Assembly (NCBI GenBank): GCA_029260015.1
Contig: JAJDEB010000032.1
Coordinates: forward strand, 1-64,000
DNA length: 64,000 nt
Origin: Phycisphaerae bacterium
Lineage (GTDB): Bacteria; Planctomycetota; Phycisphaerae; UBA1845
Direction: 5' to 3'
Of this stretch, positions 1-64,000 are shown in pieces. Made by a program: the position numbers and the translations under genes. The notes below the pieces were generated by a model. That model worked only from the letters and a program-made list of their open reading frames with translations. It was not told where the DNA came from and ran no database searches. How positions within the stretch are numbered: position 1 is the first letter of the stretch; each line of letters begins with the position of its first letter.

Positions 1-2
1 AC

Positions 3-632
3 TCGGGGTTCTGTCGCTGGAAACTGCTGAAATACTGCGATGAACACGACATCGGCTACGTCGTCGGAATCGGTCGCAACAAGGTGCTCGAACGCCTGAC
101 GCTTCTGCACACCGTGTTCGCCAGTTCACGTTTTGTTCTCACCGGGAAGAAGCAGCGGTACTTCGGCGAAGTGCGCTATGCGGCCAAGACGTGGGATCGC
201 CAGCGTCGCGTGATTGTCAAAGCCGAGTATTTGCCCAAGGGGCCCAACACCCGCTTCGTGGTGACCAATCTCAAAGGTGCGCCGAAGCAAATCTACGACG
301 GCTTGTACATCCAACGCGGCGAGATGGAGAATCGCATCAAAGAGCAACAACTCGGCTTGTTCGCCGATCGCACGAGTTGCCACAAGTTCGTTGCGAATCA
401 GTTCCGCCTGCTGCTCGCGTCAGCCGCCTATGTCTTGATCGAGGATCTGCGTCGGGTGGCACTTCGCGGCACGGAACTCGCTCGTGTACAAGTCAGTACC
501 ATCCGATTGAAGCTCTTCAAAGTCGCGGCGCGGGTGCGTGTAAGCGTGCGCCGAATCGTATTGCACCTGTCGAGCAGTTACCCGTATCAACCAATCCTGC
601 AACGCATCATTGCCCGCCTCGTCCCCTCGTAA
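3..632 (+). mobile_element. IS1380-family-like transposase, 3' part (5' end outside window)
   Basis: Open frame continues upstream of the listed ORF to the window edge (SGFCRWKLLKYCDEHDIGYVVGIGRNKVLERL...), matching the DDE transposase C-terminal half (KAEYLPKGPNTRFVVTNL...MENRIKEQQLGLFADRTSCHKFVANQFRLLLASAAY). Confidence 0.85.
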
Positions 633-762
633 CCCAAAAACAATCCCGAAAATCAACTGGGGGAAAGGGGGCCCTGCGCGCCGAAGTGAACATCAATCAA
701 CAAAACCAACCCATTCAAGCGCGAAGTATCAGAAAACTCGGCCAGACTCGCACTCATGAAAT

Positions 763-1155
763 ATGCAGGTTAGCACTGGAGTTTGGCATGTTGACACCGA
801 GTGTATTTATGACGCGAGTGACTACGTCAAAGTCGTGAATAGGCTGGCGTTATTAACGAGGCGCGATTTGGTGCTGGACAACGTTGAAGCGTATTTTGAA
901 GAGGACGCTTGGGTGCGTTTCGAGATTGATGGAGTCAGGTTCGACTGGGCCCTTGAGGTAGATGATGATTGGATCGACACGAGCATATTTGAGCGATTCG
1001 CCGAACTATTAGCCCAGTGTCCGTCTGAACGACGTTTCCTTGTAAGCGAATCATCGGCGCAGGATTTCGTTTTGATTTGTCCGACCGACGAAGAATTTGG
1101 TTTGCTTGGCTCCATGACGCCTGTTCGTTTCGGACCCATCTTGGCAACGAATTAG
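763..1155 (+). CDS. hypothetical protein (130 aa)
   Basis: Intact ORF, no recognised domain; lies next to transposase fragment. Confidence 0.5.
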   Translation: MQVSTGVWHVDTECIYDASDYVKVVNRLALLTRRDLVLDNVEAYFEEDAWVRFEIDGVRFDWALEVDDDWIDTSIFERFAELLAQCPSERRFLVSESSAQDFVLICPTDEEFGLLGSMTPVRFGPILATN

Positions 1156-1183
1156 GGTCGAAATGCCAGTTTTGCAAAGTACT

Positions 1184-1681
1184 TTATTCAAGCTCGGCGA
1201 CGTTCGCTTTGATCGCGTTCGCAAGTGCCGACCGATTCATTGCAATTGACGAGGCGCTCTCGATGGCTTGAAAATCTGAGACCTTGCGCACGATATCCCT
1301 GATGTAATTGGGCGAAAACGACCAACCCTCAATCAACGAACCCCCGATGTCGAGGGTCACGTTTACATTCTCGAACTTACAACGAACCCATGCCGTGCAC
1401 TGGTCGGAGAAACCAAACGGCAGGTAAAGCGTGTCTACAACTTGGGCTTCTTCAACCACTTCAAGCCATTGCGAAAGTAGAGTTCGGATCGCACCTCGCA
1501 GTGCTTCGACAGACATGTTGTCTAAATCATTGCAAGCTCCAAGTGCGATGTAATACGAATCGCAACGATGCTCGCCTCCAGGAAACTTCAAGACAAGGTC
1601 ATCGTGGAGGCTATTGTTAGGCTCAAAAATTAGTTGAATTATCTCATTCACAATTGGGATTGTGTACCAAGAACACTCCAA
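1184..1681 (-). CDS. hypothetical protein (165 aa)
   Basis: Intact ORF convergent with 763-1155; no recognised domain. Confidence 0.5.
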   Translation of the reverse strand: MECSWYTIPIVNEIIQLIFEPNNSLHDDLVLKFPGGEHRCDSYYIALGACNDLDNMSVEALRGAIRTLLSQWLEVVEEAQVVDTLYLPFGFSDQCTAWVRCKFENVNVTLDIGGSLIEGWSFSPNYIRDIVRKVSDFQAIESASSIAMNRSALANAIKANVAELE

Positions 1682-1807
1682 TGACCAGAAAGAATTTCAA
1701 GAGCCTTCTGCTATGAATTTCCCGTGCAACCAGCATTTAGGATCTCGGTATATGATAGCGTTAGCAATTCAAGGGCCGTTCAAACTGAACTGAAAGGTGG
1801 GTCAATC

Positions 1808-2494
1808 ATGTCAACCAATTTGCGCGCTCGAATTTCTATGGCTGCTCTTGCATTATGTCTATGTCTTACTTTTGCGGTGGCTGCCCGCGCGGACGGGAAT
1901 AGCAAATCACAGTCAAGCACGGTCGAAACGAGTTTGAAGGATGCAGTTCATCTACAAATTGAGATTGTGGAAGTGGCGGCTAAGACCCTTTCGGCTACGA
2001 CTGATCAGGTGGCAGACAGTGACAAGATGATCACAGCGGTGCGCGGCGCGGTTAAAGACGGAACCGGGCGAGTTCGCTATACGTTCGAAGCGCCTACCGC
2101 CATCGGAAGCCCGCTAAGCTTGACGGCTGGCACAAAGGAGCCGTTTCTCAGAAACCTTGTGCAGACGAAAGAAGGGCGTACGAATTCTCAAGTGGATTAT
2201 AAGGACACGGGTTGTTCCATCGATGTTCAAACGAAGTGGCTTGGCACGTCTCCAAAAGATGGTATTGGCATGACATGGCGCCTTACGCTCGAAGATTTGG
2301 AGACCGAGAGCGGCGTTGAGATTTCAGAGAATGTACAAGCGCCTATATTCATTTCTCAAAGGATTGAAATGACTTCGATTGTGGTACCGGGGAATGCAAT
2401 CGCGTTTCGAATAGGGGCGCAACGCCCGCTGACGGATGATGCGCGCGTGTTCGTTGTTCTTGCCAAAATCACGCTTCCGGAATCGGAATCTTAA
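1808..2494 (+). CDS. hypothetical secreted protein
   Basis: ORF 1724-2494; better start at 1808 gives signal peptide MSTNLRARISMAALALCLCLTFAVAARADG. Confidence 0.6.
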   Translation: MSTNLRARISMAALALCLCLTFAVAARADGNSKSQSSTVETSLKDAVHLQIEIVEVAAKTLSATTDQVADSDKMITAVRGAVKDGTGRVRYTFEAPTAIGSPLSLTAGTKEPFLRNLVQTKEGRTNSQVDYKDTGCSIDVQTKWLGTSPKDGIGMTWRLTLEDLETESGVEISENVQAPIFISQRIEMTSIVVPGNAIAFRIGAQRPLTDDARVFVVLAKITLPESES

Positions 2495-2502
2495 TATCTG
2501 AA

Positions 2503-2560
2503 GTAGGGTCCGCTGTGCGGACCATTTGGAATGAATGACGGTCCGCACACCGGACCCTAC
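2503..2560. repeat. REP-like inverted repeat pair (GTAGGGTCCGCTGTGCGGACC / GGTCCGCACACCGGACCCTAC)
   Basis: 21-nt arms with one mismatch; each arm is itself a hairpin (GGTCCGC-tgt-GCGGACC). Confidence 0.85.
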
Positions 2561-2570
2561 GCGCGTATCT

Positions 2571-3227
2571 CTAGTGTGGCGTGCTGCCGTTGGCCGTTAC
2601 TTGTTCGATGAGTTGTTGGAGCTGTTTGACCTCGAAGGGTTTTCGGAGGAAGCCGGCGAAGCCTTCTTGTAATAGGCTTTGGCATTGGCCTTCGGTGTGG
2701 GCGCCGCTTACGGCGATTAGTTTGGCGTCGGTTAGTTGTTCGTTGGAGCGGAGCGTCTTGACTATGTTTTTGGCGTCCACGTCACGCAGTGAAACGTCCA
2801 CTACGATTACGGATGGATGATGCCGCTGGGCTAGGATGCCGGCTTCGAAGGCGCTGTCGGCGACGTTGACGGAATAATCACCGCCGGCAGTGAGCGCTTC
2901 GGTCAATACGGATGAGAATCCGGCGTCGTTGTCGACGATCAACACATTTAGCGAATCGAGTTCCAGCCCGTCGGTCGGGATACCGTGTTCCTTCATGAAG
3001 CGCACGAGTTGATCGACGGGGATGCGGCGATCCTTGCTGCCGGGAATGCGATACCCGCGAAGCTGCCCGCTGTCGAACCATTTGGAAACGGTACGCGGCG
3101 CGACGCTGCAAATCTTCGCTACCTGGCCAGTGGTCAGTACGGCTTTTCGACTGGTGCCATTGGCCGGCCGTGACAGCTTGTTGTCTTGCGTGTTACCCAT
3201 CGCGTTCCATTCAAGTGACGCGCCCAA
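2571..3227 (-). CDS. response regulator with N-terminal excisionase/MerR-type HTH and C-terminal REC domain
   Basis: LTTGQVAKICSVAPRTVSKWFDSGQLRGYRIPGSKDRRIP (HTH_17-like) followed by LNVLIVDNDAGF...VIVVDVSLRD...GFLRKPF (REC). Confidence 0.85.
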   Translation of the reverse strand: MGASLEWNAMGNTQDNKLSRPANGTSRKAVLTTGQVAKICSVAPRTVSKWFDSGQLRGYRIPGSKDRRIPVDQLVRFMKEHGIPTDGLELDSLNVLIVDNDAGFSSVLTEALTAGGDYSVNVADSAFEAGILAQRHHPSVIVVDVSLRDVDAKNIVKTLRSNEQLTDAKLIAVSGAHTEGQCQSLLQEGFAGFLRKPFEVKQLQQLIEQVTANGSTPH

Positions 3228-3926
3228 ACGATTGGGCGGTGTTGCCGTTTGAATCAGCCGTCTGGATCAGCCGTTTGGTTTACCTGTGCAGTTCGTGCGG
3301 GTTATCCGCCCATTGTTCGCTATCGGCATCTGTCGGGACGACATTAACTGCTCGGGCGCACGCATACCGAAGACGGTGGGCCCGCGCAGAGTTATCACTT
3401 CTCGTTCACCTGGATGGAACAATGTGAAATCAGATCAAAAGACTCGGCATGATTGCGCTGCTTCCGCCTGTGCAGCAGTGCGACCACCAATCGATGCTAG
3501 GCAGGCATTTGGCCAAAGGAAAGTTCGAGGACACGCTTGTTACAGGGCCGCGCCAATGGCTTATCTGGTTGAAACAATGACCGACTGTTTCAAGGTCTTA
3601 AAATTCGCCAAAGCCGCGGCAGTTTGGAATTTCAATCGATGCGGTGTCCAAACCATTGCCGAAAGCCACAGCAGCCTGTGAAATGGCCCACATGATCGGC
3701 CCGCCCAGCCGTCAATTTGGGGTGATATCCACCCGGGCAATCCTTTACGTTTTTGACCGCCTGCGATAGAGTACCGTGGCTCGGATGCGGTACCGGTGCA
3801 TACACAGCGCGGAGGAAGTCCGCCGGTTCCCGCCGATCGACGTAAGTCCTTGTCAAACAATAAGCCAGGCATCGCACCACCGCGCCGAATTTGGCGTCGA
3901 ACGCAGGTGGGAGGCATGGCGTAAAA

Positions 3927-4010
3927 GCCGGAGTGGCGGAATTGGCAGACGCGCAGGATTCAAAATCCTGTTCTGGCAACAGAGTGTGGGTTCGATTCCC
4001 ACCTCCGGCA
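3927..4010 (+). tRNA. tRNA-Leu(CAA)
   Basis: 84 nt, acceptor GCCGGAG/CTCCGGC + A discriminator, anticodon arm CAGGA-TTCAAAA-TCCTG, T-loop GGGTTCGATTCCC, long variable arm. Confidence 0.95.
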
Positions 4011-4102
4011 TTGAGCTTGTTCACGATATTGAACGACCCACCGAGAGAGTGCCTGGGCCCGGCACCTGTTACACCGGGTCATGTGCATTACACGAGAGAC
4101 TG

Positions 4103-5068
4103 ATGGATATCCTGCTTGCCAATCCACGTTGTTATTGCGCCGGAGTTGATCGGGCTGTGCAGATTGTGGAGTTGGCGATCGAAACGTTTGGCGCGCCGGT
4201 CTACGTTCGCAAAGAAATCGTACACAACCAGTTTGTGGTCAATCGCCTTCGCGACCTGGGGGCGGTTTTCGTTGAAGAACTCAGCGAAGTACCGGAAGCG
4301 TCGCTGGTCGTGTTCAGCGCTCACGGCGTTGCACCCTCGATTCATAAAGAAGCCAAGGAGCGTGAACTTCGCGTGATCGATGCGTCTTGCCCGCTGGTGA
4401 CGAAGGTTCATCTTGAGGTGCTGCGATTCGTCAAGGAAGGGTATCACATCGCCTTCATTGGTCGTAAGGGTCACGAAGAAGTTGAAGGCACGATTGGGCA
4501 TGCACCCGATCACATCACCCTGGTTGAAGATGTGTTGCAAGCGGGGACCGTCGATTTACCGGCAGACAAAAAGCTGATGGTATTGATGCAAACGACGCTC
4601 AGCGTTGACGACACCAAGGTTGTGGTGAACGCTTTGCGAGAGCGCTACCCTCGATTGGAATTGCCACCGACCGAAGACATCTGCTACGCCACGCAGAACC
4701 GTCAGGATGCGGTGAAGGAAATGTGCGAGTCGGGCATCGGTTTGCTGCTGGTGGTGGGGTCGCACAATTCGAGTAACGCGGCGCGGTTGGTCGAAGTGGC
4801 CCAGCGTCGCAATGTGCCCGGATATCGAATCGATAACGCCAACGAGCTGGATTCGAAGTGGCTCGAAGGTGTCGAACTGATCGGACTGACCGGTGGGGCG
4901 AGTACCCCGGACGAAGTCGTGCAGTCGGTGATTGTGCGATTGAAGGAACTGGGGGCTGGCGATGTTCGCCCGTGTACCACTGCCGAAGAAAACGTGGTGT
5001 TTCAGCTTCCCCTTGTGCTTAAAGAAGCCGAGGCGCGTTTCCCGACGGGTCAGCCGGCAACAAAGTAA
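4103..5068 (+). CDS. ispH: 4-hydroxy-3-methylbut-2-enyl diphosphate reductase
   Basis: MDILLANPRCYCAGVDRAVQIVE..., FSAHGVAPSI, DASCPLVTKVH, GHEEVEGTIGH, ATQNRQDAV, GSHNSSNAARL; start set at 4103 because the 3776 ORF start runs through the tRNA. Confidence 0.95.
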   Translation: MDILLANPRCYCAGVDRAVQIVELAIETFGAPVYVRKEIVHNQFVVNRLRDLGAVFVEELSEVPEASLVVFSAHGVAPSIHKEAKERELRVIDASCPLVTKVHLEVLRFVKEGYHIAFIGRKGHEEVEGTIGHAPDHITLVEDVLQAGTVDLPADKKLMVLMQTTLSVDDTKVVVNALRERYPRLELPPTEDICYATQNRQDAVKEMCESGIGLLLVVGSHNSSNAARLVEVAQRRNVPGYRIDNANELDSKWLEGVELIGLTGGASTPDEVVQSVIVRLKELGAGDVRPCTTAEENVVFQLPLVLKEAEARFPTGQPATK

Positions 5069-5181
5069 ACATGACAGAATCGGATTTCCAAGAAGCGATG
5101 CGATGATTCCGGCGCGGTTGAATCGCAATCGCAAATAGTCAGCCATTAAGCAACCGTATTAGGGTCCCAGGAAACTTTGTC

Positions 5182-6825
5182 GTGCTCACGCTTTCCTCAA
5201 CGCAATCGCCTTCTCCAACCGCATCGACACAAGTGCGCGGGTATTGGAATGGCGAACCGGCTGATGTTCAATTCGGCGCTAATGCACTCGCAGCCCTGAT
5301 TCACCAATCTGACAAACCAATATTCGTAGTCGAAGTCGAGGGGAAAATCGGTGCGACACACGCTGGCACCGCAACGCTCGGCGGCGATTTGGAAGATGCT
5401 GCCCATCGAATCATTGCGTACGTACCACCCGTCGCAGCCGACCAGCTTGGCGATGCGACGTTTCGTGAAGAGATGGGCGTGCGGTTTGCGTATGTTTCCG
5501 GAGCGATGGCCAACGGTATCGCCTCCGAGCGATTGGTAATCGCGATGGCCCGTGCGGGCATGATGGGTTTCTTCGGGGCGGCTGGCCTGAGTCCGCAGCG
5601 CGTCGAGAAGGCCATTCAAACCATACAAGGCGAAATCGGTGATTTGCCTTACGGTTTCAACTTGATCCACAGTCCCGACGATGCGGCGCTCGAGTCGCAG
5701 GTTGTGGACCTTTATTTGAAATATGGCGTTCATTGCGTCAGCGCGGCTGCGTTTTTAGGTTTGACGCTTCCGTTAATTCGATACCGCGTAGCCGGAATAT
5801 CGCGCGATGAAAATGGCGCGGTGGTAACGCCGAACAGGGTGGTCGCGAAAGTATCGCGCGTCGAGGTGGCCAAACGCTTCCTCGCACCTCCACCGGACGA
5901 CATGCTGGCGAAACTCGTTGAGGGCAACCATATCACCGAGGCGCAGGCCCAGATGGCCCGCGAGATTCCCGTCGCCAGCGACATCACCGCGGAAGCTGAC
6001 AGCGGTGGACACACCGACAATCGTCCGGCGCTCGCATTGCTGCCGACGATGCTGGCCCTTCGCGACACGATGCAGCAGCAACACGGTTACCGCCAATCGC
6101 TACGTGTCGGAGCAGCCGGCGGAATCGCGACTCCGTCATCGGTGGCGGCTGCGTTTGCGATGGGGGCGTCGTATGTCCTTACGGGAACGATCAATCAGGC
6201 GTGCGTCGAATCGGGAACGTGCGATCTGGTGCGCAAGATGCTAGCCGATGCGAGTCAAGCCGACGTAATCATGGCCCCCGCGGCAGACATGTTTGAAATG
6301 GGCGTGCAGGTGCAAGTGCTCAAGCGGGGAACGATGTTCGCCATGCGTGCCAAAAAGCTTTACGAGTGGTATCGCGCGTTCGCAAGTTTGGATGAATTAC
6401 CCGCGGCGAACCGCCAATCGCTCGAACGCGACTATCTGCGCTGCACTATTGATGAGTCGTGGCGAAGCACCAGTGCGTATTTTGCGACCCGCGATCCCGC
6501 ACAGATTCAAAAGGCAGAGCGCGACCCCAAACACAAGATGGCCCTGGTGTTCAGATCGTATCTCGGGCAATCATCCAACTGGGCAAATTCCGGCGACGCA
6601 TCACGTCAAGCTGATTTTCAAGTTTGGTGTGGCCCATCGATGGGTGCGTTTAACGAATGGGTGCGCGGGACGGAATTGGAAAAACCAGAGAATCGTAACG
6701 TCGTCTCGGTGGCGAAGAACTTAATGAACGGAGCGACGGTCCTGACGCGTGCGAACATGCTCCGCGCTCAAGGCGTTCGCGTACCGGCTGAGGCGATGCA
6801 ATATAAACCGCGATTGGCGGACTGA
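5182..6825 (+). CDS. pfaD: PfaD-like trans-acting enoyl reductase (FMN/2-nitropropane dioxygenase family) of PUFA synthase
   Basis: MANGIASERLVIAMARAGMMGFFGAAGLSPQRVEKAIQTIQ...PYGFNLIHSPDD...VASDITAEADSGGHTDNRPALALLPTML...GAAGGIATPSSVAAAFAMGASYVLTGTINQACVESGT; GTG start. Confidence 0.92.
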   Translation: MLTLSSTQSPSPTASTQVRGYWNGEPADVQFGANALAALIHQSDKPIFVVEVEGKIGATHAGTATLGGDLEDAAHRIIAYVPPVAADQLGDATFREEMGVRFAYVSGAMANGIASERLVIAMARAGMMGFFGAAGLSPQRVEKAIQTIQGEIGDLPYGFNLIHSPDDAALESQVVDLYLKYGVHCVSAAAFLGLTLPLIRYRVAGISRDENGAVVTPNRVVAKVSRVEVAKRFLAPPPDDMLAKLVEGNHITEAQAQMAREIPVASDITAEADSGGHTDNRPALALLPTMLALRDTMQQQHGYRQSLRVGAAGGIATPSSVAAAFAMGASYVLTGTINQACVESGTCDLVRKMLADASQADVIMAPAADMFEMGVQVQVLKRGTMFAMRAKKLYEWYRAFASLDELPAANRQSLERDYLRCTIDESWRSTSAYFATRDPAQIQKAERDPKHKMALVFRSYLGQSSNWANSGDASRQADFQVWCGPSMGAFNEWVRGTELEKPENRNVVSVAKNLMNGATVLTRANMLRAQGVRVPAEAMQYKPRLAD

Positions 6826-6932
6826 GAGTTTAGAAACCCGCGTGCCACATGGCGACATTGCTTGATCGTTAACGAGTGTCGCGATGACTTGCAGGGAGGC
6901 AATGGCCAACGCGTTATTTTGGAGATGTAAAC

Positions 6933-9900
6933 TTGTCGAACAAAAAGCAAAAATCAACCGCGACTCAAAGCTCGATCGAAACGCAGGAGCCCATCGCGAT
7001 TGTTGGGATGGCTTGCCTGTTTCCGCGGGCGGCTGGCGTTAAGAATTACTGGCGATTGATTCGCGGGTTGGAAGATGCCATCACCGACGTGCCCGACACG
7101 CATTGGCCCGTTGATTCATATTTCGATGCCGATCCAAAAGCCCCCGACATGACCTACTGCAATCGCGGTTCGTTCTTGTCTGCCGTCGATTTCGATCCGA
7201 CAGAGTTCGGCATTCCACCAAGTATTTTGGAAGCGACCGATACCGCGCAGCTCTTGGGATTGGTCACCGCGAAAGCTGCCCTCGAAGATGCCGGCTACTA
7301 CGATCGCGAAGGGCACGACCATTCTCGCACGAGCGTCATCATGGGGGTCACCGGTACGCTTGAATTGGTGATTCCGCTGGGAGCGCGCCTGGGGCATCCG
7401 CACTGGCGCAAGGCATTGAAGGATGCAGGCGTTGAAGATTCGGTCGCCGATGATGTCGTCAAGCGCATTTCAAATAGCTACGTGGGTTGGCAGGAGAACT
7501 CGTTTCCCGGTTTGCTCGGTAACGTGGTGGCTGGTCGTATCGCCAACCGATTGGATTTGCACGGGACGAATTGCGTTGTCGATGCGGCGTGTGCGAGTTC
7601 GCTCAGTGCGCTGCATCTTGGCGCAATGGAATTGGCCACGGGTAAGAGCGACATGGTCGTGACCGGTGGCATCGATTCACTCAATGACATTTTCATGTTC
7701 ATGTGCTTCAGCAAGACGCAGGCCCTTTCACCGACGGGTAATGCCCGTCCGTTCGATCGCGATGCCGATGGGACGGTGATCGGTGAAGGTTCCGGCGTGC
7801 TGGTAATGAAACGATTGTCTGATGCCGAGCGCGACGGTGATACGATCCACGCACTGCTGAAAGGGATCGGAACGTCGAGCGACGGTCGATCGCAAAGCAT
7901 TTACGCCCCGCGACCATCCGGCCAAGCTCGGGCACTTCGCGATGCGTACACCCGCGCCAATGTTAAACCGTCTGAAGTCGGGTTGGTCGAAGCCCACGGG
8001 ACGGGCACGAAGGTTGGCGACGCGGTTGAGTTTGAAGCGCTCAAGACGGTTTATACGGAATCATCGAATCAGGATGGAGCTGACGGACCATGGTGTGCGG
8101 TGGGTTCGGTCAAGTCGCAAATTGGTCACACGAAAGCAGCGGCGGGCGCGGCGAGTTTGGTCAAGACTGTCATCGCCTTGCGCAATCGCGTCTTACCCGG
8201 GACGATCAAGGTTAAGTCACCCAGTCCGAAAATGACAGAGAGCGACAGCCCGTTCTATATCAACACCGAGACGCGACCGTGGCTGACGAAAGGCACCCAG
8301 CCAAGGCGGGCGGCGGTCAGTTCGTTCGGGTTTGGTGGTAGTAACTTCCACGCGGTTTTGGAAGAATATCCGCAAACCAATCGCAAACCGGCATGGGACG
8401 GTTCGGTCGAAATCCTAGCACTGTCTGCCAATGATATGACGTCGCTGCAAAATGACGTCGAAGCTTGGCGATCGCGAATCGCAGAAGGCATCAAGCCGGC
8501 TGAGTTTGCACGCGACGTGCATGCATCCCGCAGCGTTTTTAATTCTAAGCATACTCATCGATTGGTCGTGGTGATCGATGACATGGCCAATGCCGGAGAG
8601 TTGCTGAACAAGGTAGCGGCTAAGCTTCAATCGCCCGATTGCCCGAAATCATGGAATCGCGGCAGCGCGTATTACGCCTCCGAGTCAAAACCGGGCAAGC
8701 TCGCGTTTGTGTTTCCCGGTCAAGGCAGCCAATACGTCGGGATGGCTCGCGACATGGCATGCGTTTTTCCTGAAGCGCTCGATGCGTTCGCAATGCAGCC
8801 CGATGGCATGAGCCAACCGATCGGCGCGTTCATTTGTCCGCCGCCGACTTTCGATTCGGCCAAACGCGAAGAGGCCACCGACACGCTTCGTCAAACCGAC
8901 GTAGCCCAGCCAGCCTTGGCTGTCGCCGAGTTGGCGTATCTTCGCATCCTCGAAGACTTCGGTGTTCAAGCTGATACAGTCGCGGGCCACAGTTTCGGTG
9001 AATTGACTGCGCTCCGGGCGGCAGGTCGGATCAATGATGACACACTGTGTCAGCTCGCGAGACAACGCGGGCAACTCATGCGAGATGGTGATGGCGATCG
9101 CGGGACGATGCTGGCTGTGCATGCATCCGCGAATGCTGTGTCTGAACTGATCAAAGAACAAAAAATCGATGTCGTTCTCGCAAATTGCAACGGTCCGAAG
9201 CAAGTCGTGCTTTCCGGAGCCGCAGAGGGCATCGAATCAGCCGCGAATGCCTGTCGCCAGCGTGGATGGCGGGTTTCGCAGCTTGACGTGTCGGCGGCTT
9301 TCCATAGCCCACTGATGCGTGATGCCGCGATCAAGTTTCGCAAGGTGTTAGACAGCATTGAATTCCACAACGGATCGATTGATGTATACGCGAATCGATC
9401 GGGCGGAGTTTATCCTGAATCGAAATCAGCGGCGCTCGATGTGTTGGCTGGCCAACTCGATGCTACGGTTCGGTTTGAAGAGCAGATCGAGGCGATGTAC
9501 GCAAGTGGCGTGCGGACGTTCTTGGAAGTTGGTCCGAAGCGGGTTTTGTGTGGTTTGATAAAATCGATCCTTGGCGATCGAAGCCATCAGACGATTGCCC
9601 TGGATGATTCCAGTTCGCGAAAGGACGGCGTCCTCGACTTGGCGTGCGCTCTTGGGCAACTTGCGGCATTTGGATTCGCAGTTGATTTGTCCAACTGGGA
9701 AGAACTGCCGAAGGACTCGCGCAAACCGAAGATGGCCATCCCGATTCACGGCATCAACTACCGTGCCCCATTCAAAGAACTACCGCCGGTCGCACCAAAA
9801 CCAAAGGCGAATCCGCAGTCCATTGAAACGACCAAAGTGCAGCCGGCGATACCGGTTGTAGCAACAGGCGATTCAGACGGTCGTACCATTCACACGGAAA

Positions 9901-12900
9901 GAAAATCCATGCCAGAAAACCAAACGCCCGTGCAAAATGTCGCCGCCCAAAGTGCGCCGGCATCGATAGCGAATGCGACGTCTCCTCAGCAGGTCGCCCC
10001 CCAGCAAGTTGCACCTCAGCATTTGACCGAGGTGTTCAAGGTGGTCGAAGAGGGCATTCGAGCCATGCAGTCGTTGCAACAGCAAACGGCAACCGTGCAT
10101 CAACGATTCCTTGAAGGGCAGGAGGAGGCTCAACGAAGTTTCCAGACGGTCATCCAAAGTCAGCAGCAGATGTTTGCGCAAATGGGAGGTGCTGTCGGTG
10201 GGGCTGGCGTTGTTTCGCGACTTGCGCCAGTGCCGCAACCGGTTGCCACCGTTAAAACTCCGGCCGCACCAGCACCGGTAGCAGCGACCAAGGTAGTTCC
10301 CGTCGCAGAGCAAGTGGCAGAACTGTCACGCGCGGTCGCCGGGTCTAAGAAACCTGAAGCAGCCGTTGAGACCATGGCTGTCACAGCGAGCGTCAACGAT
10401 GAGGTTGCGACGACCTTGCTCGAAGTTGTTTCAGAACTAACCGGTTATCCGACTGAGATGATCGACATTGGCATGGACCTCGAAGCTGATCTTGGCATCG
10501 ACTCGATCAAACGCGTCGAAATCCTGGCGTCGGTTCAGGAGCGTCTGCCGAATCTTTCAACAATCGATTCTTCGGAGTTGGGCGGGTTGCGAACCCTTCA
10601 AGATATTCTGAAGGAAATGGGCGTCGCCGAATCGGGCGCGTCTGCATCTTCTGCGATTCCAACGGCAGCGGTTGAAAGTGCGCCGAGTGCATCGGTAGAA
10701 GAATCACCGCTTCGTAGCGTCCTCTTGGAAGTGGTTGCGGAGTTGACCGGTTATCCGGTTGAAATGCTCGACGTTAACATGGATCTGGAAGCGGACCTGG
10801 GTATCGATTCGATCAAGCGTGTAGAAATTCTGGCAGCAGTCCAGGAGCGTCAACCAGAACTTGCAGCCATCGACTCCTCAGAACTTGGCAGTCTGCGAAC
10901 GCTGGAAGACATTCTTAAACAGTTTGGTGCGGAGGCATCCGCCGCGACTGCAGCGCAACCCGCAAGCGCCCCAGCGCAGCAGGCCAACGGTTCAAACGAT
11001 GCCGTGCAAGGCGTGTTGCTCGATGTCGTCAGCGAACTTACAGGTTATCCCGTCGAAATGCTCGACATGGACATGGACCTCGAAGCCGACCTTGGCATCG
11101 ATTCGATCAAACGCGTCGAAATCCTTGCCGGTGTGCAAGAACGTGAGCCGTCGCTCAAGAGCATCGATTCATCGGAACTCGGTTCGATGCGAACACTTCG
11201 CGACATCATCGCCCAGTTGGACGGTGGGGACGTAGCCACTGAGTCAACTTCGACTCCAGTTGTCGCCGAAAGCACAAACGAGAACGCCAAGTCTCGCGAC
11301 GCGTCGGCGGAAGTCGCGCGGCAGGTGTTGGTGCCAGAGGCATTGGAACCGGCTGCCGAACAGCCCATCTGTATTGCGCCGGGATACGAACTGTGGATCG
11401 TCGATGATGGCACTTCGCTAACCAAATCGATCGCCGAAAAGTTGACGGCGCAAGGCATCGCTGCACGGATGGTTGGTTCGTCCGATCCGATTGATGGTGA
11501 AGCGTGCGCACCGGTGGGTGGTGTGATCCATGTGGTCGGACCGGCACCCTACAACGTGTCAGGATTGATGACGGCTGTCACCGAGCAGGTCAAAGACGCG
11601 TTTCGAATGACTAAAGAATTGTCGGCTGACATACAAGCCGCCGCGAAGGAAGGCGGGGCGCTGCTAGCCACGGTCTCGCGCATGGATGGCTGCTTCGGAC
11701 TCACCGAATCGCAGTTCGATCCGAGTCAAGGCGGGCTGGCGGGTCTGGCAAAAACATGCGCCATCGAGTGGCCGGACGTCCATTGCCGAGCGCTGGATGT
11801 AGATGCGAACATGGGCCAGTCGGCGGACGTTGCCGACCGTATCATCCGTGAGTTAAGTGCAACAGGTCCCATCGAAGTTGGCGTGAAAACCAACGGTCGA
11901 TTCGCGTTGGCACTCGAGGATCGCACGATTGACATCAAGTCGATGCCCTTAAAACAAGGCGACGTAGTCGTCGTCAGTGGTGGGGCGCGAGGTGTCACCG
12001 GTGAAACGGCGATCGCGCTGGCCAAGGCATCGAAGGCACACTTCGTCTTGCTCGGTCGATCAAGTGAACCGTTCGCCGAACCGGTGTGGGCCAAGGGACT
12101 TGCCGATGAGGGAAAACTCAAAAGAGCGGTTCTGCAAAATGAATTCGCCAGTGCAAAGAAACCGAGTCCATCCGAGTTGGAAGCGGCATATCGACGTCAC
12201 GCAGCCAACCACGAAATCAACGCGACTTTGGGGCGCATTCAAAAAGCCGGCGGAACTGTTGAGTATCGCTCCGTTAATGTCTGCGACAACGAACAAGTCG
12301 CGGGCGTCTTGAAAGACGTTCGCAAGAAGCATGGACCGATCCGCGGATTGATTCACGGTGCCGGCGTGATCGAAGATGCGTTCATCGCCGACAAAGACCC
12401 CATCGCATTTGATCGCGTGTTTGATACGAAAGTGCAGGGCCTCAATGCTCTCTTGAGCGCTGCGGGTGACGATCCCCGCGTGATCGTTTTATTCTCGTCG
12501 GTCAGTGGACGGTTTGGCCGCCAGGGTCAGGTTGATTATGCGATGGCCAACGAAGTGCTCAATAAGATCGCATCGGTCGAATCGCGCCGCCGCAAAAACT
12601 GTAAAGTCGTCGCAATGAACTGGGGCCCGTGGGACGGCGGCATGGTCACGCCAACGCTTCGCCGACAGTTTGAACGCGAAGGGGTATTCCTGATTCCACT
12701 GCAAGCCGGAGCGCAGTGTCTGGTTGATGAAATCTGCTGCGATGACGCAACGGCGACGGAAGTGCTCATCGGTGGTGGGTTCGATCAAGCCCAAACGCCA
12801 GCAAATCAATCGGCTGCCGCAACCAAGCAACCGACCGCGACCATGACAGCATTTGAACGTCGCGTGAAAGTTGCAGATCATCCATTCCTCAAATCGCATC

Positions 12901-13697
12901 AGCTATCGGGCAAAGCGGTGCTGCCCATGGCAATGATTATCGAATGGCTCGGACATGGTGCGCTGCATGCCAATCCGGGACTGCAGCTTAAAGGTTTAAG
13001 CGATGTTCGCGTGTTCAAGGGTGTCATCATCGGCGACGATTCCGTTGACGTCGAGGTCATGGTGTCGCGACCCGAGTCCGATCAATCAAATCTGCTGGTC
13101 ACAACCGAACTGCGAAGTCGCTCGGCCAACGGTGAATCGATCCTGCATGCCCGTGCCATAGCGCGGTTAGGAGATCGGCGCGAGGCAGCGCCGTCGATCG
13201 ACGAGCCGGGCAGTTTAACAACTGAAAAATTCAAAGGAACCGCTCAGTCGATTTATGACGACGTGCTGTTCCATGACTCCGACTTTCATGCGATCACCGC
13301 GGTCGAAGGAATCGGACCTGACGGGATGGTTGCAAAACTAAATGCTGCACCCAAGCCAGCCGCGTGGATCGATTCGCCGCTGCGAGGGACGTGGCTGACC
13401 GATCCGTTGGTCATCGACGGTGTGCTTCAACTTGGAATTGTTTGGCAGCACGCAAAGACCGGTCACCTTTCACTGCCGGGATACGTTGCAAGTTTTGAGC
13501 AATACATGGATCGCTTCCCGAAGGGGCAGGTACGATGCGCCCTTCATGTTCGCGAATCGTCAGCCAGTCGGATCGTCGCTGAAGCAACCTTGCGCGACCA
13601 GGCTGGAGCATTGATCGCGAAGCTAGACGGCTGCACCTGGACGACCAACGCACAGTTGGCCGACGCATTCGGAAAGGTGTCGAGCCGATCGGCTTAA
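6933..13697 (+). CDS. pfaA: PfaA-like polyunsaturated fatty acid synthase / type I iterative PKS: KS-AT-ACPx3-KR-DH
   Basis: KS VVDAACASSLSAL, HGTGTKVGD; AT FVFPGQGSQYVGM, VAGHSFGELTAL; three LGIDSIKRVEIL ACP motifs (10491, 10797, 11091); KR VVSGGARGVTGETAIALAK; C-terminal hotdog/DH HPFLKSHQLSGKAVLPMAMIIEWL; TTG start. Confidence 0.93.
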   Translation: MSNKKQKSTATQSSIETQEPIAIVGMACLFPRAAGVKNYWRLIRGLEDAITDVPDTHWPVDSYFDADPKAPDMTYCNRGSFLSAVDFDPTEFGIPPSILEATDTAQLLGLVTAKAALEDAGYYDREGHDHSRTSVIMGVTGTLELVIPLGARLGHPHWRKALKDAGVEDSVADDVVKRISNSYVGWQENSFPGLLGNVVAGRIANRLDLHGTNCVVDAACASSLSALHLGAMELATGKSDMVVTGGIDSLNDIFMFMCFSKTQALSPTGNARPFDRDADGTVIGEGSGVLVMKRLSDAERDGDTIHALLKGIGTSSDGRSQSIYAPRPSGQARALRDAYTRANVKPSEVGLVEAHGTGTKVGDAVEFEALKTVYTESSNQDGADGPWCAVGSVKSQIGHTKAAAGAASLVKTVIALRNRVLPGTIKVKSPSPKMTESDSPFYINTETRPWLTKGTQPRRAAVSSFGFGGSNFHAVLEEYPQTNRKPAWDGSVEILALSANDMTSLQNDVEAWRSRIAEGIKPAEFARDVHASRSVFNSKHTHRLVVVIDDMANAGELLNKVAAKLQSPDCPKSWNRGSAYYASESKPGKLAFVFPGQGSQYVGMARDMACVFPEALDAFAMQPDGMSQPIGAFICPPPTFDSAKREEATDTLRQTDVAQPALAVAELAYLRILEDFGVQADTVAGHSFGELTALRAAGRINDDTLCQLARQRGQLMRDGDGDRGTMLAVHASANAVSELIKEQKIDVVLANCNGPKQVVLSGAAEGIESAANACRQRGWRVSQLDVSAAFHSPLMRDAAIKFRKVLDSIEFHNGSIDVYANRSGGVYPESKSAALDVLAGQLDATVRFEEQIEAMYASGVRTFLEVGPKRVLCGLIKSILGDRSHQTIALDDSSSRKDGVLDLACALGQLAAFGFAVDLSNWEELPKDSRKPKMAIPIHGINYRAPFKELPPVAPKPKANPQSIETTKVQPAIPVVATGDSDGRTIHTERKSMPENQTPVQNVAAQSAPASIANATSPQQVAPQQVAPQHLTEVFKVVEEGIRAMQSLQQQTATVHQRFLEGQEEAQRSFQTVIQSQQQMFAQMGGAVGGAGVVSRLAPVPQPVATVKTPAAPAPVAATKVVPVAEQVAELSRAVAGSKKPEAAVETMAVTASVNDEVATTLLEVVSELTGYPTEMIDIGMDLEADLGIDSIKRVEILASVQERLPNLSTIDSSELGGLRTLQDILKEMGVAESGASASSAIPTAAVESAPSASVEESPLRSVLLEVVAELTGYPVEMLDVNMDLEADLGIDSIKRVEILAAVQERQPELAAIDSSELGSLRTLEDILKQFGAEASAATAAQPASAPAQQANGSNDAVQGVLLDVVSELTGYPVEMLDMDMDLEADLGIDSIKRVEILAGVQEREPSLKSIDSSELGSMRTLRDIIAQLDGGDVATESTSTPVVAESTNENAKSRDASAEVARQVLVPEALEPAAEQPICIAPGYELWIVDDGTSLTKSIAEKLTAQGIAARMVGSSDPIDGEACAPVGGVIHVVGPAPYNVSGLMTAVTEQVKDAFRMTKELSADIQAAAKEGGALLATVSRMDGCFGLTESQFDPSQGGLAGLAKTCAIEWPDVHCRALDVDANMGQSADVADRIIRELSATGPIEVGVKTNGRFALALEDRTIDIKSMPLKQGDVVVVSGGARGVTGETAIALAKASKAHFVLLGRSSEPFAEPVWAKGLADEGKLKRAVLQNEFASAKKPSPSELEAAYRRHAANHEINATLGRIQKAGGTVEYRSVNVCDNEQVAGVLKDVRKKHGPIRGLIHGAGVIEDAFIADKDPIAFDRVFDTKVQGLNALLSAAGDDPRVIVLFSSVSGRFGRQGQVDYAMANEVLNKIASVESRRRKNCKVVAMNWGPWDGGMVTPTLRRQFEREGVFLIPLQAGAQCLVDEICCDDATATEVLIGGGFDQAQTPANQSAAATKQPTATMTAFERRVKVADHPFLKSHQLSGKAVLPMAMIIEWLGHGALHANPGLQLKGLSDVRVFKGVIIGDDSVDVEVMVSRPESDQSNLLVTTELRSRSANGESILHARAIARLGDRREAAPSIDEPGSLTTEKFKGTAQSIYDDVLFHDSDFHAITAVEGIGPDGMVAKLNAAPKPAAWIDSPLRGTWLTDPLVIDGVLQLGIVWQHAKTGHLSLPGYVASFEQYMDRFPKGQVRCALHVRESSASRIVAEATLRDQAGALIAKLDGCTWTTNAQLADAFGKVSSRSA

Positions 13698-13706
13698 GCG
13701 CTTCAA

Positions 13707-16700
13707 ATGTCCGCTTCATCTGAAAATTCAGCGTTTAAGGATCAGCCCATCGCCATCGTGGGACTGGGCGGATTGTTTCCGGAGGCGCCCACGCTTGATG
13801 CGTTTTTGAAACTTATTTTAAGCGGTACGGATACGTCGCGCGATGTATCGCCGCAGCGTTGGGTGGCAGATCCTGCCCGAATATGTTCTGCCGAGTTGAA
13901 GGAAGATCGTCCGTTTCATTCGCGCGGATGTTATATCGACGACTTTGCGTTTGATCCTTCCGGTTTTGATCTACCCGTCCAACTGCTCAATTCGCTCGAT
14001 CCAACGTTTCAATTCATGTTGCATGCCAGTCGCGCAGCGCTGGGCGATGGCAAGACAGATTCGATCGATCATAAACGCATTGGCGCGGTGTTGGCTGCGA
14101 TCGCACTGCCCACGGATGCCACGTCGGCATTGACCCGTGAAGTGTTGGGCCGAGAATTCGAACGACGTCTGCTAGGCGATCAAATCAAGGGTGGCTCGCA
14201 GATTGAAGGGCACACTGATCCGATCAATCATCACGCCGTAGGGCTACCTGCCGGCATCGTTTGTGCGGGGTTGGGTCTTGGCGGCGGAAGCTTCACTCTG
14301 GATGCGGCGTGTGCGTCGAGCCTGTACGCAATCAAATTTGCATGCGATGAACTTCACGCCCACCGCTCCGATGCGATGTTAGCCGGCGGGGTGAATCGAC
14401 CGGATTGCCTCTATACGCAGACGGGATTCACCCAGCTTCGTGCGCTGTCGCGCAGTGGACGGTGTCGCCCCTTCGATGCGTCAGCCGACGGATTGATGGT
14501 CGGTGAAGGGGCGGGTGCTGTGCTGCTCAAACGTCTTGACGATGCAGTTCGCGATGGCGACAAGATTTACGGTGTAATTCGCGGGATAGGCCTATCGAAC
14601 GATGTGGCTGGTAGTTTGTTGGCGGCGGATTCCGAAGGCCAACTGCGGGCGATGCGACAGGCGTATCAACAAAGCGGCTGGTCGCCAGCGGATGTGGATG
14701 TGATCGAGTGCCACGGGACCGGCACGCCGCTGGGTGATGCGGTCGAGTTTGGCAGCCTGTGCGAACTTTGGTCGCAAGACAAATGGTCGCCGGGGCAGTG
14801 TGTTCTCGGTTCGGTTAAGTCAAACGTGGGTCACTTGCTGACCGGTGCGGGAATTGCGGGTCTGCTTAAAACCTTGCTCGCGATGAACGCCAAGACGCTC
14901 CCGCCATCGGCAAACTTTGAGCAGCCGTCACCGAAACTCGGCATTGATTCGAGTCCGTTCCAAGTCATTTCAAAGCCGACGCCTTGGAACACCCGTGACG
15001 CCGGCACACCAAGGCGGGCGGCGATCAGCGCGTTTGGATTCGGCGGTATCAATGCCCATTTGCTGCTTGAAGAATTCAACGAATCGTCCAAACGCAAAGT
15101 CTCGGTCAGTCCGACTCCGATTCGGGAAAAATCAAACGCCTGCATCGTCGGAATGTCGGCGCACTTTGGCTCGATCTCAGGGATCGACGAATTCGAGAGC
15201 GTGGTCTTTTCGGGAACCTCCACAGTCGCGAAGCGATCGGACGATCGTTGGCGCGGTGCTGTCGATTCAGCGGACGCATTAAGCGCAGTCAACGGCGCGT
15301 ACATTGATAATGTCAGCGTTCCGATCGGTGAGTTCAAAGTCCCACCGGCAGAGATCCGAGAATCATTACCGCAGCAGATGTTGATGCTGAAGGTTGTCGC
15401 TGAAGCGCTCGACGACGCGGGCATTTCGCGAAGTGCGTTAGGGCCGCGATTTGGCTGCATCATTGGCATGACGCTCGATGCGAGCGCGTCAAACTATCAT
15501 TTGCGTTGGGCGATTCCGGAACTCGCCCGAGGTTGGGCGGCGACTTTGGGTCTGCAACTGTCCGACGATGAATTCGAAGCATGGGTCAGCGACCTGCAAG
15601 ATGAAGCCAGTCAGCCGCTCACTTCCGGACGCGTGGTGGGTTCGCTCGGTGGCATGGTCGCAAGTCGCATCGCCCGCGAGTTTGGCATCGGTGGCCCCAG
15701 CCTGACCATGTCTGCCGACGATAATTCCGGATTGCGCGCTCTTGAACTAGGTGCCCGCATGCTCGAACGCGGCGAACTTGACGGCGTGGTAATCGGTGCG
15801 GTTGATCTTCCATGTGACGTGAGACGCATTCTTGGCGATCGCGGAATCTACGTTGAGCAGCAACGCGTGACGCCGTTAGATGCCGACTCGAAGGGCACAT
15901 TGCCCAGCGATGGGGCGGTCGCGATGGTCCTGAAACGTGTCGCCGATGCGAAGGACGCTCGGCACTACGCACGCCTGCGAGGATTTGGATTCGCCGGTGG
16001 AACCGCGCCGGGGCAAGTTGCGAAAGTAGTCTATCGGTCGGCGATCGATCGTGCATGTGACGATGGTAACGTAGAGTCTGCATCTGTAGGCATGATCGAA
16101 ACGGCTGGGGCGGGCCGACCGGAATTCGATGCTTTGGAAAGCGAAGTTCTCGGTGCGCTCTTTGAGCACGACGACTCTCATGCCAAGTGTGCCATTACGT
16201 CAGCCGCAGCTTCAATCGGTTATTCTCACGCGGCGTCCGGATTGGCGTCGGTTGCGAGTGCGGCGCTTTGCCTGCACCGTCAGACGATTGCGCCGATTGC
16301 AGAGTTCAGCAATTTATACGATGCGCTGGCAAAGCATGATCGCTTCTACGTCGCACGCGAAAGTCAGCCGTGGCTCCGCAATCGATCGGAAGGTCGGCGG
16401 CGCGCCGGGGTCAGCGGAATATCGTTTCACGGTGAATGTGCCCACGTTATTTTAGAAGAAGCAGACGCCTCACCCATCTCGCCGACGCACCGCAATCAAG
16501 ATGAAATGCAGGCCACCGTGTTTCGATTTGGTGGAGCAAGCATCGCCAAACTTTGCAGCAAGTTTGATGAGTTGAAACAATTTATCGAAACGCACGAAGG
16601 AGACATCGCACGCCTCGGCGGAATCTGGCACGAACAGCACAAAGCGAATACGGCAGACCAAGAAGTCGCAACCATCGTTGCGGGCGATTTGGAAACGCTC

Positions 16701-19700
16701 CGCGCGTCGCTGCTGGAAACCAAGAATCGAATCTTGAGTCAACCGGCTCAACCCATCGCGGGCGAATCAGGTGCATACTATGTGCCTGAACCCATGACCG
16801 ATGGCGAACTGGCATTCGTCTATCCGGGCAGTGGTGTTCACAAACTCGGCATGGGTCGGCAGCATTTGCTCGATTGGCCGGTGATGGCTCAGCGACTCGA
16901 CGCCCGGTTCGGTCATCTCGCGGATCAATTCCTGCCGCAATGGGTGATGCCTCGTCGATTGGATTACACCGGAAACTGGCGGCGTCAGGCACATGCCGAA
17001 TTGTCTTCAGACGCGCGGCGCACGATCATGTCGCAGGTGTCGTATGGTTCGCTGGTCACCGACATCCTGCGTGATGCGGGAATCATTCCAGACGCAGCAA
17101 TTGGCTATAGCCTCGGCGAAACCACCAGCCTGATCGCGCTCGGTGTTTGGCCCGACCGTGACGGGATGGCCAGCCGCCTGATGAAATCGCCCCTGTTCGC
17201 GTCAGAGTTGGCGGGTGAATGCACGGCGGCTGCCCAACACTGGAAACTCGGCAAGAACGATGCAGTTTCGTGGACCGTTTTCGCCCTGAATCAACCATCC
17301 GATCGCGTGCGCAAAGTGATAAAAAAACTCGACCGAGCGTACTTGCTGATTGTCAACGCTCCGGGTGAATGTGTCGTGGGCGGGCAGCGTGATCAGGTCG
17401 AACGACTCATCGCGTCATTGGGTTGCGAGGGCGTTGAACTTTCAGGGGCATCGGCAGTGCATTGTCCGGTGGTTCAGGAAGTCGTCAAACAATATCGCAA
17501 GCTGCATCTGCTCGAAACGAGTGTGCCAAAGGGGACACGATTCTACAGTGCGGCATGGGGACGTTCTTACGATGTGACCAAGGAAACGGCGGCTGACTCC
17601 ATCACTGCCCAGGCAACCGACGGGTTCGATTTTGCGAAACTGATTTCGCAGGCCTACGAAGATGGCGTGCGATACTTCGTCGAAGTCGGCCCGCAAGCGA
17701 CGTGTACGCGAATGATCCGAAGTATCCTCGGCAATCAGCCGCACTTCGCGGCGTCGGCGAGCGATCATGTCGATGATGAACGGAACCCGTTGATGCGCCT
17801 GATCGCTGCGCTTGTTGCCCACCGTGTGATTGACGACGTTGATGGTTTGTATCATCACGTCAGCGAACGCCCGCAGAAAATTCAGCCAGCCAACCGACCG
17901 ACGGTCACCATTGCCACCGGCGGGCCGGCATTCAATCCACCCACACCGGTCACGGCGCAACGTTTGGCACAAGCGCCGCAATACGACGTGCCCGCAACGA
18001 TCACGCCCGATGAACCAGCAGCTACGCCCGCGCAAGTTCCAGTACAGTCGCAGCAGCATTACCCAACGCATACCGAGGAACCGATGCAAGATCAACTGAT
18101 CGCCACGATGGCCGCAACGAACAAGGCAACGTCAGACGCCCATGACACGTTTCTACGGTTTTCGAAAAATGCGATGAACGATCTCGCCGAAGCGTTGACC
18201 ACGCGACAACAACTGCTGAGTCAGATGAACGGCGCTGCCGAAGTGAAAGCGCCGACAACACAAATCAAAACACCGCAAGTCTCAGTACCGCAGACGCCCG
18301 TCGCTTTCGATCGCGAAAAGTGCATGGAATTCGCCATCGGCAAAGTTGCCAATGTGCTCGGTCCGGATTTCGCAGAGGTCGATCAGTATCCGGTGCGGGT
18401 GCGTTTGCCCGATCAACCGCTCATGTTGGTCGATCGCATTTTGGAAGTCGAAGGGATCAAGCGATCGCTGGGTGGTGGTCGGGTCCTCACCGAAAAAGAT
18501 GTGAGCGCCGGCGATTGGTATCTCGATGGTGGCCGGATGCCGATTTCAATCACAGTCGAATCGGGTCAAGCCGACCTGTTCTTGTGTTCATACCTTGGCA
18601 TCGATCATGCGGTAAAGGGCACGCGATCGTATCGATTGCTTGACGCCACGGTGCGGTTTCATCGCGGTTTGCCTGTGCCCGGTGAAGTGATTCGCTATGA
18701 CATACGCATTGATCGATTCGTCAAGCAAGGCGATACATACCTGTTCTTCTTCGCGTTTGAAGGGACGATTGCCGGCCAACCGTTGCTAAGCATGTCCGGT
18801 GGTTGCGCCGGTTTCTTCACCGAAGATGAAATTCGCGGTTCCGGTGGCATCATCGAGACGGCAGAAGAAAGGGCGAACAAGCCCGGCATCCCGCTCGATG
18901 GCCTCACGGAATTAGTGCCATGTTGTGACATTGAGTCATATGACGAGCGGCAGGTGGATGCATTACGGGCGGGTGATCTCGCTGCGTGTTTCGGCGAAGC
19001 GTTCGCAGGGTTACCGCTTGCTCAACCGATCAAACTTCCTTCAGGCAAGATGCGTTTGGTTCACCGCGTCACCGAGTTGAACACGGCTGGCGGACGGTTT
19101 GGCAAAGGTCTCATCCGCGCCGAAGCCGATATCCATCCGGACGACTGGTTCCTGACTTGCCATTTCGTCGATGACATGGTGATGCCCGGTACGCTGATGT
19201 ACGACTGCTGCGTGCAGACGCTGCGCATTTTTCTGATGCGAATTGGCTGGGTGGCTAAGCATGACTCAGTTGCTCACGAGCCGGTCATCGGCGTGTCGAG
19301 TGCCCTTCGATGTCGCGGTCCGGTCACGCGTGCGACCAAGGTCGTGACCTACGAATTGCACATTAAGGAAATGGGATACGGTCCAGAACCCTATGTGATC
19401 GCCGACGCCTTGATGTATGGCGATGGCGAAAAGATCGTCCGTTTCATCGACATGTCGTTGAAGATGACGGGGACCAACAAGCAGAAGCTCGATGAGTTGT
19501 GGGCGGGTGCAAGCAATCCTACCGGGCAAATCAGTCGGACCGACTCTGATCGAAAAGCCGTCGCACCAATCGGCGAACTGGTTGTGTCGCCCAATCCCAA
19601 GCCAGCCATCTACGACTACGATCGCATTCTTGCGTTTTCGATCGGCAATCCTTCTGAAGCGTTTGGCGATCGCTATGAAGTTTTCGACGAGCAGCGGCGT

Positions 19701-20792
19701 ATCGCCCGTCTTCCCGGTCCACCGTTTCAATTTCTCGATCGCGTCACGGAAGTTCACGCCAAACCGTGGGAACTCAATGCTGACGGTTGGATCGAATGTC
19801 AGTACGACGTTCCTGCAGATGCGTGGTACTTCGGGGCGAATCGTCAGCGCAGCATGCCATTTGCCGTGCTCCTCGAAATCGCGTTGCAGCCGTGCGGATG
19901 GTTAGCAGCTTTCAAAGGCTCGGCGCTGGCAAGCGACGAGGATCTGAAATTTCGAAATCTCGATGGTGACGCGATCCTCTACCGCGAGGTCTTCCCCGAC
20001 GCGGGGACCCTGACCGTTCGCGCACGGATGACGCAGGTATCAAGAGCCGGCGGAATGCTCATCCAGAAATTCGACATGCAGGTCTGGCAGGGCGAGCGCA
20101 TCGTCTACGACGGCAACACCGCTTTCGGATTCTTCACCAAGGGCGCACTCGCCCGGCAGGTTGGAATCGGCGACCCCGAAAGCAAATGCTACCAACCCAA
20201 TGATGCCGAAATTGCCCGGGCGATTGCGGTTTCGTGGGAATCGTGCGATCCATTTACACCCGACGAAACAGCTACGCCACCAACCACCGGCGCGATGCTT
20301 CCTGGCAAGGCGTTTCAAATGATCGACCGCGTTGACCTGTTTGTCCCGGACGGCGGGTCAAAAGGGCTGGGATTCATACGAGGATCGAAGGATGTGGACC
20401 CGGATGAGTGGTTCTTCGCAGCTCACTTCTACCAGGATCCAGTATGTCCCGGATCGCTGGGACTCGAGTCGATGCTTCAGTTGTTGAAAATCGTAGCCAT
20501 CGAGCGATTTGGGTCTGACCTTGTATCCAGGAGTCATTTCACGCCGATTATCATTGGCGCGAAGCACACATGGTCGTATCGTGGTCAGATCATCCCAGCC
20601 AATCGGCGTGTCGAAGTTTGTGCCAATGTGACTTCGATCGAGGCTGGGGGCGGAAACGGAAACGAATTTGCATCATCTCCCACCGCAAGGGCCACCACCA
20701 TTAAGGCAAATGGTTGGCTGAGTGTTGACGGAATCACCATTTACGAAATGGGTGAATTCGGCATATCTTTGGTGCCAGATGGTCAGCAGTAG
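13707..20792 (+). CDS. pfaC: PfaC-like PUFA synthase subunit: KS-CLF-AT-(FabA-like hotdog DH x4)
   Basis: KS DAACASSLYAIKFA, HGTGTPLGDAVEF; second KS with no catalytic Cys (TMSADDNSGLRAL = CLF); AT FVYPGSGVHKLGMGRQ...AAIGYSLGETTSL; hotdog motifs PDQPLMLVDRILEVEG, CHFVDDMVMPGTLMYDCCVQTLRIF, PPFQFLDRVTEVHAKPW, KAFQMIDRVDLF...AHFYQDPVCPGSLGLESMLQLL. Confidence 0.9.
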   Translation: MSASSENSAFKDQPIAIVGLGGLFPEAPTLDAFLKLILSGTDTSRDVSPQRWVADPARICSAELKEDRPFHSRGCYIDDFAFDPSGFDLPVQLLNSLDPTFQFMLHASRAALGDGKTDSIDHKRIGAVLAAIALPTDATSALTREVLGREFERRLLGDQIKGGSQIEGHTDPINHHAVGLPAGIVCAGLGLGGGSFTLDAACASSLYAIKFACDELHAHRSDAMLAGGVNRPDCLYTQTGFTQLRALSRSGRCRPFDASADGLMVGEGAGAVLLKRLDDAVRDGDKIYGVIRGIGLSNDVAGSLLAADSEGQLRAMRQAYQQSGWSPADVDVIECHGTGTPLGDAVEFGSLCELWSQDKWSPGQCVLGSVKSNVGHLLTGAGIAGLLKTLLAMNAKTLPPSANFEQPSPKLGIDSSPFQVISKPTPWNTRDAGTPRRAAISAFGFGGINAHLLLEEFNESSKRKVSVSPTPIREKSNACIVGMSAHFGSISGIDEFESVVFSGTSTVAKRSDDRWRGAVDSADALSAVNGAYIDNVSVPIGEFKVPPAEIRESLPQQMLMLKVVAEALDDAGISRSALGPRFGCIIGMTLDASASNYHLRWAIPELARGWAATLGLQLSDDEFEAWVSDLQDEASQPLTSGRVVGSLGGMVASRIAREFGIGGPSLTMSADDNSGLRALELGARMLERGELDGVVIGAVDLPCDVRRILGDRGIYVEQQRVTPLDADSKGTLPSDGAVAMVLKRVADAKDARHYARLRGFGFAGGTAPGQVAKVVYRSAIDRACDDGNVESASVGMIETAGAGRPEFDALESEVLGALFEHDDSHAKCAITSAAASIGYSHAASGLASVASAALCLHRQTIAPIAEFSNLYDALAKHDRFYVARESQPWLRNRSEGRRRAGVSGISFHGECAHVILEEADASPISPTHRNQDEMQATVFRFGGASIAKLCSKFDELKQFIETHEGDIARLGGIWHEQHKANTADQEVATIVAGDLETLRASLLETKNRILSQPAQPIAGESGAYYVPEPMTDGELAFVYPGSGVHKLGMGRQHLLDWPVMAQRLDARFGHLADQFLPQWVMPRRLDYTGNWRRQAHAELSSDARRTIMSQVSYGSLVTDILRDAGIIPDAAIGYSLGETTSLIALGVWPDRDGMASRLMKSPLFASELAGECTAAAQHWKLGKNDAVSWTVFALNQPSDRVRKVIKKLDRAYLLIVNAPGECVVGGQRDQVERLIASLGCEGVELSGASAVHCPVVQEVVKQYRKLHLLETSVPKGTRFYSAAWGRSYDVTKETAADSITAQATDGFDFAKLISQAYEDGVRYFVEVGPQATCTRMIRSILGNQPHFAASASDHVDDERNPLMRLIAALVAHRVIDDVDGLYHHVSERPQKIQPANRPTVTIATGGPAFNPPTPVTAQRLAQAPQYDVPATITPDEPAATPAQVPVQSQQHYPTHTEEPMQDQLIATMAATNKATSDAHDTFLRFSKNAMNDLAEALTTRQQLLSQMNGAAEVKAPTTQIKTPQVSVPQTPVAFDREKCMEFAIGKVANVLGPDFAEVDQYPVRVRLPDQPLMLVDRILEVEGIKRSLGGGRVLTEKDVSAGDWYLDGGRMPISITVESGQADLFLCSYLGIDHAVKGTRSYRLLDATVRFHRGLPVPGEVIRYDIRIDRFVKQGDTYLFFFAFEGTIAGQPLLSMSGGCAGFFTEDEIRGSGGIIETAEERANKPGIPLDGLTELVPCCDIESYDERQVDALRAGDLAACFGEAFAGLPLAQPIKLPSGKMRLVHRVTELNTAGGRFGKGLIRAEADIHPDDWFLTCHFVDDMVMPGTLMYDCCVQTLRIFLMRIGWVAKHDSVAHEPVIGVSSALRCRGPVTRATKVVTYELHIKEMGYGPEPYVIADALMYGDGEKIVRFIDMSLKMTGTNKQKLDELWAGASNPTGQISRTDSDRKAVAPIGELVVSPNPKPAIYDYDRILAFSIGNPSEAFGDRYEVFDEQRRIARLPGPPFQFLDRVTEVHAKPWELNADGWIECQYDVPADAWYFGANRQRSMPFAVLLEIALQPCGWLAAFKGSALASDEDLKFRNLDGDAILYREVFPDAGTLTVRARMTQVSRAGGMLIQKFDMQVWQGERIVYDGNTAFGFFTKGALARQVGIGDPESKCYQPNDAEIARAIAVSWESCDPFTPDETATPPTTGAMLPGKAFQMIDRVDLFVPDGGSKGLGFIRGSKDVDPDEWFFAAHFYQDPVCPGSLGLESMLQLLKIVAIERFGSDLVSRSHFTPIIIGAKHTWSYRGQIIPANRRVEVCANVTSIEAGGGNGNEFASSPTARATTIKANGWLSVDGITIYEMGEFGISLVPDGQQ

Positions 20793-20811
20793 TTAGCACC
20801 GAGCACTCGTT

Positions 20812-21858
20812 TTGTTCATGAAATACGATAAGGTCAGGTTGGCATCCATTGGGTACGAACTCGCGCCCAACGTTGTCACGTCGGCGGAAATTGAAGAGCA
20901 ATTGGCGCCGTTGTACGACAAGTTCAGTCTGCGCCGAGGGCAATTGGAGCGCCTGACAGGCGTCACCGAACGGCGTTTCTGGGAGGCTGGCCAACCCATT
21001 TGGGTGCCCGCTGCAAAAGCCGGTAAGAAAGCGATCGACCTCGCGCGCATTTCTCCCGCTGATATTGGAATTTTCATCTACGCAGGCGTTTGCCGCGATA
21101 ATTTGGAACCGGCGACCGCATGCGCTGCTGCAGATAATCTTGGTGTGGGTCCTGCCGCAGAAGTGTTTGACGTCTCGAGCGCGTGTCTGGGAGTACTCTC
21201 AGGGATTGTTCGGATTGCCAACGCCATTGAACTCGGACAAACCCGTGCGGGGTTGGTAGTGGCCTGCGAATCGGCTCGCGAAATCGTTGAACAGACGATC
21301 GGTCGTTTACTCGAAGACCCCGATCCAGCGACATTCAAAAAATCCCTGGCAACCATGACCGGCGGGTCGGGTGCGGTTGGCGTTCTTCTGACCGACGATT
21401 CGTTTGGCGATCAGGGGCATCGACTGCTTGGCGGGGTCGCTCGCAGCGCACCGAAGTATCACGGTTTGTGTCGATGGGGGCCGGCCACCGGTGTTTCGGC
21501 TAGCGCTCCGATGGAAATGGAAACCGATGCTGCCGCCGTCCTAGAGCATGGGGTCAAATTGGGAGCGGAAACCTGGCAGGAATTCAAGTCAGTCTTGGGT
21601 TGGGGAAACGGTCAGCCCGATCGCATCGTCTGTCACCAGGTCGGTTCGTGGCATCGCAACGCCATTCTCAAAGCGTTCGAGTTCCCATCTGACGGCGACT
21701 ACGTGACGTTCTCCCATCTCGGTAACATCGGCACAGCGTCGCTACCCATGACGGCTGCCATGGCCGATGAGCGCGGGTTTCTGCAAACCGGACACAGAGT
21801 TGGTTTCTGCGGAATCGGCAGCGGACTGAATTGTCTGTTTCTCGGGTTCGACTGGTAG
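20812..21858 (+). CDS. 3-oxoacyl-ACP synthase III family protein, OleA-like
   Basis: LERLTGVTERRFWEAGQ, AGVCRDNLEPATAC, DVSSACLGVLSG (Cys), CHQVGSWHRN (His), SHLGNIGTASLP (Asn), CGIGSGLNCLFL. Confidence 0.85.
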   Translation: MFMKYDKVRLASIGYELAPNVVTSAEIEEQLAPLYDKFSLRRGQLERLTGVTERRFWEAGQPIWVPAAKAGKKAIDLARISPADIGIFIYAGVCRDNLEPATACAAADNLGVGPAAEVFDVSSACLGVLSGIVRIANAIELGQTRAGLVVACESAREIVEQTIGRLLEDPDPATFKKSLATMTGGSGAVGVLLTDDSFGDQGHRLLGGVARSAPKYHGLCRWGPATGVSASAPMEMETDAAAVLEHGVKLGAETWQEFKSVLGWGNGQPDRIVCHQVGSWHRNAILKAFEFPSDGDYVTFSHLGNIGTASLPMTAAMADERGFLQTGHRVGFCGIGSGLNCLFLGFDW

Positions 21859-21963
21859 AGGCCTCAGTTCAACACGGTCATAGTTGCAACACGAGCATAG
21901 ACAACTCGCGATGGATTCAGTAACCTCGGTAACTGACCGGGCGAAAACTTTGGGAGGATTCAA

Positions 21964-22776
21964 ATGAATCCGAGCGTATTCACGCCAAGAGTTTGGTGTC
22001 TGGTTTCATTCCTGGCGGCTTTGTCGCTTGCACTACCCTCCGAGGCCCAACAAAAAGATGGCGATCCACCCACCAAGAAAACGTATCGGGGGGTCATCGG
22101 TCCGGACAGCGAGAAGATTCGCGTAGAAGGTGACAAGACGTTTGTGTGGGGTGGAAAGAACCCGAAAACCGGAGAAGAGGAATGGTACGACTTCACAGGC
22201 GCGCCCTTTGCCGCTTCGGAACTTCAGTTCGGTATCGGCAAATACCGCATCGTAGCAATCGATGATCCGGTGTATGTCAAGCCTACAGACCAGAGGCTCA
22301 TGGCGGGGCCAGTCAGCCCATATCGAAAAGATGAACGACCATCAAAGATTGATGAAATCATGGTGATCGGCTGGGCCGAGGGCGACGACGTTCGAGCATA
22401 TCCGATTTCACTTCTCGATCGGCACGAGTTGGTCAACGATACGATTGGCGGAAAACCAGTGACGGTAGGGTGGTGACCGCTGGCTAAACTGTCCGTGGTT
22501 CACGGACGCGAAACAAACGGGAAACTGGATTCATTCGGTGTCAGCGGATTCGTCCACAAAGATGTCTTTTTGATCTACGATCATGCCACCCAAAGCCTTT
22601 GGTATCCGCTGGACGATGAAAAATGGACCGCGATAAGCGGAAAACGCAAGGGTGAGACGATATCATTTCTTGCGGAGCCTGCTCCGGTTTCTCTCGGAGA
22701 ATGGCGCAAGAAGCATCCCGACACCAAAGTGCTGCTCGGTTCAAAGTCACGGCTGGAAAAGCAAGGGAGTGGATGA
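21964..22776 (+). CDS. DUF3179-domain secreted protein with in-frame UGA at 22474-22476 (candidate selenocysteine codon; otherwise a nonsense-interrupted gene)
   Basis: ORFs 21964-22476 and 22495-22776 share one frame and together give one DUF3179 domain: VIGWAEGDDVRAYPISLLDRHELVNDTIGGKPVTVGW-U-PLAKLSVVHGRETNGKLDSFGVSGFVHKDVFLIYDHATQSLWYPL; N-terminal signal peptide. Confidence 0.75.
22488..22507 (+). promoter_or_regulatory. candidate bacterial SECIS-like hairpin (CTGTCCGTGGTTCACGGACG)
   Basis: GTCCGTG-GTT-CACGGAC, 7 bp perfect stem with G first in the apical loop; loop about 21 nt after the UGA. Confidence 0.5.
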
Positions 22777-22807
22777 GCAGGCCTGCGAAACGAGCGATGG
22801 GCGGCGC

Positions 22808-23716
22808 TTAGTCTCCAGTCGGGAGTTTGATCGTGAAGATCGTTCCTTTGCCAACTTCGCTTGCGACCTGAATGGTTCCGCGATGTTCTTCGATAATGTC
22901 GCGGCACATGGTTAGTCCCAACCCGACACCACTCTTGTTTGGGCGGTTCTTTTTGGTGCTATAGAATTCCCCAAAAATCGCATCGAGCGAATCGGCGGGG
23001 ATTCCGGAACCATTGTCTCGAAAGCTGATCGAAACCATTTCGTCATCGATTCGCTGAGCCGCAATCGTGATGCGACCATGCCGGTGTTCGATCGCCTGCC
23101 GGGCGTTTGAGAGCAGATTGAAGAAAACCTGCTGCATCTGCTTTGGGTCGGCGAGGAACGTCAAGGAATCGTCAATCTCGGTAATGAACTCGATGTTATC
23201 CTTGGACAGATCGCGAATTAGACACTCGCGGGCGTCGTCGATGGCCCCTTTAATATTGACGCGTTCGACCTTGTTGGCTTCGTTGGCGGCCAACCCGAGA
23301 ATCCGATCGGACATCGCGGTCATAATCCCCGTCTGCTTCAACGTGATCCGAAGGGCTTTGGCCATCAACTCCGGATCCTGCGAATCGATGGCATATTGGG
23401 CATAACCGACTACCGGCGACATGAGGTTGTTGAATTCATGGGCCAACATGGTGGCAGCCGTCCCCAATGAGGCGAGTCGCTGAGCCTGTCTCGTCTGATC
23501 CTTGAGATGCTCGAACTGAGATTCAAGCACGTCAAACTGTTCCTGCAAACGCAGCTCGGTGGCGTTAAATTGCGAAGGTTCCAAGGAATGCGGCGATCGG
23601 GAAGCATGCGATTGATCGGCGCTCTGGGATGTCGATGCGTTGTGCGCAGCATCGCTTTCCGATTGCATGCTCATCGACATATGACGTGGGTTGGGTGGTA
23701 CTCTGGTTTTTTGCAT
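22808..23716 (-). CDS. sensor histidine kinase (HisKA + HATPase_c)
   Basis: LASLGTAATMLAHEFNNLMSPVVGYAQYA; FFNLLSNARQAIEHR; FRDNGSGIPADSLDAIFGEFYSTK; GVGLGLTMCRDIIEEHRG. Confidence 0.93.
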   Translation of the reverse strand: MQKTRVPPNPRHMSMSMQSESDAAHNASTSQSADQSHASRSPHSLEPSQFNATELRLQEQFDVLESQFEHLKDQTRQAQRLASLGTAATMLAHEFNNLMSPVVGYAQYAIDSQDPELMAKALRITLKQTGIMTAMSDRILGLAANEANKVERVNIKGAIDDARECLIRDLSKDNIEFITEIDDSLTFLADPKQMQQVFFNLLSNARQAIEHRHGRITIAAQRIDDEMVSISFRDNGSGIPADSLDAIFGEFYSTKKNRPNKSGVGLGLTMCRDIIEEHRGTIQVASEVGKGTIFTIKLPTGD

Positions 23717-23953
23717 CGGATACTCTTGGTTTGGGGTTCCAACATGTTATCGGCTGGTGTTGGAGCGAGACTTGAAGCGATGATTTGAAGTCGTGTTGAA
23801 GCGAAATACCGGGGCAAAACTGCAACGATATGAACCATTGAGTTCATACAAATCTCAAAGACTTCCCAGTCGCTCCATGCGCCCCAGAGTGTACGTTGCC
23901 GACCCTGCTCCTCAATCATCGAACTCCTGAACTGTCACGCTTTCGCACCCTTC

Positions 23954-24107
23954 CGTCATTCCCGCGCACGCGGGAATCCAGAACGGCTCAAAAAGGCTCC
24001 ACTGGTCTTTTTACCAGGTGTGGTCGAGATGGACCTTGTACTACTAGAAGCATTTATTGGGTAAGGATGACGCATGAATCTGGATTCCCGCGTGCGCGGG
24101 AATGACG
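23954..24107. repeat. MITE-like element with perfect 29 bp terminal inverted repeats
   Basis: CGTCATTCCCGCGCACGCGGGAATCCAGA at 23954-23982 and its exact reverse complement at 24079-24107; each arm contains palindrome ATTCCCGCGCACGCGGGAAT. Confidence 0.88.
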
Positions 24108-24131
24108 ACGTGGCTTTGTTGATCGACCGCG

Positions 24132-25259
24132 CTATAGCACGCGGTCGATCCAGCCGCCACCGATGACTTCGTCGCCGTGATACAGCACCAACGCCTGACC
24201 GGGCGTGATGGCGGATTGTGGCTCGTCAAACTCTACGCGCAAAGTGCCATCAGGTGACGCAGTGGCTGTACAAGTCGCGGCTTGGTGCTGGTAGCGGATT
24301 TGACCCTCGCAGCGAATAGGCTTTGTCGGTGGGCCCGATACGAAGTTTGCACCGGATGCCAGCAGGCCAGTGTGCAGCAAATCATCTCGCTCGCCCAGCA
24401 CAACGGTGTTATTCAACACATCGAGCTGCGTGACGTAGACCGGCTTACCTGCAGCCACTCCCAACCCGCGACGCTGCCCGATTGTAAAGTTGGCGACGCC
24501 ATCGTGATCGCCGAGAACTTTTCCCTCGGTGTCTTCAATGTTGCCAGGCTTAAACGCATCGGGTCGTCTTTCGCGAACCACTCGGGCATAGTCGCGATCC
24601 GGTACGAAGCAGATCTCGACGGAATCCGGTTTGTTGTGGACCGGTAAACCGAAGCGCTCTGCCGCCTCGCGAACTTCGTTCTTCTGCAAGTGGCCAATTG
24701 GGAACATCGCGCGATCGAGCATTTCCGAACGCACACCGAACAGGAAGTACGATTGGTCTTTTCGATGATCGATGCCGCGACGCAATCGCGTTTGACCATC
24801 CTCACGGTCGAGACGGGCGTAGTGACCCGTGGCGACGAATTGACAGCCGAGCATGTCGGCGTATTCGACGAGCTTCCCGAACTTCAGCCAAGTGTTGCAC
24901 TGCACGCAAGGATTGGGGGTGCGGCCAGCCGCGTACTCATCGGCGAAGTAGTCGATCAGCCGTTCAAAATCGGGCTTGAAGTTCAGCACATAAAACGGGA
25001 TGTCGAGCATGCCGGCGACGAATCGGGCGTCGGCAGCGTCAGATGCGCTGCAGCATCCTTGATGCGAACGTTTGGGATTTTCGACATCGGTCGAACACGC
25101 CTCGTCTTCGGGCATCTCCACGCCGACGCGCATGAACAAGCCCATCACCTCGTACCCTTGCTCCCGAAGCAAGCACGCGGTGACGCTCGAATCGACCCCG
25201 CCGCTCATCGCGACAAGGACCTTCGGTTTGCTATTTGGGTTTTCAGTGGGGCTGACCAT
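24132..25259 (-). CDS. mnmA: tRNA-specific 2-thiouridylase
   Basis: VLVAMSGGVDSSVTACLLREQGYEVMGLFMR; TPNPCVQCNTWLKFGKL; FVATGHYARL; QSYFLFGV; NFTIGQRRGLG. Confidence 0.96.
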   Translation of the reverse strand: MVSPTENPNSKPKVLVAMSGGVDSSVTACLLREQGYEVMGLFMRVGVEMPEDEACSTDVENPKRSHQGCCSASDAADARFVAGMLDIPFYVLNFKPDFERLIDYFADEYAAGRTPNPCVQCNTWLKFGKLVEYADMLGCQFVATGHYARLDREDGQTRLRRGIDHRKDQSYFLFGVRSEMLDRAMFPIGHLQKNEVREAAERFGLPVHNKPDSVEICFVPDRDYARVVRERRPDAFKPGNIEDTEGKVLGDHDGVANFTIGQRRGLGVAAGKPVYVTQLDVLNNTVVLGERDDLLHTGLLASGANFVSGPPTKPIRCEGQIRYQHQAATCTATASPDGTLRVEFDEPQSAITPGQALVLYHGDEVIGGGWIDRVL

Positions 25260-25339
25260 GACGACATTGTAGCCGATGGCGCTTGATCTTCCATCGACGA
25301 TTGAATCGCCCGAAGGACGATATCTGGCGACGTTCTTAA

Positions 25340-26455
25340 CTATTTGTCTGCCGGTTTGGCGTCTTTGGGGGTTGTGTACGCCTTCTGCTGGTTGACGATT
25401 CTGGATCGCTGATTTTTGGTGGGCAGGCGCTCGATGCGGGCTGATAACTCGCGAAACATCGTATCGAGGGGGCCATACAACTCGACCATATTCTGTTCGA
25501 CCTTTTCAGGATCGACACCCTCGGGGTTGGCGATCTTGGCTTCGAGTTTGGCGATCAGGTCGCGTCGTTTGTACACATGGTCGAATGCACGGTTCAGCAT
25601 TTCCCGCAGCATCGACATGGCCGTGTTCCGCTGACTCTGATCGAGTTCAAAATGATCGCAGTAGTTGCGAACGTATTGCTCCCACGCCCCGAATTCATTC
25701 TTGACGCGCTCGGGAAACTGTTCGATGGCAGCCCGTTTGAATCGATCGCTCTTTTCGTCGTTCGTTTTGATCTGTGCAAACCAGCGACCGGTGGGGTCGA
25801 GTCCTTCGGGCATGGTTTGCCCTTCCGGATTCCACCATTCCTTTTCCTCGAATTTGCCTACGCTCCATCGCCGCAATCGACTTTGAAAACGCTCCAGCGA
25901 TGCACGCCTTTCGACGCGATGCTCATCAAAGATGGCTTGCTGATCGGCGTCGAGTGCCGATCGAAACGCAAACTCGCCTTCCAACAGTTTGCCGAGCACC
26001 AATCGATACACCGGAGTCGCCCGCGCCGCCCAATCCGAAACTTGTTCGGGCGTTGGTGGAGCTTGCGCTAGATTAGCGGAGGCGTACTCATTCATAAGCG
26101 GCTGAATGTCAGTCCGGTTTTCGTGCATGAAATCCGTCCAGCGCGTGACCATGTTTTGCTGAATCGTCGCCGCTTGTTCGGGTCTCAAATCGTACGTTTC
26201 GGTCGCTTCATCGATAGACCGCTTCACAAAAAGCTCGATCATGTGATCGGTCGGCCAGAATCCGTCGAGCAGTTTCGGATCGGCATGGGGGTCGGGCTGC
26301 ATCGGTGGAAACACCGGAGGGGGCGACTGCCGCGCACGAGGCGGGGCATCCGGATAGGTCGGTGCAATGGGTTTGGGTTCCGATTGGGCAAGCACTATCG
26401 GTGTAAGGGCCCACATGCCCACCCATCCCAACAAAATGGCGTTTCGATTGCTCAT
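25340..26455 (-). CDS. hypothetical secreted protein
   Basis: Signal peptide MSNRNAILLGWVGMWALTPIVLAQ; no recognised domain. Confidence 0.55.
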   Translation of the reverse strand: MSNRNAILLGWVGMWALTPIVLAQSEPKPIAPTYPDAPPRARQSPPPVFPPMQPDPHADPKLLDGFWPTDHMIELFVKRSIDEATETYDLRPEQAATIQQNMVTRWTDFMHENRTDIQPLMNEYASANLAQAPPTPEQVSDWAARATPVYRLVLGKLLEGEFAFRSALDADQQAIFDEHRVERRASLERFQSRLRRWSVGKFEEKEWWNPEGQTMPEGLDPTGRWFAQIKTNDEKSDRFKRAAIEQFPERVKNEFGAWEQYVRNYCDHFELDQSQRNTAMSMLREMLNRAFDHVYKRRDLIAKLEAKIANPEGVDPEKVEQNMVELYGPLDTMFRELSARIERLPTKNQRSRIVNQQKAYTTPKDAKPADK

Positions 26456-26528
26456 GCTTCTATTGTACACCATTCAGATTGCTTGGGTGCGTGACCGCAA
26501 TGGGTGCGGATTGGAACCGATATTCACA

Positions 26529-27473
26529 TCATTGGGAATCAATTAACGTTAAGAGGCGCTCCATGTCCGTGTTGATTTTGAGTAAGTCGTCGAGCGTTTC
26601 TCTAAAAAAAGCAAGGTCTGGGTTGTTCAAGAGATGACACAAAGCGAGTGCGTCTTTCCTGGCGACCGTCAGCAATCCTGGCATTGCCTTTTCGAGTTCG
26701 GAGTCGGATTCGTGCTTCATCAAAAAACGGCAAAGTGATCTGCTTTGTTGCTCCATATGCTTAATCATCGCCATGATCTTGTGGGGCGGGAACGCGTCCT
26801 GCAGGACTTCGCTTTTTTGAATGAGCTGATCAAACGCGGTCCGAGCCAGCAGTAAGCCGGGGTACATCTGCAACCCTCGCTCACGCAGCATTGCGCTTGT
26901 TTTCGCACCTCGCGACAGTACGTCAATCGCACTTGGCTTCGCCGACTGAAGTTCTTCCACTACGTAACATTGGAGCGCGGGTTGATTCAGTTGTACCGAT
27001 TCGGGATGATTGGGAACTGTTCCCCAGAGCACGTTATTGTCGCCTTCGTATCGATCAACGATTCCCCAGGTGGCGGGTACTTCCGATTGCCAACCGCGAA
27101 AGGCCAGCACGCGCTGTCCGTTCTCAAGCGCCCGGTGGATGAGCGGTACATAACTGTCTTCAAAGTGATCGGTAAACTCTGCGGAATCCGACAAACCATG
27201 GCGCGCCCGAGGGGGATGCATCGCACGCAGGCGTACACCGAACAAGGCGGCTGCATCTGGCAACGCGAAATCGTGGCACTCCGCCAGCACAGGAAAATCT
27301 TCATCGGGCGACTGCGTGAAGAAGAACCCGAATCCAACACCCAATGCCGTCAATACCGCATCGCGATCGATCTCGGTCCCACCCGACTCAGCCAGTTTGA
27401 CCAAACATTCGGCGAGATTGGCGGTGGAGTATGGCTGCAGTTGACGCATCGGGGATGTGGCGCTCATGGACAA
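26529..27473 (-). CDS. hypothetical protein (314 aa)
   Basis: Intact long ORF; antisense ORFs show no domain. Confidence 0.55.
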   Translation of the reverse strand: MSMSATSPMRQLQPYSTANLAECLVKLAESGGTEIDRDAVLTALGVGFGFFFTQSPDEDFPVLAECHDFALPDAAALFGVRLRAMHPPRARHGLSDSAEFTDHFEDSYVPLIHRALENGQRVLAFRGWQSEVPATWGIVDRYEGDNNVLWGTVPNHPESVQLNQPALQCYVVEELQSAKPSAIDVLSRGAKTSAMLRERGLQMYPGLLLARTAFDQLIQKSEVLQDAFPPHKIMAMIKHMEQQSRSLCRFLMKHESDSELEKAMPGLLTVARKDALALCHLLNNPDLAFFRETLDDLLKINTDMERLLTLIDSQ

Positions 27474-27812
27474 ATCTTACACGCGGCGTGATGGATGGGA
27501 AAGTATGGAGTCAACGGTGCTGTCATGTGTGAGTTCTACGATCGCCGTCTGTGATTTTCCACAAAGTATCAGCCTGGCCTGCGCGGGTCCCAGCGGTGTG
27601 AAATTCTGCGACATTGGCCTATGGCAGTCGATCCAGAGTCCGTCCAGACGCTCGACGGGAAGCCAATTCACAGATTCTCCACAACGCTGAACCACATCCC
27701 AGAAACCGACCGGTAAGCGTTAAGCTTTGATTCAGTGGCATGGTCCGGTTCCAGAATTGCAACTACCATCCGCGTGTACGCTTGGTGGGTCTGTTCGGAG
27801 GGTGTTATTCGC

Positions 27813-29210
27813 GTGGACATTTATGGCTTGAAGCGGATTCCCTTCCTCTCGCGCTACAACTTCTTCCATGAATTCCATCACATCCTCGCGTGGGGCGTTG
27901 TTGTCGGATTGATTGAAGGCAGCTTTGCCTCCATCGTTGTCGCCAAGACATTTAAGGGTAGCGAATTCCTGATCAGTGTGGCGTCGGCAACACCGATGGC
28001 CATGCATGTTGTCAGCCTCATGTGGGGGGCGTATTGCGTCGGTCGGCGCAAGTTGCGGATATTTACATTTTGCACGACTGGTACGGCGATCATGCTGGCC
28101 AGCGTCGCGATGACGCCGGATGCGAGTTACGGCGGCTGGCTATTCGTCCTTCAGATGGCCGCTGCCCAGTTCTTCCAAACCGGTGCGGTGACGGTGCGCT
28201 CATCGCTTTGGAAATCAAACTATCCACCGCTTGTTCGCGGGCAGATCGCCGGACGGCTGCAAGTCGCCCGCGCGGTGACGCGACTTGTATCGGTGGCACT
28301 CATCGCGGAGATGTTCGACCACAGCCCGCGCAGTTATCGTTGGATTTATCCGATTGTTGCGATCGTCGGGTTGGTTGGTGTGATGTGCCTTCAGCGGATG
28401 CGGGTTCGGGGCGAAGTCGGTGAACTGCGCCGCATGCATGGAGGCGACCGTGTAGAAGGCGGGTTGACCGCGCCCGTGAGCACGCAGCGTATTTTTTCTT
28501 CCTCGCACATACTCACGAGCGCGATTCATGTGCTCAAGAAGGATGCCCGGTTCCGCAACTACTGCATTGCTCAGATGATTGCCGGGGTGACGAATTTACT
28601 GGTGCGGGCAGTGATCGTGGTCATCGTCACCCAACAGCTATTTGTGGGCATGGACAATGGATACCGCCTCAGCACGGTGATGCTCGAATTGATTCCCATG
28701 TTATTGATGTTGGCCGCCATGCGGGCGAGCGCCCGTTACTTTGATCGGGCGGGTGTGGTGCGCTATCGTGCAATTCAAATGATCGGATGGCTGCTGGCGA
28801 TTTTCTTTGGAATGTGCGGGACGCTTGCGATCGGAAACGTCGACGAAATTGGACCGAACGCATTTTTGATATCCGTCGGATGCTTCGCGGTGTTTTCGAT
28901 CTTTCGCGGGATATGTCTGGGCGGGGGATCGATCGCTTGGAATCTTGGCCATTTGCATTTTGCAAGCAACGAGGATGCCGAGGTGTACATGGGCATTCAC
29001 GTTTCGCTGACCGGTTTGCGAGCGATGTTCATCCCGATTCTTGGCACATATCTATGGGGGCAGATCGGATGGTGCGTGTGGTTGGTTTCGTTGGCTTCGG
29101 GTTTGGTGGCGATCTACTTTTTCAAAATGCTTGAATTGGGTGATCGGCCAAATTCACACGTTGACGGCGAAACGCGGGGAATTAATTCGCGCCAATCGAC
29201 GCCAGTTTGA
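27813..29210 (+). CDS. MFS-like multi-spanning membrane protein
   Basis: About 10-12 hydrophobic segments; start chosen at GTG 27813 (VDIYGLKRIPFLSRYNFFHEFHHILAWG...). Confidence 0.65.
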   Translation: MDIYGLKRIPFLSRYNFFHEFHHILAWGVVVGLIEGSFASIVVAKTFKGSEFLISVASATPMAMHVVSLMWGAYCVGRRKLRIFTFCTTGTAIMLASVAMTPDASYGGWLFVLQMAAAQFFQTGAVTVRSSLWKSNYPPLVRGQIAGRLQVARAVTRLVSVALIAEMFDHSPRSYRWIYPIVAIVGLVGVMCLQRMRVRGEVGELRRMHGGDRVEGGLTAPVSTQRIFSSSHILTSAIHVLKKDARFRNYCIAQMIAGVTNLLVRAVIVVIVTQQLFVGMDNGYRLSTVMLELIPMLLMLAAMRASARYFDRAGVVRYRAIQMIGWLLAIFFGMCGTLAIGNVDEIGPNAFLISVGCFAVFSIFRGICLGGGSIAWNLGHLHFASNEDAEVYMGIHVSLTGLRAMFIPILGTYLWGQIGWCVWLVSLASGLVAIYFFKMLELGDRPNSHVDGETRGINSRQSTPV

Positions 29211-29306
29211 TTGTGGCTTTAATCGGGGGTCGTCGATGATGCAATCTGCTCGACGAGGTGCATTTCGCGGTGTAGAGTTTATGCAAGAACCTTGGATAGG
29301 ATTCAA

Positions 29307-29837
29307 ATGAATTCAGTCGAACTTGCGAAATCGGAATTTGGTAAGAATATTTTCGGTAGCTTAGGGCCATCCGGTGAGACAGTCATGGACGATGATACAA
29401 TTATCCGCAGAGTACGCGACGAACACGAACGTCTTCGCGAAATAACCGATGCGCTAAATAGCTCGCTTCTGCAAAAGGGTGGTGATGATCTTCGCCCGTG
29501 GTTGGCTGAAGTTTGCAAATCGTTCGAGCACTTTCGCGCCCACCTGATCCACCGCATCGCCCTCGAAGAGATTGGCGGGTTTCTCGATTACGTCGTTGAT
29601 AAACGACCCGACCTCGTCAATCAGGTCAATCACCTAAAACAAGGCCACGCCAACATGATCGAGATGGCCGGCAAAACCCTGGGGCACCTCAAGGAGTTGT
29701 CCACAAGCGATACCGATCCGCGCGGACAAGCCCGAACATACGTCAAAATCATGTTGTCAGAAGTTGACTACCATGAGGAAGTCGAAAACCTTTTGGTTTC
29801 TTCTGTGTTCAACGATGAGATTGGCGGCGAAGAATAA
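29307..29837 (+). CDS. hemerythrin-like HHE domain protein
   Basis: Helical protein with spaced H/E (DEHERLR, HFRAHLIHRIALEE, HLKQGHANM, DYHEEVEN). Confidence 0.6.
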   Translation: MNSVELAKSEFGKNIFGSLGPSGETVMDDDTIIRRVRDEHERLREITDALNSSLLQKGGDDLRPWLAEVCKSFEHFRAHLIHRIALEEIGGFLDYVVDKRPDLVNQVNHLKQGHANMIEMAGKTLGHLKELSTSDTDPRGQARTYVKIMLSEVDYHEEVENLLVSSVFNDEIGGEE

Positions 29838-29845
29838 CGCGCTTG

Positions 29846-31057
29846 TCAACTTACGATCGGGTTCCCTGCGATGATGCAATGCGTGGGAACGTGCGAACCC
29901 GTAAGTATGTTTTCGAGTGGGTCGGTTGGCCCCGATGGGTCGAGCGGTATGGCGATCAAGTCGGCTCTGATGCCATGAGCCAGCCCCGCATGATCGATAG
30001 AATCATTCAGTGATCGCGCACCGTTGATGGTCGCCATTCTAATCAGCGTTTCGGCTGACACGTCTGATCGCTGATTTCGAAGAAAACGAATCTCGTCCAA
30101 CATCGAAATCGAAGGGTTCGACGCCAAGCTGTCCGTGCCGAGGCTCACGTTGACGCCTGATTCGATCATCTCGGCGAATCGGTGGGGTGAATGACCGAAT
30201 GCGTGATGGGTGCGCGGGCAATACGCGAGCGACGTTCCAGACTTGGCAAGCAATTCAATCTCGTCATCGTCAACGTAGTTGCAATGGGCTAACAATGTGC
30301 TCGGACCGAGCGCGCCGACTTGGTTAAGGTATTCGATGGGTCTGCGACTGATGGCTTGACGCGATGCATCCCAAGCCCCCATTGATTCGAGAAACTCGCG
30401 CATCGGTCCCGTACCCGAAATCAGAAATTCCACTTCTTCCAACGACTCGGCTGCGTGGATGCACATGGGGGCATTGTGTTTCTTAGCAACCGCAACGCAC
30501 TCTCGCATGACATCGGGTGGCACTGAGTAAGTCGCATGGGGAGAGATACCCGGAATCAATGTCGCCGATAGAAATTGTTCGTCTTTGGAACGCCGAACGA
30601 TTTGGTCGGGGCTGGATGAGCGCGATCCGAGAACTTCACCAAATGATGTGACGACCGGTCTCGATGCAACGCCCGCAATGGTCTCGCGGGTAAAGTCAAA
30701 AAACCTTGATATATCACCAATTCGCGTGGTGCCGCCCAATAAGCTGGCAGACAAGCCGGACCTAACTGCGGTTCTCAATTTCTCGTCTCGATCGCTCATC
30801 GAACGCATTTTCGGTGCCAACTGCTTGAGCCAATCGACGAAGTTGTGAGTTGGTGGAACTGCGCCAAGCATGCCGCCGAGTTCGAGATGGGTGTGGGCGT
30901 TTACCAGTCCAGGCATCAAGATTGCGTCGCCGCAATCGATCGCATCCGGGCTGTTACCGCGACCGACTTCGACGATCCGCGATGCGTCGATACGAACGAA
31001 TCCGTTTTCGATCAGATTCAAGTCTTCGGCGAGAATGTATTTGGCGCGAAGAATCAT
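29846..31057 (-). CDS. amidohydrolase family protein (TRZ/ATZ-type)
   Basis: ILMPGLVNAHTHLELGG; HATYSVPPDVM; CIHAAESLEEVEFL; LLAHCNYVDDDEIELL; VSLGTDSLASN. Confidence 0.88.
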   Translation of the reverse strand: MILRAKYILAEDLNLIENGFVRIDASRIVEVGRGNSPDAIDCGDAILMPGLVNAHTHLELGGMLGAVPPTHNFVDWLKQLAPKMRSMSDRDEKLRTAVRSGLSASLLGGTTRIGDISRFFDFTRETIAGVASRPVVTSFGEVLGSRSSSPDQIVRRSKDEQFLSATLIPGISPHATYSVPPDVMRECVAVAKKHNAPMCIHAAESLEEVEFLISGTGPMREFLESMGAWDASRQAISRRPIEYLNQVGALGPSTLLAHCNYVDDDEIELLAKSGTSLAYCPRTHHAFGHSPHRFAEMIESGVNVSLGTDSLASNPSISMLDEIRFLRNQRSDVSAETLIRMATINGARSLNDSIDHAGLAHGIRADLIAIPLDPSGPTDPLENILTGSHVPTHCIIAGNPIVS

Positions 31058-31076
31058 ATCGGTATCGCACGCAATT

Positions 31077-31877
31077 TCATGCAGTCGGGCGAACGTACTC
31101 GACAAGCTTGCCGGCTTCGATGAATCCGCACTGCTTGAGAAACGCTATAGCCGCTACGTTGCTTTCGCGGACTTCGAGGCACACCACGCTCACGGTCAGG
31201 CGTCGCGCCATGGCGATGATGTGGTTGGTCATCGCCGTGCCGGCTTTCTTTCGGCGCATCGATTCGACGACGTACAAATCAGCAATCCGGCCAATATCGC
31301 CAACTTGAAACAACGAGCAGATACCGGCTGGTGTTTTTCCGTCCATGATCACGAATGCGTCGAGGCGATGGTCGTCGAGTCGTTCAATGTCAACCTCGAC
31401 GCGGACTTCGCCCTCGGCTTCGCTGGCCCGTTGTGAGCACACCTCCGAATACGCAGCCCGCATCGCTCTGGCAGGCAGCACGCGGTAGTTGTCGTTTGCA
31501 ACAGTGGATGCAGGCCAACCGTCTAATGCCATCGCCACCCGGTCGTCGCGTTGAAACCCGGCATCGCGCATGAATGTTTCGATGGTCTCGGCCTTTTGAC
31601 CTTCCGCGAGCGCCCAGCGAGTGCATTTCAGATCCGACTCGGTGAAGTGGGCGTCAGCTTGTGCCAGCGCCTTAGCCGCATCGTCGGGCGATTCGATCCA
31701 GACTTCGCGGAACTGGTTGCATTCAGAAACGGTTGGAAACTGCGGCGCGGCAAAGGCGATCCCGAAATCCAGCGTGGTCTTCATTGAAACGAGATCGAGA
31801 AACGCTTGATTGGTTCGCAGGATCGAGCCACGAATATTGGGGCCATCAGCGACGACGTTAAGTGAGAGGTCCATCAA
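31077..31877 (-). CDS. GNAT-family N-acetyltransferase
   Basis: DLYVVESMRRKKAGTAMTNHIIAMARR...CLEVRESNVAAIAFLKQCGFIEAGKLVEY. Confidence 0.88.
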   Translation of the reverse strand: MMDLSLNVVADGPNIRGSILRTNQAFLDLVSMKTTLDFGIAFAAPQFPTVSECNQFREVWIESPDDAAKALAQADAHFTESDLKCTRWALAEGQKAETIETFMRDAGFQRDDRVAMALDGWPASTVANDNYRVLPARAMRAAYSEVCSQRASEAEGEVRVEVDIERLDDHRLDAFVIMDGKTPAGICSLFQVGDIGRIADLYVVESMRRKKAGTAMTNHIIAMARRLTVSVVCLEVRESNVAAIAFLKQCGFIEAGKLVEYVRPTA

Positions 31878-33319
31878 CTCGGTACCCGTTCGTGATGGTT
31901 GGTGTAGATCTGGTACTGATGGGCGACGTTGAGCAGCATCGCCTCGGAAAACGCCGGACCCATCAGTTGCAGACCGACCGGTAGGCCCGCACCGTCAAAG
32001 CCGCATGGTACACTCATCGCCGGAATACCCGCAAGGTTGGCTGTGATTGTGTAAACATCCGCAAGGTACATCGCGAGCGGGTCGCTCGACTTCTCGCCAA
32101 TCTTAAACGCAGTGTCAGGCGTGACCGGTGAGCAAATCACGTCAACTTTGGCGAAGGCGTTTTCAAGATCGCGGCGGAGCAATGTTCGTACCTTCATCGC
32201 CCGCAGGTAATACGCATCGTAGTAACCGCTCGAAAGGGCGTAAGTGCCGAGCATGATCCGGCGTTTCACTTCCGGACCGAACCCTTCTTCGCGCGACGCC
32301 GAATACATCTCGACAATGTCGCCGGCATCTTGTGAACGGTGGCCATAATGCACGCCATCATACCGTGCGAGGTTGCTCGAAGCTTCAGCCGTCGCGATCA
32401 AGTAATAGCACGCGATGCCGTATTTCGTCAGCGGAAGTTTAATCTCGACCGTTTCCGCGCCGAGTTCGCGCAACTTGTCCAGCGCCGCTTCCACTTGTTT
32501 GCGGGTGCCATCAGCCAAACCCTCGCCGAAGTATTCGCGGGCAATGCCGATTTTTTTTCCGGTGATCGGTTCGGAAAGCGAGGCGACGTAATCGTCAACA
32601 TCGGCTGACACGCATGTCGAATCGCGCGAATCTGCTCCGGCAATCACATTCAAAAGTAGCGCCGCGTCTTCAACGGTTCGGGCGAATGGCCCGATCTGAT
32701 CGAGGCTGCTGCCGAACGCAACCAGTCCGTATCGCGAAACGCGGCCGTATGTTGGCTTGAGACCGACCACACCCGTCAGCGATGCCGGTTGGCGAATCGA
32801 TCCCCCCGTATCAGAACCGAGCGCGATGGGGGTCATGCCTGATGCCACGCTGACGGCTGAGCCACCAGACGAACCGCCCGGGACACGATCGCGATCCCAC
32901 GGATTGCGGGTGATGCACTTGGCACTGTTTTCCGTGCTGCTGCCCATCGCGAATTCGTCGAGATTGGTTTTGCCGACGATGATTGCACCAGCATCGACGA
33001 GTTTTTCTGTGACGTGCGCAGAATAGGGCGGCTTAAACGTGTCGAGAATCTTCGATGCACATGTCGTTGGTGCAAATTCCGTGCAGATGTTGTCTTTCAG
33101 CGCAATCGGAACGCCAGCCAGTGATAGCTTCTTGCGCTCGTCTGCCGCCATTGCGTCGATGCGCTCTGCTTGGGCAAGTGCGTGCTCCTCACAAACGCAT
33201 ACAAACGCGCCAAGTTCCTCGTCTTGCTCGGCGATCGCGTTCAACGCTGACTTGGCGGTATCAACCGCGGTCGCGTTTCCATCGCGAACGGATTTTGAAA
33301 TATCACGGGCCGTGGTCAA
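31874..33319 (-). CDS. gatA: Asp-tRNA(Asn)/Glu-tRNA(Gln) amidotransferase subunit A
   Basis: GVPIALKDNICT; GSSTENSAKCITRNPWDRDRVPGGSSGGSAVSVASGMTPIALGSDTGGSIRQPAS. Confidence 0.97.
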   Translation of the reverse strand: MTTARDISKSVRDGNATAVDTAKSALNAIAEQDEELGAFVCVCEEHALAQAERIDAMAADERKKLSLAGVPIALKDNICTEFAPTTCASKILDTFKPPYSAHVTEKLVDAGAIIVGKTNLDEFAMGSSTENSAKCITRNPWDRDRVPGGSSGGSAVSVASGMTPIALGSDTGGSIRQPASLTGVVGLKPTYGRVSRYGLVAFGSSLDQIGPFARTVEDAALLLNVIAGADSRDSTCVSADVDDYVASLSEPITGKKIGIAREYFGEGLADGTRKQVEAALDKLRELGAETVEIKLPLTKYGIACYYLIATAEASSNLARYDGVHYGHRSQDAGDIVEMYSASREEGFGPEVKRRIMLGTYALSSGYYDAYYLRAMKVRTLLRRDLENAFAKVDVICSPVTPDTAFKIGEKSSDPLAMYLADVYTITANLAGIPAMSVPCGFDGAGLPVGLQLMGPAFSEAMLLNVAHQYQIYTNHHERVPS

Positions 33320-33342
33320 AGAAATACCTCGGAGGTGGCGGG

Positions 33343-33648
33343 TTACACTGTGTCCTGATCCAGAACCTTCGGAACTTTGAAGAACGTTTCTTCGCGCTCG
33401 GGGGCGTTGGCCAAAGCTTTGTCAGCACCGATTGAATCGCGAACAACGTCGTCGCGGAAAACGTTTTGCACTTCGACGGCATGGGCGGTGGGCACAACGC
33501 CTTCGACATCGACTTCGCTGAGTTGATCCACATACCCCACGATCGCCGAAAGTTCCTCCGTCATCATGGCGATTTCATTATCGCTCAGTTGAAGGCGACT
33601 CAGCGTGGCAATATGGCGAACGTCAGACTCGGTAAGCAGTTTGGCCAT
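33343..33648 (-). CDS. gatC: Asp-tRNA(Asn)/Glu-tRNA(Gln) amidotransferase subunit C
   Basis: LTESDVRHIATLSRLQLSDNEIAMMTEELSAIVGYVDQLSEVDVEGVVPTAH; immediately upstream of gatA. Confidence 0.93.
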   Translation of the reverse strand: MAKLLTESDVRHIATLSRLQLSDNEIAMMTEELSAIVGYVDQLSEVDVEGVVPTAHAVEVQNVFRDDVVRDSIGADKALANAPEREETFFKVPKVLDQDTV

Positions 33649-33776
33649 CGCAGTAACATCTCCGTCGCAACGCACCCAACAAAAAAGCGAAACCGATCGC
33701 TCGGAATCGCTTTATAATTGATGAAGATAAGTTGACGCAAATAAGCCAGCCGAAGCAGGTCGACTCATGCGCCGAT

Positions 33777-34040
33777 TTAAGACTTTGCGTCGTCGGGCTT
33801 CCAGTCACGCTTAGGCGGTTTCACGACCAGACCCATGCGGATGGCTTTCGCCGAGACCTTGATGCGGCAAACCTTGCCATCGACCAATGCCCGAACGCGT
33901 TGGATGTTCGGTTTGAACTTACGCTTGGTCACACCGGTGGTCTTGATACCAACACCGCCGAGGCGCTTGGCTTTACCACGACGCGCCAGAGAGCGTCCGC
34001 TGCGGGTTTTTTTGCCCAGAAAGTAGCATTCACGAGCCAT
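33777..34040 (-). CDS. rpmB: 50S ribosomal protein L28
   Basis: MARECYFLGKKTRSGRSLARRGKAKRLGGVGIKTTGVTKRKFKPNIQRVR. Confidence 0.92.
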   Translation of the reverse strand: MARECYFLGKKTRSGRSLARRGKAKRLGGVGIKTTGVTKRKFKPNIQRVRALVDGKVCRIKVSAKAIRMGLVVKPPKRDWKPDDAKS

Positions 34041-34191
34041 TAGAATTCTCCAAACCCCGATCCAATGCCCAGAAACCGATTTTCGGCATCAGGTCGGTTG
34101 GGCAAATATAGGGATCGTTGGAGGATTTGCAACCGATGTCGGGTCCGCAATCCCCGATTATTACACCAATTATTAAATATCCAATGCAATA

Positions 34192-34824
34192 ATGGACCCT
34201 CAACCGACGTTTGGAGCGGTGGATATGGAATTGACCCCGACACGATTGGCCGACCTGATCCAGCGGGCTCAGGCCCACGACCCTGCAGCGTTCGACGATT
34301 TGATCGACGCGTTCGGTGCCCGGCTACATGGGTACCTCTATCGGTTGATCGGGTCCCGCGACGAAGCCGACGATCTGCTTCAAGACGTATTTCTGCGGGT
34401 GGTGCGAATGATCGGATCGTATCGGCACGATCATCGCTTCGAGGGGTGGCTGTTTCGGATCGCGACGAATCTGGTTCGCGATCGCATCCGCAAGGTTGGA
34501 CGGGAGCCGAAAGTCATTCCGTTTGATTCTGGTTCGGAGGGATCTGGTTCAGCTTGGACCGATGCCGACGACGACACAGCGCCAGGTCCCGAAGCGGCGA
34601 TGCAGTTAGCCGACGACGTGGATGCGCTTCAAGAAGCGTTGGCGAAACTGCCTGAAGCCGAACGCGAAGTCATCATGCTGCGACACTTTTCTGATCTTTC
34701 GTTTTCGGAAGTCGCGGCAGTTATGGAAACGCCACTAGGTACGGCGCTTGCGCGGGCCCATCGGGGTTTAAAGAAGCTTCGCGACATGATGGACGTAGGC
34801 GATACGAGGGCGCACGTTGGATAG
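34192..34824 (+). CDS. ECF-type RNA polymerase sigma-70 factor
   Basis: DEADDLLQDVFLRVVR; FEGWLFRIATNLVRDRIRK; LAKLPEAEREVIMLRHFSDLSFSEVAAVMETPLGTALARAHRGLKKLR. Confidence 0.95.
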   Translation: MDPQPTFGAVDMELTPTRLADLIQRAQAHDPAAFDDLIDAFGARLHGYLYRLIGSRDEADDLLQDVFLRVVRMIGSYRHDHRFEGWLFRIATNLVRDRIRKVGREPKVIPFDSGSEGSGSAWTDADDDTAPGPEAAMQLADDVDALQEALAKLPEAEREVIMLRHFSDLSFSEVAAVMETPLGTALARAHRGLKKLRDMMDVGDTRAHVG

Positions 34825-34827
34825 CAG

Positions 34828-35499
34828 GTGAGAACGATGAATCAAAATGACGACCGACATCTTGAGAAAGACCAGGTTGAGAATGACCAGGTTGAGAATG
34901 ACCTGGCTGTTGCTGCCGAGGTTGAGCAGCTTGAGTCGTGGTTCGCGGATGTTTCAAAGCAATTTCCCGAGCCGCCATGCCGCGTGCTCGAGCATGTGAA
35001 AATGCGAACGAACGTGGCTGTTGGTGAGCTAAGGCTTGAAGAGGTGACGAGTCCGTTGGCTTCGGGACTGAATTCGTCGTCTGCCGATGCGATTGCATTA
35101 ACCAAGTCGGCGGTGCGGCGCGAGTTTGCGGGTGCCAAAAGCGCTGATCAACCGGCTGCATCAAAGAGTAACGGGTTGGCGTGGGGTGCATTGATGACGC
35201 TCGCGTCGGCCGCATTGATTGCGATTGTCGTGCTGCCAGGTTTTTTGAAATCGACGACATCCGTGCGAGAGGGTGAACCGATCGCTGAAGCTTCTGCAGT
35301 AGATGATTGGGCGTATGTTTTGACAGCAACATCGAGCAGTGAATTCGATGATCGTGTTGCAGGTTTTGAGTCGGATATCGACGACGTCAGCGATGCCTTC
35401 GTGTCGTCGCAAGTGCTGGCAGATGAACTGGGCTTCGATGAAATTGAAGATGCGATCGATCAGTTGTACAGCGACAGTGATTCATTCTTAGATTCGTAG
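34828..35499 (+). CDS. hypothetical single-TM protein downstream of ECF sigma (possible anti-sigma-like)
   Basis: One TM segment WGALMTLASAALIAIVVLPGFL; acidic C-terminus; starts 4 nt after sigma gene stop. Confidence 0.55.
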   Translation: MRTMNQNDDRHLEKDQVENDQVENDLAVAAEVEQLESWFADVSKQFPEPPCRVLEHVKMRTNVAVGELRLEEVTSPLASGLNSSSADAIALTKSAVRREFAGAKSADQPAASKSNGLAWGALMTLASAALIAIVVLPGFLKSTTSVREGEPIAEASAVDDWAYVLTATSSSEFDDRVAGFESDIDDVSDAFVSSQVLADELGFDEIEDAIDQLYSDSDSFLDS

Positions 35500-35503
35500 G
35501 TTC

Positions 35504-35568
35504 GTAGGGTGGGCCGTGCCCACCGCCGTTCAAATGGTCAAGGGATTGGTGGGCACGGCCCACCCTAC
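35504..35568. repeat. REP-like inverted repeat pair (GTAGGGTGGGCCGTGCCCACC / reverse complement)
   Basis: Perfect 21 bp inverted arms at 35504-35524 and 35548-35568. Confidence 0.88.
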
Positions 35569-35660
35569 ACGGGGCGGTTATTACCTGGTGAGATTTAGAA
35601 GTGGAAACATGAACGAGGCGGCTGGCGTCGTCTCCATCAAATTTGAAAGGGTGGATGAAG

Positions 35661-36560
35661 ATGTATAAGAGCAAAATGATTCGATTCAACTGGATGCACA
35701 TCGCGTTTGCGTCGCTGGCATTGGCGTTTGTGTCATCACCGAGTTGGGCTGTGGGTGTGGACGAACCCGCACCGGACGACGCAGCCGTCACCGCAGACGA
35801 TGGTGCGGTTGGAGAAGCCGGCGAGAAGGGTCGTCGTGGACGTCGCGGATTCCGAGGAGACCGCTTTGGCGATGAAGGCTTCGGACCGGGACCGCGCGAT
35901 GGAGCCAAGGGTCGTCGCGGCAAACGTGGTGGTCGGCGTCCGGGTGCGATGCTCTGGAACCGCATGACTGAAGAAGAACGCGAAGACGTTCGTGAGTTCG
36001 TAGCCGAGTATTATCCAGAGGTCAGCGAGTCGTTGGATGCCAATGATAGCGAGGAAGGTGACAACCGACTTAATCGTCGCCACGCCCGCATGCTTCCGGA
36101 AATCCTTCGGATGCACGAACTGTCCAATGAAGATCCGAACATGTTTGAAATCAAAATGGCCGAGCAGAAGAGTCGCTTTGAATTGCGTCGTTTGATCCGC
36201 GAATATCGACAAGCCGACAATACCGAAACCAAGGAACAGCTCAGCACCGAAATCAAACCGTTGGTCGAAGCCGCATTCGACGCCCAGCAGTCACGCATGG
36301 AGCAAGAGGTCGTCGGTCTCGAAAGACGCCTCGAAGGTCTTCGCAATCACATTGCCACCCGTGCCGAGAATCGTGACGCCGAAATCGAGCAGGCATTTGC
36401 CGACGTCCTCGATGGCAAAGAACCCAAAGGCGAGCGTTTCAATCGTGAACGCCGACGCAGCGGTCGAAGGGAAGGCCGCGAACGGCGTGGCCCGGTAGCG
36501 ATTCCCGAACAGGGCGAACCTGACAGCCCGCAAGACATGGATGACGAAACCGAAGAATAA
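35661..36560 (+). CDS. hypothetical secreted protein with Arg/Gly-rich segment and long helical region
   Basis: Signal peptide, then GRRGRRGFRGDRFGDEGFGPGPRDGAKGRRGKRGGRRPG, then charged helical region; start 35643 or 35661. Confidence 0.6.
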   Translation: MYKSKMIRFNWMHIAFASLALAFVSSPSWAVGVDEPAPDDAAVTADDGAVGEAGEKGRRGRRGFRGDRFGDEGFGPGPRDGAKGRRGKRGGRRPGAMLWNRMTEEEREDVREFVAEYYPEVSESLDANDSEEGDNRLNRRHARMLPEILRMHELSNEDPNMFEIKMAEQKSRFELRRLIREYRQADNTETKEQLSTEIKPLVEAAFDAQQSRMEQEVVGLERRLEGLRNHIATRAENRDAEIEQAFADVLDGKEPKGERFNRERRRSGRREGRERRGPVAIPEQGEPDSPQDMDDETEE

Positions 36561-36592
36561 CCTCATCAATCTCAAGTAGCGTTCATACGTTC

Positions 36593-36636
36593 GCGGCGTC
36601 CGATGTGGTGATCCACTGCATTGGACGCCGCTTTTC
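36593..36636 (+). terminator. Rho-independent terminator
   Basis: GCGGCGTCCGATG ... CATTGGACGCCGC (13 bp stem, one wobble) followed by TTTTCT. Confidence 0.75.
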
Positions 36637-36764
36637 TACAGGTACTTCTGCGACCGGAGGCAACGTCACAATCGTACAGGTGTTCTGTTCACGTTGACGA
36701 AAACCTGCTTATTGCACACAATCAAAGGGAGCAATTATCTTAAATAATGAGGTAACCCGAATTC

Positions 36765-38204
36765 ATGTTTGATTCACTTACGCAGCGGTTCAGCGGTGTC
36801 TTCAAGGGGCTCCGCGGTCGGGGTCGCATCTCCGAAGACAACGTAAAGGAAGCAATGCGCGAAGTCCGTACCGCGCTGCTCGAAGCCGACGTTCACGTCG
36901 ATGTCGCCCGCGATTTCTGCGATCAGGTTTATCAGAAGGCCATCGGCGAAGAAGTCATCAACACGCTGAAGCCCGATCAACTCATCATCAAAATCGTCCA
37001 CGACGAACTTGTGCAGTTGATGGGCCCGGTCGATCCAAAGATTCCGTTCATCTCCGGCGGACCGACCGTATTGATGATGGCCGGTCTGCAAGGTTCGGGT
37101 AAGACAACCACCTGCGGCAAACTCGCCCGAAAAGTCATCGCCAGCGCGAAGCGCCCTTTGCTCGTCGCAGCCGACTTAAAGCGCCCGGCGGCCATCGATC
37201 AGCTTGAAGTCCTCGGCGAACAGATTGGCGCTCCGGTCTACACCGAGCGCGGTCATCTCAACGCGGTGAAGGTCTGCCGCAACGGTATCGCCCACGCCCG
37301 TAAGACCGATCGCGACGTGGTGATTCTCGATACGGCTGGTCGCCTGGCGATTGACGAAGAGATGATGGCCGAAGTTGCCAAGATCGCGACCACCTGCAAA
37401 CCTCAGCAAATCTATCTCGTGCTCGACGCGATGACCGGTCAGGATGCGGTTGCGACTGCGAAAGCATTTAATGATCGGTTGGAACTTGACGGCTGCATCT
37501 TGACGAAGCTCGACAGCGACACGCGCGGTGGTGCGGCGCTTTCGCTCAAGCACGTGACGGGTAAGCCGATCAAGTTCGTCGGTATGGGCGAAAAGCTCGA
37601 CGCCCTCGAAGCGTTCCATCCCGATCGCGTAGCCGGCAGTATCCTCGGCATGGGCGACATGCTGACGCTGGTCGAAAAAGCGCAGGAACAGTTCGACGCA
37701 GATGAGCAAGCCAAGCTCGAAAAGAAGATGGCCAAGGGATCGATGACCCTTGACGATTTTCTCGATCAGATGCGCAAGGTTCAGAAGATGGGCTCGATGC
37801 GCGACATCCTCAAGAAGCTGCCCGGTTTTGGTGGGATGGGATCGGACCTGAAAGTCGACGACAAAGAGATCAGCCGCATGGAGGCGATCGTGTTGTCGAT
37901 GACCAAAAAGGAACGAGCGAACCCGGCGATCATCGACACCTCGCGCCGAAGACGCATCGCCAAAGGCAGCGGGGCGGCGACGTCTGATGTCAGCGGGTTG
38001 GTGAAGTCGTTCTCACAAATGCGCGATATGATGAAGGGGATGGCCGGCATGGGCATGCGCGATCGCATGCGTTTCGCCTCACAAATGTCGCAGATGGCGG
38101 CAGCGGGTCAAATGCCAGCAATGAAAGGCAAATCCAGCACATCATCAAAGCGCCGAGTCAACACCAAAGACAAACGCAAAGCCCGCAAGCGCAAAAGAAA
38201 GTAA
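36765..38204 (+). CDS. ffh: signal recognition particle protein
   Basis: GLQGSGKTTTCGKLARK; DTAGRLAIDEEMM; LTKLDSDTRGGAALS; FVGMGEKLDALEAFHPDRVAGSILGMGDMLTLVEKAQE; Met-rich M domain. Confidence 0.97.
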   Translation: MFDSLTQRFSGVFKGLRGRGRISEDNVKEAMREVRTALLEADVHVDVARDFCDQVYQKAIGEEVINTLKPDQLIIKIVHDELVQLMGPVDPKIPFISGGPTVLMMAGLQGSGKTTTCGKLARKVIASAKRPLLVAADLKRPAAIDQLEVLGEQIGAPVYTERGHLNAVKVCRNGIAHARKTDRDVVILDTAGRLAIDEEMMAEVAKIATTCKPQQIYLVLDAMTGQDAVATAKAFNDRLELDGCILTKLDSDTRGGAALSLKHVTGKPIKFVGMGEKLDALEAFHPDRVAGSILGMGDMLTLVEKAQEQFDADEQAKLEKKMAKGSMTLDDFLDQMRKVQKMGSMRDILKKLPGFGGMGSDLKVDDKEISRMEAIVLSMTKKERANPAIIDTSRRRRIAKGSGAATSDVSGLVKSFSQMRDMMKGMAGMGMRDRMRFASQMSQMAAAGQMPAMKGKSSTSSKRRVNTKDKRKARKRKRK

Positions 38205-38211
38205 CGCGCGA

Positions 38212-39012
38212 TCAGTGCTTATGCCGAAGCGTTTGACAAGCGCGGTTATTACCGATCAAACCAGCCCTAGCCAGCGTACACAATCCACCACTTGGTCCCG
38301 AGGCGAGATTTACCTGACGACTAAGGATGGTGTTAGGGCCTGCTCCTCCAAACACGAATCCAGGTCCCGCCGATCCACCTGTTATTGATCTACGGACGCC
38401 GCCTGACGTTGGAGCAGGTGCTCCTAGGCCCGCAGCGCTTTGAACGCCTTGTGAACTCGTTACTAGCGACTGCGAAAGCGAAGCCACCGATCGATTGTCC
38501 GCTGTTCCCAACGCGAGTGCGGCCGTCGAGTTTGCAAGCAGGCCTGCGCTTCGAACGCCAGCACTTGGCACTGTATAGCGACGTTGGTCCGCGTCGGCTG
38601 AACGCGTATCAGGTTGATCGATTGAGTTGATGCCGTCGGTGCGCTCGGCGCCATTCGTATTCATGTTCTTCGCCGACGCCGTTGATTCGGCGGGTGTCGG
38701 AAGGGTTTTATTGGTTTGTCTTTGCGGAGCAGCATTCGGCTTCGATTGAACAGGCGCAGTGCGAACTTCCTCCGGCTGATACGACGCCACCTTTGCCAGT
38801 TTCATTTTCCCGGAGTTTGATCGACTGGTCTGCCCACCAATATTCGTTTGATCATCGTCAACGACCGTCACCGAACGGCTGGACACTTGGGACGTTTGAG
38901 CGGGCGCACCGTCTCCCGGGTTGTGGAAAACCGTCTGAATCTGCGAGCATCCGCCACCGGCGAAAAGGGCCAGCGCTGCGATGATGAGGGCTTGTGATGC
39001 TTGCTTTCTCAT
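38212..39012 (-). CDS. hypothetical lipoprotein
   Basis: MRKQASQALIIAALALFAGGGCSQIQ lipobox. Confidence 0.55.
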   Translation of the reverse strand: MRKQASQALIIAALALFAGGGCSQIQTVFHNPGDGAPAQTSQVSSRSVTVVDDDQTNIGGQTSRSNSGKMKLAKVASYQPEEVRTAPVQSKPNAAPQRQTNKTLPTPAESTASAKNMNTNGAERTDGINSIDQPDTRSADADQRRYTVPSAGVRSAGLLANSTAALALGTADNRSVASLSQSLVTSSQGVQSAAGLGAPAPTSGGVRRSITGGSAGPGFVFGGAGPNTILSRQVNLASGPSGGLCTLARAGLIGNNRACQTLRHKH

Positions 39013-39295
39013 GATTCTCGCTTCTCCTGGAAAGGTCGGCACCTGCCGACGACAATCAATTCTTAGGACACTCGCTCGGGCGACGCAAGCCTAAACAGTG
39101 ACCCGGTACTAGGCTGTTGTCGCCGCATCGGTATAATCTTTCACGAGATCAACCGAATCTTGCGGGCAACCAAGTGTCCGCAGAATCGGAAAAACCGCTA
39201 AAATGGGTCCACAAGGGCCGGAACCAAAGATTCGAGCAGGGGCCAGCCACCATGGAAAATCGCCCCCGAAGAAATTTCGCGAAGGGAACATTGCA

Positions 39296-39865
39296 ATGAA
39301 TAGCCCCCGTAATCGGCGTTTTATCGGATTGATCGGCATGTCAGCCGCTGCGTTTGGCGTACTCCTGACCGGTAGTTGTGTGGAGCAGCTTCCGCAGGCT
39401 CTCGCACCGGAGACAGCCCGCGTGGCGATTCAAAGCCAATGCGCCCAGAACGTGATCAACTGCACCACGAGTTGGCCCGAAGCCGTCGTTGCGGTCGAAT
39501 CAATCGGCGGGCAGATGGTGACGCTGACGGATACCGGATTTCTAATCGAAGGCACGGACGGTAATGGCCAGGAAACCGTGCGACTGTTGGGAAGCGACAG
39601 CGTCCCGGGCGATGGAGCGACGTTGACATCGTTCGAGTGGAGCTTCGGTGCAACGGACGAAGACCCGACCACGTTGGCATCGGGCACCGTTTTTTCAGAT
39701 GATGAGACCGAAGATGTAGCGTTGGCCACCGGTTTTCATTACATCCGGCTAACGGTGGAAAACGACATCATCCGCGAAGTAATCGCATCGGACGAATTCG
39801 GCGTGCTGTTTCAAGACACTCCAAGCTTCGACTTCATAGAATTGGAAATAGAAGTAAGGGACTAA
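39296..39865 (+). CDS. hypothetical lipoprotein
   Basis: MNSPRNRRFIGLIGMSAAAFGVLLTGSCVEQ lipobox; PKD-like C-terminal half. Confidence 0.6.
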   Translation: MNSPRNRRFIGLIGMSAAAFGVLLTGSCVEQLPQALAPETARVAIQSQCAQNVINCTTSWPEAVVAVESIGGQMVTLTDTGFLIEGTDGNGQETVRLLGSDSVPGDGATLTSFEWSFGATDEDPTTLASGTVFSDDETEDVALATGFHYIRLTVENDIIREVIASDEFGVLFQDTPSFDFIELEIEVRD

Positions 39866-39880
39866 GCCCAACAAAAAAAT

Positions 39881-39902
39881 GTAGGGTGTGGCTCGCCGCA
39901 CC
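39881..39902. repeat. solo arm of the GTAGGGT REP-like repeat
   Basis: GTAGGGTGTGGCTCGCCGCACC, hairpin GGTGTGGC-tc-GCCGCACC minus one wobble. Confidence 0.6.
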
Positions 39903-39982
39903 TGTTAAATCCGTAACAAGACAAATCGAAAAACCAAAGCGCCAACCCACAAGACACCAAGAAAGGCGCAACCAAGTCATTC

Positions 39983-40066
39983 GGGCGAGTGGCGGAATGG
40001 CAGACGCAGGGGATTTAAAATCCCCCGAGGGTAAACCTCGTGCGGGTTCGACTCCCGCCTTGCCCA
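39983..40066 (+). tRNA. tRNA-Leu(UAA)
   Basis: 84 nt, acceptor GGGCGAG/CTTGCCC + A, anticodon arm GGGGA-TTTAAAA-TCCCC, T-arm GCGGGTTCGACTCCCGC, long variable arm. Confidence 0.95.
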
Positions 40067-40112
40067 GTCTTCAAGAGTTGTTCTTGAGTTCAAGCATTCC
40101 GTCTCAATCACC

Positions 40113-41135
40113 TTGCGAGTTGAGCATAATTATTGCAAGACTGCGGAGGAACAGGAATTGAACGAACACGATAGAGCCTTAGAAGGCCTCAAGAAGATTC
40201 TCCAATCAATTCAGGAACGCAATGCGGATGAGCTTGCAAACAATCCTAGTCACGGCGATCTGAAGTTGACGGAAGCACACTCGTCAATAGAGTCTGCGAT
40301 TTCATTGGCCAAAGATGTCCTCGTACTTCCGCTAGAAATTCTTCCAACGGTTACACTATTGAGCCTAACCAACCCAACTAAAACAATGTCAAATGTCTTG
40401 ACGTTGGCTGCTAATTTTAGAATTGACACTCCAAACGCAAAACACGAAAAAACGCAGTTGGTTGGCAAGATTGACGATAATTTGGGCGAATTTCACAAGC
40501 ACTACCTACATGTCATACCGTATCTCTTGATCAAGAAGAAAGGGATTAACACTACGCAACTAAGATTGAAGGCACTGGTTGAAGATTTAGAGGTGAAGAA
40601 AGAAGAACTTGGCAAAAAATTGCTGCTATTAAATGACGCCCTAGCGGAATCGGCAGTTTCGCGTAACTCCGAATACTTTTGTAAGGTCGCAACGGCGCAT
40701 AAGAAATCTTCAAAGACTTGGCTTGTTATAGCTTGTATTCTAGCGGTTGCGACTGTTGCGATCGCAATCGCGTGGCCCTTCTTGGTCACTGCGTTAGAGT
40801 TGAACCCGCTCAAGACAGCTGAGGGAATTGCTACTCGTATTATCATCGTTTCTTTGATGTCATTTTCTGTCGTATGGTCATCTAGGATTTATCGTGCCCA
40901 CAGGCATCTATATGTTGTCAATACGCATCGCCAAACAGCTTTACAAACGTTCCAATCTTTTTTTGAGGCGACTAAAGATCCTGACATCAAGAATGCGGTC
41001 CTCCTAGCTGCAACTCGATGTATTTTTTCCCCTTCAGCATCTGGATTTTTGGGTGGGGATCAGGATAACTCTGGGACAAACATTGTAGAGATTATTGGTA
41101 AGGCAACCGAGAAGGCATCTACCAACTCTAGCTAG
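40113..41135 (+). CDS. hypothetical membrane protein, coiled-coil + 2 TM
   Basis: Helical N-terminus, TMs WLVIACILAVATVAIAIAWPFLV and ATRIIIVSLMSFSVVW, conserved-looking tail RIYRAHRHLYVVNTHRQTALQTFQSFFEAT; visibly more AT-rich than surroundings. Confidence 0.6.
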   Translation: MRVEHNYCKTAEEQELNEHDRALEGLKKILQSIQERNADELANNPSHGDLKLTEAHSSIESAISLAKDVLVLPLEILPTVTLLSLTNPTKTMSNVLTLAANFRIDTPNAKHEKTQLVGKIDDNLGEFHKHYLHVIPYLLIKKKGINTTQLRLKALVEDLEVKKEELGKKLLLLNDALAESAVSRNSEYFCKVATAHKKSSKTWLVIACILAVATVAIAIAWPFLVTALELNPLKTAEGIATRIIIVSLMSFSVVWSSRIYRAHRHLYVVNTHRQTALQTFQSFFEATKDPDIKNAVLLAATRCIFSPSASGFLGGDQDNSGTNIVEIIGKATEKASTNSS

Positions 41136-41221
41136 TTTAATGGATTTTGGAGATGTACCTTGGATCATCGACCAGGCCTATGATCAGGCTGCGAGTGGTA
41201 GACCACGTCTACACAAGAACG

Positions 41222-41254
41222 CAGGCCGGCTCATTGCGAACCGGCCTACGGGGT
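41222..41254 (+). terminator. candidate terminator hairpin
   Basis: AGGCCGG-ctcattgcgaa-CCGGCCT followed by a weak T-rich stretch. Confidence 0.45.
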
Positions 41255-41281
41255 TGTTTCTTCAGTTGTGTTGACTGCTGT

Positions 41282-41450
41282 TTAGCGACGACGGCGCGAC
41301 ATGACTGCAATGCCACCTAAGCCCAGCAGTGCGAGGCTTGCCGGTTCTGGCACGTCTACCGTCATCACGAAGTTGGCGATGTCGCCCGGATCGTTGGGGC
41401 CGAATGCGAAGAGGCTCCAGCCTGAACTTGCGGTGAATACTGAGGGGCAT
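41282..41450 (-). pseudogene. remnant of a PEP-CTERM sorting-signal protein (C-terminus only)
   Basis: Minus-strand frame ...SVFTASSGWSLFAFGPNDPGDIANFVMTVDVPEPASLALLGLGGIAVMSRRRR*; in-frame stop upstream, no start. Confidence 0.75.
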
Positions 41451-41481
41451 TTTCACCGCGAACGCTCAATTTCACGATGAG

Positions 41482-41874
41482 TTAGAATGTCGCCAGGTAG
41501 GCGGCGATGTCGTTGATGCTTTGTTGGTCGAAGTTCGGGAACAAGTCCTGGTGCAGAGACTCGTTAAACGTCTCGGTGAGGAAACTTGCGCTGGCGCCTG
41601 CGATATCCGGGGCGTTGCCCGTACCGGTGCCGGGTTCGGCGTGGCATCTCAAGCAATTGGAGTCGTAGGAGGTCTTGCCTGCGGTCGATTGGCCGCCACC
41701 GTCTTCACCATTCATACCGTCTCCACCGTTCATGCCGTCGCCGCCATTGCCATCGTTCATCCCATCGCCACCTTGGTTATTTGTGGGAGCCATTTGGCAG
41801 CCGGCGCCGACCGTTACCAGACCGGCAAGCAGCATGAGAACCGCAACCCCGCGCAGTTTATTCGTCATCATTTG
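41482..41874 (-). CDS. c-type cytochrome lipoprotein
   Basis: Lipobox VTVGAGC; Gly/Asp/Asn-Met repeats; heme motif CLRCH with distal M-rich region. Confidence 0.8.
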   Translation of the reverse strand, partial: QMMTNKLRGVAVLMLLAGLVTVGAGCQMAPTNNQGGDGMNDGNGGDGMNGGDGMNGEDGGGQSTAGKTSYDSNCLRCHAEPGTGTGNAPDIAGASASFLTETFNESLHQDLFPNFDQQSINDIAAYLATF

Positions 41875-42066
41875 TTCATCTCCATTGTCCACCGATTAGT
41901 CGAAGGAACCCGTCCGATAATCATCGTCCAAATCGCGTGACAAACTGAAGACTCCGCCACAAACTAGCAATTTCCAAATCAACCGGAGAGTCCTCGATTC
42001 GCTGCAGGGGCATCTAAGCCCGAGAAAATGTATAAAATTGGCGAAAACGTGGTAAATTCAACCAGT

Positions 42067-42348
42067 TCATTTTGAATCGCTTGCCGAATCTTTTCCAGTA
42101 ATCATGTTTCCAAAATCGCCGGCTGAGTCTTTCGCTTTCTTGAGCAGTCGTTTCGCCCAGACGAATTCGGTGGCGAGAATTGCCAAACCGGCTGGGATGA
42201 CGATAAACGCTGGGCCGGGTAGGACCAGCAGGGCGACACCTACCAGCACCACCGTTCCACCGACCACCAGGACGATGACGCGTTTGGCTTGTTTGAGAAG
42301 TGCTTCGATGCCATTCTCTGCGGCGGATTTGTTGTTTTTGTTTGTCAT
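42067..42348 (-). CDS. PGPGW-family (TIGR02611-like) membrane protein
   Basis: VVLVGVALLVLPGPAFIVIPAGLAILATEFVWAKRLLKKAK. Confidence 0.75.
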   Translation of the reverse strand: MTNKNNKSAAENGIEALLKQAKRVIVLVVGGTVVLVGVALLVLPGPAFIVIPAGLAILATEFVWAKRLLKKAKDSAGDFGNMITGKDSASDSK

Positions 42349-42359
42349 CTTGACGACTT

Positions 42360-43286
42360 CTATCGCGCACGTTTCACGGGAATTTGGACATCTATTTCGA
42401 AATATTCTTCGCCGTGTTGGAAAGGGCGGCCAATCATTGACTCGAAGAACGGGTGGTCGGCGGGGACGTAACGACTGTTGGGTAGCCAGGTTCGAAAGAT
42501 CCAGTCCAACACCCGTAATGCATCTTGGATAGACCCGCGCAACTCGACTTGCGCGACGGTCATCGGTGGGAATTCGATCGCGCCGATTTCACCTTCCGGT
42601 TCGATTGAGTCGACCACCAGCCCGAGGTCATAGCGACAGTCTTTCGGGTCGACGATTTCGGGATCGTCCCACATGTAGCCCAGCCATTGCCCGTCGGCGA
42701 GCCCGCGGTCTTCTGCCCATGTGACGAATCGCTTGGCGGCTTGGAACACTGCGCCTTCTCGATACGAATCATGCACCCGCAAATACGCCACCCGTCGAGC
42801 CGGAAGTTGTCGCAGTGTCAAATCAAAGTCGTCGGAACTGCCTTCGTCGGGAAGCTTGTCTAAGCGATGGCCGGGTACTTGCTCACGCAATGCGGCTTCC
42901 ATGTCATGCCGCCGTTCTTTGCGGAATTTGTCCAGGTTGAATTCACTTGGTGGAACGCCGTACTTGTCTTTGAATCGGCGCGAAAAATCCGAAAGTGACG
43001 CGAACCCGCAGGCCAATGATATCTGCGTTAGTGATTGCGGACCTTGATGCGAGAGCATCCAAAGCGATCGTTCCAACCGGACCCGCCGCACGAACTGGTT
43101 GAGCGTTTCACTCATTATTGCTCTAAATATTCGGTGAAAATGAAACGGTGAAAAGCATGCGACTTCAGCGATGGCATCGAGGTTCAACGGCTTGTCGAGA
43201 TTTAGCACGACGTAATCGATCGCGCGGTTCACACCCTTGAGGTAGTGCGGTGCGGCGTCGGGCGGGTTTTCAGATTCGATTCGCAA
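42360..43286 (-). CDS. AraC-family transcriptional regulator with GyrI-like effector-binding domain
   Basis: NLDAIAEVACFSPFHFHRIFRAIMSETLNQFVRRVRLERS...ISLACGFASLSDFSRRFKDKYG; C-terminal GyrI-like. Confidence 0.93.
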   Translation of the reverse strand: MRIESENPPDAAPHYLKGVNRAIDYVVLNLDKPLNLDAIAEVACFSPFHFHRIFRAIMSETLNQFVRRVRLERSLWMLSHQGPQSLTQISLACGFASLSDFSRRFKDKYGVPPSEFNLDKFRKERRHDMEAALREQVPGHRLDKLPDEGSSDDFDLTLRQLPARRVAYLRVHDSYREGAVFQAAKRFVTWAEDRGLADGQWLGYMWDDPEIVDPKDCRYDLGLVVDSIEPEGEIGAIEFPPMTVAQVELRGSIQDALRVLDWIFRTWLPNSRYVPADHPFFESMIGRPFQHGEEYFEIDVQIPVKRAR

Positions 43287-43450
43287 GATTTGTCAAACCG
43301 TACTGGAGATGATTTGTTATTTTGGCCATGATGACAAGAATAAACAGCATAAGACTTCCGTTGGTGACGTCGATCCTGGTGCTTTCATCTTGCAATAATA
43401 GTGTGCGCACCGGGTCGTCGCAATTTTTGGAATCACAAAGGAATAACGCT

Positions 43451-43822
43451 ATGGATTTGGGAGCATTTTCGGTCAGTCTTACCGTCAAGGACATCGCGGC
43501 ATCGCTGGCGTTTTATGAAGAGTTGGGATTCAAACAGATTCACGGTGATCAATCGCAAAATTGGTTGATTTTGCAAAACGGTGCCAGCACGATCGGTCTG
43601 TTTCAGGGGATGTTTGAGCGGAATTGCCTGACGTTTAACCCTGGCTGGGCGAATCATGGCGATCATCCGGACGGGTTCACCGACGTTCGCGAAATCCAGA
43701 AACGATTGAAGACGGCTGGCTTGACCCTTACAACCGAAGCCGACGAATCAACCGAAGGGCCGGCGAGTTGCACGCTTGTCGATCCTGATGGGAATCCGGT
43801 CTTGATTGATCAGCATCGTTGA
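43451..43822 (+). CDS. VOC/glyoxalase-family protein
   Basis: MDLGAFSVSLTVKDIAASLAFYEELGFKQI...DPDGNPVLIDQ; start at 43451 preferred over 43322. Confidence 0.88.
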   Translation: MDLGAFSVSLTVKDIAASLAFYEELGFKQIHGDQSQNWLILQNGASTIGLFQGMFERNCLTFNPGWANHGDHPDGFTDVREIQKRLKTAGLTLTTEADESTEGPASCTLVDPDGNPVLIDQHR

Positions 43823-43885
43823 CATTTCATCGCACCCTAGGCCCGCCGACTTGTTTGCATTCCGCGTGACGTTTAGCATGTCATT

Positions 43886-44833
43886 ATGCAATATGTACGA
43901 CTGGGCAAGCGCGGGCCGATGGTTTCACGCATGGGGTTTGGGGCGTGGGCAATTGGCGGGATGAACTGGGGGCCGACCGATGACGCCGTTTCGCTATCGG
44001 CGCTGAATGCGGCGCTCGATGCGGGGGTAACGTTCATCGATACGGCTGACGTGTATGGTTTCGGTCATTCCGAAAAGCTGATCGAGCAGGTGGTCCGCGA
44101 GCGCAAGCCCAAAGACCTCGTCATCGCCACGAAAGCCGGTAACGATTTCTACAATGCTGGCGACGGCGACGATGCCGGGTATGGGCCGATCAAGCAGACG
44201 TACGACAAGGATTACATCGTTTACGCGGCAGAGCAGAGCCTCAAGAGACTCAACGTTGAAGCGCTGGACATTTTGCAACTGCACAGTGGTGATTTGGAAC
44301 AGCTTGAGCGCGACGATCCTTGGGAGGCGCTCGAACAGCTCAAGAAGCAGGGCAAGATCAAACATGCCGGCTGGAGCATCCAGTCGTTTCAGGAAACGAC
44401 GCAAGCCCACATTCTCGATGCCCATCACGAATTGATCGACGTGATTCAGGTGCGCTACAACCTGCTCGAGCGCGAAGCCGAGAAGGTTCTGTTTCCCAAA
44501 GCCGAGAAGTACGGCACCGGTGTAATCGTGCGCATACCGATTCTGTTCGGTTTGTTGACGGGCAAGTTCACCCGCGATTCCAAATTCGGCGAAGACGATC
44601 ACCGCAACATGAACCTGTCTGCCGAAAAGCTTGAAGCGTTTCTCGGTCAGTTGGAATCTCTGCAACCGCTGTACCAACAGTTCCCCGACCAAACCACGAC
44701 CCAGGTCAGCCTGCGATTCTGTATCACTCACCCCGCATGCCACGTTGCGATTCCGGGCGCCAAAACGCCAGAGCAAACCACTGAGAATGCAAAAGCGGGA
44801 GCCCTCGGGCCGTTGCCATCCGACGCCCTGTAA
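43886..44833 (+). CDS. aldo/keto reductase
   Basis: GFGAWAIGG...FIDTADVYGFGHSEKLIEQV; HAGWSIQSF; IPGAKTPEQTTENAKA. Confidence 0.93.
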   Translation: MQYVRLGKRGPMVSRMGFGAWAIGGMNWGPTDDAVSLSALNAALDAGVTFIDTADVYGFGHSEKLIEQVVRERKPKDLVIATKAGNDFYNAGDGDDAGYGPIKQTYDKDYIVYAAEQSLKRLNVEALDILQLHSGDLEQLERDDPWEALEQLKKQGKIKHAGWSIQSFQETTQAHILDAHHELIDVIQVRYNLLEREAEKVLFPKAEKYGTGVIVRIPILFGLLTGKFTRDSKFGEDDHRNMNLSAEKLEAFLGQLESLQPLYQQFPDQTTTQVSLRFCITHPACHVAIPGAKTPEQTTENAKAGALGPLPSDAL

Positions 44834-44987
44834 TTATCGCCAACGCTTCCAAGGCGTGACCGCTTGGGATCTCTATTGTAAATTTCGAAAATCCGTGTCC
44901 TTTCGTTCGACTCTCGTTCGTCATTAGGATGAACATCGCCGCAGTGGCGACGATTGAATTCAGACATCAGACACAGGAGGCATGCTC

Positions 44988-45335
44988 ATGGCCAAGTTTC
45001 TCTTCATTTATCGAGGAAAATCAGAAGATTCGTGTCATGAAAAATCACCCGAGGAAATGCAGGCGATAATGACGACGTGGGGCGCTTGGTTTGAAAAAGT
45101 CGGAGCTGGAATGGTCAGTGGGGGTGACGCCTTGCTCCCCACCGGCAAGCTCGTTCGCGGCAATACCGTGACAGATGGCCCGTTCATCGAGGCCAAGGAA
45201 TTGGTCGGTGGCTATTCGATTGTCCAGGGCGATAGTTATGATAAAGCAGTTGAGTACGCCAAGACCTGCCCAATTATCGAAGAGGGTGGAGCCGTTGAAG
45301 TGCGCGAGCTTGCAGGATTTGACCAGGAGGGTTGA
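44988..45335 (+). CDS. YCII/DGPF-domain protein
   Basis: TVTDGPFIEAKELVGGYSIVQGDSYDKAVEYAKTCP. Confidence 0.9.
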   Translation: MAKFLFIYRGKSEDSCHEKSPEEMQAIMTTWGAWFEKVGAGMVSGGDALLPTGKLVRGNTVTDGPFIEAKELVGGYSIVQGDSYDKAVEYAKTCPIIEEGGAVEVRELAGFDQEG

Positions 45336-45338
45336 GTC

Positions 45339-46667
45339 GTGCGACCTGAGGGGTCATCCTTGACCAACCTAGATTCGACAAATTCGGCAGGCGAACGCGA
45401 TTCGGATTCGGCCAATGAATCGGGCGAATCCGAATCGCGCCGCCTGGTCGATCATTACTTTCGCCACGAATACGCGAGGCTGGTGGCATCGCTGACGCGC
45501 AAATTTGGCATTCGGCATTGGGATGTTGTCGAGGACGTTGTGCAGTCATCGCTTCAACGGGCGCTGAATTCCTGGTCCTTGCGAGGAATCCCGAAGAACC
45601 CCACATCGTGGCTTTATCGTGTAGCGTCGAACTTGATGCTTGATGCATTGCGACGCGACACTCGATGGAACGAGTTGGATTCTTCGTTTGACGTGCCGGC
45701 TGAGGCATGTTCGTTGGACTTTGCACTCGACGAATCAAACCTTCAAGATGACATTCTCCGAATGATTTTCGTTTGTTGCGACCCGAGCGTACCGGCGGAA
45801 TCGCAAATTTCGCTTGCTCTCAAGACGCTGTGCGGTTTTGGCAATTTGGAGATTGCGCGGGCACTGTTGACAACAGAAGCCAGCGTGGCCAAGCGTGTTA
45901 CCCGTGCGAAGAAATCACTAAGAACGTCCTCGATTGATATTTCTAATCCAAGCCCAGAATTTATTCGGGAGCGTTTGCCCGATGTGCAAACGGTGATCTA
46001 TCTCTTGTTTAATGAAGGATACAGTTCGTCGATTGCAGACAAACTCATTCGCGAAGAGCTATGTGAAGAAGCAGTGCGGCTGGCGTTGGTCCTCGCCGAG
46101 CATCCTCAAACGTGTGGACCAAGATCTGCGGCACTATTGGCGCTGCTCTTGTTTCATGCAGCGCGACTTGAGGCCCGCATCGATGTCAGCGGAGCGATGT
46201 TACTTCTGAAGGAGCAGGATCGAAGTTGCTGGGACCAGCGATTGTTGGGCGCTGCGTTCCAGTGGTTTCGTGTGGCAACAACCGGAGGTGAAATGACTCG
46301 GTACCACGCCGAAGCCTGGGTGGCTGCAGAGCATTGCCGAGCGAGCAGCTTGGACGATACAAATTGGGATCGTATTATTAGCGCGTACAATCTGCTGGGA
46401 CGCCTCGCCCCTTCACCCGTTCACGAGTTGAGTCGCGCGATCGCCATCGGGTATCGCGACGGACCGGAAGCCGGAATGAAGGCGTTCTCTGCGATCGAAT
46501 CAGATACGCCCGCGAAGGACTATTATCTTTGGCACGCCACCCACGCGGAACTGGCTCGACAAACCGGCGACACCGAGACAGCCAGAGCAGCGCTCGATCG
46601 GGCGTGGGGCTTGGCACCAACACACGCCGAAAAAGAACTCATCTCCAGAAAACTCGACGCCCTCTGA
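45339..46667 (+). CDS. ECF sigma factor, ECF42-like long form with C-terminal TPR-like extension
   Basis: DVVEDVVQSSLQRALNSWSLRGIPKNPTSWLYRVASNLMLDALRRD...SLALKTLCGFGNLEIARALLTTEASVAKRVTRAKKSLR...VIYLLFNEGYSSS. Confidence 0.92.
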   Translation: MRPEGSSLTNLDSTNSAGERDSDSANESGESESRRLVDHYFRHEYARLVASLTRKFGIRHWDVVEDVVQSSLQRALNSWSLRGIPKNPTSWLYRVASNLMLDALRRDTRWNELDSSFDVPAEACSLDFALDESNLQDDILRMIFVCCDPSVPAESQISLALKTLCGFGNLEIARALLTTEASVAKRVTRAKKSLRTSSIDISNPSPEFIRERLPDVQTVIYLLFNEGYSSSIADKLIREELCEEAVRLALVLAEHPQTCGPRSAALLALLLFHAARLEARIDVSGAMLLLKEQDRSCWDQRLLGAAFQWFRVATTGGEMTRYHAEAWVAAEHCRASSLDDTNWDRIISAYNLLGRLAPSPVHELSRAIAIGYRDGPEAGMKAFSAIESDTPAKDYYLWHATHAELARQTGDTETARAALDRAWGLAPTHAEKELISRKLDAL

Positions 46668-46743
46668 TCGAAGGATAATTCACCGGCGAATGAAGTCGGG
46701 TCGATTTCACAGCCCATATTGATTGTCCAAATCTGACGATCAG

Positions 46744-47553
46744 TCACGCCGGTTCGCATTGACCACTGACGGTACACACTTCGCTGCCGCCACAGGTGCC
46801 GCATGAACCTGCGCACCCGTCGTCGCCGCATTCTTTGCCCGCGCAGTCGGGCACACAACTCGGCTGGCACTGGCCGTTGACATCGCATGTTTCGCCGCCG
46901 CCGCATGTTCCACACGAACCGCCGCAACCATCGTCACCACAGTTCATTCCCGTACAATCGGGGGTACAATCTTGTTCGCACACTCCGATGCTTATGTTGC
47001 ACGATTCACCCGAGCCGCACACACCGCAGATGCCCGAGCACCCGTCGCTGCCGCAGTCTCGACCCGCGCAGTCCGGGACGCATGACGGTTCACATTGGCC
47101 GCTGGGGTTGCACACTTCGTTCGCGCCGCACGTTCCGCATGAACCCCCACATCCGTCGTCTCCGCATACGAGGCCGGAGCAATCGGGAGTACATTCCGAA
47201 ACGCACTGACCACAGGCATCGCACGATTCGCTTGGGGCGCATGTTCCGCAACTGCCACCGCAACCATCGTCCCCGCATTGCCGGCCGTTGCAACTGGGAA
47301 TGCAGCAGGGCGTCGTCGGTCCGGTGAAGCTGAGTTGAAAAATGGCATAGTCGTCAAGATCGACATCGCAATCGGCGTCAAGATCGGCGATGGGGCGACC
47401 CCTCTCATTAACCGGTACGCCTAGGGGCGTTTGGCAGCAGACGTCGTCGGCATCATCAATGCCATCTCCGTCGGAATCGACGGCGAATACAGGCGTTGAT
47501 GTCAGGCACATGAAAGCGCCAACTAGCGTTACTTTTTTAAGAAGCTCAAGCAC
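46744..47553 (-). CDS. secreted Cys-rich repeat protein with calcium-binding/dockerin-like N-terminal segment
   Basis: DSDGDGIDDADDVC, DLDADCDVDLDDYAIFQLSFTG, then about five ~37-aa repeats CxPDCxGxxCGDDGCGGSCGTCGxxExCxxxGQC. Confidence 0.8.
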   Translation of the reverse strand: MLELLKKVTLVGAFMCLTSTPVFAVDSDGDGIDDADDVCCQTPLGVPVNERGRPIADLDADCDVDLDDYAIFQLSFTGPTTPCCIPSCNGRQCGDDGCGGSCGTCAPSESCDACGQCVSECTPDCSGLVCGDDGCGGSCGTCGANEVCNPSGQCEPSCVPDCAGRDCGSDGCSGICGVCGSGESCNISIGVCEQDCTPDCTGMNCGDDGCGGSCGTCGGGETCDVNGQCQPSCVPDCAGKECGDDGCAGSCGTCGGSEVCTVSGQCEPA

Positions 47554-47617
47554 GAGGGTCTCCTTGAATCGCGACTTCGATCATCGTCGCGGATGTTTGA
47601 TTTGGAAGATTGCAGAT

Positions 47618-50600
47618 CTATATTTGATTGTCTTGGTTGGCGGGCTTGGAAGTCAACCCCATGTCGTTGAGTATTGTGTAGAGACACGGAATAACCAGCA
47701 AAACCAGCACCGTTGAGGCCAACAGTCCGAAAACAATGCTGATGGCCAAGGGGATTAGTATTTGCGCTTGAAGACTGTGCTCGAACAGCAGCGGGGTTAG
47801 CCCGGCGATCGTGGTTAGTGATGTGATGGTGATGGCTCGAAAACGCTCTCGGCCGGCGCGACATGCAGCCTCCGGAATGTCTGCGCCTTCGAACGCCCGC
47901 ATTTTGAGAAACAGCACGAGCAGAATCGAATCGTTCACGACAACGCCGGCCAATGACACAAACCCCAAAAGGCTCGGCATGCTGATGTCCATTCCCAATA
48001 GCAGATGCCCCCAAACCACGCCGACCAACGCGAGCGGAATCGCCACCATGACCACGAGTGGTTCGATATAGCTGCGGAACTGGAAACTGAGCAGGATGAA
48101 AACGCCGATCGACCCGATGAGAATTCCCCGACGCATGGACGCCTGCGTGACCGTTGCTTCTTTGGTTTCGCCCTCGATTGAATATTCGATGTGTTTGTAT
48201 TGCTTATGAAGCTTGGGAACGAATTCCGCTTCAAACAGTTTCATGATTTGCGCGGTATTGGTCTGCTTGCTATCCAGGTCGCCGCGCAACGATACCGTTC
48301 GTTTTCCGTTGACGCGTGCGATCCTTGACCAACCGACGCTCTCTTCGATGGTCGCGACCGAATCGAGCGGGATTTGCTTCCCATCAGGCAGCGTGCAATG
48401 GAAATAGTCGAGGTCGGCGAGGTTGTTTCGCGCGTTGCTGGCCAGTCGAACTTCGATTTCGTACGACTCGGGTCCGACCTGAAACTCGTCGGCAGTCACG
48501 CCCGCATACGCCGCCCGCAATTGCCGAGCGACATCGCTGCCAAACAGTCCGAGTCCCGCAGCTCCAGCCCGCATACGAACCCGCATCTCCGACTTACCTT
48601 CATGAAGATCGACGGCGAGGTTGCTCACCCCGCGAAATGCTGCGAACCAATTCTGGGCATCGAGCGCGGCTTTTCGAAGGGTCAACAAGTCGTCACCCAT
48701 GAATCGGATTTCGATGTTGCGGCCAGCCGGTCCCAACCCTGGTTCGGTGAGTACAAGCTGTTGAACGTCTGGTAGGTCGCCGATTGCGGTGCGCCATTGT
48801 TCGAGGATGTCATCCACGCGGGCGTTGCGAACTTCAGCGGTGAGCAGGTCGGCGAAAATCGTGGCAACGTGTGGGCCTGTTTCGAAGGCGTCCTCGTTAA
48901 GATTGAATCGCGAATAGACGGTGGTCACCAAGTCCTGCTCATCGGGTTGCAGCGGTTTCATTTCGTCATTGACCTTCGCGAGACTATCCCTGATCTGTCC
49001 GACTACCGATTCGGTCTTCTCGAACGGCGTCCCAGCCGGCATCAATAATCGTGCAACAACCAGGTCGCCGTCCAACTCAGGAAACGCCTGAAAACGAACC
49101 ACACCGCCAGCGAACAATCCGGCAGACAACAAGAACACGAAGAACACGCATCCCACCCACAGGTAGCGCCAGTGCATCAGGGTATCGATCAGGCGGCCAA
49201 ACACGTGCTCACGCACCCAGTCGATCGCATCGTCAAACCGCTTGCGAAATCGATTGACCGGTTTGTCGGGCGAAGTGTGCAATGCGTGGCCAAGGTGCGC
49301 AGGCAAAATAAAGAAGGCTTCAATCAGACTGACGACCAACACGAGGATCAAAATAATCGGGACGACTCTTAGGACCTTACCAATGTTGCCATCCAATGCC
49401 GCCAACGGACCAAGCACGGCGACCGTGGTGATGAATGAATTGAACACACCCGCTGAAACTTCGCTCACGCCATCGATGGCTGCATCCAGAGACGCTTTCC
49501 CACGAGCGCGGTGCGACGCGATGTTTTCGGCGATCACAATCCCGTCATCCATCAACAGCCCCAACGCCAAGAGCAAGCCGACCATCGTCATCATGTTGAT
49601 GGTCAGGTCGAAACTCGGCACGAAAAAGAACGCTCCCAAGAATGAAACGGGTAGACTCATCACCACCCAGAATGAAAGCTTGGCGCTAAAGAATATCCAC
49701 ATCGCCGCGAAGACCAGGATCATTCCCTGCCAACCGTTGGTGATCAGCATTTGAAGGCGATCAATCACCAGCGTCGACTGGTCCTGCGTCAATTTGATTT
49801 CGAGTTGGGGCAAGCGCTCCCGTTCAACTTCAAGAAATTCCTTAACGGAACGGGCGACGCGAATGATGTCCTGATTCTTGGTCTTCTTGATCTGCAGCAG
49901 ACCCGCACGCCGATCACCGAGGTTGATGCGGTCTTCCTTGAGTTCAAACAGATCGATGACCCGGCCCAGATCGCGCAGTTTAAGCTCTGCTCCGTTGCGC
50001 CCGGCGATAATGATGAGTTCTTCCAATTCGCGCGGTGAAGTGCGCTGCTCGGTGAAACGCACGAGGATGTCGCGTTGGGCGGTTTCGATCACACCGGCAG
50101 GCAAGTCCACACTTTGGCGGGAGATCATGTCGGCGATGTCGGCGACGCTGACGCCATGTTTCATCAGCGCTTGCGGTTCGAGTTCAATGCGAAACTGATG
50201 GTCGGCGAAACCTTCAATCTCGACAAGCGACGCCTCCGATTCGGTTTGCAGCCGACGCTTTAGATCTTCGCAGTATGCCTTGAGGTCCGGTGCGGACATC
50301 GGACCAGCCACAAGGATCGAAAGCACGGGGTCGGTCATGTGCAATTGTGTGATGATGGCGTCTTCAACGTCGTCGGGAAAGTCGTCGATCGCAGCCACTT
50401 CGGTGTCGATCTCATCCTTGAATGACACAAAGTCCGCACCTTCTTCCATCTCGACGGTGATGACGGCTACGCCTTCTCGCGCTTCAGATCGAATCTCTTT
50501 GACAAATCGCACGCCGTCGATCGCGTCTTCCACCCGTGAACAAATGACCTCCTCGACTTCCTCAGCCGTCGCACCACGGTAGGGGACGCGGATTTGCACT

Positions 50601-50725
50601 TCACTGGCTGCAAAATCTGGAAACGTTTCGCGGCGGAGGTTGCGCAAACTCAGCACGCCCATGGCGAATAATGTCAGCATGAGCAGGTTGGCTGCTGTCG
50701 GATGTTTGGCGAAGTAACCGATCAT
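47618..50725 (-). CDS. RND-family efflux transporter permease
   Basis: 1035 aa, MIGYFAKHPTAANLLMLTLFAMGVLSLRNLRRETFPDFA; GLLLALGLLMDDGIVIAENI; VVNDSILLV. Confidence 0.95.
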   Translation of the reverse strand: MIGYFAKHPTAANLLMLTLFAMGVLSLRNLRRETFPDFAASEVQIRVPYRGATAEEVEEVICSRVEDAIDGVRFVKEIRSEAREGVAVITVEMEEGADFVSFKDEIDTEVAAIDDFPDDVEDAIITQLHMTDPVLSILVAGPMSAPDLKAYCEDLKRRLQTESEASLVEIEGFADHQFRIELEPQALMKHGVSVADIADMISRQSVDLPAGVIETAQRDILVRFTEQRTSPRELEELIIIAGRNGAELKLRDLGRVIDLFELKEDRINLGDRRAGLLQIKKTKNQDIIRVARSVKEFLEVERERLPQLEIKLTQDQSTLVIDRLQMLITNGWQGMILVFAAMWIFFSAKLSFWVVMSLPVSFLGAFFFVPSFDLTINMMTMVGLLLALGLLMDDGIVIAENIASHRARGKASLDAAIDGVSEVSAGVFNSFITTVAVLGPLAALDGNIGKVLRVVPIILILVLVVSLIEAFFILPAHLGHALHTSPDKPVNRFRKRFDDAIDWVREHVFGRLIDTLMHWRYLWVGCVFFVFLLSAGLFAGGVVRFQAFPELDGDLVVARLLMPAGTPFEKTESVVGQIRDSLAKVNDEMKPLQPDEQDLVTTVYSRFNLNEDAFETGPHVATIFADLLTAEVRNARVDDILEQWRTAIGDLPDVQQLVLTEPGLGPAGRNIEIRFMGDDLLTLRKAALDAQNWFAAFRGVSNLAVDLHEGKSEMRVRMRAGAAGLGLFGSDVARQLRAAYAGVTADEFQVGPESYEIEVRLASNARNNLADLDYFHCTLPDGKQIPLDSVATIEESVGWSRIARVNGKRTVSLRGDLDSKQTNTAQIMKLFEAEFVPKLHKQYKHIEYSIEGETKEATVTQASMRRGILIGSIGVFILLSFQFRSYIEPLVVMVAIPLALVGVVWGHLLLGMDISMPSLLGFVSLAGVVVNDSILLVLFLKMRAFEGADIPEAACRAGRERFRAITITSLTTIAGLTPLLFEHSLQAQILIPLAISIVFGLLASTVLVLLVIPCLYTILNDMGLTSKPANQDNQI

Positions 50726-52083
50726 GGCAGGCTGGTTTGTCCGACAGCTTCGGCGAGAAGTTCCGCAAGACTCGATTCATCGTTGGCGGGATCCACGAGC
50801 ATCCCTTCGATCGCCGGAGTCGGATCTGAAACGATGACCCGCTCGCCAGCTTCCACACCACTGGTCACCACGGCAAGGTTGGCTTGCTCGAACCGCAGGT
50901 CAACGTCGCGCGTGGCAAGGCGATTTTGCTTATCCAGCACATATACTTTTTGGCCGTGGACGGCGGAGCGTGGCACGATTACACAGTCGGGAATCGGTTT
51001 ACCGCGCAATTCGACCTCGCAGAAAACGTCGCGAAGCAGTGGCGGGCGTTTGCCAGGGATGGCCCGTTCATACGGTTTGTCGACTACGACGACCATCGGA
51101 ATGGTTCGCGTGACTGGATCCAGATGCTCGCGAACGCGGTCGAACCGAGCGTCCCATTCGGCGACGAAATCTCCGCCGGATACCCGCACGACCGCGTCAA
51201 TATGAATCAAGCGGCGGAGCATTTCCAGATCGGGGACGGTTCCGAGCGGTTCATCCGTGTCTGAGCGAATCAGATTGCGAACTTGGTTGATCGGGGTTTG
51301 CACTTCAATCTCAGTGGCTGCAATTCCGTCAGCTTGAAACATCACTTCACCGCGCGCGACGTATTGCCCGACTTCGATGTCGATGTCGCCGACGCGGCAG
51401 GCGAATGGCGCGGCGATATTCGTTTTGTCCAGGTCGATTTTGGCTTGTGCCAATTTGGCCCGGCGCACATTCAGTGTTGCTTCGAGCGAGGCACGTTTTG
51501 AGTCATAGAGATTCAGACTGTTTTCGAGTGATTGGACTTTTTGTTGCTGCGTTAGAAATGCACGCTCTTCACCGCGCAGTTCTGTGCCTGCAACCGCATC
51601 GTTGCCAGCCAACTCGCGCATCCGATCTAGATCTCTCTTGGCTAGTTCAAGCGATGCGTTTTCAATTTCGAGCGAGCGGCCATCATTGGTTTTCCTAGCA
51701 GTCAGCTCCGCGAGGCTCGCTTCAAGTTCGGCGATCTCCGCTTCCAGTTGGGTGATGACCAATTGATATTCCTGCGGATCGATGGTCAGAACGAGTTCAT
51801 CATGGGTCAGAAACGCACCGGATTTGAGGTTGGTGCTAATTTGCACGACGCGTCCGCTTACTTCTGCGACTGCCCGCCACACTTTGGTCGGCTGAGACGT
51901 GCCATATCCGATTGCTCGAGGGATTACCGCGACACTCGGCGCTGCGATGACGCGTAGTATGCGCGCGTTTTCGGCGACGGGTTCTCGAACCGGGATGCGC
52001 GATCCGCTGACGAGCCAGATGAATACGGCGATGGCGATCAGCACGGGAGGAATGATGAGAAGTCGTTTCGTTCGTTCTTTCAT
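50722..52083 (-). CDS. RND efflux periplasmic adaptor (MFP/HlyD family)
   Basis: TM + VSGRVVQISTNLKSGAFLTHDELVLTIDPQEY, coiled coil, lipoyl/barrel; 4 nt overlap with permease gene. Confidence 0.93.
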   Translation of the reverse strand: MKERTKRLLIIPPVLIAIAVFIWLVSGSRIPVREPVAENARILRVIAAPSVAVIPRAIGYGTSQPTKVWRAVAEVSGRVVQISTNLKSGAFLTHDELVLTIDPQEYQLVITQLEAEIAELEASLAELTARKTNDGRSLEIENASLELAKRDLDRMRELAGNDAVAGTELRGEERAFLTQQQKVQSLENSLNLYDSKRASLEATLNVRRAKLAQAKIDLDKTNIAAPFACRVGDIDIEVGQYVARGEVMFQADGIAATEIEVQTPINQVRNLIRSDTDEPLGTVPDLEMLRRLIHIDAVVRVSGGDFVAEWDARFDRVREHLDPVTRTIPMVVVVDKPYERAIPGKRPPLLRDVFCEVELRGKPIPDCVIVPRSAVHGQKVYVLDKQNRLATRDVDLRFEQANLAVVTSGVEAGERVIVSDPTPAIEGMLVDPANDESSLAELLAEAVGQTSLP

Positions 52084-52348
52084 TTCGTGTCGTTCGCAGT
52101 TGGTCAACTCAACGATCCGCTGAAGCCGAACTCAATTCTGACAGCGACACGGACGCGCCAAATATACCCGTGAATAGTCGTGCCGTACACATGAATTGAG
52201 GGCAGTATTCCGCTTACGAAATTCGCGGCACCCATTAGCGATAATGAACAGTCATCGCTATCCTATGTTGAAAACAGGTGGCTCGAAGGGCGAAAGACGC
52301 AGCCATACGAGTGTCCTCTTTAAGCGAGCAAGAGAAAGCGGCAGAGAT

Positions 52349-54154
52349 ATGAGCGTAATGGTGACGTGCCAAAATCTTTCAAAACACTTCGGTACGCGTA
52401 CGCTTTTTGACGGTCTGTCGATTAGCTTTTCGGACGACGAGCGCATCGGCTTCCTCGGACCCAACGGTGCGGGCAAGACGACCTTCTTGAAGATCGTCGC
52501 CAACTTGGAGCCATCCGACAGTGGCGAGGTCAGCCGCCGCCGCTCCGCACGAATTGTCTTCCTCCCGCAGCAAGATCGATTTCCTATCGGGGCAACGGTG
52601 GATACGGTTCTGGTCGACGCACTTGGCGATCGACCGATGGAATCGTACGAGCGCGAGACCCATGCCGCCATTGCCATGACCCGCTTCGGGTTTGAACAAC
52701 CCGATCAATTCGTAGCCGACCTCTCCGGAGGATGGCGCAAGCGATTGGCATTGGCTCGGGTGTTTATTCAAGAACCTGACCTGCTGCTCATGGATGAGCC
52801 GACGAATCACCTTGATGTCGAAGGCATTCGATGGCTTGAGCAAACGTTGATGACTGTACCTTTCTCATTCGTCGCGGTGAGTCACGATCGGTATTTCCTG
52901 GAAAACCTGACATCCCGTGTGGTCGAGTTGAACCCGGTTTATCCGGATGGCTACTTCAGTGTGAGTGGGAACTACAGCATGTTTCTGGAGAAGCGTGCGG
53001 CGTTTCTCGAGTCGCAGAAGGCGCAGGAGGCCAATCTCGCCAACATCGTCCGCCGCGAAAACGCTTTCCTCGAATCCAATTCAAAGGCGCGACGAACCAA
53101 GTCAAAATCGCGCACCGAAGAAGCCTATCGATTGCAAGGCGAACTTCGCGAACTTTCCGACCGCAATTCAAGGGCGACGGTTGCGGGCATCGAGTTCGAC
53201 GGGACGGGCCGCATGTCGAAGAAACTCCTCGACGCCAAGGGGTTGTCCAAGTCGCTCGGGGGCAAGCTGCTGTTCGAGGACGTGTCGTTGCTGCTTTCCC
53301 CCGGCGTGCGTGTCGGGCTTTTGGGAGCGAATGCAAGTGGCAAGACGACTTTGATCCGCGTCCTGACCGGCAAACTTCCACCCGATCAAGGTTCGGTGGA
53401 GTTGGCTGAGGATTTGCGGATCGTGCTGTTTGATCAGAACCGCGAAGAATTACCGCAAGATGTTACGCTTCGATGGGCATTGGCTGGCGACAACAAAAGC
53501 GTCGATTTTCGTGGGCGTTCGATTCACATCACCGCGTGGGCGAAGATGTTTTTGTTCTCAACCAGTCAACTTGATATGCCAGTCAGCGATTTATCAGGTG
53601 GAGAACAAGCCCGCATCTTGATCGCCCGTTTGATGTTGCAGCCAGCCGACATACTAATATTGGACGAACCTACCAACGATCTGGATATTACCTCGCTCGA
53701 CGTGTTGGAGGAAAGTCTGATCGATTTCCCCGGAGCTATTATTCTGGTCACGCATGATCGGTTTATGTTGGATCGGGTGTGTACAGAGATTCTAGGTATC
53801 GACGGCGGCGGACGAGTGGGTCGGTACGGCAGCTGTGACCAATGGCAGTCCGCACAATCAAGGCCTGGAAAAAAAATCAAAACCGAATCCAGGCGAAACA
53901 AGTCCATGAAAGGAAGATCCGCTTCAGCAGATGGTGGGCTGTCATCAAGTGAAGTGTCCGAACTGAAAGAAATGGAGGCGAAGATTCAACTGGCTGAAGA
54001 CCACGCCGCCGCATGCTTCAAAGCCACCGAAGACCCCCAAATTGCAAGCGACCACGTCGAAGTCCAAAAGCGATGGGAAGCGCTTGAATCGTCCAAGAAA
54101 GCCGTCGAAGCGCTCTACGCCAGATGGGAAGCGTTGGAAGCCAAGAAATCTTAA
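52349..54154 (+). CDS. ABC-F family ATPase, Uup-like
   Basis: Two ATPase domains GPNGAGKTTFLK / GANASGKTTLIR; LSGGWRKRLALARVF, LSGGEQARILIARLM; LLMDEPTNHLD; C-terminal coiled coil. Confidence 0.94.
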   Translation: MSVMVTCQNLSKHFGTRTLFDGLSISFSDDERIGFLGPNGAGKTTFLKIVANLEPSDSGEVSRRRSARIVFLPQQDRFPIGATVDTVLVDALGDRPMESYERETHAAIAMTRFGFEQPDQFVADLSGGWRKRLALARVFIQEPDLLLMDEPTNHLDVEGIRWLEQTLMTVPFSFVAVSHDRYFLENLTSRVVELNPVYPDGYFSVSGNYSMFLEKRAAFLESQKAQEANLANIVRRENAFLESNSKARRTKSKSRTEEAYRLQGELRELSDRNSRATVAGIEFDGTGRMSKKLLDAKGLSKSLGGKLLFEDVSLLLSPGVRVGLLGANASGKTTLIRVLTGKLPPDQGSVELAEDLRIVLFDQNREELPQDVTLRWALAGDNKSVDFRGRSIHITAWAKMFLFSTSQLDMPVSDLSGGEQARILIARLMLQPADILILDEPTNDLDITSLDVLEESLIDFPGAIILVTHDRFMLDRVCTEILGIDGGGRVGRYGSCDQWQSAQSRPGKKIKTESRRNKSMKGRSASADGGLSSSEVSELKEMEAKIQLAEDHAAACFKATEDPQIASDHVEVQKRWEALESSKKAVEALYARWEALEAKKS

Positions 54155-57100
54155 TAGGTAGGGTGCGGTGTACTCGCGGTTGTCATGGGTGCGACATCTT
54201 CGGAATCATAGGCGCCGTAGTGCGAACCAGCCCAGCCGCGGACGATCAAGTGGCAGGCTGGCATCATTAGCAGTACGACGGCGGCGGAGAACATGATGCC
54301 GAAACCCAATGCGATGGCCATCGGGATTAGATAGCGTGCTTGTGGGGATGTCTCAAAGATCATCGGTGCGAGTCCCATGAACGTTGTCAGCGACGTGAGC
54401 AGGATGGGGCGGAAGCGGCGCTTGCTGGCTTCCAGGGCGGCTTGGTCGAATGGCATTCCCTTCGCGATGAATTCATTCATTGTGACGGTCAAAACGAGTC
54501 CACCGTTGACCACGACACCGCACGTCGCGATGATCCCTAGCACACTCACGACCGAAAGATCATAACCCATGACAATGTGACCAAGCAGGGCCGCCGCGAT
54601 CGCGAATGGTACGACGAGCATGGTGATCAGCGCTTCACCATAGCTGCGGTAGATCGCCGCAAGCATCCCGAAAATAACCGCCAGCGAGGCGCCAAGACCA
54701 TAGAGCAGCGTCCTCATCGCGTCGATTTCTTCCTGTTGTCTGCCGCCATAGGTAAAACTCAATCCGGTGTAGTTGGCTTGCAACTGCGGGAATACGTTGG
54801 TTTCGAGGTCGGCACGAACTTTGTTGACGTTGGTGAGTTCGGGCACGATGTTGGCTGTGACCGTGAGAACCCGCTGGGCGTTGACGCGTTTGATTTCGGT
54901 GTGAGCGCGGGTTTGCGTGAGGTTGACAGCTTCAATAAGTGGCATTTCGCCGCCGGCTGGCGTGCGCACGATCATGGTTTCCAAATCAGCCAGTGACCGA
55001 CGTTCCGATTCGGGCAAGCGCACCATGACTTTGACTTCGTTTCGTGCCCGCTGCATGCGCAGCGCTTCCGCACCATAGTATGCGTGGCGAATCTGGCGGC
55101 CTATCGCTTCGTGGGTCAACCCCAGTGATCGGGCCTCATCCTTGATCGACAAGTCGAGTTGCGGTTTGCCAGCGGCGAAACCGTCGTCGATATCGGTGAC
55201 GCCCGTGTAGGTTTGCAACGTTTTCGCCAGTTCGCGGGAAGCCGCTTCAAGCGTTGTGCGATCGGGATGTGAAAGTTCGATGGTCAGTCCGCGCGAGCCA
55301 GACGGTCCGACCTCCCATTCAAAGTAGAGCGACTCGAGTCCGGGCAGTGGTCCGATTTCATCGCGCCACACGCGTACGAAATCTGCTGGTGTAAAGTCGC
55401 GCTCTTCCTGTGGAACGAGCACAAAATTCACGTCGGCTGCGTTCGATCCCATTCGTCCCTGGCTGTTCATCCAACCGGCCAACACTTTTTCACGCGGTCC
55501 GAAATGCTCGACAGTGCGCAGACCGGCTTCCTCGATAATCTTGGACACACGCGACGTTTCGCTGAACGGTGCTCCGAACGGCACGCGCATTTCAGCATCG
55601 ACTCGGTCGCCTTCGATGCGCGGGTTGAATGTAAAGTTCAATCGGCCACTCTCATACCACGCGCCGACCACGATCAGGCCGCTGAAGAATATAGCCACCG
55701 TGATACCGCGATATCGAAGCGTCCATGAAAGCAGCGGGGCGTAAACGTTGTCTGTAAATCTTTGAAAACTGGCAGCCAGCCGAGTTTGCAAACGTGCGAT
55801 CGCAGGAAGCAATCCGCGCCGATTGGGGTCGACAGCTTTGGCGTGTGCCAGGTGTGCAGGAAGAATAAACAAACTTTCGAACAGGGAGATCAAAAACACG
55901 GTTATGACGACCAGCGGAATCGCAGCGAAGAAACGTCCGGTTTGACCGGGAACGAACATCAGCGGAATGAAGGCGACGATGTTGGTCATTACCGCAAACA
56001 ACACCGGTACAGACATTCGTTTGGCACCGGTGATCGCCGCGTCTATACGGGTCGCGCCGCGCTGGATGTTCTCAAAGACCTCTTCGCCAATGATGACCGC
56101 ATCGTCTACTAGAATGCCCAGCGTGATGATGAACGCAAACAACGAAATCATGTTGATCGTGGTATCCATCAGCGGCAGCAACATGATCCCGCCGAGCAGG
56201 CAGACAGGAACAGCCGACCCCACCCATAACGCAAGCTTCGGTGCGAGAAAGATTCCCAAGACGACGAGCACCAAACCCATCCCAACTGCGCCATTCTGGA
56301 GTAGCAGTTCAAGGCGTTCGCGGTACTCGCGGGCCCGGTCCCACATCACAATCATCTCGACCGATTCGGGCAATTCCGCGTTCATCCGATCGACGTAGTC
56401 GTATACGATCTCTGCGATTTCGAGTGGTTTTTGATTACCGGTTTGATAGACCCACAGGGTGACACCGGGCTTCCCGTTAAACGATGATACGCGATCGACG
56501 TCCTCGAACCCGTCTGTGATTGTGGCGATGTCGCCAAGGGAAAGCGTGGCTCCATCGGGTCCGCTGACCACCGGAATGTCGTGATATTCACTGGCAAAGA
56601 AACGCCGCCCCGCACTTCGCAGCAACACTTCACCGCCTTCCGTACGTACTTCGCCACCCGGCACGTCGCGGGCAGCCGCCCGAACCGTTTCGGCGATATC
56701 GTTCAGGGTTAAGTTCAGCGCTCGGAGCTGCGCCTGCGGTACTTCAATCGTGATTTCGGGCGTGCGGTTTCCACGGGTTTCGATTTGTGTGATCTGTTCG
56801 TGGGCAAGAAGATCGTTGCGAACGCGTTCCGAAAATTCAAAAAGTGTGCGCTCATCCATGTCAGCCGCAATGGCGATGGTGACCGTAGACCGTTGACGGA
56901 TAGCCAATTCGACGCGGGGACGCTCCGCCTCTTCGGGAAAGGACGACACCCGATCGATGGCGTTCTTGACGTCTTGAAGCGCCCGATTCGGATCGACACC
57001 TTCAATCAACTCGACGCGCATGTCGCCGTTGCCCTCGACAGCCGTCGATTCGATGCGCTTGACCGCTTCCAATCCGCGAACCGATTCCTCTGCCGGCAGC

Positions 57101-57321
57101 AGTATGCCTTCTTCGACTTCTTCCGGGGTCGCGCCTGGCAGCGACATCGAAAAATTGACGACGTCCAGCTCGTATGCCGGATAGACTTCCTGCTTGATAT
57201 CCATCGCAACGAGCACGCCACCCACCACGAACAGCAGCATCAACAGATTCGCTGCGACGTGATTCCGCGTCATGAACCCGATCAGTCCGTCGCGCGATTG
57301 AAGCTCGGGCGTGGGTGTCAT
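54151..57321 (-). CDS. RND-family efflux transporter permease (second system)
   Basis: 1056 aa, MTRNHVAANLLMLLFVVGGVLVAMDIKQEVYPAYELDVVNFSMSLPGATPEEVEEGILLP; ITLGILVDDAVIIGEEVFENIQRG. Confidence 0.95.
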   Translation of the reverse strand: MTPTPELQSRDGLIGFMTRNHVAANLLMLLFVVGGVLVAMDIKQEVYPAYELDVVNFSMSLPGATPEEVEEGILLPAEESVRGLEAVKRIESTAVEGNGDMRVELIEGVDPNRALQDVKNAIDRVSSFPEEAERPRVELAIRQRSTVTIAIAADMDERTLFEFSERVRNDLLAHEQITQIETRGNRTPEITIEVPQAQLRALNLTLNDIAETVRAAARDVPGGEVRTEGGEVLLRSAGRRFFASEYHDIPVVSGPDGATLSLGDIATITDGFEDVDRVSSFNGKPGVTLWVYQTGNQKPLEIAEIVYDYVDRMNAELPESVEMIVMWDRAREYRERLELLLQNGAVGMGLVLVVLGIFLAPKLALWVGSAVPVCLLGGIMLLPLMDTTINMISLFAFIITLGILVDDAVIIGEEVFENIQRGATRIDAAITGAKRMSVPVLFAVMTNIVAFIPLMFVPGQTGRFFAAIPLVVITVFLISLFESLFILPAHLAHAKAVDPNRRGLLPAIARLQTRLAASFQRFTDNVYAPLLSWTLRYRGITVAIFFSGLIVVGAWYESGRLNFTFNPRIEGDRVDAEMRVPFGAPFSETSRVSKIIEEAGLRTVEHFGPREKVLAGWMNSQGRMGSNAADVNFVLVPQEERDFTPADFVRVWRDEIGPLPGLESLYFEWEVGPSGSRGLTIELSHPDRTTLEAASRELAKTLQTYTGVTDIDDGFAAGKPQLDLSIKDEARSLGLTHEAIGRQIRHAYYGAEALRMQRARNEVKVMVRLPESERRSLADLETMIVRTPAGGEMPLIEAVNLTQTRAHTEIKRVNAQRVLTVTANIVPELTNVNKVRADLETNVFPQLQANYTGLSFTYGGRQQEEIDAMRTLLYGLGASLAVIFGMLAAIYRSYGEALITMLVVPFAIAAALLGHIVMGYDLSVVSVLGIIATCGVVVNGGLVLTVTMNEFIAKGMPFDQAALEASKRRFRPILLTSLTTFMGLAPMIFETSPQARYLIPMAIALGFGIMFSAAVVLLMMPACHLIVRGWAGSHYGAYDSEDVAPMTTASTPHPTY

Positions 57322-58826
57322 GGTGTGGCACCGTCGGAGTTGGATGGCGTTGAAGCGTCGGTCACCTGCGCACCGGTCGATGTGGCGTCTGAATTGCGGC
57401 TTCCCGTCGGCGAATCTTCGCGGACACGAAGCGGCATGCCGGGTACAACGCTGGCGAGGTGGGTTGTGACGAGCTTGTCGCCCGATTCAAAACCATTGCG
57501 AACGAGTACGTCGTTCTGTCGCCGCCAAACGATTATGACAGAGCGGATTGCAAGAAGGCCATCAGAGTTGCGCACCCATACACGATCGTTTTCACGCAAG
57601 GCTTTACGCGGAATTGCATAGACGTCCTCAAGCGTACCGGAATCTATCCGCAAGCGGACGTAGCTTCCGAGTAGAACGCGATGCACGGTCTTTGCTGCAT
57701 CCACGTCTCCCGATTGGGACAGGCCCAGCGGGTCTTTGATCGCGACCAGCACAGTAGCCATCCGTCCTAGAGGGTCGAGACTACCCAGTGGCCGCAATGC
57801 CAAGCCAGTCCACTCGACTGATTGACTCCCTGAAGACATGGTGCTGGTCGACATGGAAACGGTCACCCGACTTGGGTTGTCCGGGTGGTCAACGGCAAAC
57901 CTCAAATCGCTGAGTCGGGCGACCGGTATCGCCGCCTCAGTCCAGAATTCTTCGGTCGAAACCAAAGTTGCGATTGCAGCTTGCGGTCCGACGCGTTGAC
58001 CGGTTTCAACACTTTCTGACGCCACCAGTGCATCGAACGGTACGGTGACCTCGGTGCGTGAAAGGGCAAGTTGAGCCACATCTAACCGTCGTTCGAGTAC
58101 GCGGACGGTGGCGGCTGCACTTTCGATCGCGCGGTGCTGTTCGGCGATTTCGGAATTTAACGTTTGACGTGCCGCCCGCTGGCTGGCCAACCGTGTGGAT
58201 GCATCGCGCGACTCCGATTCACCGGCTGAGTTCTGTTCGGCCAATCCACCTACGCGTTCTGCGTTCCATTTAAGATATCCGATTTCAACATCGAGTTGTT
58301 CACCGCGACTTTCAAGCGAATCGATTCTTGCGCGGATTTGCGATGTTTCGTGGTTGGCAACGTCAAGATCGGCTTCGGCTTGGGCGACAGCGATTTCATA
58401 ATCGGTCGGGTCGATGCGAATGAGTAGTTCGCCTTGTTTGAGAAGTCCACCCGGTTCAAGGTTTTCGTTCAACTCGATGATGCGGCCCGTGACTTCAGGG
58501 ATAATGCGAAGTTCGCGCGAGGGAACCACCGTACCGAACGCGTTAATGAATACCGGCAGATTCTGCTCGACGAGTTCAGCGATTCCGACCACAGGGGCCA
58601 ATGCCTCGGGAGCAGACTTGGGGACGTGCGGTGGCGAATTGATGAGTACCGCCCCGATTCCCAGGGCGGCGATCAGTAGGACAACGGGCACACCAAAGTT
58701 TGCAAGCAAGCCGCGCCATCCGCGCGGTGCCTTCGCAGATTGGGGGCTGGACTTCATGCGCACATGCGGCGCAGGCGCTTCACTATTTTGTTCCTGATTC
58801 AATGATCGAATCGCCTTTTGTTTCAA
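57318..58826 (-). CDS. RND efflux periplasmic adaptor (MFP/HlyD family), second system
   Basis: VTGRIIELNENLEPGGLLKQGELLIRIDPTDYEIAVAQAEADLDVA; 4 nt overlap with permease gene. Confidence 0.93.
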   Translation of the reverse strand: MKQKAIRSLNQEQNSEAPAPHVRMKSSPQSAKAPRGWRGLLANFGVPVVLLIAALGIGAVLINSPPHVPKSAPEALAPVVGIAELVEQNLPVFINAFGTVVPSRELRIIPEVTGRIIELNENLEPGGLLKQGELLIRIDPTDYEIAVAQAEADLDVANHETSQIRARIDSLESRGEQLDVEIGYLKWNAERVGGLAEQNSAGESESRDASTRLASQRAARQTLNSEIAEQHRAIESAAATVRVLERRLDVAQLALSRTEVTVPFDALVASESVETGQRVGPQAAIATLVSTEEFWTEAAIPVARLSDLRFAVDHPDNPSRVTVSMSTSTMSSGSQSVEWTGLALRPLGSLDPLGRMATVLVAIKDPLGLSQSGDVDAAKTVHRVLLGSYVRLRIDSGTLEDVYAIPRKALRENDRVWVRNSDGLLAIRSVIIVWRRQNDVLVRNGFESGDKLVTTHLASVVPGMPLRVREDSPTGSRNSDATSTGAQVTDASTPSNSDGATP

Positions 58827-59079
58827 AGAAGGTCGCTAGCGCGGTGAGCATAATCAATCGTAGGCATTGGTTGTTGTATCAGAAACGTACCGTGTCTTGA
58901 TCGAGTGTTGTCCAATTTCGGATCATACACCCGTTAGGGGGCATAATCCTTTATTTGGTAATAGTTTACGAGAATTCAACGCCGACACAATATTCGAGCT
59001 GGAGGGTACCCATCGCAGGTTCAACTGGTGATTCCAATCCCGAGTTTAACCACTAGAGCGCCATGGGTGTAACCGTTGT

Positions 59080-59586
59080 TCAACTTGCGGATTCATTCCC
59101 CGGTTGATCGAAAATCGATGTTAGAGTCTTGGTTCGATGGTCGAAGATGCGTTCAATATCTCGCTTGATGAAAAGCGCGTGAATCAATCGTCCGCCCAAA
59201 AAGTCGTAGGCCACGTCGTCGATGACTTTGGTTTGATCCCCCATCGCTTCAATACGATGTTCGTGGATCCAGCATCGGTAGGGCCCCTTGACCTGAGTAT
59301 CTACAAATCGATGGGGCGGTTCCCACGCGGTGATTTCGCTTACCCAGCAAAAGGGTATTCCTCGAAGGCGCAGTGCGTATTCAATTTGGGCACCGGTGTG
59401 CATATCAATCGGTGCTGGCGTCAAGACACGAAAGTTCAGGAAGCGAGGCGTCAGGTGATCGAGATTGTGCGCATCTGAGAAAAATGAAAACACCTGATCC
59501 AGCCGCGCGGGAACGACGAGTTCGCGATACAGGCGAAAGCGAGGCTTCGACGTTGTCACTGATGAGCTACTGTTTTTACTCAGCAC
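59080..59586 (-). CDS. SRPBCC-family (START/cyclase-like) protein
   Basis: LYRELVVPARLDQVFSFFSDAHNLDHLTPRFLNFRVLTP...GAQIEYALRLRGIPFCWVSEIT. Confidence 0.85.
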   Translation of the reverse strand: MLSKNSSSSVTTSKPRFRLYRELVVPARLDQVFSFFSDAHNLDHLTPRFLNFRVLTPAPIDMHTGAQIEYALRLRGIPFCWVSEITAWEPPHRFVDTQVKGPYRCWIHEHRIEAMGDQTKVIDDVAYDFLGGRLIHALFIKRDIERIFDHRTKTLTSIFDQPGNESAS

Positions 59587-59917
59587 CGGATAGTCGCTTC
59601 CCTTTGCGTTACTTGTTGATCAACCGAATACGACAGCGCGCATCTTGCTGACGGCATCGGAGGTTATTCTTTCGACTGCGTCGGGATTCTACGAGCGAAG
59701 TCGGTATTGTCGAGCAGGCTGGCGGGGTGCCTCTGGTCTTAAGAAAACGCTATTCCAGTGAATCCGACGATGCAGGCGTTGCACCAGCCGAATAGCTTGA
59801 GCGGAGATACCCCGCAGGCCTCTTGAGCAGTTCGTTCAATCCGTTTAGGATACGGGGCGAACCGGGCCTAAGTGCTCCAGCGGGTCTCAATGCTCCATTC
59901 TAACGAGGAATCCCCCA

Positions 59918-62203
59918 ATGATTGCGAATTCAACAATTCGTCGTACCGCTTCCTTTTTCTGCGCAAGTTTTCTGTCTACTGCGGTGTTCGCTCAAGAGAG
60001 CGTTGACCTGTCGCCAAAATTTGAATCGGGGCGAACCGCCTATGCCGAAGAGGATGCGGAGATTGTGGTGAAGAGCAAATCGCCGATGGGGGATTTCGAT
60101 ATGAACCTGAGCGTCAAAAGTGGCATGTTGACGAATGTCAGCGCAAATGGCGACGGAGCAAAGGTTTCATTGACCTTCGACCATACGGCGATGACATTTG
60201 ACAGCAGCATGGGGCCGTCGTTCTACGACTCTGATATTCCAGACGAAGAGCAGTCGGCGCAATGGGCGCAAATCCTCGAGCCGCAAGTTGGCATGACATT
60301 GGGCATCGAGATTGATGCGAACAACAATGTCGTGAACTGCACAGGCATGGAAGCCCTCGTTAAGAAGATCGAAGAGCGCGCATCTGAAAACATGTTCTGG
60401 GCGTTTGAGAAACCAAAATTCGATGCCAAGCGCTATTCGGCTCAGTGGCAAAACAAGATGCTCAGTATTTTTCCGAGCAAGGAAGTAAAGGTCGGAGAGA
60501 CCTGGACCAACCGCTATGTCGAAGAGTTGGCCGAACTGAAAGACTTCGGGTTTGACTGCACGTATAAGCTGGAGGCTGTCACCAAGAATGGCGGTGAAAC
60601 ACTCGCCGAGATTTCATTCAAAGGTGAAGTCCCCAAGATTGACGGAGAATTTGAAGCCGAAGGTATGATGCCAGTATCGAACATCAAGGTCGAAAAGGCG
60701 ACATTCTCCGGTACGGCGACCATCAACGTTGACCAGGGCCAACTGATCCGTCGCGAAGATCATGTTGAAATCGCCTACAGCGGAACGATGGGACAGGGCG
60801 ACGAGGGGCCGAAGATGTCTACGTCCCGCGTCATCACCCGCAAATTCGCAGTCCGGTCATTGGAAGCTCGCCACGTAGAGAAAGAAGAGAACACCCGGAT
60901 CGCGGCTGAGAAAAAGCGAAAGACCGAAGAAGCGAATGCGGAACGTCGGCGCAAGTTTGCTGACGCAAAGAAGGTCGAAGTTTCGACGGCGATTCGCGAG
61001 AACCCCATTGGTGTGGCAGCATCCTGGCCGCAATGGGGTGGTCCGCACGGAGACTTCAAGGCGGACTCGACTGGACTGGCGGACAAGTGGCCCGACGATG
61101 GCCCGAAAAAAGTTTGGAATCGCGATCTGGGCGACGGGTATTCGTCGATCGTGTCGGATGGCAAACGCCTGTACACGATGTACCGTCCAGTAGATGAAGA
61201 GAAAAACAAAACCGAAGAGATCGTTGTTGCGCTTGATCCCGAAACCGGTGAGACGATTTGGGAAACCAAATATGAAGCGCCGTACGGTGAAGGCACCGAG
61301 GTCAGCTTTGGGCGTGGGCCGCATTCGACACCGCTGATTGTGGGCGATCGGTTGTTCACGGTCGGGTCGATGGTGCATCTGCATTGTCTCGATAGGAATA
61401 CGGGCAAAGTTATTTGGGCGAAGGACCTTCGCAAGGATCTGAATGCATCACACATGATGTACGGATATGGTGCGAGCCCGCTCGCCTATCAGGACAAGAT
61501 CGTTCTGCCGATTGGCGGGGAAGGGCAAGCAGTCGTCGCGTTCAATCAAAGCGACGGTGAAATCGCGTGGAAGTATCAGGATTTTGGTGCGACGCATGCA
61601 TCGGTCTTTGCAACCAAGTCCAACGGTATGGAACAGCTTGTACTGTTCGCAGGTGCCGAAGTGGTCGGAATCGATCCAACCAACGGGCAAGCACTTTGGC
61701 GCGTCGAGCAGGCGACGCAGTGGGGCGCAAACATCTCTACGCCGGTGCTGGGCGCGGACGGTTGGCTGTTCATTTCGTCTGCATATGGTATGGGAAGTCG
61801 CGGTATTCGCTTGTCGAACGATGACGGCAAACCCGTTGCCAAAGAAATGTGGCACAACAACAAGATGAAGATTCATCACGGAAACGCCGTACGGGTAGGC
61901 AACTTTGTGTACGGTTCGAGCGGAGATTTTGGTCCGGTTTTTTATGCGGCTGTCGATATCGAATCCGGCGAATTGGCCTGGCGCAATCGCGATGTGGGTA
62001 AGGCCACCAGCATTTATGCCGACGGCAAAATGATTATCTTAAACGAAAGCGGAACGCTCTACCTGGCCAAGGTATCTCCGACTGAACTGACGGTTATCTC
62101 TGAAACAAGCGTTGCGAAAGGCCGAACATGGACCGTTCCCACACTGGTGGGCAAGCGACTTTTCATTCGCGACCGCGAAAAGATCATGGCGTTTGATATC
62201 TGA
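59918..62203 (+). CDS. PQQ-like beta-propeller repeat protein with N-terminal DUF6263-like region
   Basis: ASWPQWGGPHGDFKADSTGLADKWPDDGPKKVWNRDLGDGYSS; DPETGETIWETKYEAPYG; DRNTGKVIWAKDL; signal peptide. Confidence 0.85.
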   Translation: MIANSTIRRTASFFCASFLSTAVFAQESVDLSPKFESGRTAYAEEDAEIVVKSKSPMGDFDMNLSVKSGMLTNVSANGDGAKVSLTFDHTAMTFDSSMGPSFYDSDIPDEEQSAQWAQILEPQVGMTLGIEIDANNNVVNCTGMEALVKKIEERASENMFWAFEKPKFDAKRYSAQWQNKMLSIFPSKEVKVGETWTNRYVEELAELKDFGFDCTYKLEAVTKNGGETLAEISFKGEVPKIDGEFEAEGMMPVSNIKVEKATFSGTATINVDQGQLIRREDHVEIAYSGTMGQGDEGPKMSTSRVITRKFAVRSLEARHVEKEENTRIAAEKKRKTEEANAERRRKFADAKKVEVSTAIRENPIGVAASWPQWGGPHGDFKADSTGLADKWPDDGPKKVWNRDLGDGYSSIVSDGKRLYTMYRPVDEEKNKTEEIVVALDPETGETIWETKYEAPYGEGTEVSFGRGPHSTPLIVGDRLFTVGSMVHLHCLDRNTGKVIWAKDLRKDLNASHMMYGYGASPLAYQDKIVLPIGGEGQAVVAFNQSDGEIAWKYQDFGATHASVFATKSNGMEQLVLFAGAEVVGIDPTNGQALWRVEQATQWGANISTPVLGADGWLFISSAYGMGSRGIRLSNDDGKPVAKEMWHNNKMKIHHGNAVRVGNFVYGSSGDFGPVFYAAVDIESGELAWRNRDVGKATSIYADGKMIILNESGTLYLAKVSPTELTVISETSVAKGRTWTVPTLVGKRLFIRDREKIMAFDI

Positions 62204-62399
62204 TTTTTCCTGCGCATTGTCAACGACGGTATTCTTTGTATGGCCCGCAGAATTCTGCCGACAGCGACACCGATGTTGGTCGGTTTTGTGGCTTGAATCG
62301 CTTCTGTATGAGCTCCAGAGATCGAAACCTTGAATTGACATACTCCACCTCTAAACCAAAACGGTTGGATCGCAAATCTCGGCGCGGTATGCTATTGGC

Positions 62400-62903
62400 A
62401 TGAGTTGGGTGGTGCTATTCATCTTAGTGGCCGTACCGCCGGGGGCATCAGTCGTGGAAGAAGACGGCGTGCGTGTCCGCACACAAGTTCAAGGGCACCT
62501 GTATAGCTACCGAGTGAAAAATCTCGGTCGCCATCCAATCACAGGAATCGAGTTGGGGCACGCCAATGGCTATTACTTCCAAGTTCCAGAAGGCTGGGAA
62601 TGGGGAGAAGCGGACGGCGTGTTTCGCGCTTGGACAAAAGGCAATCGATGGGCGATTCGACGCGGCGAGGCCCGTCACTTTAGTTTCAGAGTGGGAACTG
62701 CTGGGTTGGTGCTCGGCCATGTACACAATCGCTTCACAAAGTCGGCGGGTGAGTTTGTCCGCATGAAAGGAGTTTGGGGTCCAACGCCTGAGCCGCGCGG
62801 TCACGTTTTGCTTGTGGCGAGTTTCATCGGGGTCATTATGGTGGTTCACATTCTTTTCGGTTACGCGGCCAAGAGTCGCCATTCGAGGCATTTCATCGAC
62901 TAA
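62400..62903 (+). CDS. hypothetical membrane-anchored protein
   Basis: N-terminal hydrophobic segment and C-terminal TM GHVLLVASFIGVIMVVHILFGY. Confidence 0.5.
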   Translation: MSWVVLFILVAVPPGASVVEEDGVRVRTQVQGHLYSYRVKNLGRHPITGIELGHANGYYFQVPEGWEWGEADGVFRAWTKGNRWAIRRGEARHFSFRVGTAGLVLGHVHNRFTKSAGEFVRMKGVWGPTPEPRGHVLLVASFIGVIMVVHILFGYAAKSRHSRHFID

Positions 62904-63696
62904 GGTCAGCGGCGGACGGGAAGTGCTCGCCGACGAGCACAGGCAGCGCTTCGGTGAGTAGTTTGCGGCAAGTCGGCGGGCCGGCATTGCTGTCGTCCTC
63001 GAGCCAGACTACGACTTCTATCTTGGCGAAATATACATAGTGGCTGCTAAGGTCGCTCATGCTCCATCGTACCTGCTCGCGGTCGGTGCAAAACTTGCCA
63101 TTAACGCAGAAAAAATATGCCAGTACGCCGCGCTGGCCGTCTTGATTGAGATCCAACACACGCGCTTCAATTCCCTCATCGTCCAAATTTAGATCTGGTA
63201 TTGTGAGTTGCATGGTTTCTGAAGAGTTGATGATGGCTCCTGCTTGGCGATAGCATACTTCAGGAGTGTGCGGAACCTTATCGCGTGGATTGCTGTAATA
63301 CGAGACGAAAAACCAGATGTTACGGACTCCGGGCTCTGGTGTTTCCATCTTCATGTCTTTCCAGAGGTATTGTTTCGTTCCCAACGCTTCCAATGGAAAG
63401 TCTGGTCGGGATTGGTTCGGCGACGGCCTGAATGACTTGAGTGTAGAAAAGTCGAATTCGGTCAGCGGTTGTCTGAGCGCTATTGATTCTTTTGCGAAGT
63501 GCGAAGCCAGCGACTTCATGGCGGGCCGCATACCGAGGGCAGCGAATATGATCAATGCGAAGCACCAAAGGAATCGCGGTGTTAGGCACGATTGCGTGAG
63601 TGATTGGCGATCTTGTTGCACAGTATCACTCCGTTTCCATCTGCAGGGACTCTGAATAGTCCAAGGACTCTGAATAGGCATCGTCCCGCTCATCAT
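62893..63696 (-). CDS. exosortase-associated EpsI-like protein
   Basis: WFFVSYYSNPRDKVPHTPEVCYRQAGAII resembles the HxPExCY motif of EpsI proteins; overlaps exosortase-like gene. Confidence 0.6.
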   Translation of the reverse strand: MMSGTMPIQSPWTIQSPCRWKRSDTVQQDRQSLTQSCLTPRFLWCFALIIFAALGMRPAMKSLASHFAKESIALRQPLTEFDFSTLKSFRPSPNQSRPDFPLEALGTKQYLWKDMKMETPEPGVRNIWFFVSYYSNPRDKVPHTPEVCYRQAGAIINSSETMQLTIPDLNLDDEGIEARVLDLNQDGQRGVLAYFFCVNGKFCTDREQVRWSMSDLSSHYVYFAKIEVVVWLEDDSNAGPPTCRKLLTEALPVLVGEHFPSAADLSR

Positions 63697-64000
63697 CGGT
63701 TTCCTCGAACAGCCAGGAAAGCAACCAGCAAGTCAGTGCAAAGCAGAGATAGGCGATGGTCAACGAGATAATCGCTGAAGCAGCCCGGAAGCTGGGGTTC
63801 ACTGCATCGTGGGATACATAGACGGTCAAAATCCCTTGGCAGACGAGCCTGAAGAGGTTGCACGACAATGAAAACGGAATTGCCGCAAGCGCCAACATTG
63901 CAACGTGCCAGGATGGGCGTATCCGGCTGAACACCACGAATACGCCTACGAAAATGTATGTTACCAGCAGGGACGCTGCGCAACGGGTCTCGCCCAATGC
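63626..64000 (-). CDS. exosortase/archaeosortase-family protein, C-terminal part (5' end beyond window)
   Basis: GETRCAASLLVTYIFVGVFVVFSRIRPSWHVAMLALAAIPFSLSCNLFRLVCQGILTVYV; Cys, Arg and NxxR spacing resembles exosortases. Confidence 0.6.
   Translation of the reverse strand, partial: ALGETRCAASLLVTYIFVGVFVVFSRIRPSWHVAMLALAAIPFSLSCNLFRLVCQGILTVYVSHDAVNPSFRAASAIISLTIAYLCFALTCWLLSWLFEETDDERDDAYSESLDYSESLQMETE

Follow-up and report, generated by a model that had tools for sequence, protein, structure and literature searches.

The closest described systems pair a Pfa polyunsaturated fatty acid (PUFA) synthase with the OleABCD hydrocarbon pathway. Geobacter bemidjiensis carries both in a tandem cluster, pfaD,A,B,C-oleA,B,C,D-pfaE, and makes C31:9 (PMC4882568). 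In Escherichia coli, oleA together with pfa yields a 31:8 ketone, and the authors of that study argue that OleA draws its acyl chains from the Pfa ACPs (PMC6463001). Earlier surveys retained oleA only when it had oleBCD (PMC7158056) or at least other ole genes (PMC7064751) nearby, and would thus miss systems with oleA and oleBCD at separate sites. The locus described here combines a known pathway with a new gene layout: oleA sits in the pfa operon and oleBCD lies elsewhere. It was found in a 64,000-nucleotide stretch of DNA (the window) from a Phycisphaerae genome of 5.36 Mb in 48 contigs, estimated to be 94.6% complete.

The operon reads pfaD-pfaA-pfaBC-oleA on the forward strand, with oleA as its last gene. 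The PUFA synthase enoyl reductase gene pfaD (5182-6825, +) matches TIGR02814 with 656 bits (cut-off 449) and contains a PfaD_N domain. It is followed by pfaA (6933-13697, +; TIGR02813, 1594 bits, cut-off 1010), for which Pfam domains give the order KS-MAT-ACP(3)-KR-PKS-type DH and which contains three DLGIDSI motifs (ACP), DAACAS (KS) and GHSFGE (MAT). The next gene (13707-20792, +) had been read from sequence as pfaC; it is indeed a Pfa gene, but a pfaBC fusion (KS-CLF-AT-DH) rather than a separate pfaC. Its KS, CLF, AT and three FabA-like stretches were assigned from Pfam, motifs and partial matches to TIGR02816 and TIGR02813, the TIGR02816 region scoring under that model's cut-off, and in the CLF the active-site Cys is replaced (SADDNS). 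The domain set of a Pfa PUFA synthase (PfaA, PfaD, PfaB/C) is thus present, with TIGR02813 and TIGR02814 both over cut-off. A search of the genome for a PfaE-type phosphopantetheinyl transferase found none, the sole PF01648 match being a 129-aa, AcpS-sized frame on contig C30; activation of the Pfa ACPs is therefore unexplained, which we count against the explanation preferred below. Elsewhere in the window, an ORF after oleA (21964-22476) has no match beyond a short segment of DUF3179, with similar short matches in two other genomes (G003, G002), and two AcrB-type efflux pump genes (47618-50725 and 54151-57321, -) have an ABC ATPase gene between them.

The sequence-only reading placed an OleA-like gene at 20812-21858, 20 nt after pfaC. 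The ORF is real (348 aa from TTG 20812) and its same-strand downstream position stands, but the start and the gap do not: because the OleA family alignment begins at ATG 20818, this is the likely start of oleA (20818-21858, +; 346 aa), 25 nt past the stop of the upstream gene. All four motifs quoted in that reading (LTGVTERRFWEAG, VCRDNLEPATAC, LGNIGTASLP and GIGSGLNC) occur in the product, and the Cys, His and Asn it described as kept are Cys125, His275 and Asn305 in the alignment with Xanthomonas campestris OleA.

Several lines of evidence identify the product of 20818-21858 as OleA, with a predicted condensing function. It scores 440.8 bits (cut-off 285) against NF006720 / PRK09258; this model bears the name "3-oxoacyl-ACP synthase III", and we treat it as the one for OleA. 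The best sequence matches in the PDB are the OleA proteins of X. campestris and X. oryzae (184-189 bits), followed by a KAS III at 62 bits. With an AlphaFold model (pLDDT 92.7) as the Foldseek query, the 28 best PDB matches were OleA, ahead of FabH: 27 X. campestris chains and X. oryzae 3fk5, which was deposited as FabH. Glu99, Cys125, His275 and Asn305 align with Glu117, Cys143, His285 and Asn315 of X. campestris OleA (PDB numbering); the Glu, which is OleA-specific and comes from the neighbouring subunit, is Phe in E. coli FabH. A published OleA search pattern, EPxx[AS]x(14,18)DxxNACL (PMC7158056), fails on this protein, which reads DVSSACL with Ser for Asn. The mismatch is not disqualifying, because the pattern is a search motif and no catalytic requirement; the Ser is found in G000 (the genome of the window), G001, G003 and G004, and the congener G002 and most relatives have NACL. 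In the OleA tree described below, the protein falls outside FabH and deep within the Pfa-associated OleA clade, E. coli FabH being the only FabH row and a far outlier (end branch 2.43). A position within the FabH clade, which the sequence-only reading had set as its own refutation, was not seen. FabH or another KAS III as its identity is ruled out by model score, fold and tree. The OleA assignment in the sequence-only reading is thus backed by model, tree, fold and catalytic Glu, and the head-to-head condensation of the Pfa product that it predicted gains support from these last three together with Pfa co-occurrence and operon position. The genome encodes a single OleA; two other proteins gave KAS III-like matches, one of them FabH-like, on C28, and the other weaker, on C26. 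A search of a plasmid collection returned only KAS III proteins with <30% identity to the window OleA.

Among the larger annotated ORFs of the window we recognised no oleB, oleC or oleD, as had been noted from sequence, but the genome does not lack them. Contig C16 carries an intact one-strand operon in the order oleB-oleC-oleD (L055:8308-12001, -). Its OleC (C16:723847-725511) is the only one in the genome over the family cut-off (NF006754, 726 bits, cut-off 478). The OleB-like neighbour of OleC is an alpha/beta hydrolase with the nucleophile motif HDWGG, there being no specific model for OleB, and the OleD-like reductase has an OleD-type model as its best NCBIfam match, under the cut-offs (397 of 580). 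No oleA lies beside this operon, and no second OleA was found elsewhere in the genome. The split recurs in the congeners G001, G003 and G004, where, as in this genome (G000), oleA and oleBCD are on different contigs; for G002, pfa-oleA and oleBC lie on contigs too short to tell a split from a joined layout.

A 38-row OleC tree, carefully built and unrooted, addresses which kind of oleBCD this is. One branch with support of 100/100 has all 21 Pfa-bearing rows on one side and all 16 Pfa-lacking rows, most of them from two families, on the other; without a root, the tree does not establish the Pfa side as a clade. As a prediction, this grouping was open to failure, and it held. OleC from the genus of the window groups with OleC of complete pfa-ole clusters, and because it groups with OleC of Pfa-bearing genomes, the remote operon on C16 looks like the relocated partner of the oleA in the pfa operon. 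Recruitment of a FAS-type oleBCD is ruled out by the same tree.

These results bear on an alternative in which OleA acts without OleBCD and the end product is a polyunsaturated ketone, formed by decarboxylation of the beta-keto acid. Such a reading draws on the joint presence of OleA and pfa with oleBCD outside the operon, and on the ketone that OleA alone gives in E. coli (PMC6463001). We nevertheless regard it as quite improbable: an intact oleBCD operon is present in this genome and in the examined congeners, with no other oleA as its partner, and the C16 OleC groups with those of Pfa-bearing genomes. A pathway stopping at the beta-keto acid or ketone for want of oleBCD, as the sequence-only reading allowed, is not upheld, oleBCD of the Pfa-associated type being present on C16; a pathway without oleBCD is ruled out by the genome search.

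The distribution of OleA was examined in about 790 planctomycete genome entries, comprising 397 genomes of the class and a phylum sample of 392, with few genomes in both. In the class set, an OleA with at least 51% identity to the window OleA is present in every one of the 37 PfaD-bearing genomes, and PfaD is absent from all 33 genomes whose OleA is 38-47% identical. Two further class genomes have an OleA of at least 51% identity and no PfaD match: in G004, pfaA and pfaBC adjoin oleA and the contig ends before pfaD, and G336 is 85% complete. PfaD occurs in 53 genomes of the phylum sample; for five of these (G465, G478, G520, G649 and G719), the search at E 1e-45 returned no OleA. A pfa cluster therefore need not imply a hydrocarbon, and these five clusters may make another product. 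PfaD-bearing G407 has a single OleA match, which belongs to the X. campestris kind and lies on a 3.4-kb contig of its own (C193); the 20 kb examined around the pfa cluster of G407 (L220, on C68) contain no OleA match. PfaD-like enoyl reductase domains were also seen at G471:C82:28315-29634, G471:C4:26175-27446 and G726:C9:1442-2758, in very long open frames (8935, 10517 and 1909 aa) that recall giant polyketide synthases.

A tree of 164 aligned OleA-like rows (quick IQ-TREE, LG+G4, SH-aLRT only) drew on every PfaD-bearing genome that gave an OleA match and on a subset of those lacking PfaD. Two rows not marked by a PfaD search (L010 from G004, and L006) were labelled Pfa because pfa genes adjoin their oleA, and no label was given to L007, L002 or L087. 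One branch (SH-aLRT 100; 86 rows) holds 83 of 84 Pfa-labelled rows, 2 of 76 Pfa-lacking rows (G336 and G537) and L007. The Pfa label changes 4 times on the tree, against 53.8 in shuffles; we do not rely on a Fisher value of 1.7e-42, which ignores the relatedness of the genomes and was computed with 75 instead of 74 Pfa-lacking rows outside the branch. Families f1, f52 and f74 each contain both kinds of OleA, so species kinship alone does not explain the split. By sequence, planctomycete OleA clearly falls into two kinds, one found almost only with Pfa synthases.

That pattern weighs on a further alternative, that OleA condenses ordinary FAS-II acyl chains and that its position in the pfa operon is incidental. 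X. campestris OleA does use FAS-II chains and has the same fold; against this, the kind of OleA tracks the presence of Pfa phylum-wide and within f1, f52 and f74, and does so even in genomes in which oleA and pfa are not linked; we think the idea very unlikely. Equally improbable, in our view, is that the enzyme primes the Pfa synthase, or passes its acyl product to membrane lipids, with no two-chain condensation: the gene directly follows pfaBC and FAS II is generally primed by KAS III enzymes, but in the tree the protein groups with OleA and apart from FabH, it keeps the OleA-specific Glu, and in relatives oleB-oleC-oleD directly follow OleAs of the Pfa clade, so that the priming or offloading role also entertained in the sequence-only reading finds no support.

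Residues were compared between 81 Pfa-type and 73 other OleAs; because neither group includes the exceptional rows of the tree, the comparison contrasts clades that had been chosen in advance. The two kinds differ nearly completely at seven positions (44, 158, 181, 184, 222, 241 and 308), the Pfa type being nearly fixed for Q44, I158, T181, G184, W222 and T308 and having no Glu at 241. A Cys occupies position 104 in 77 of 81 Pfa-type proteins and in 7 of 73 others. Together these positions are candidate determinants of specificity. Whether they mark two specialised OleA lineages, one of them dedicated to Pfa ACPs, we judge to be an even call; if so, the split layout would imply that a Pfa-OleA unit and an OleBCD unit are functionally separable.

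We consider it highly likely that the locus belongs to a pfa-ole system, with oleA in the pfa operon and oleBCD remote, in which two Pfa-made chains are joined into a C31:9-type hydrocarbon. The Pfa synthase would build a polyunsaturated acyl chain on its ACP domains, by analogy 16:4 n-3. OleA would take two such chains, probably directly from the Pfa ACPs, and join them head to head to a beta-keto acid; in the final steps, which the literature assigns to these three enzymes, OleD would reduce this, OleC close a beta-lactone, and OleB remove CO2 to leave the polyunsaturated hydrocarbon. The computational basis of this scheme is OleA membership, the catalytic residues, the genome-encoded oleBCD and a history shared with Pfa. 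For the chain length, the hand-over from the ACPs and a C31:9-type final product in this organism, we infer from the described systems. Because oleBCD lies elsewhere in the genome, the product is very probably a known bacterial polyunsaturated hydrocarbon and not a new compound.

Relatives show other arrangements of the same genes, among them a joint pfaD-A-BC-oleABCD cluster. A single run of pfaA-pfaBC-oleA-oleB-oleC-oleD occurs at L063, L064, L226 and L227/L228, and L223/L224, adjoining stretches of one contig, have the order pfaA-pfaBC-oleABCD as well. A Desulfobacterales contig (L006) carries pfaBC-oleABCD, the tail of a full cluster. In G048 and the majority of family f8, oleA, oleC and pfaD lie far from one another or on separate contigs.

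Taken with these relatives, the locus extends the Pfa-OleABCD hydrocarbon pathway over many planctomycete lineages. What makes OleA use Pfa over FAS-II chains is a question raised previously (PMC6463001), and it is now testable, with both kinds of OleA within families and a short list of residues to swap. X. campestris OleA (PDB 3row, 4kti) shares the fold of the window OleA (TM 0.92) and its catalytic Cys, His, Asn and Glu. However, it is FAS-II-fed, is only 34% identical, lies outside the Pfa-associated clade and differs from that clade at all seven near-fixed positions. The PfaBC fusion is common to the window cluster and the Pfa-like "Type I" clusters of Geobacter and Gemmata (PMC3098273). 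Shewanella and Photobacterium likewise have a Pfa synthase and OleABCD in one genome, with OleA linking both pathways (PMC6463001); their oleABCD is one operon, beside or away from pfa, whereas oleA is the one ole gene in the pfa operon of the window. The G. bemidjiensis cluster has the same gene order as the window up to oleA, and its OleA, OleB, OleC and OleD families are all present in this genome; the layout reads as a cluster of the G. bemidjiensis type with oleBCD moved away.
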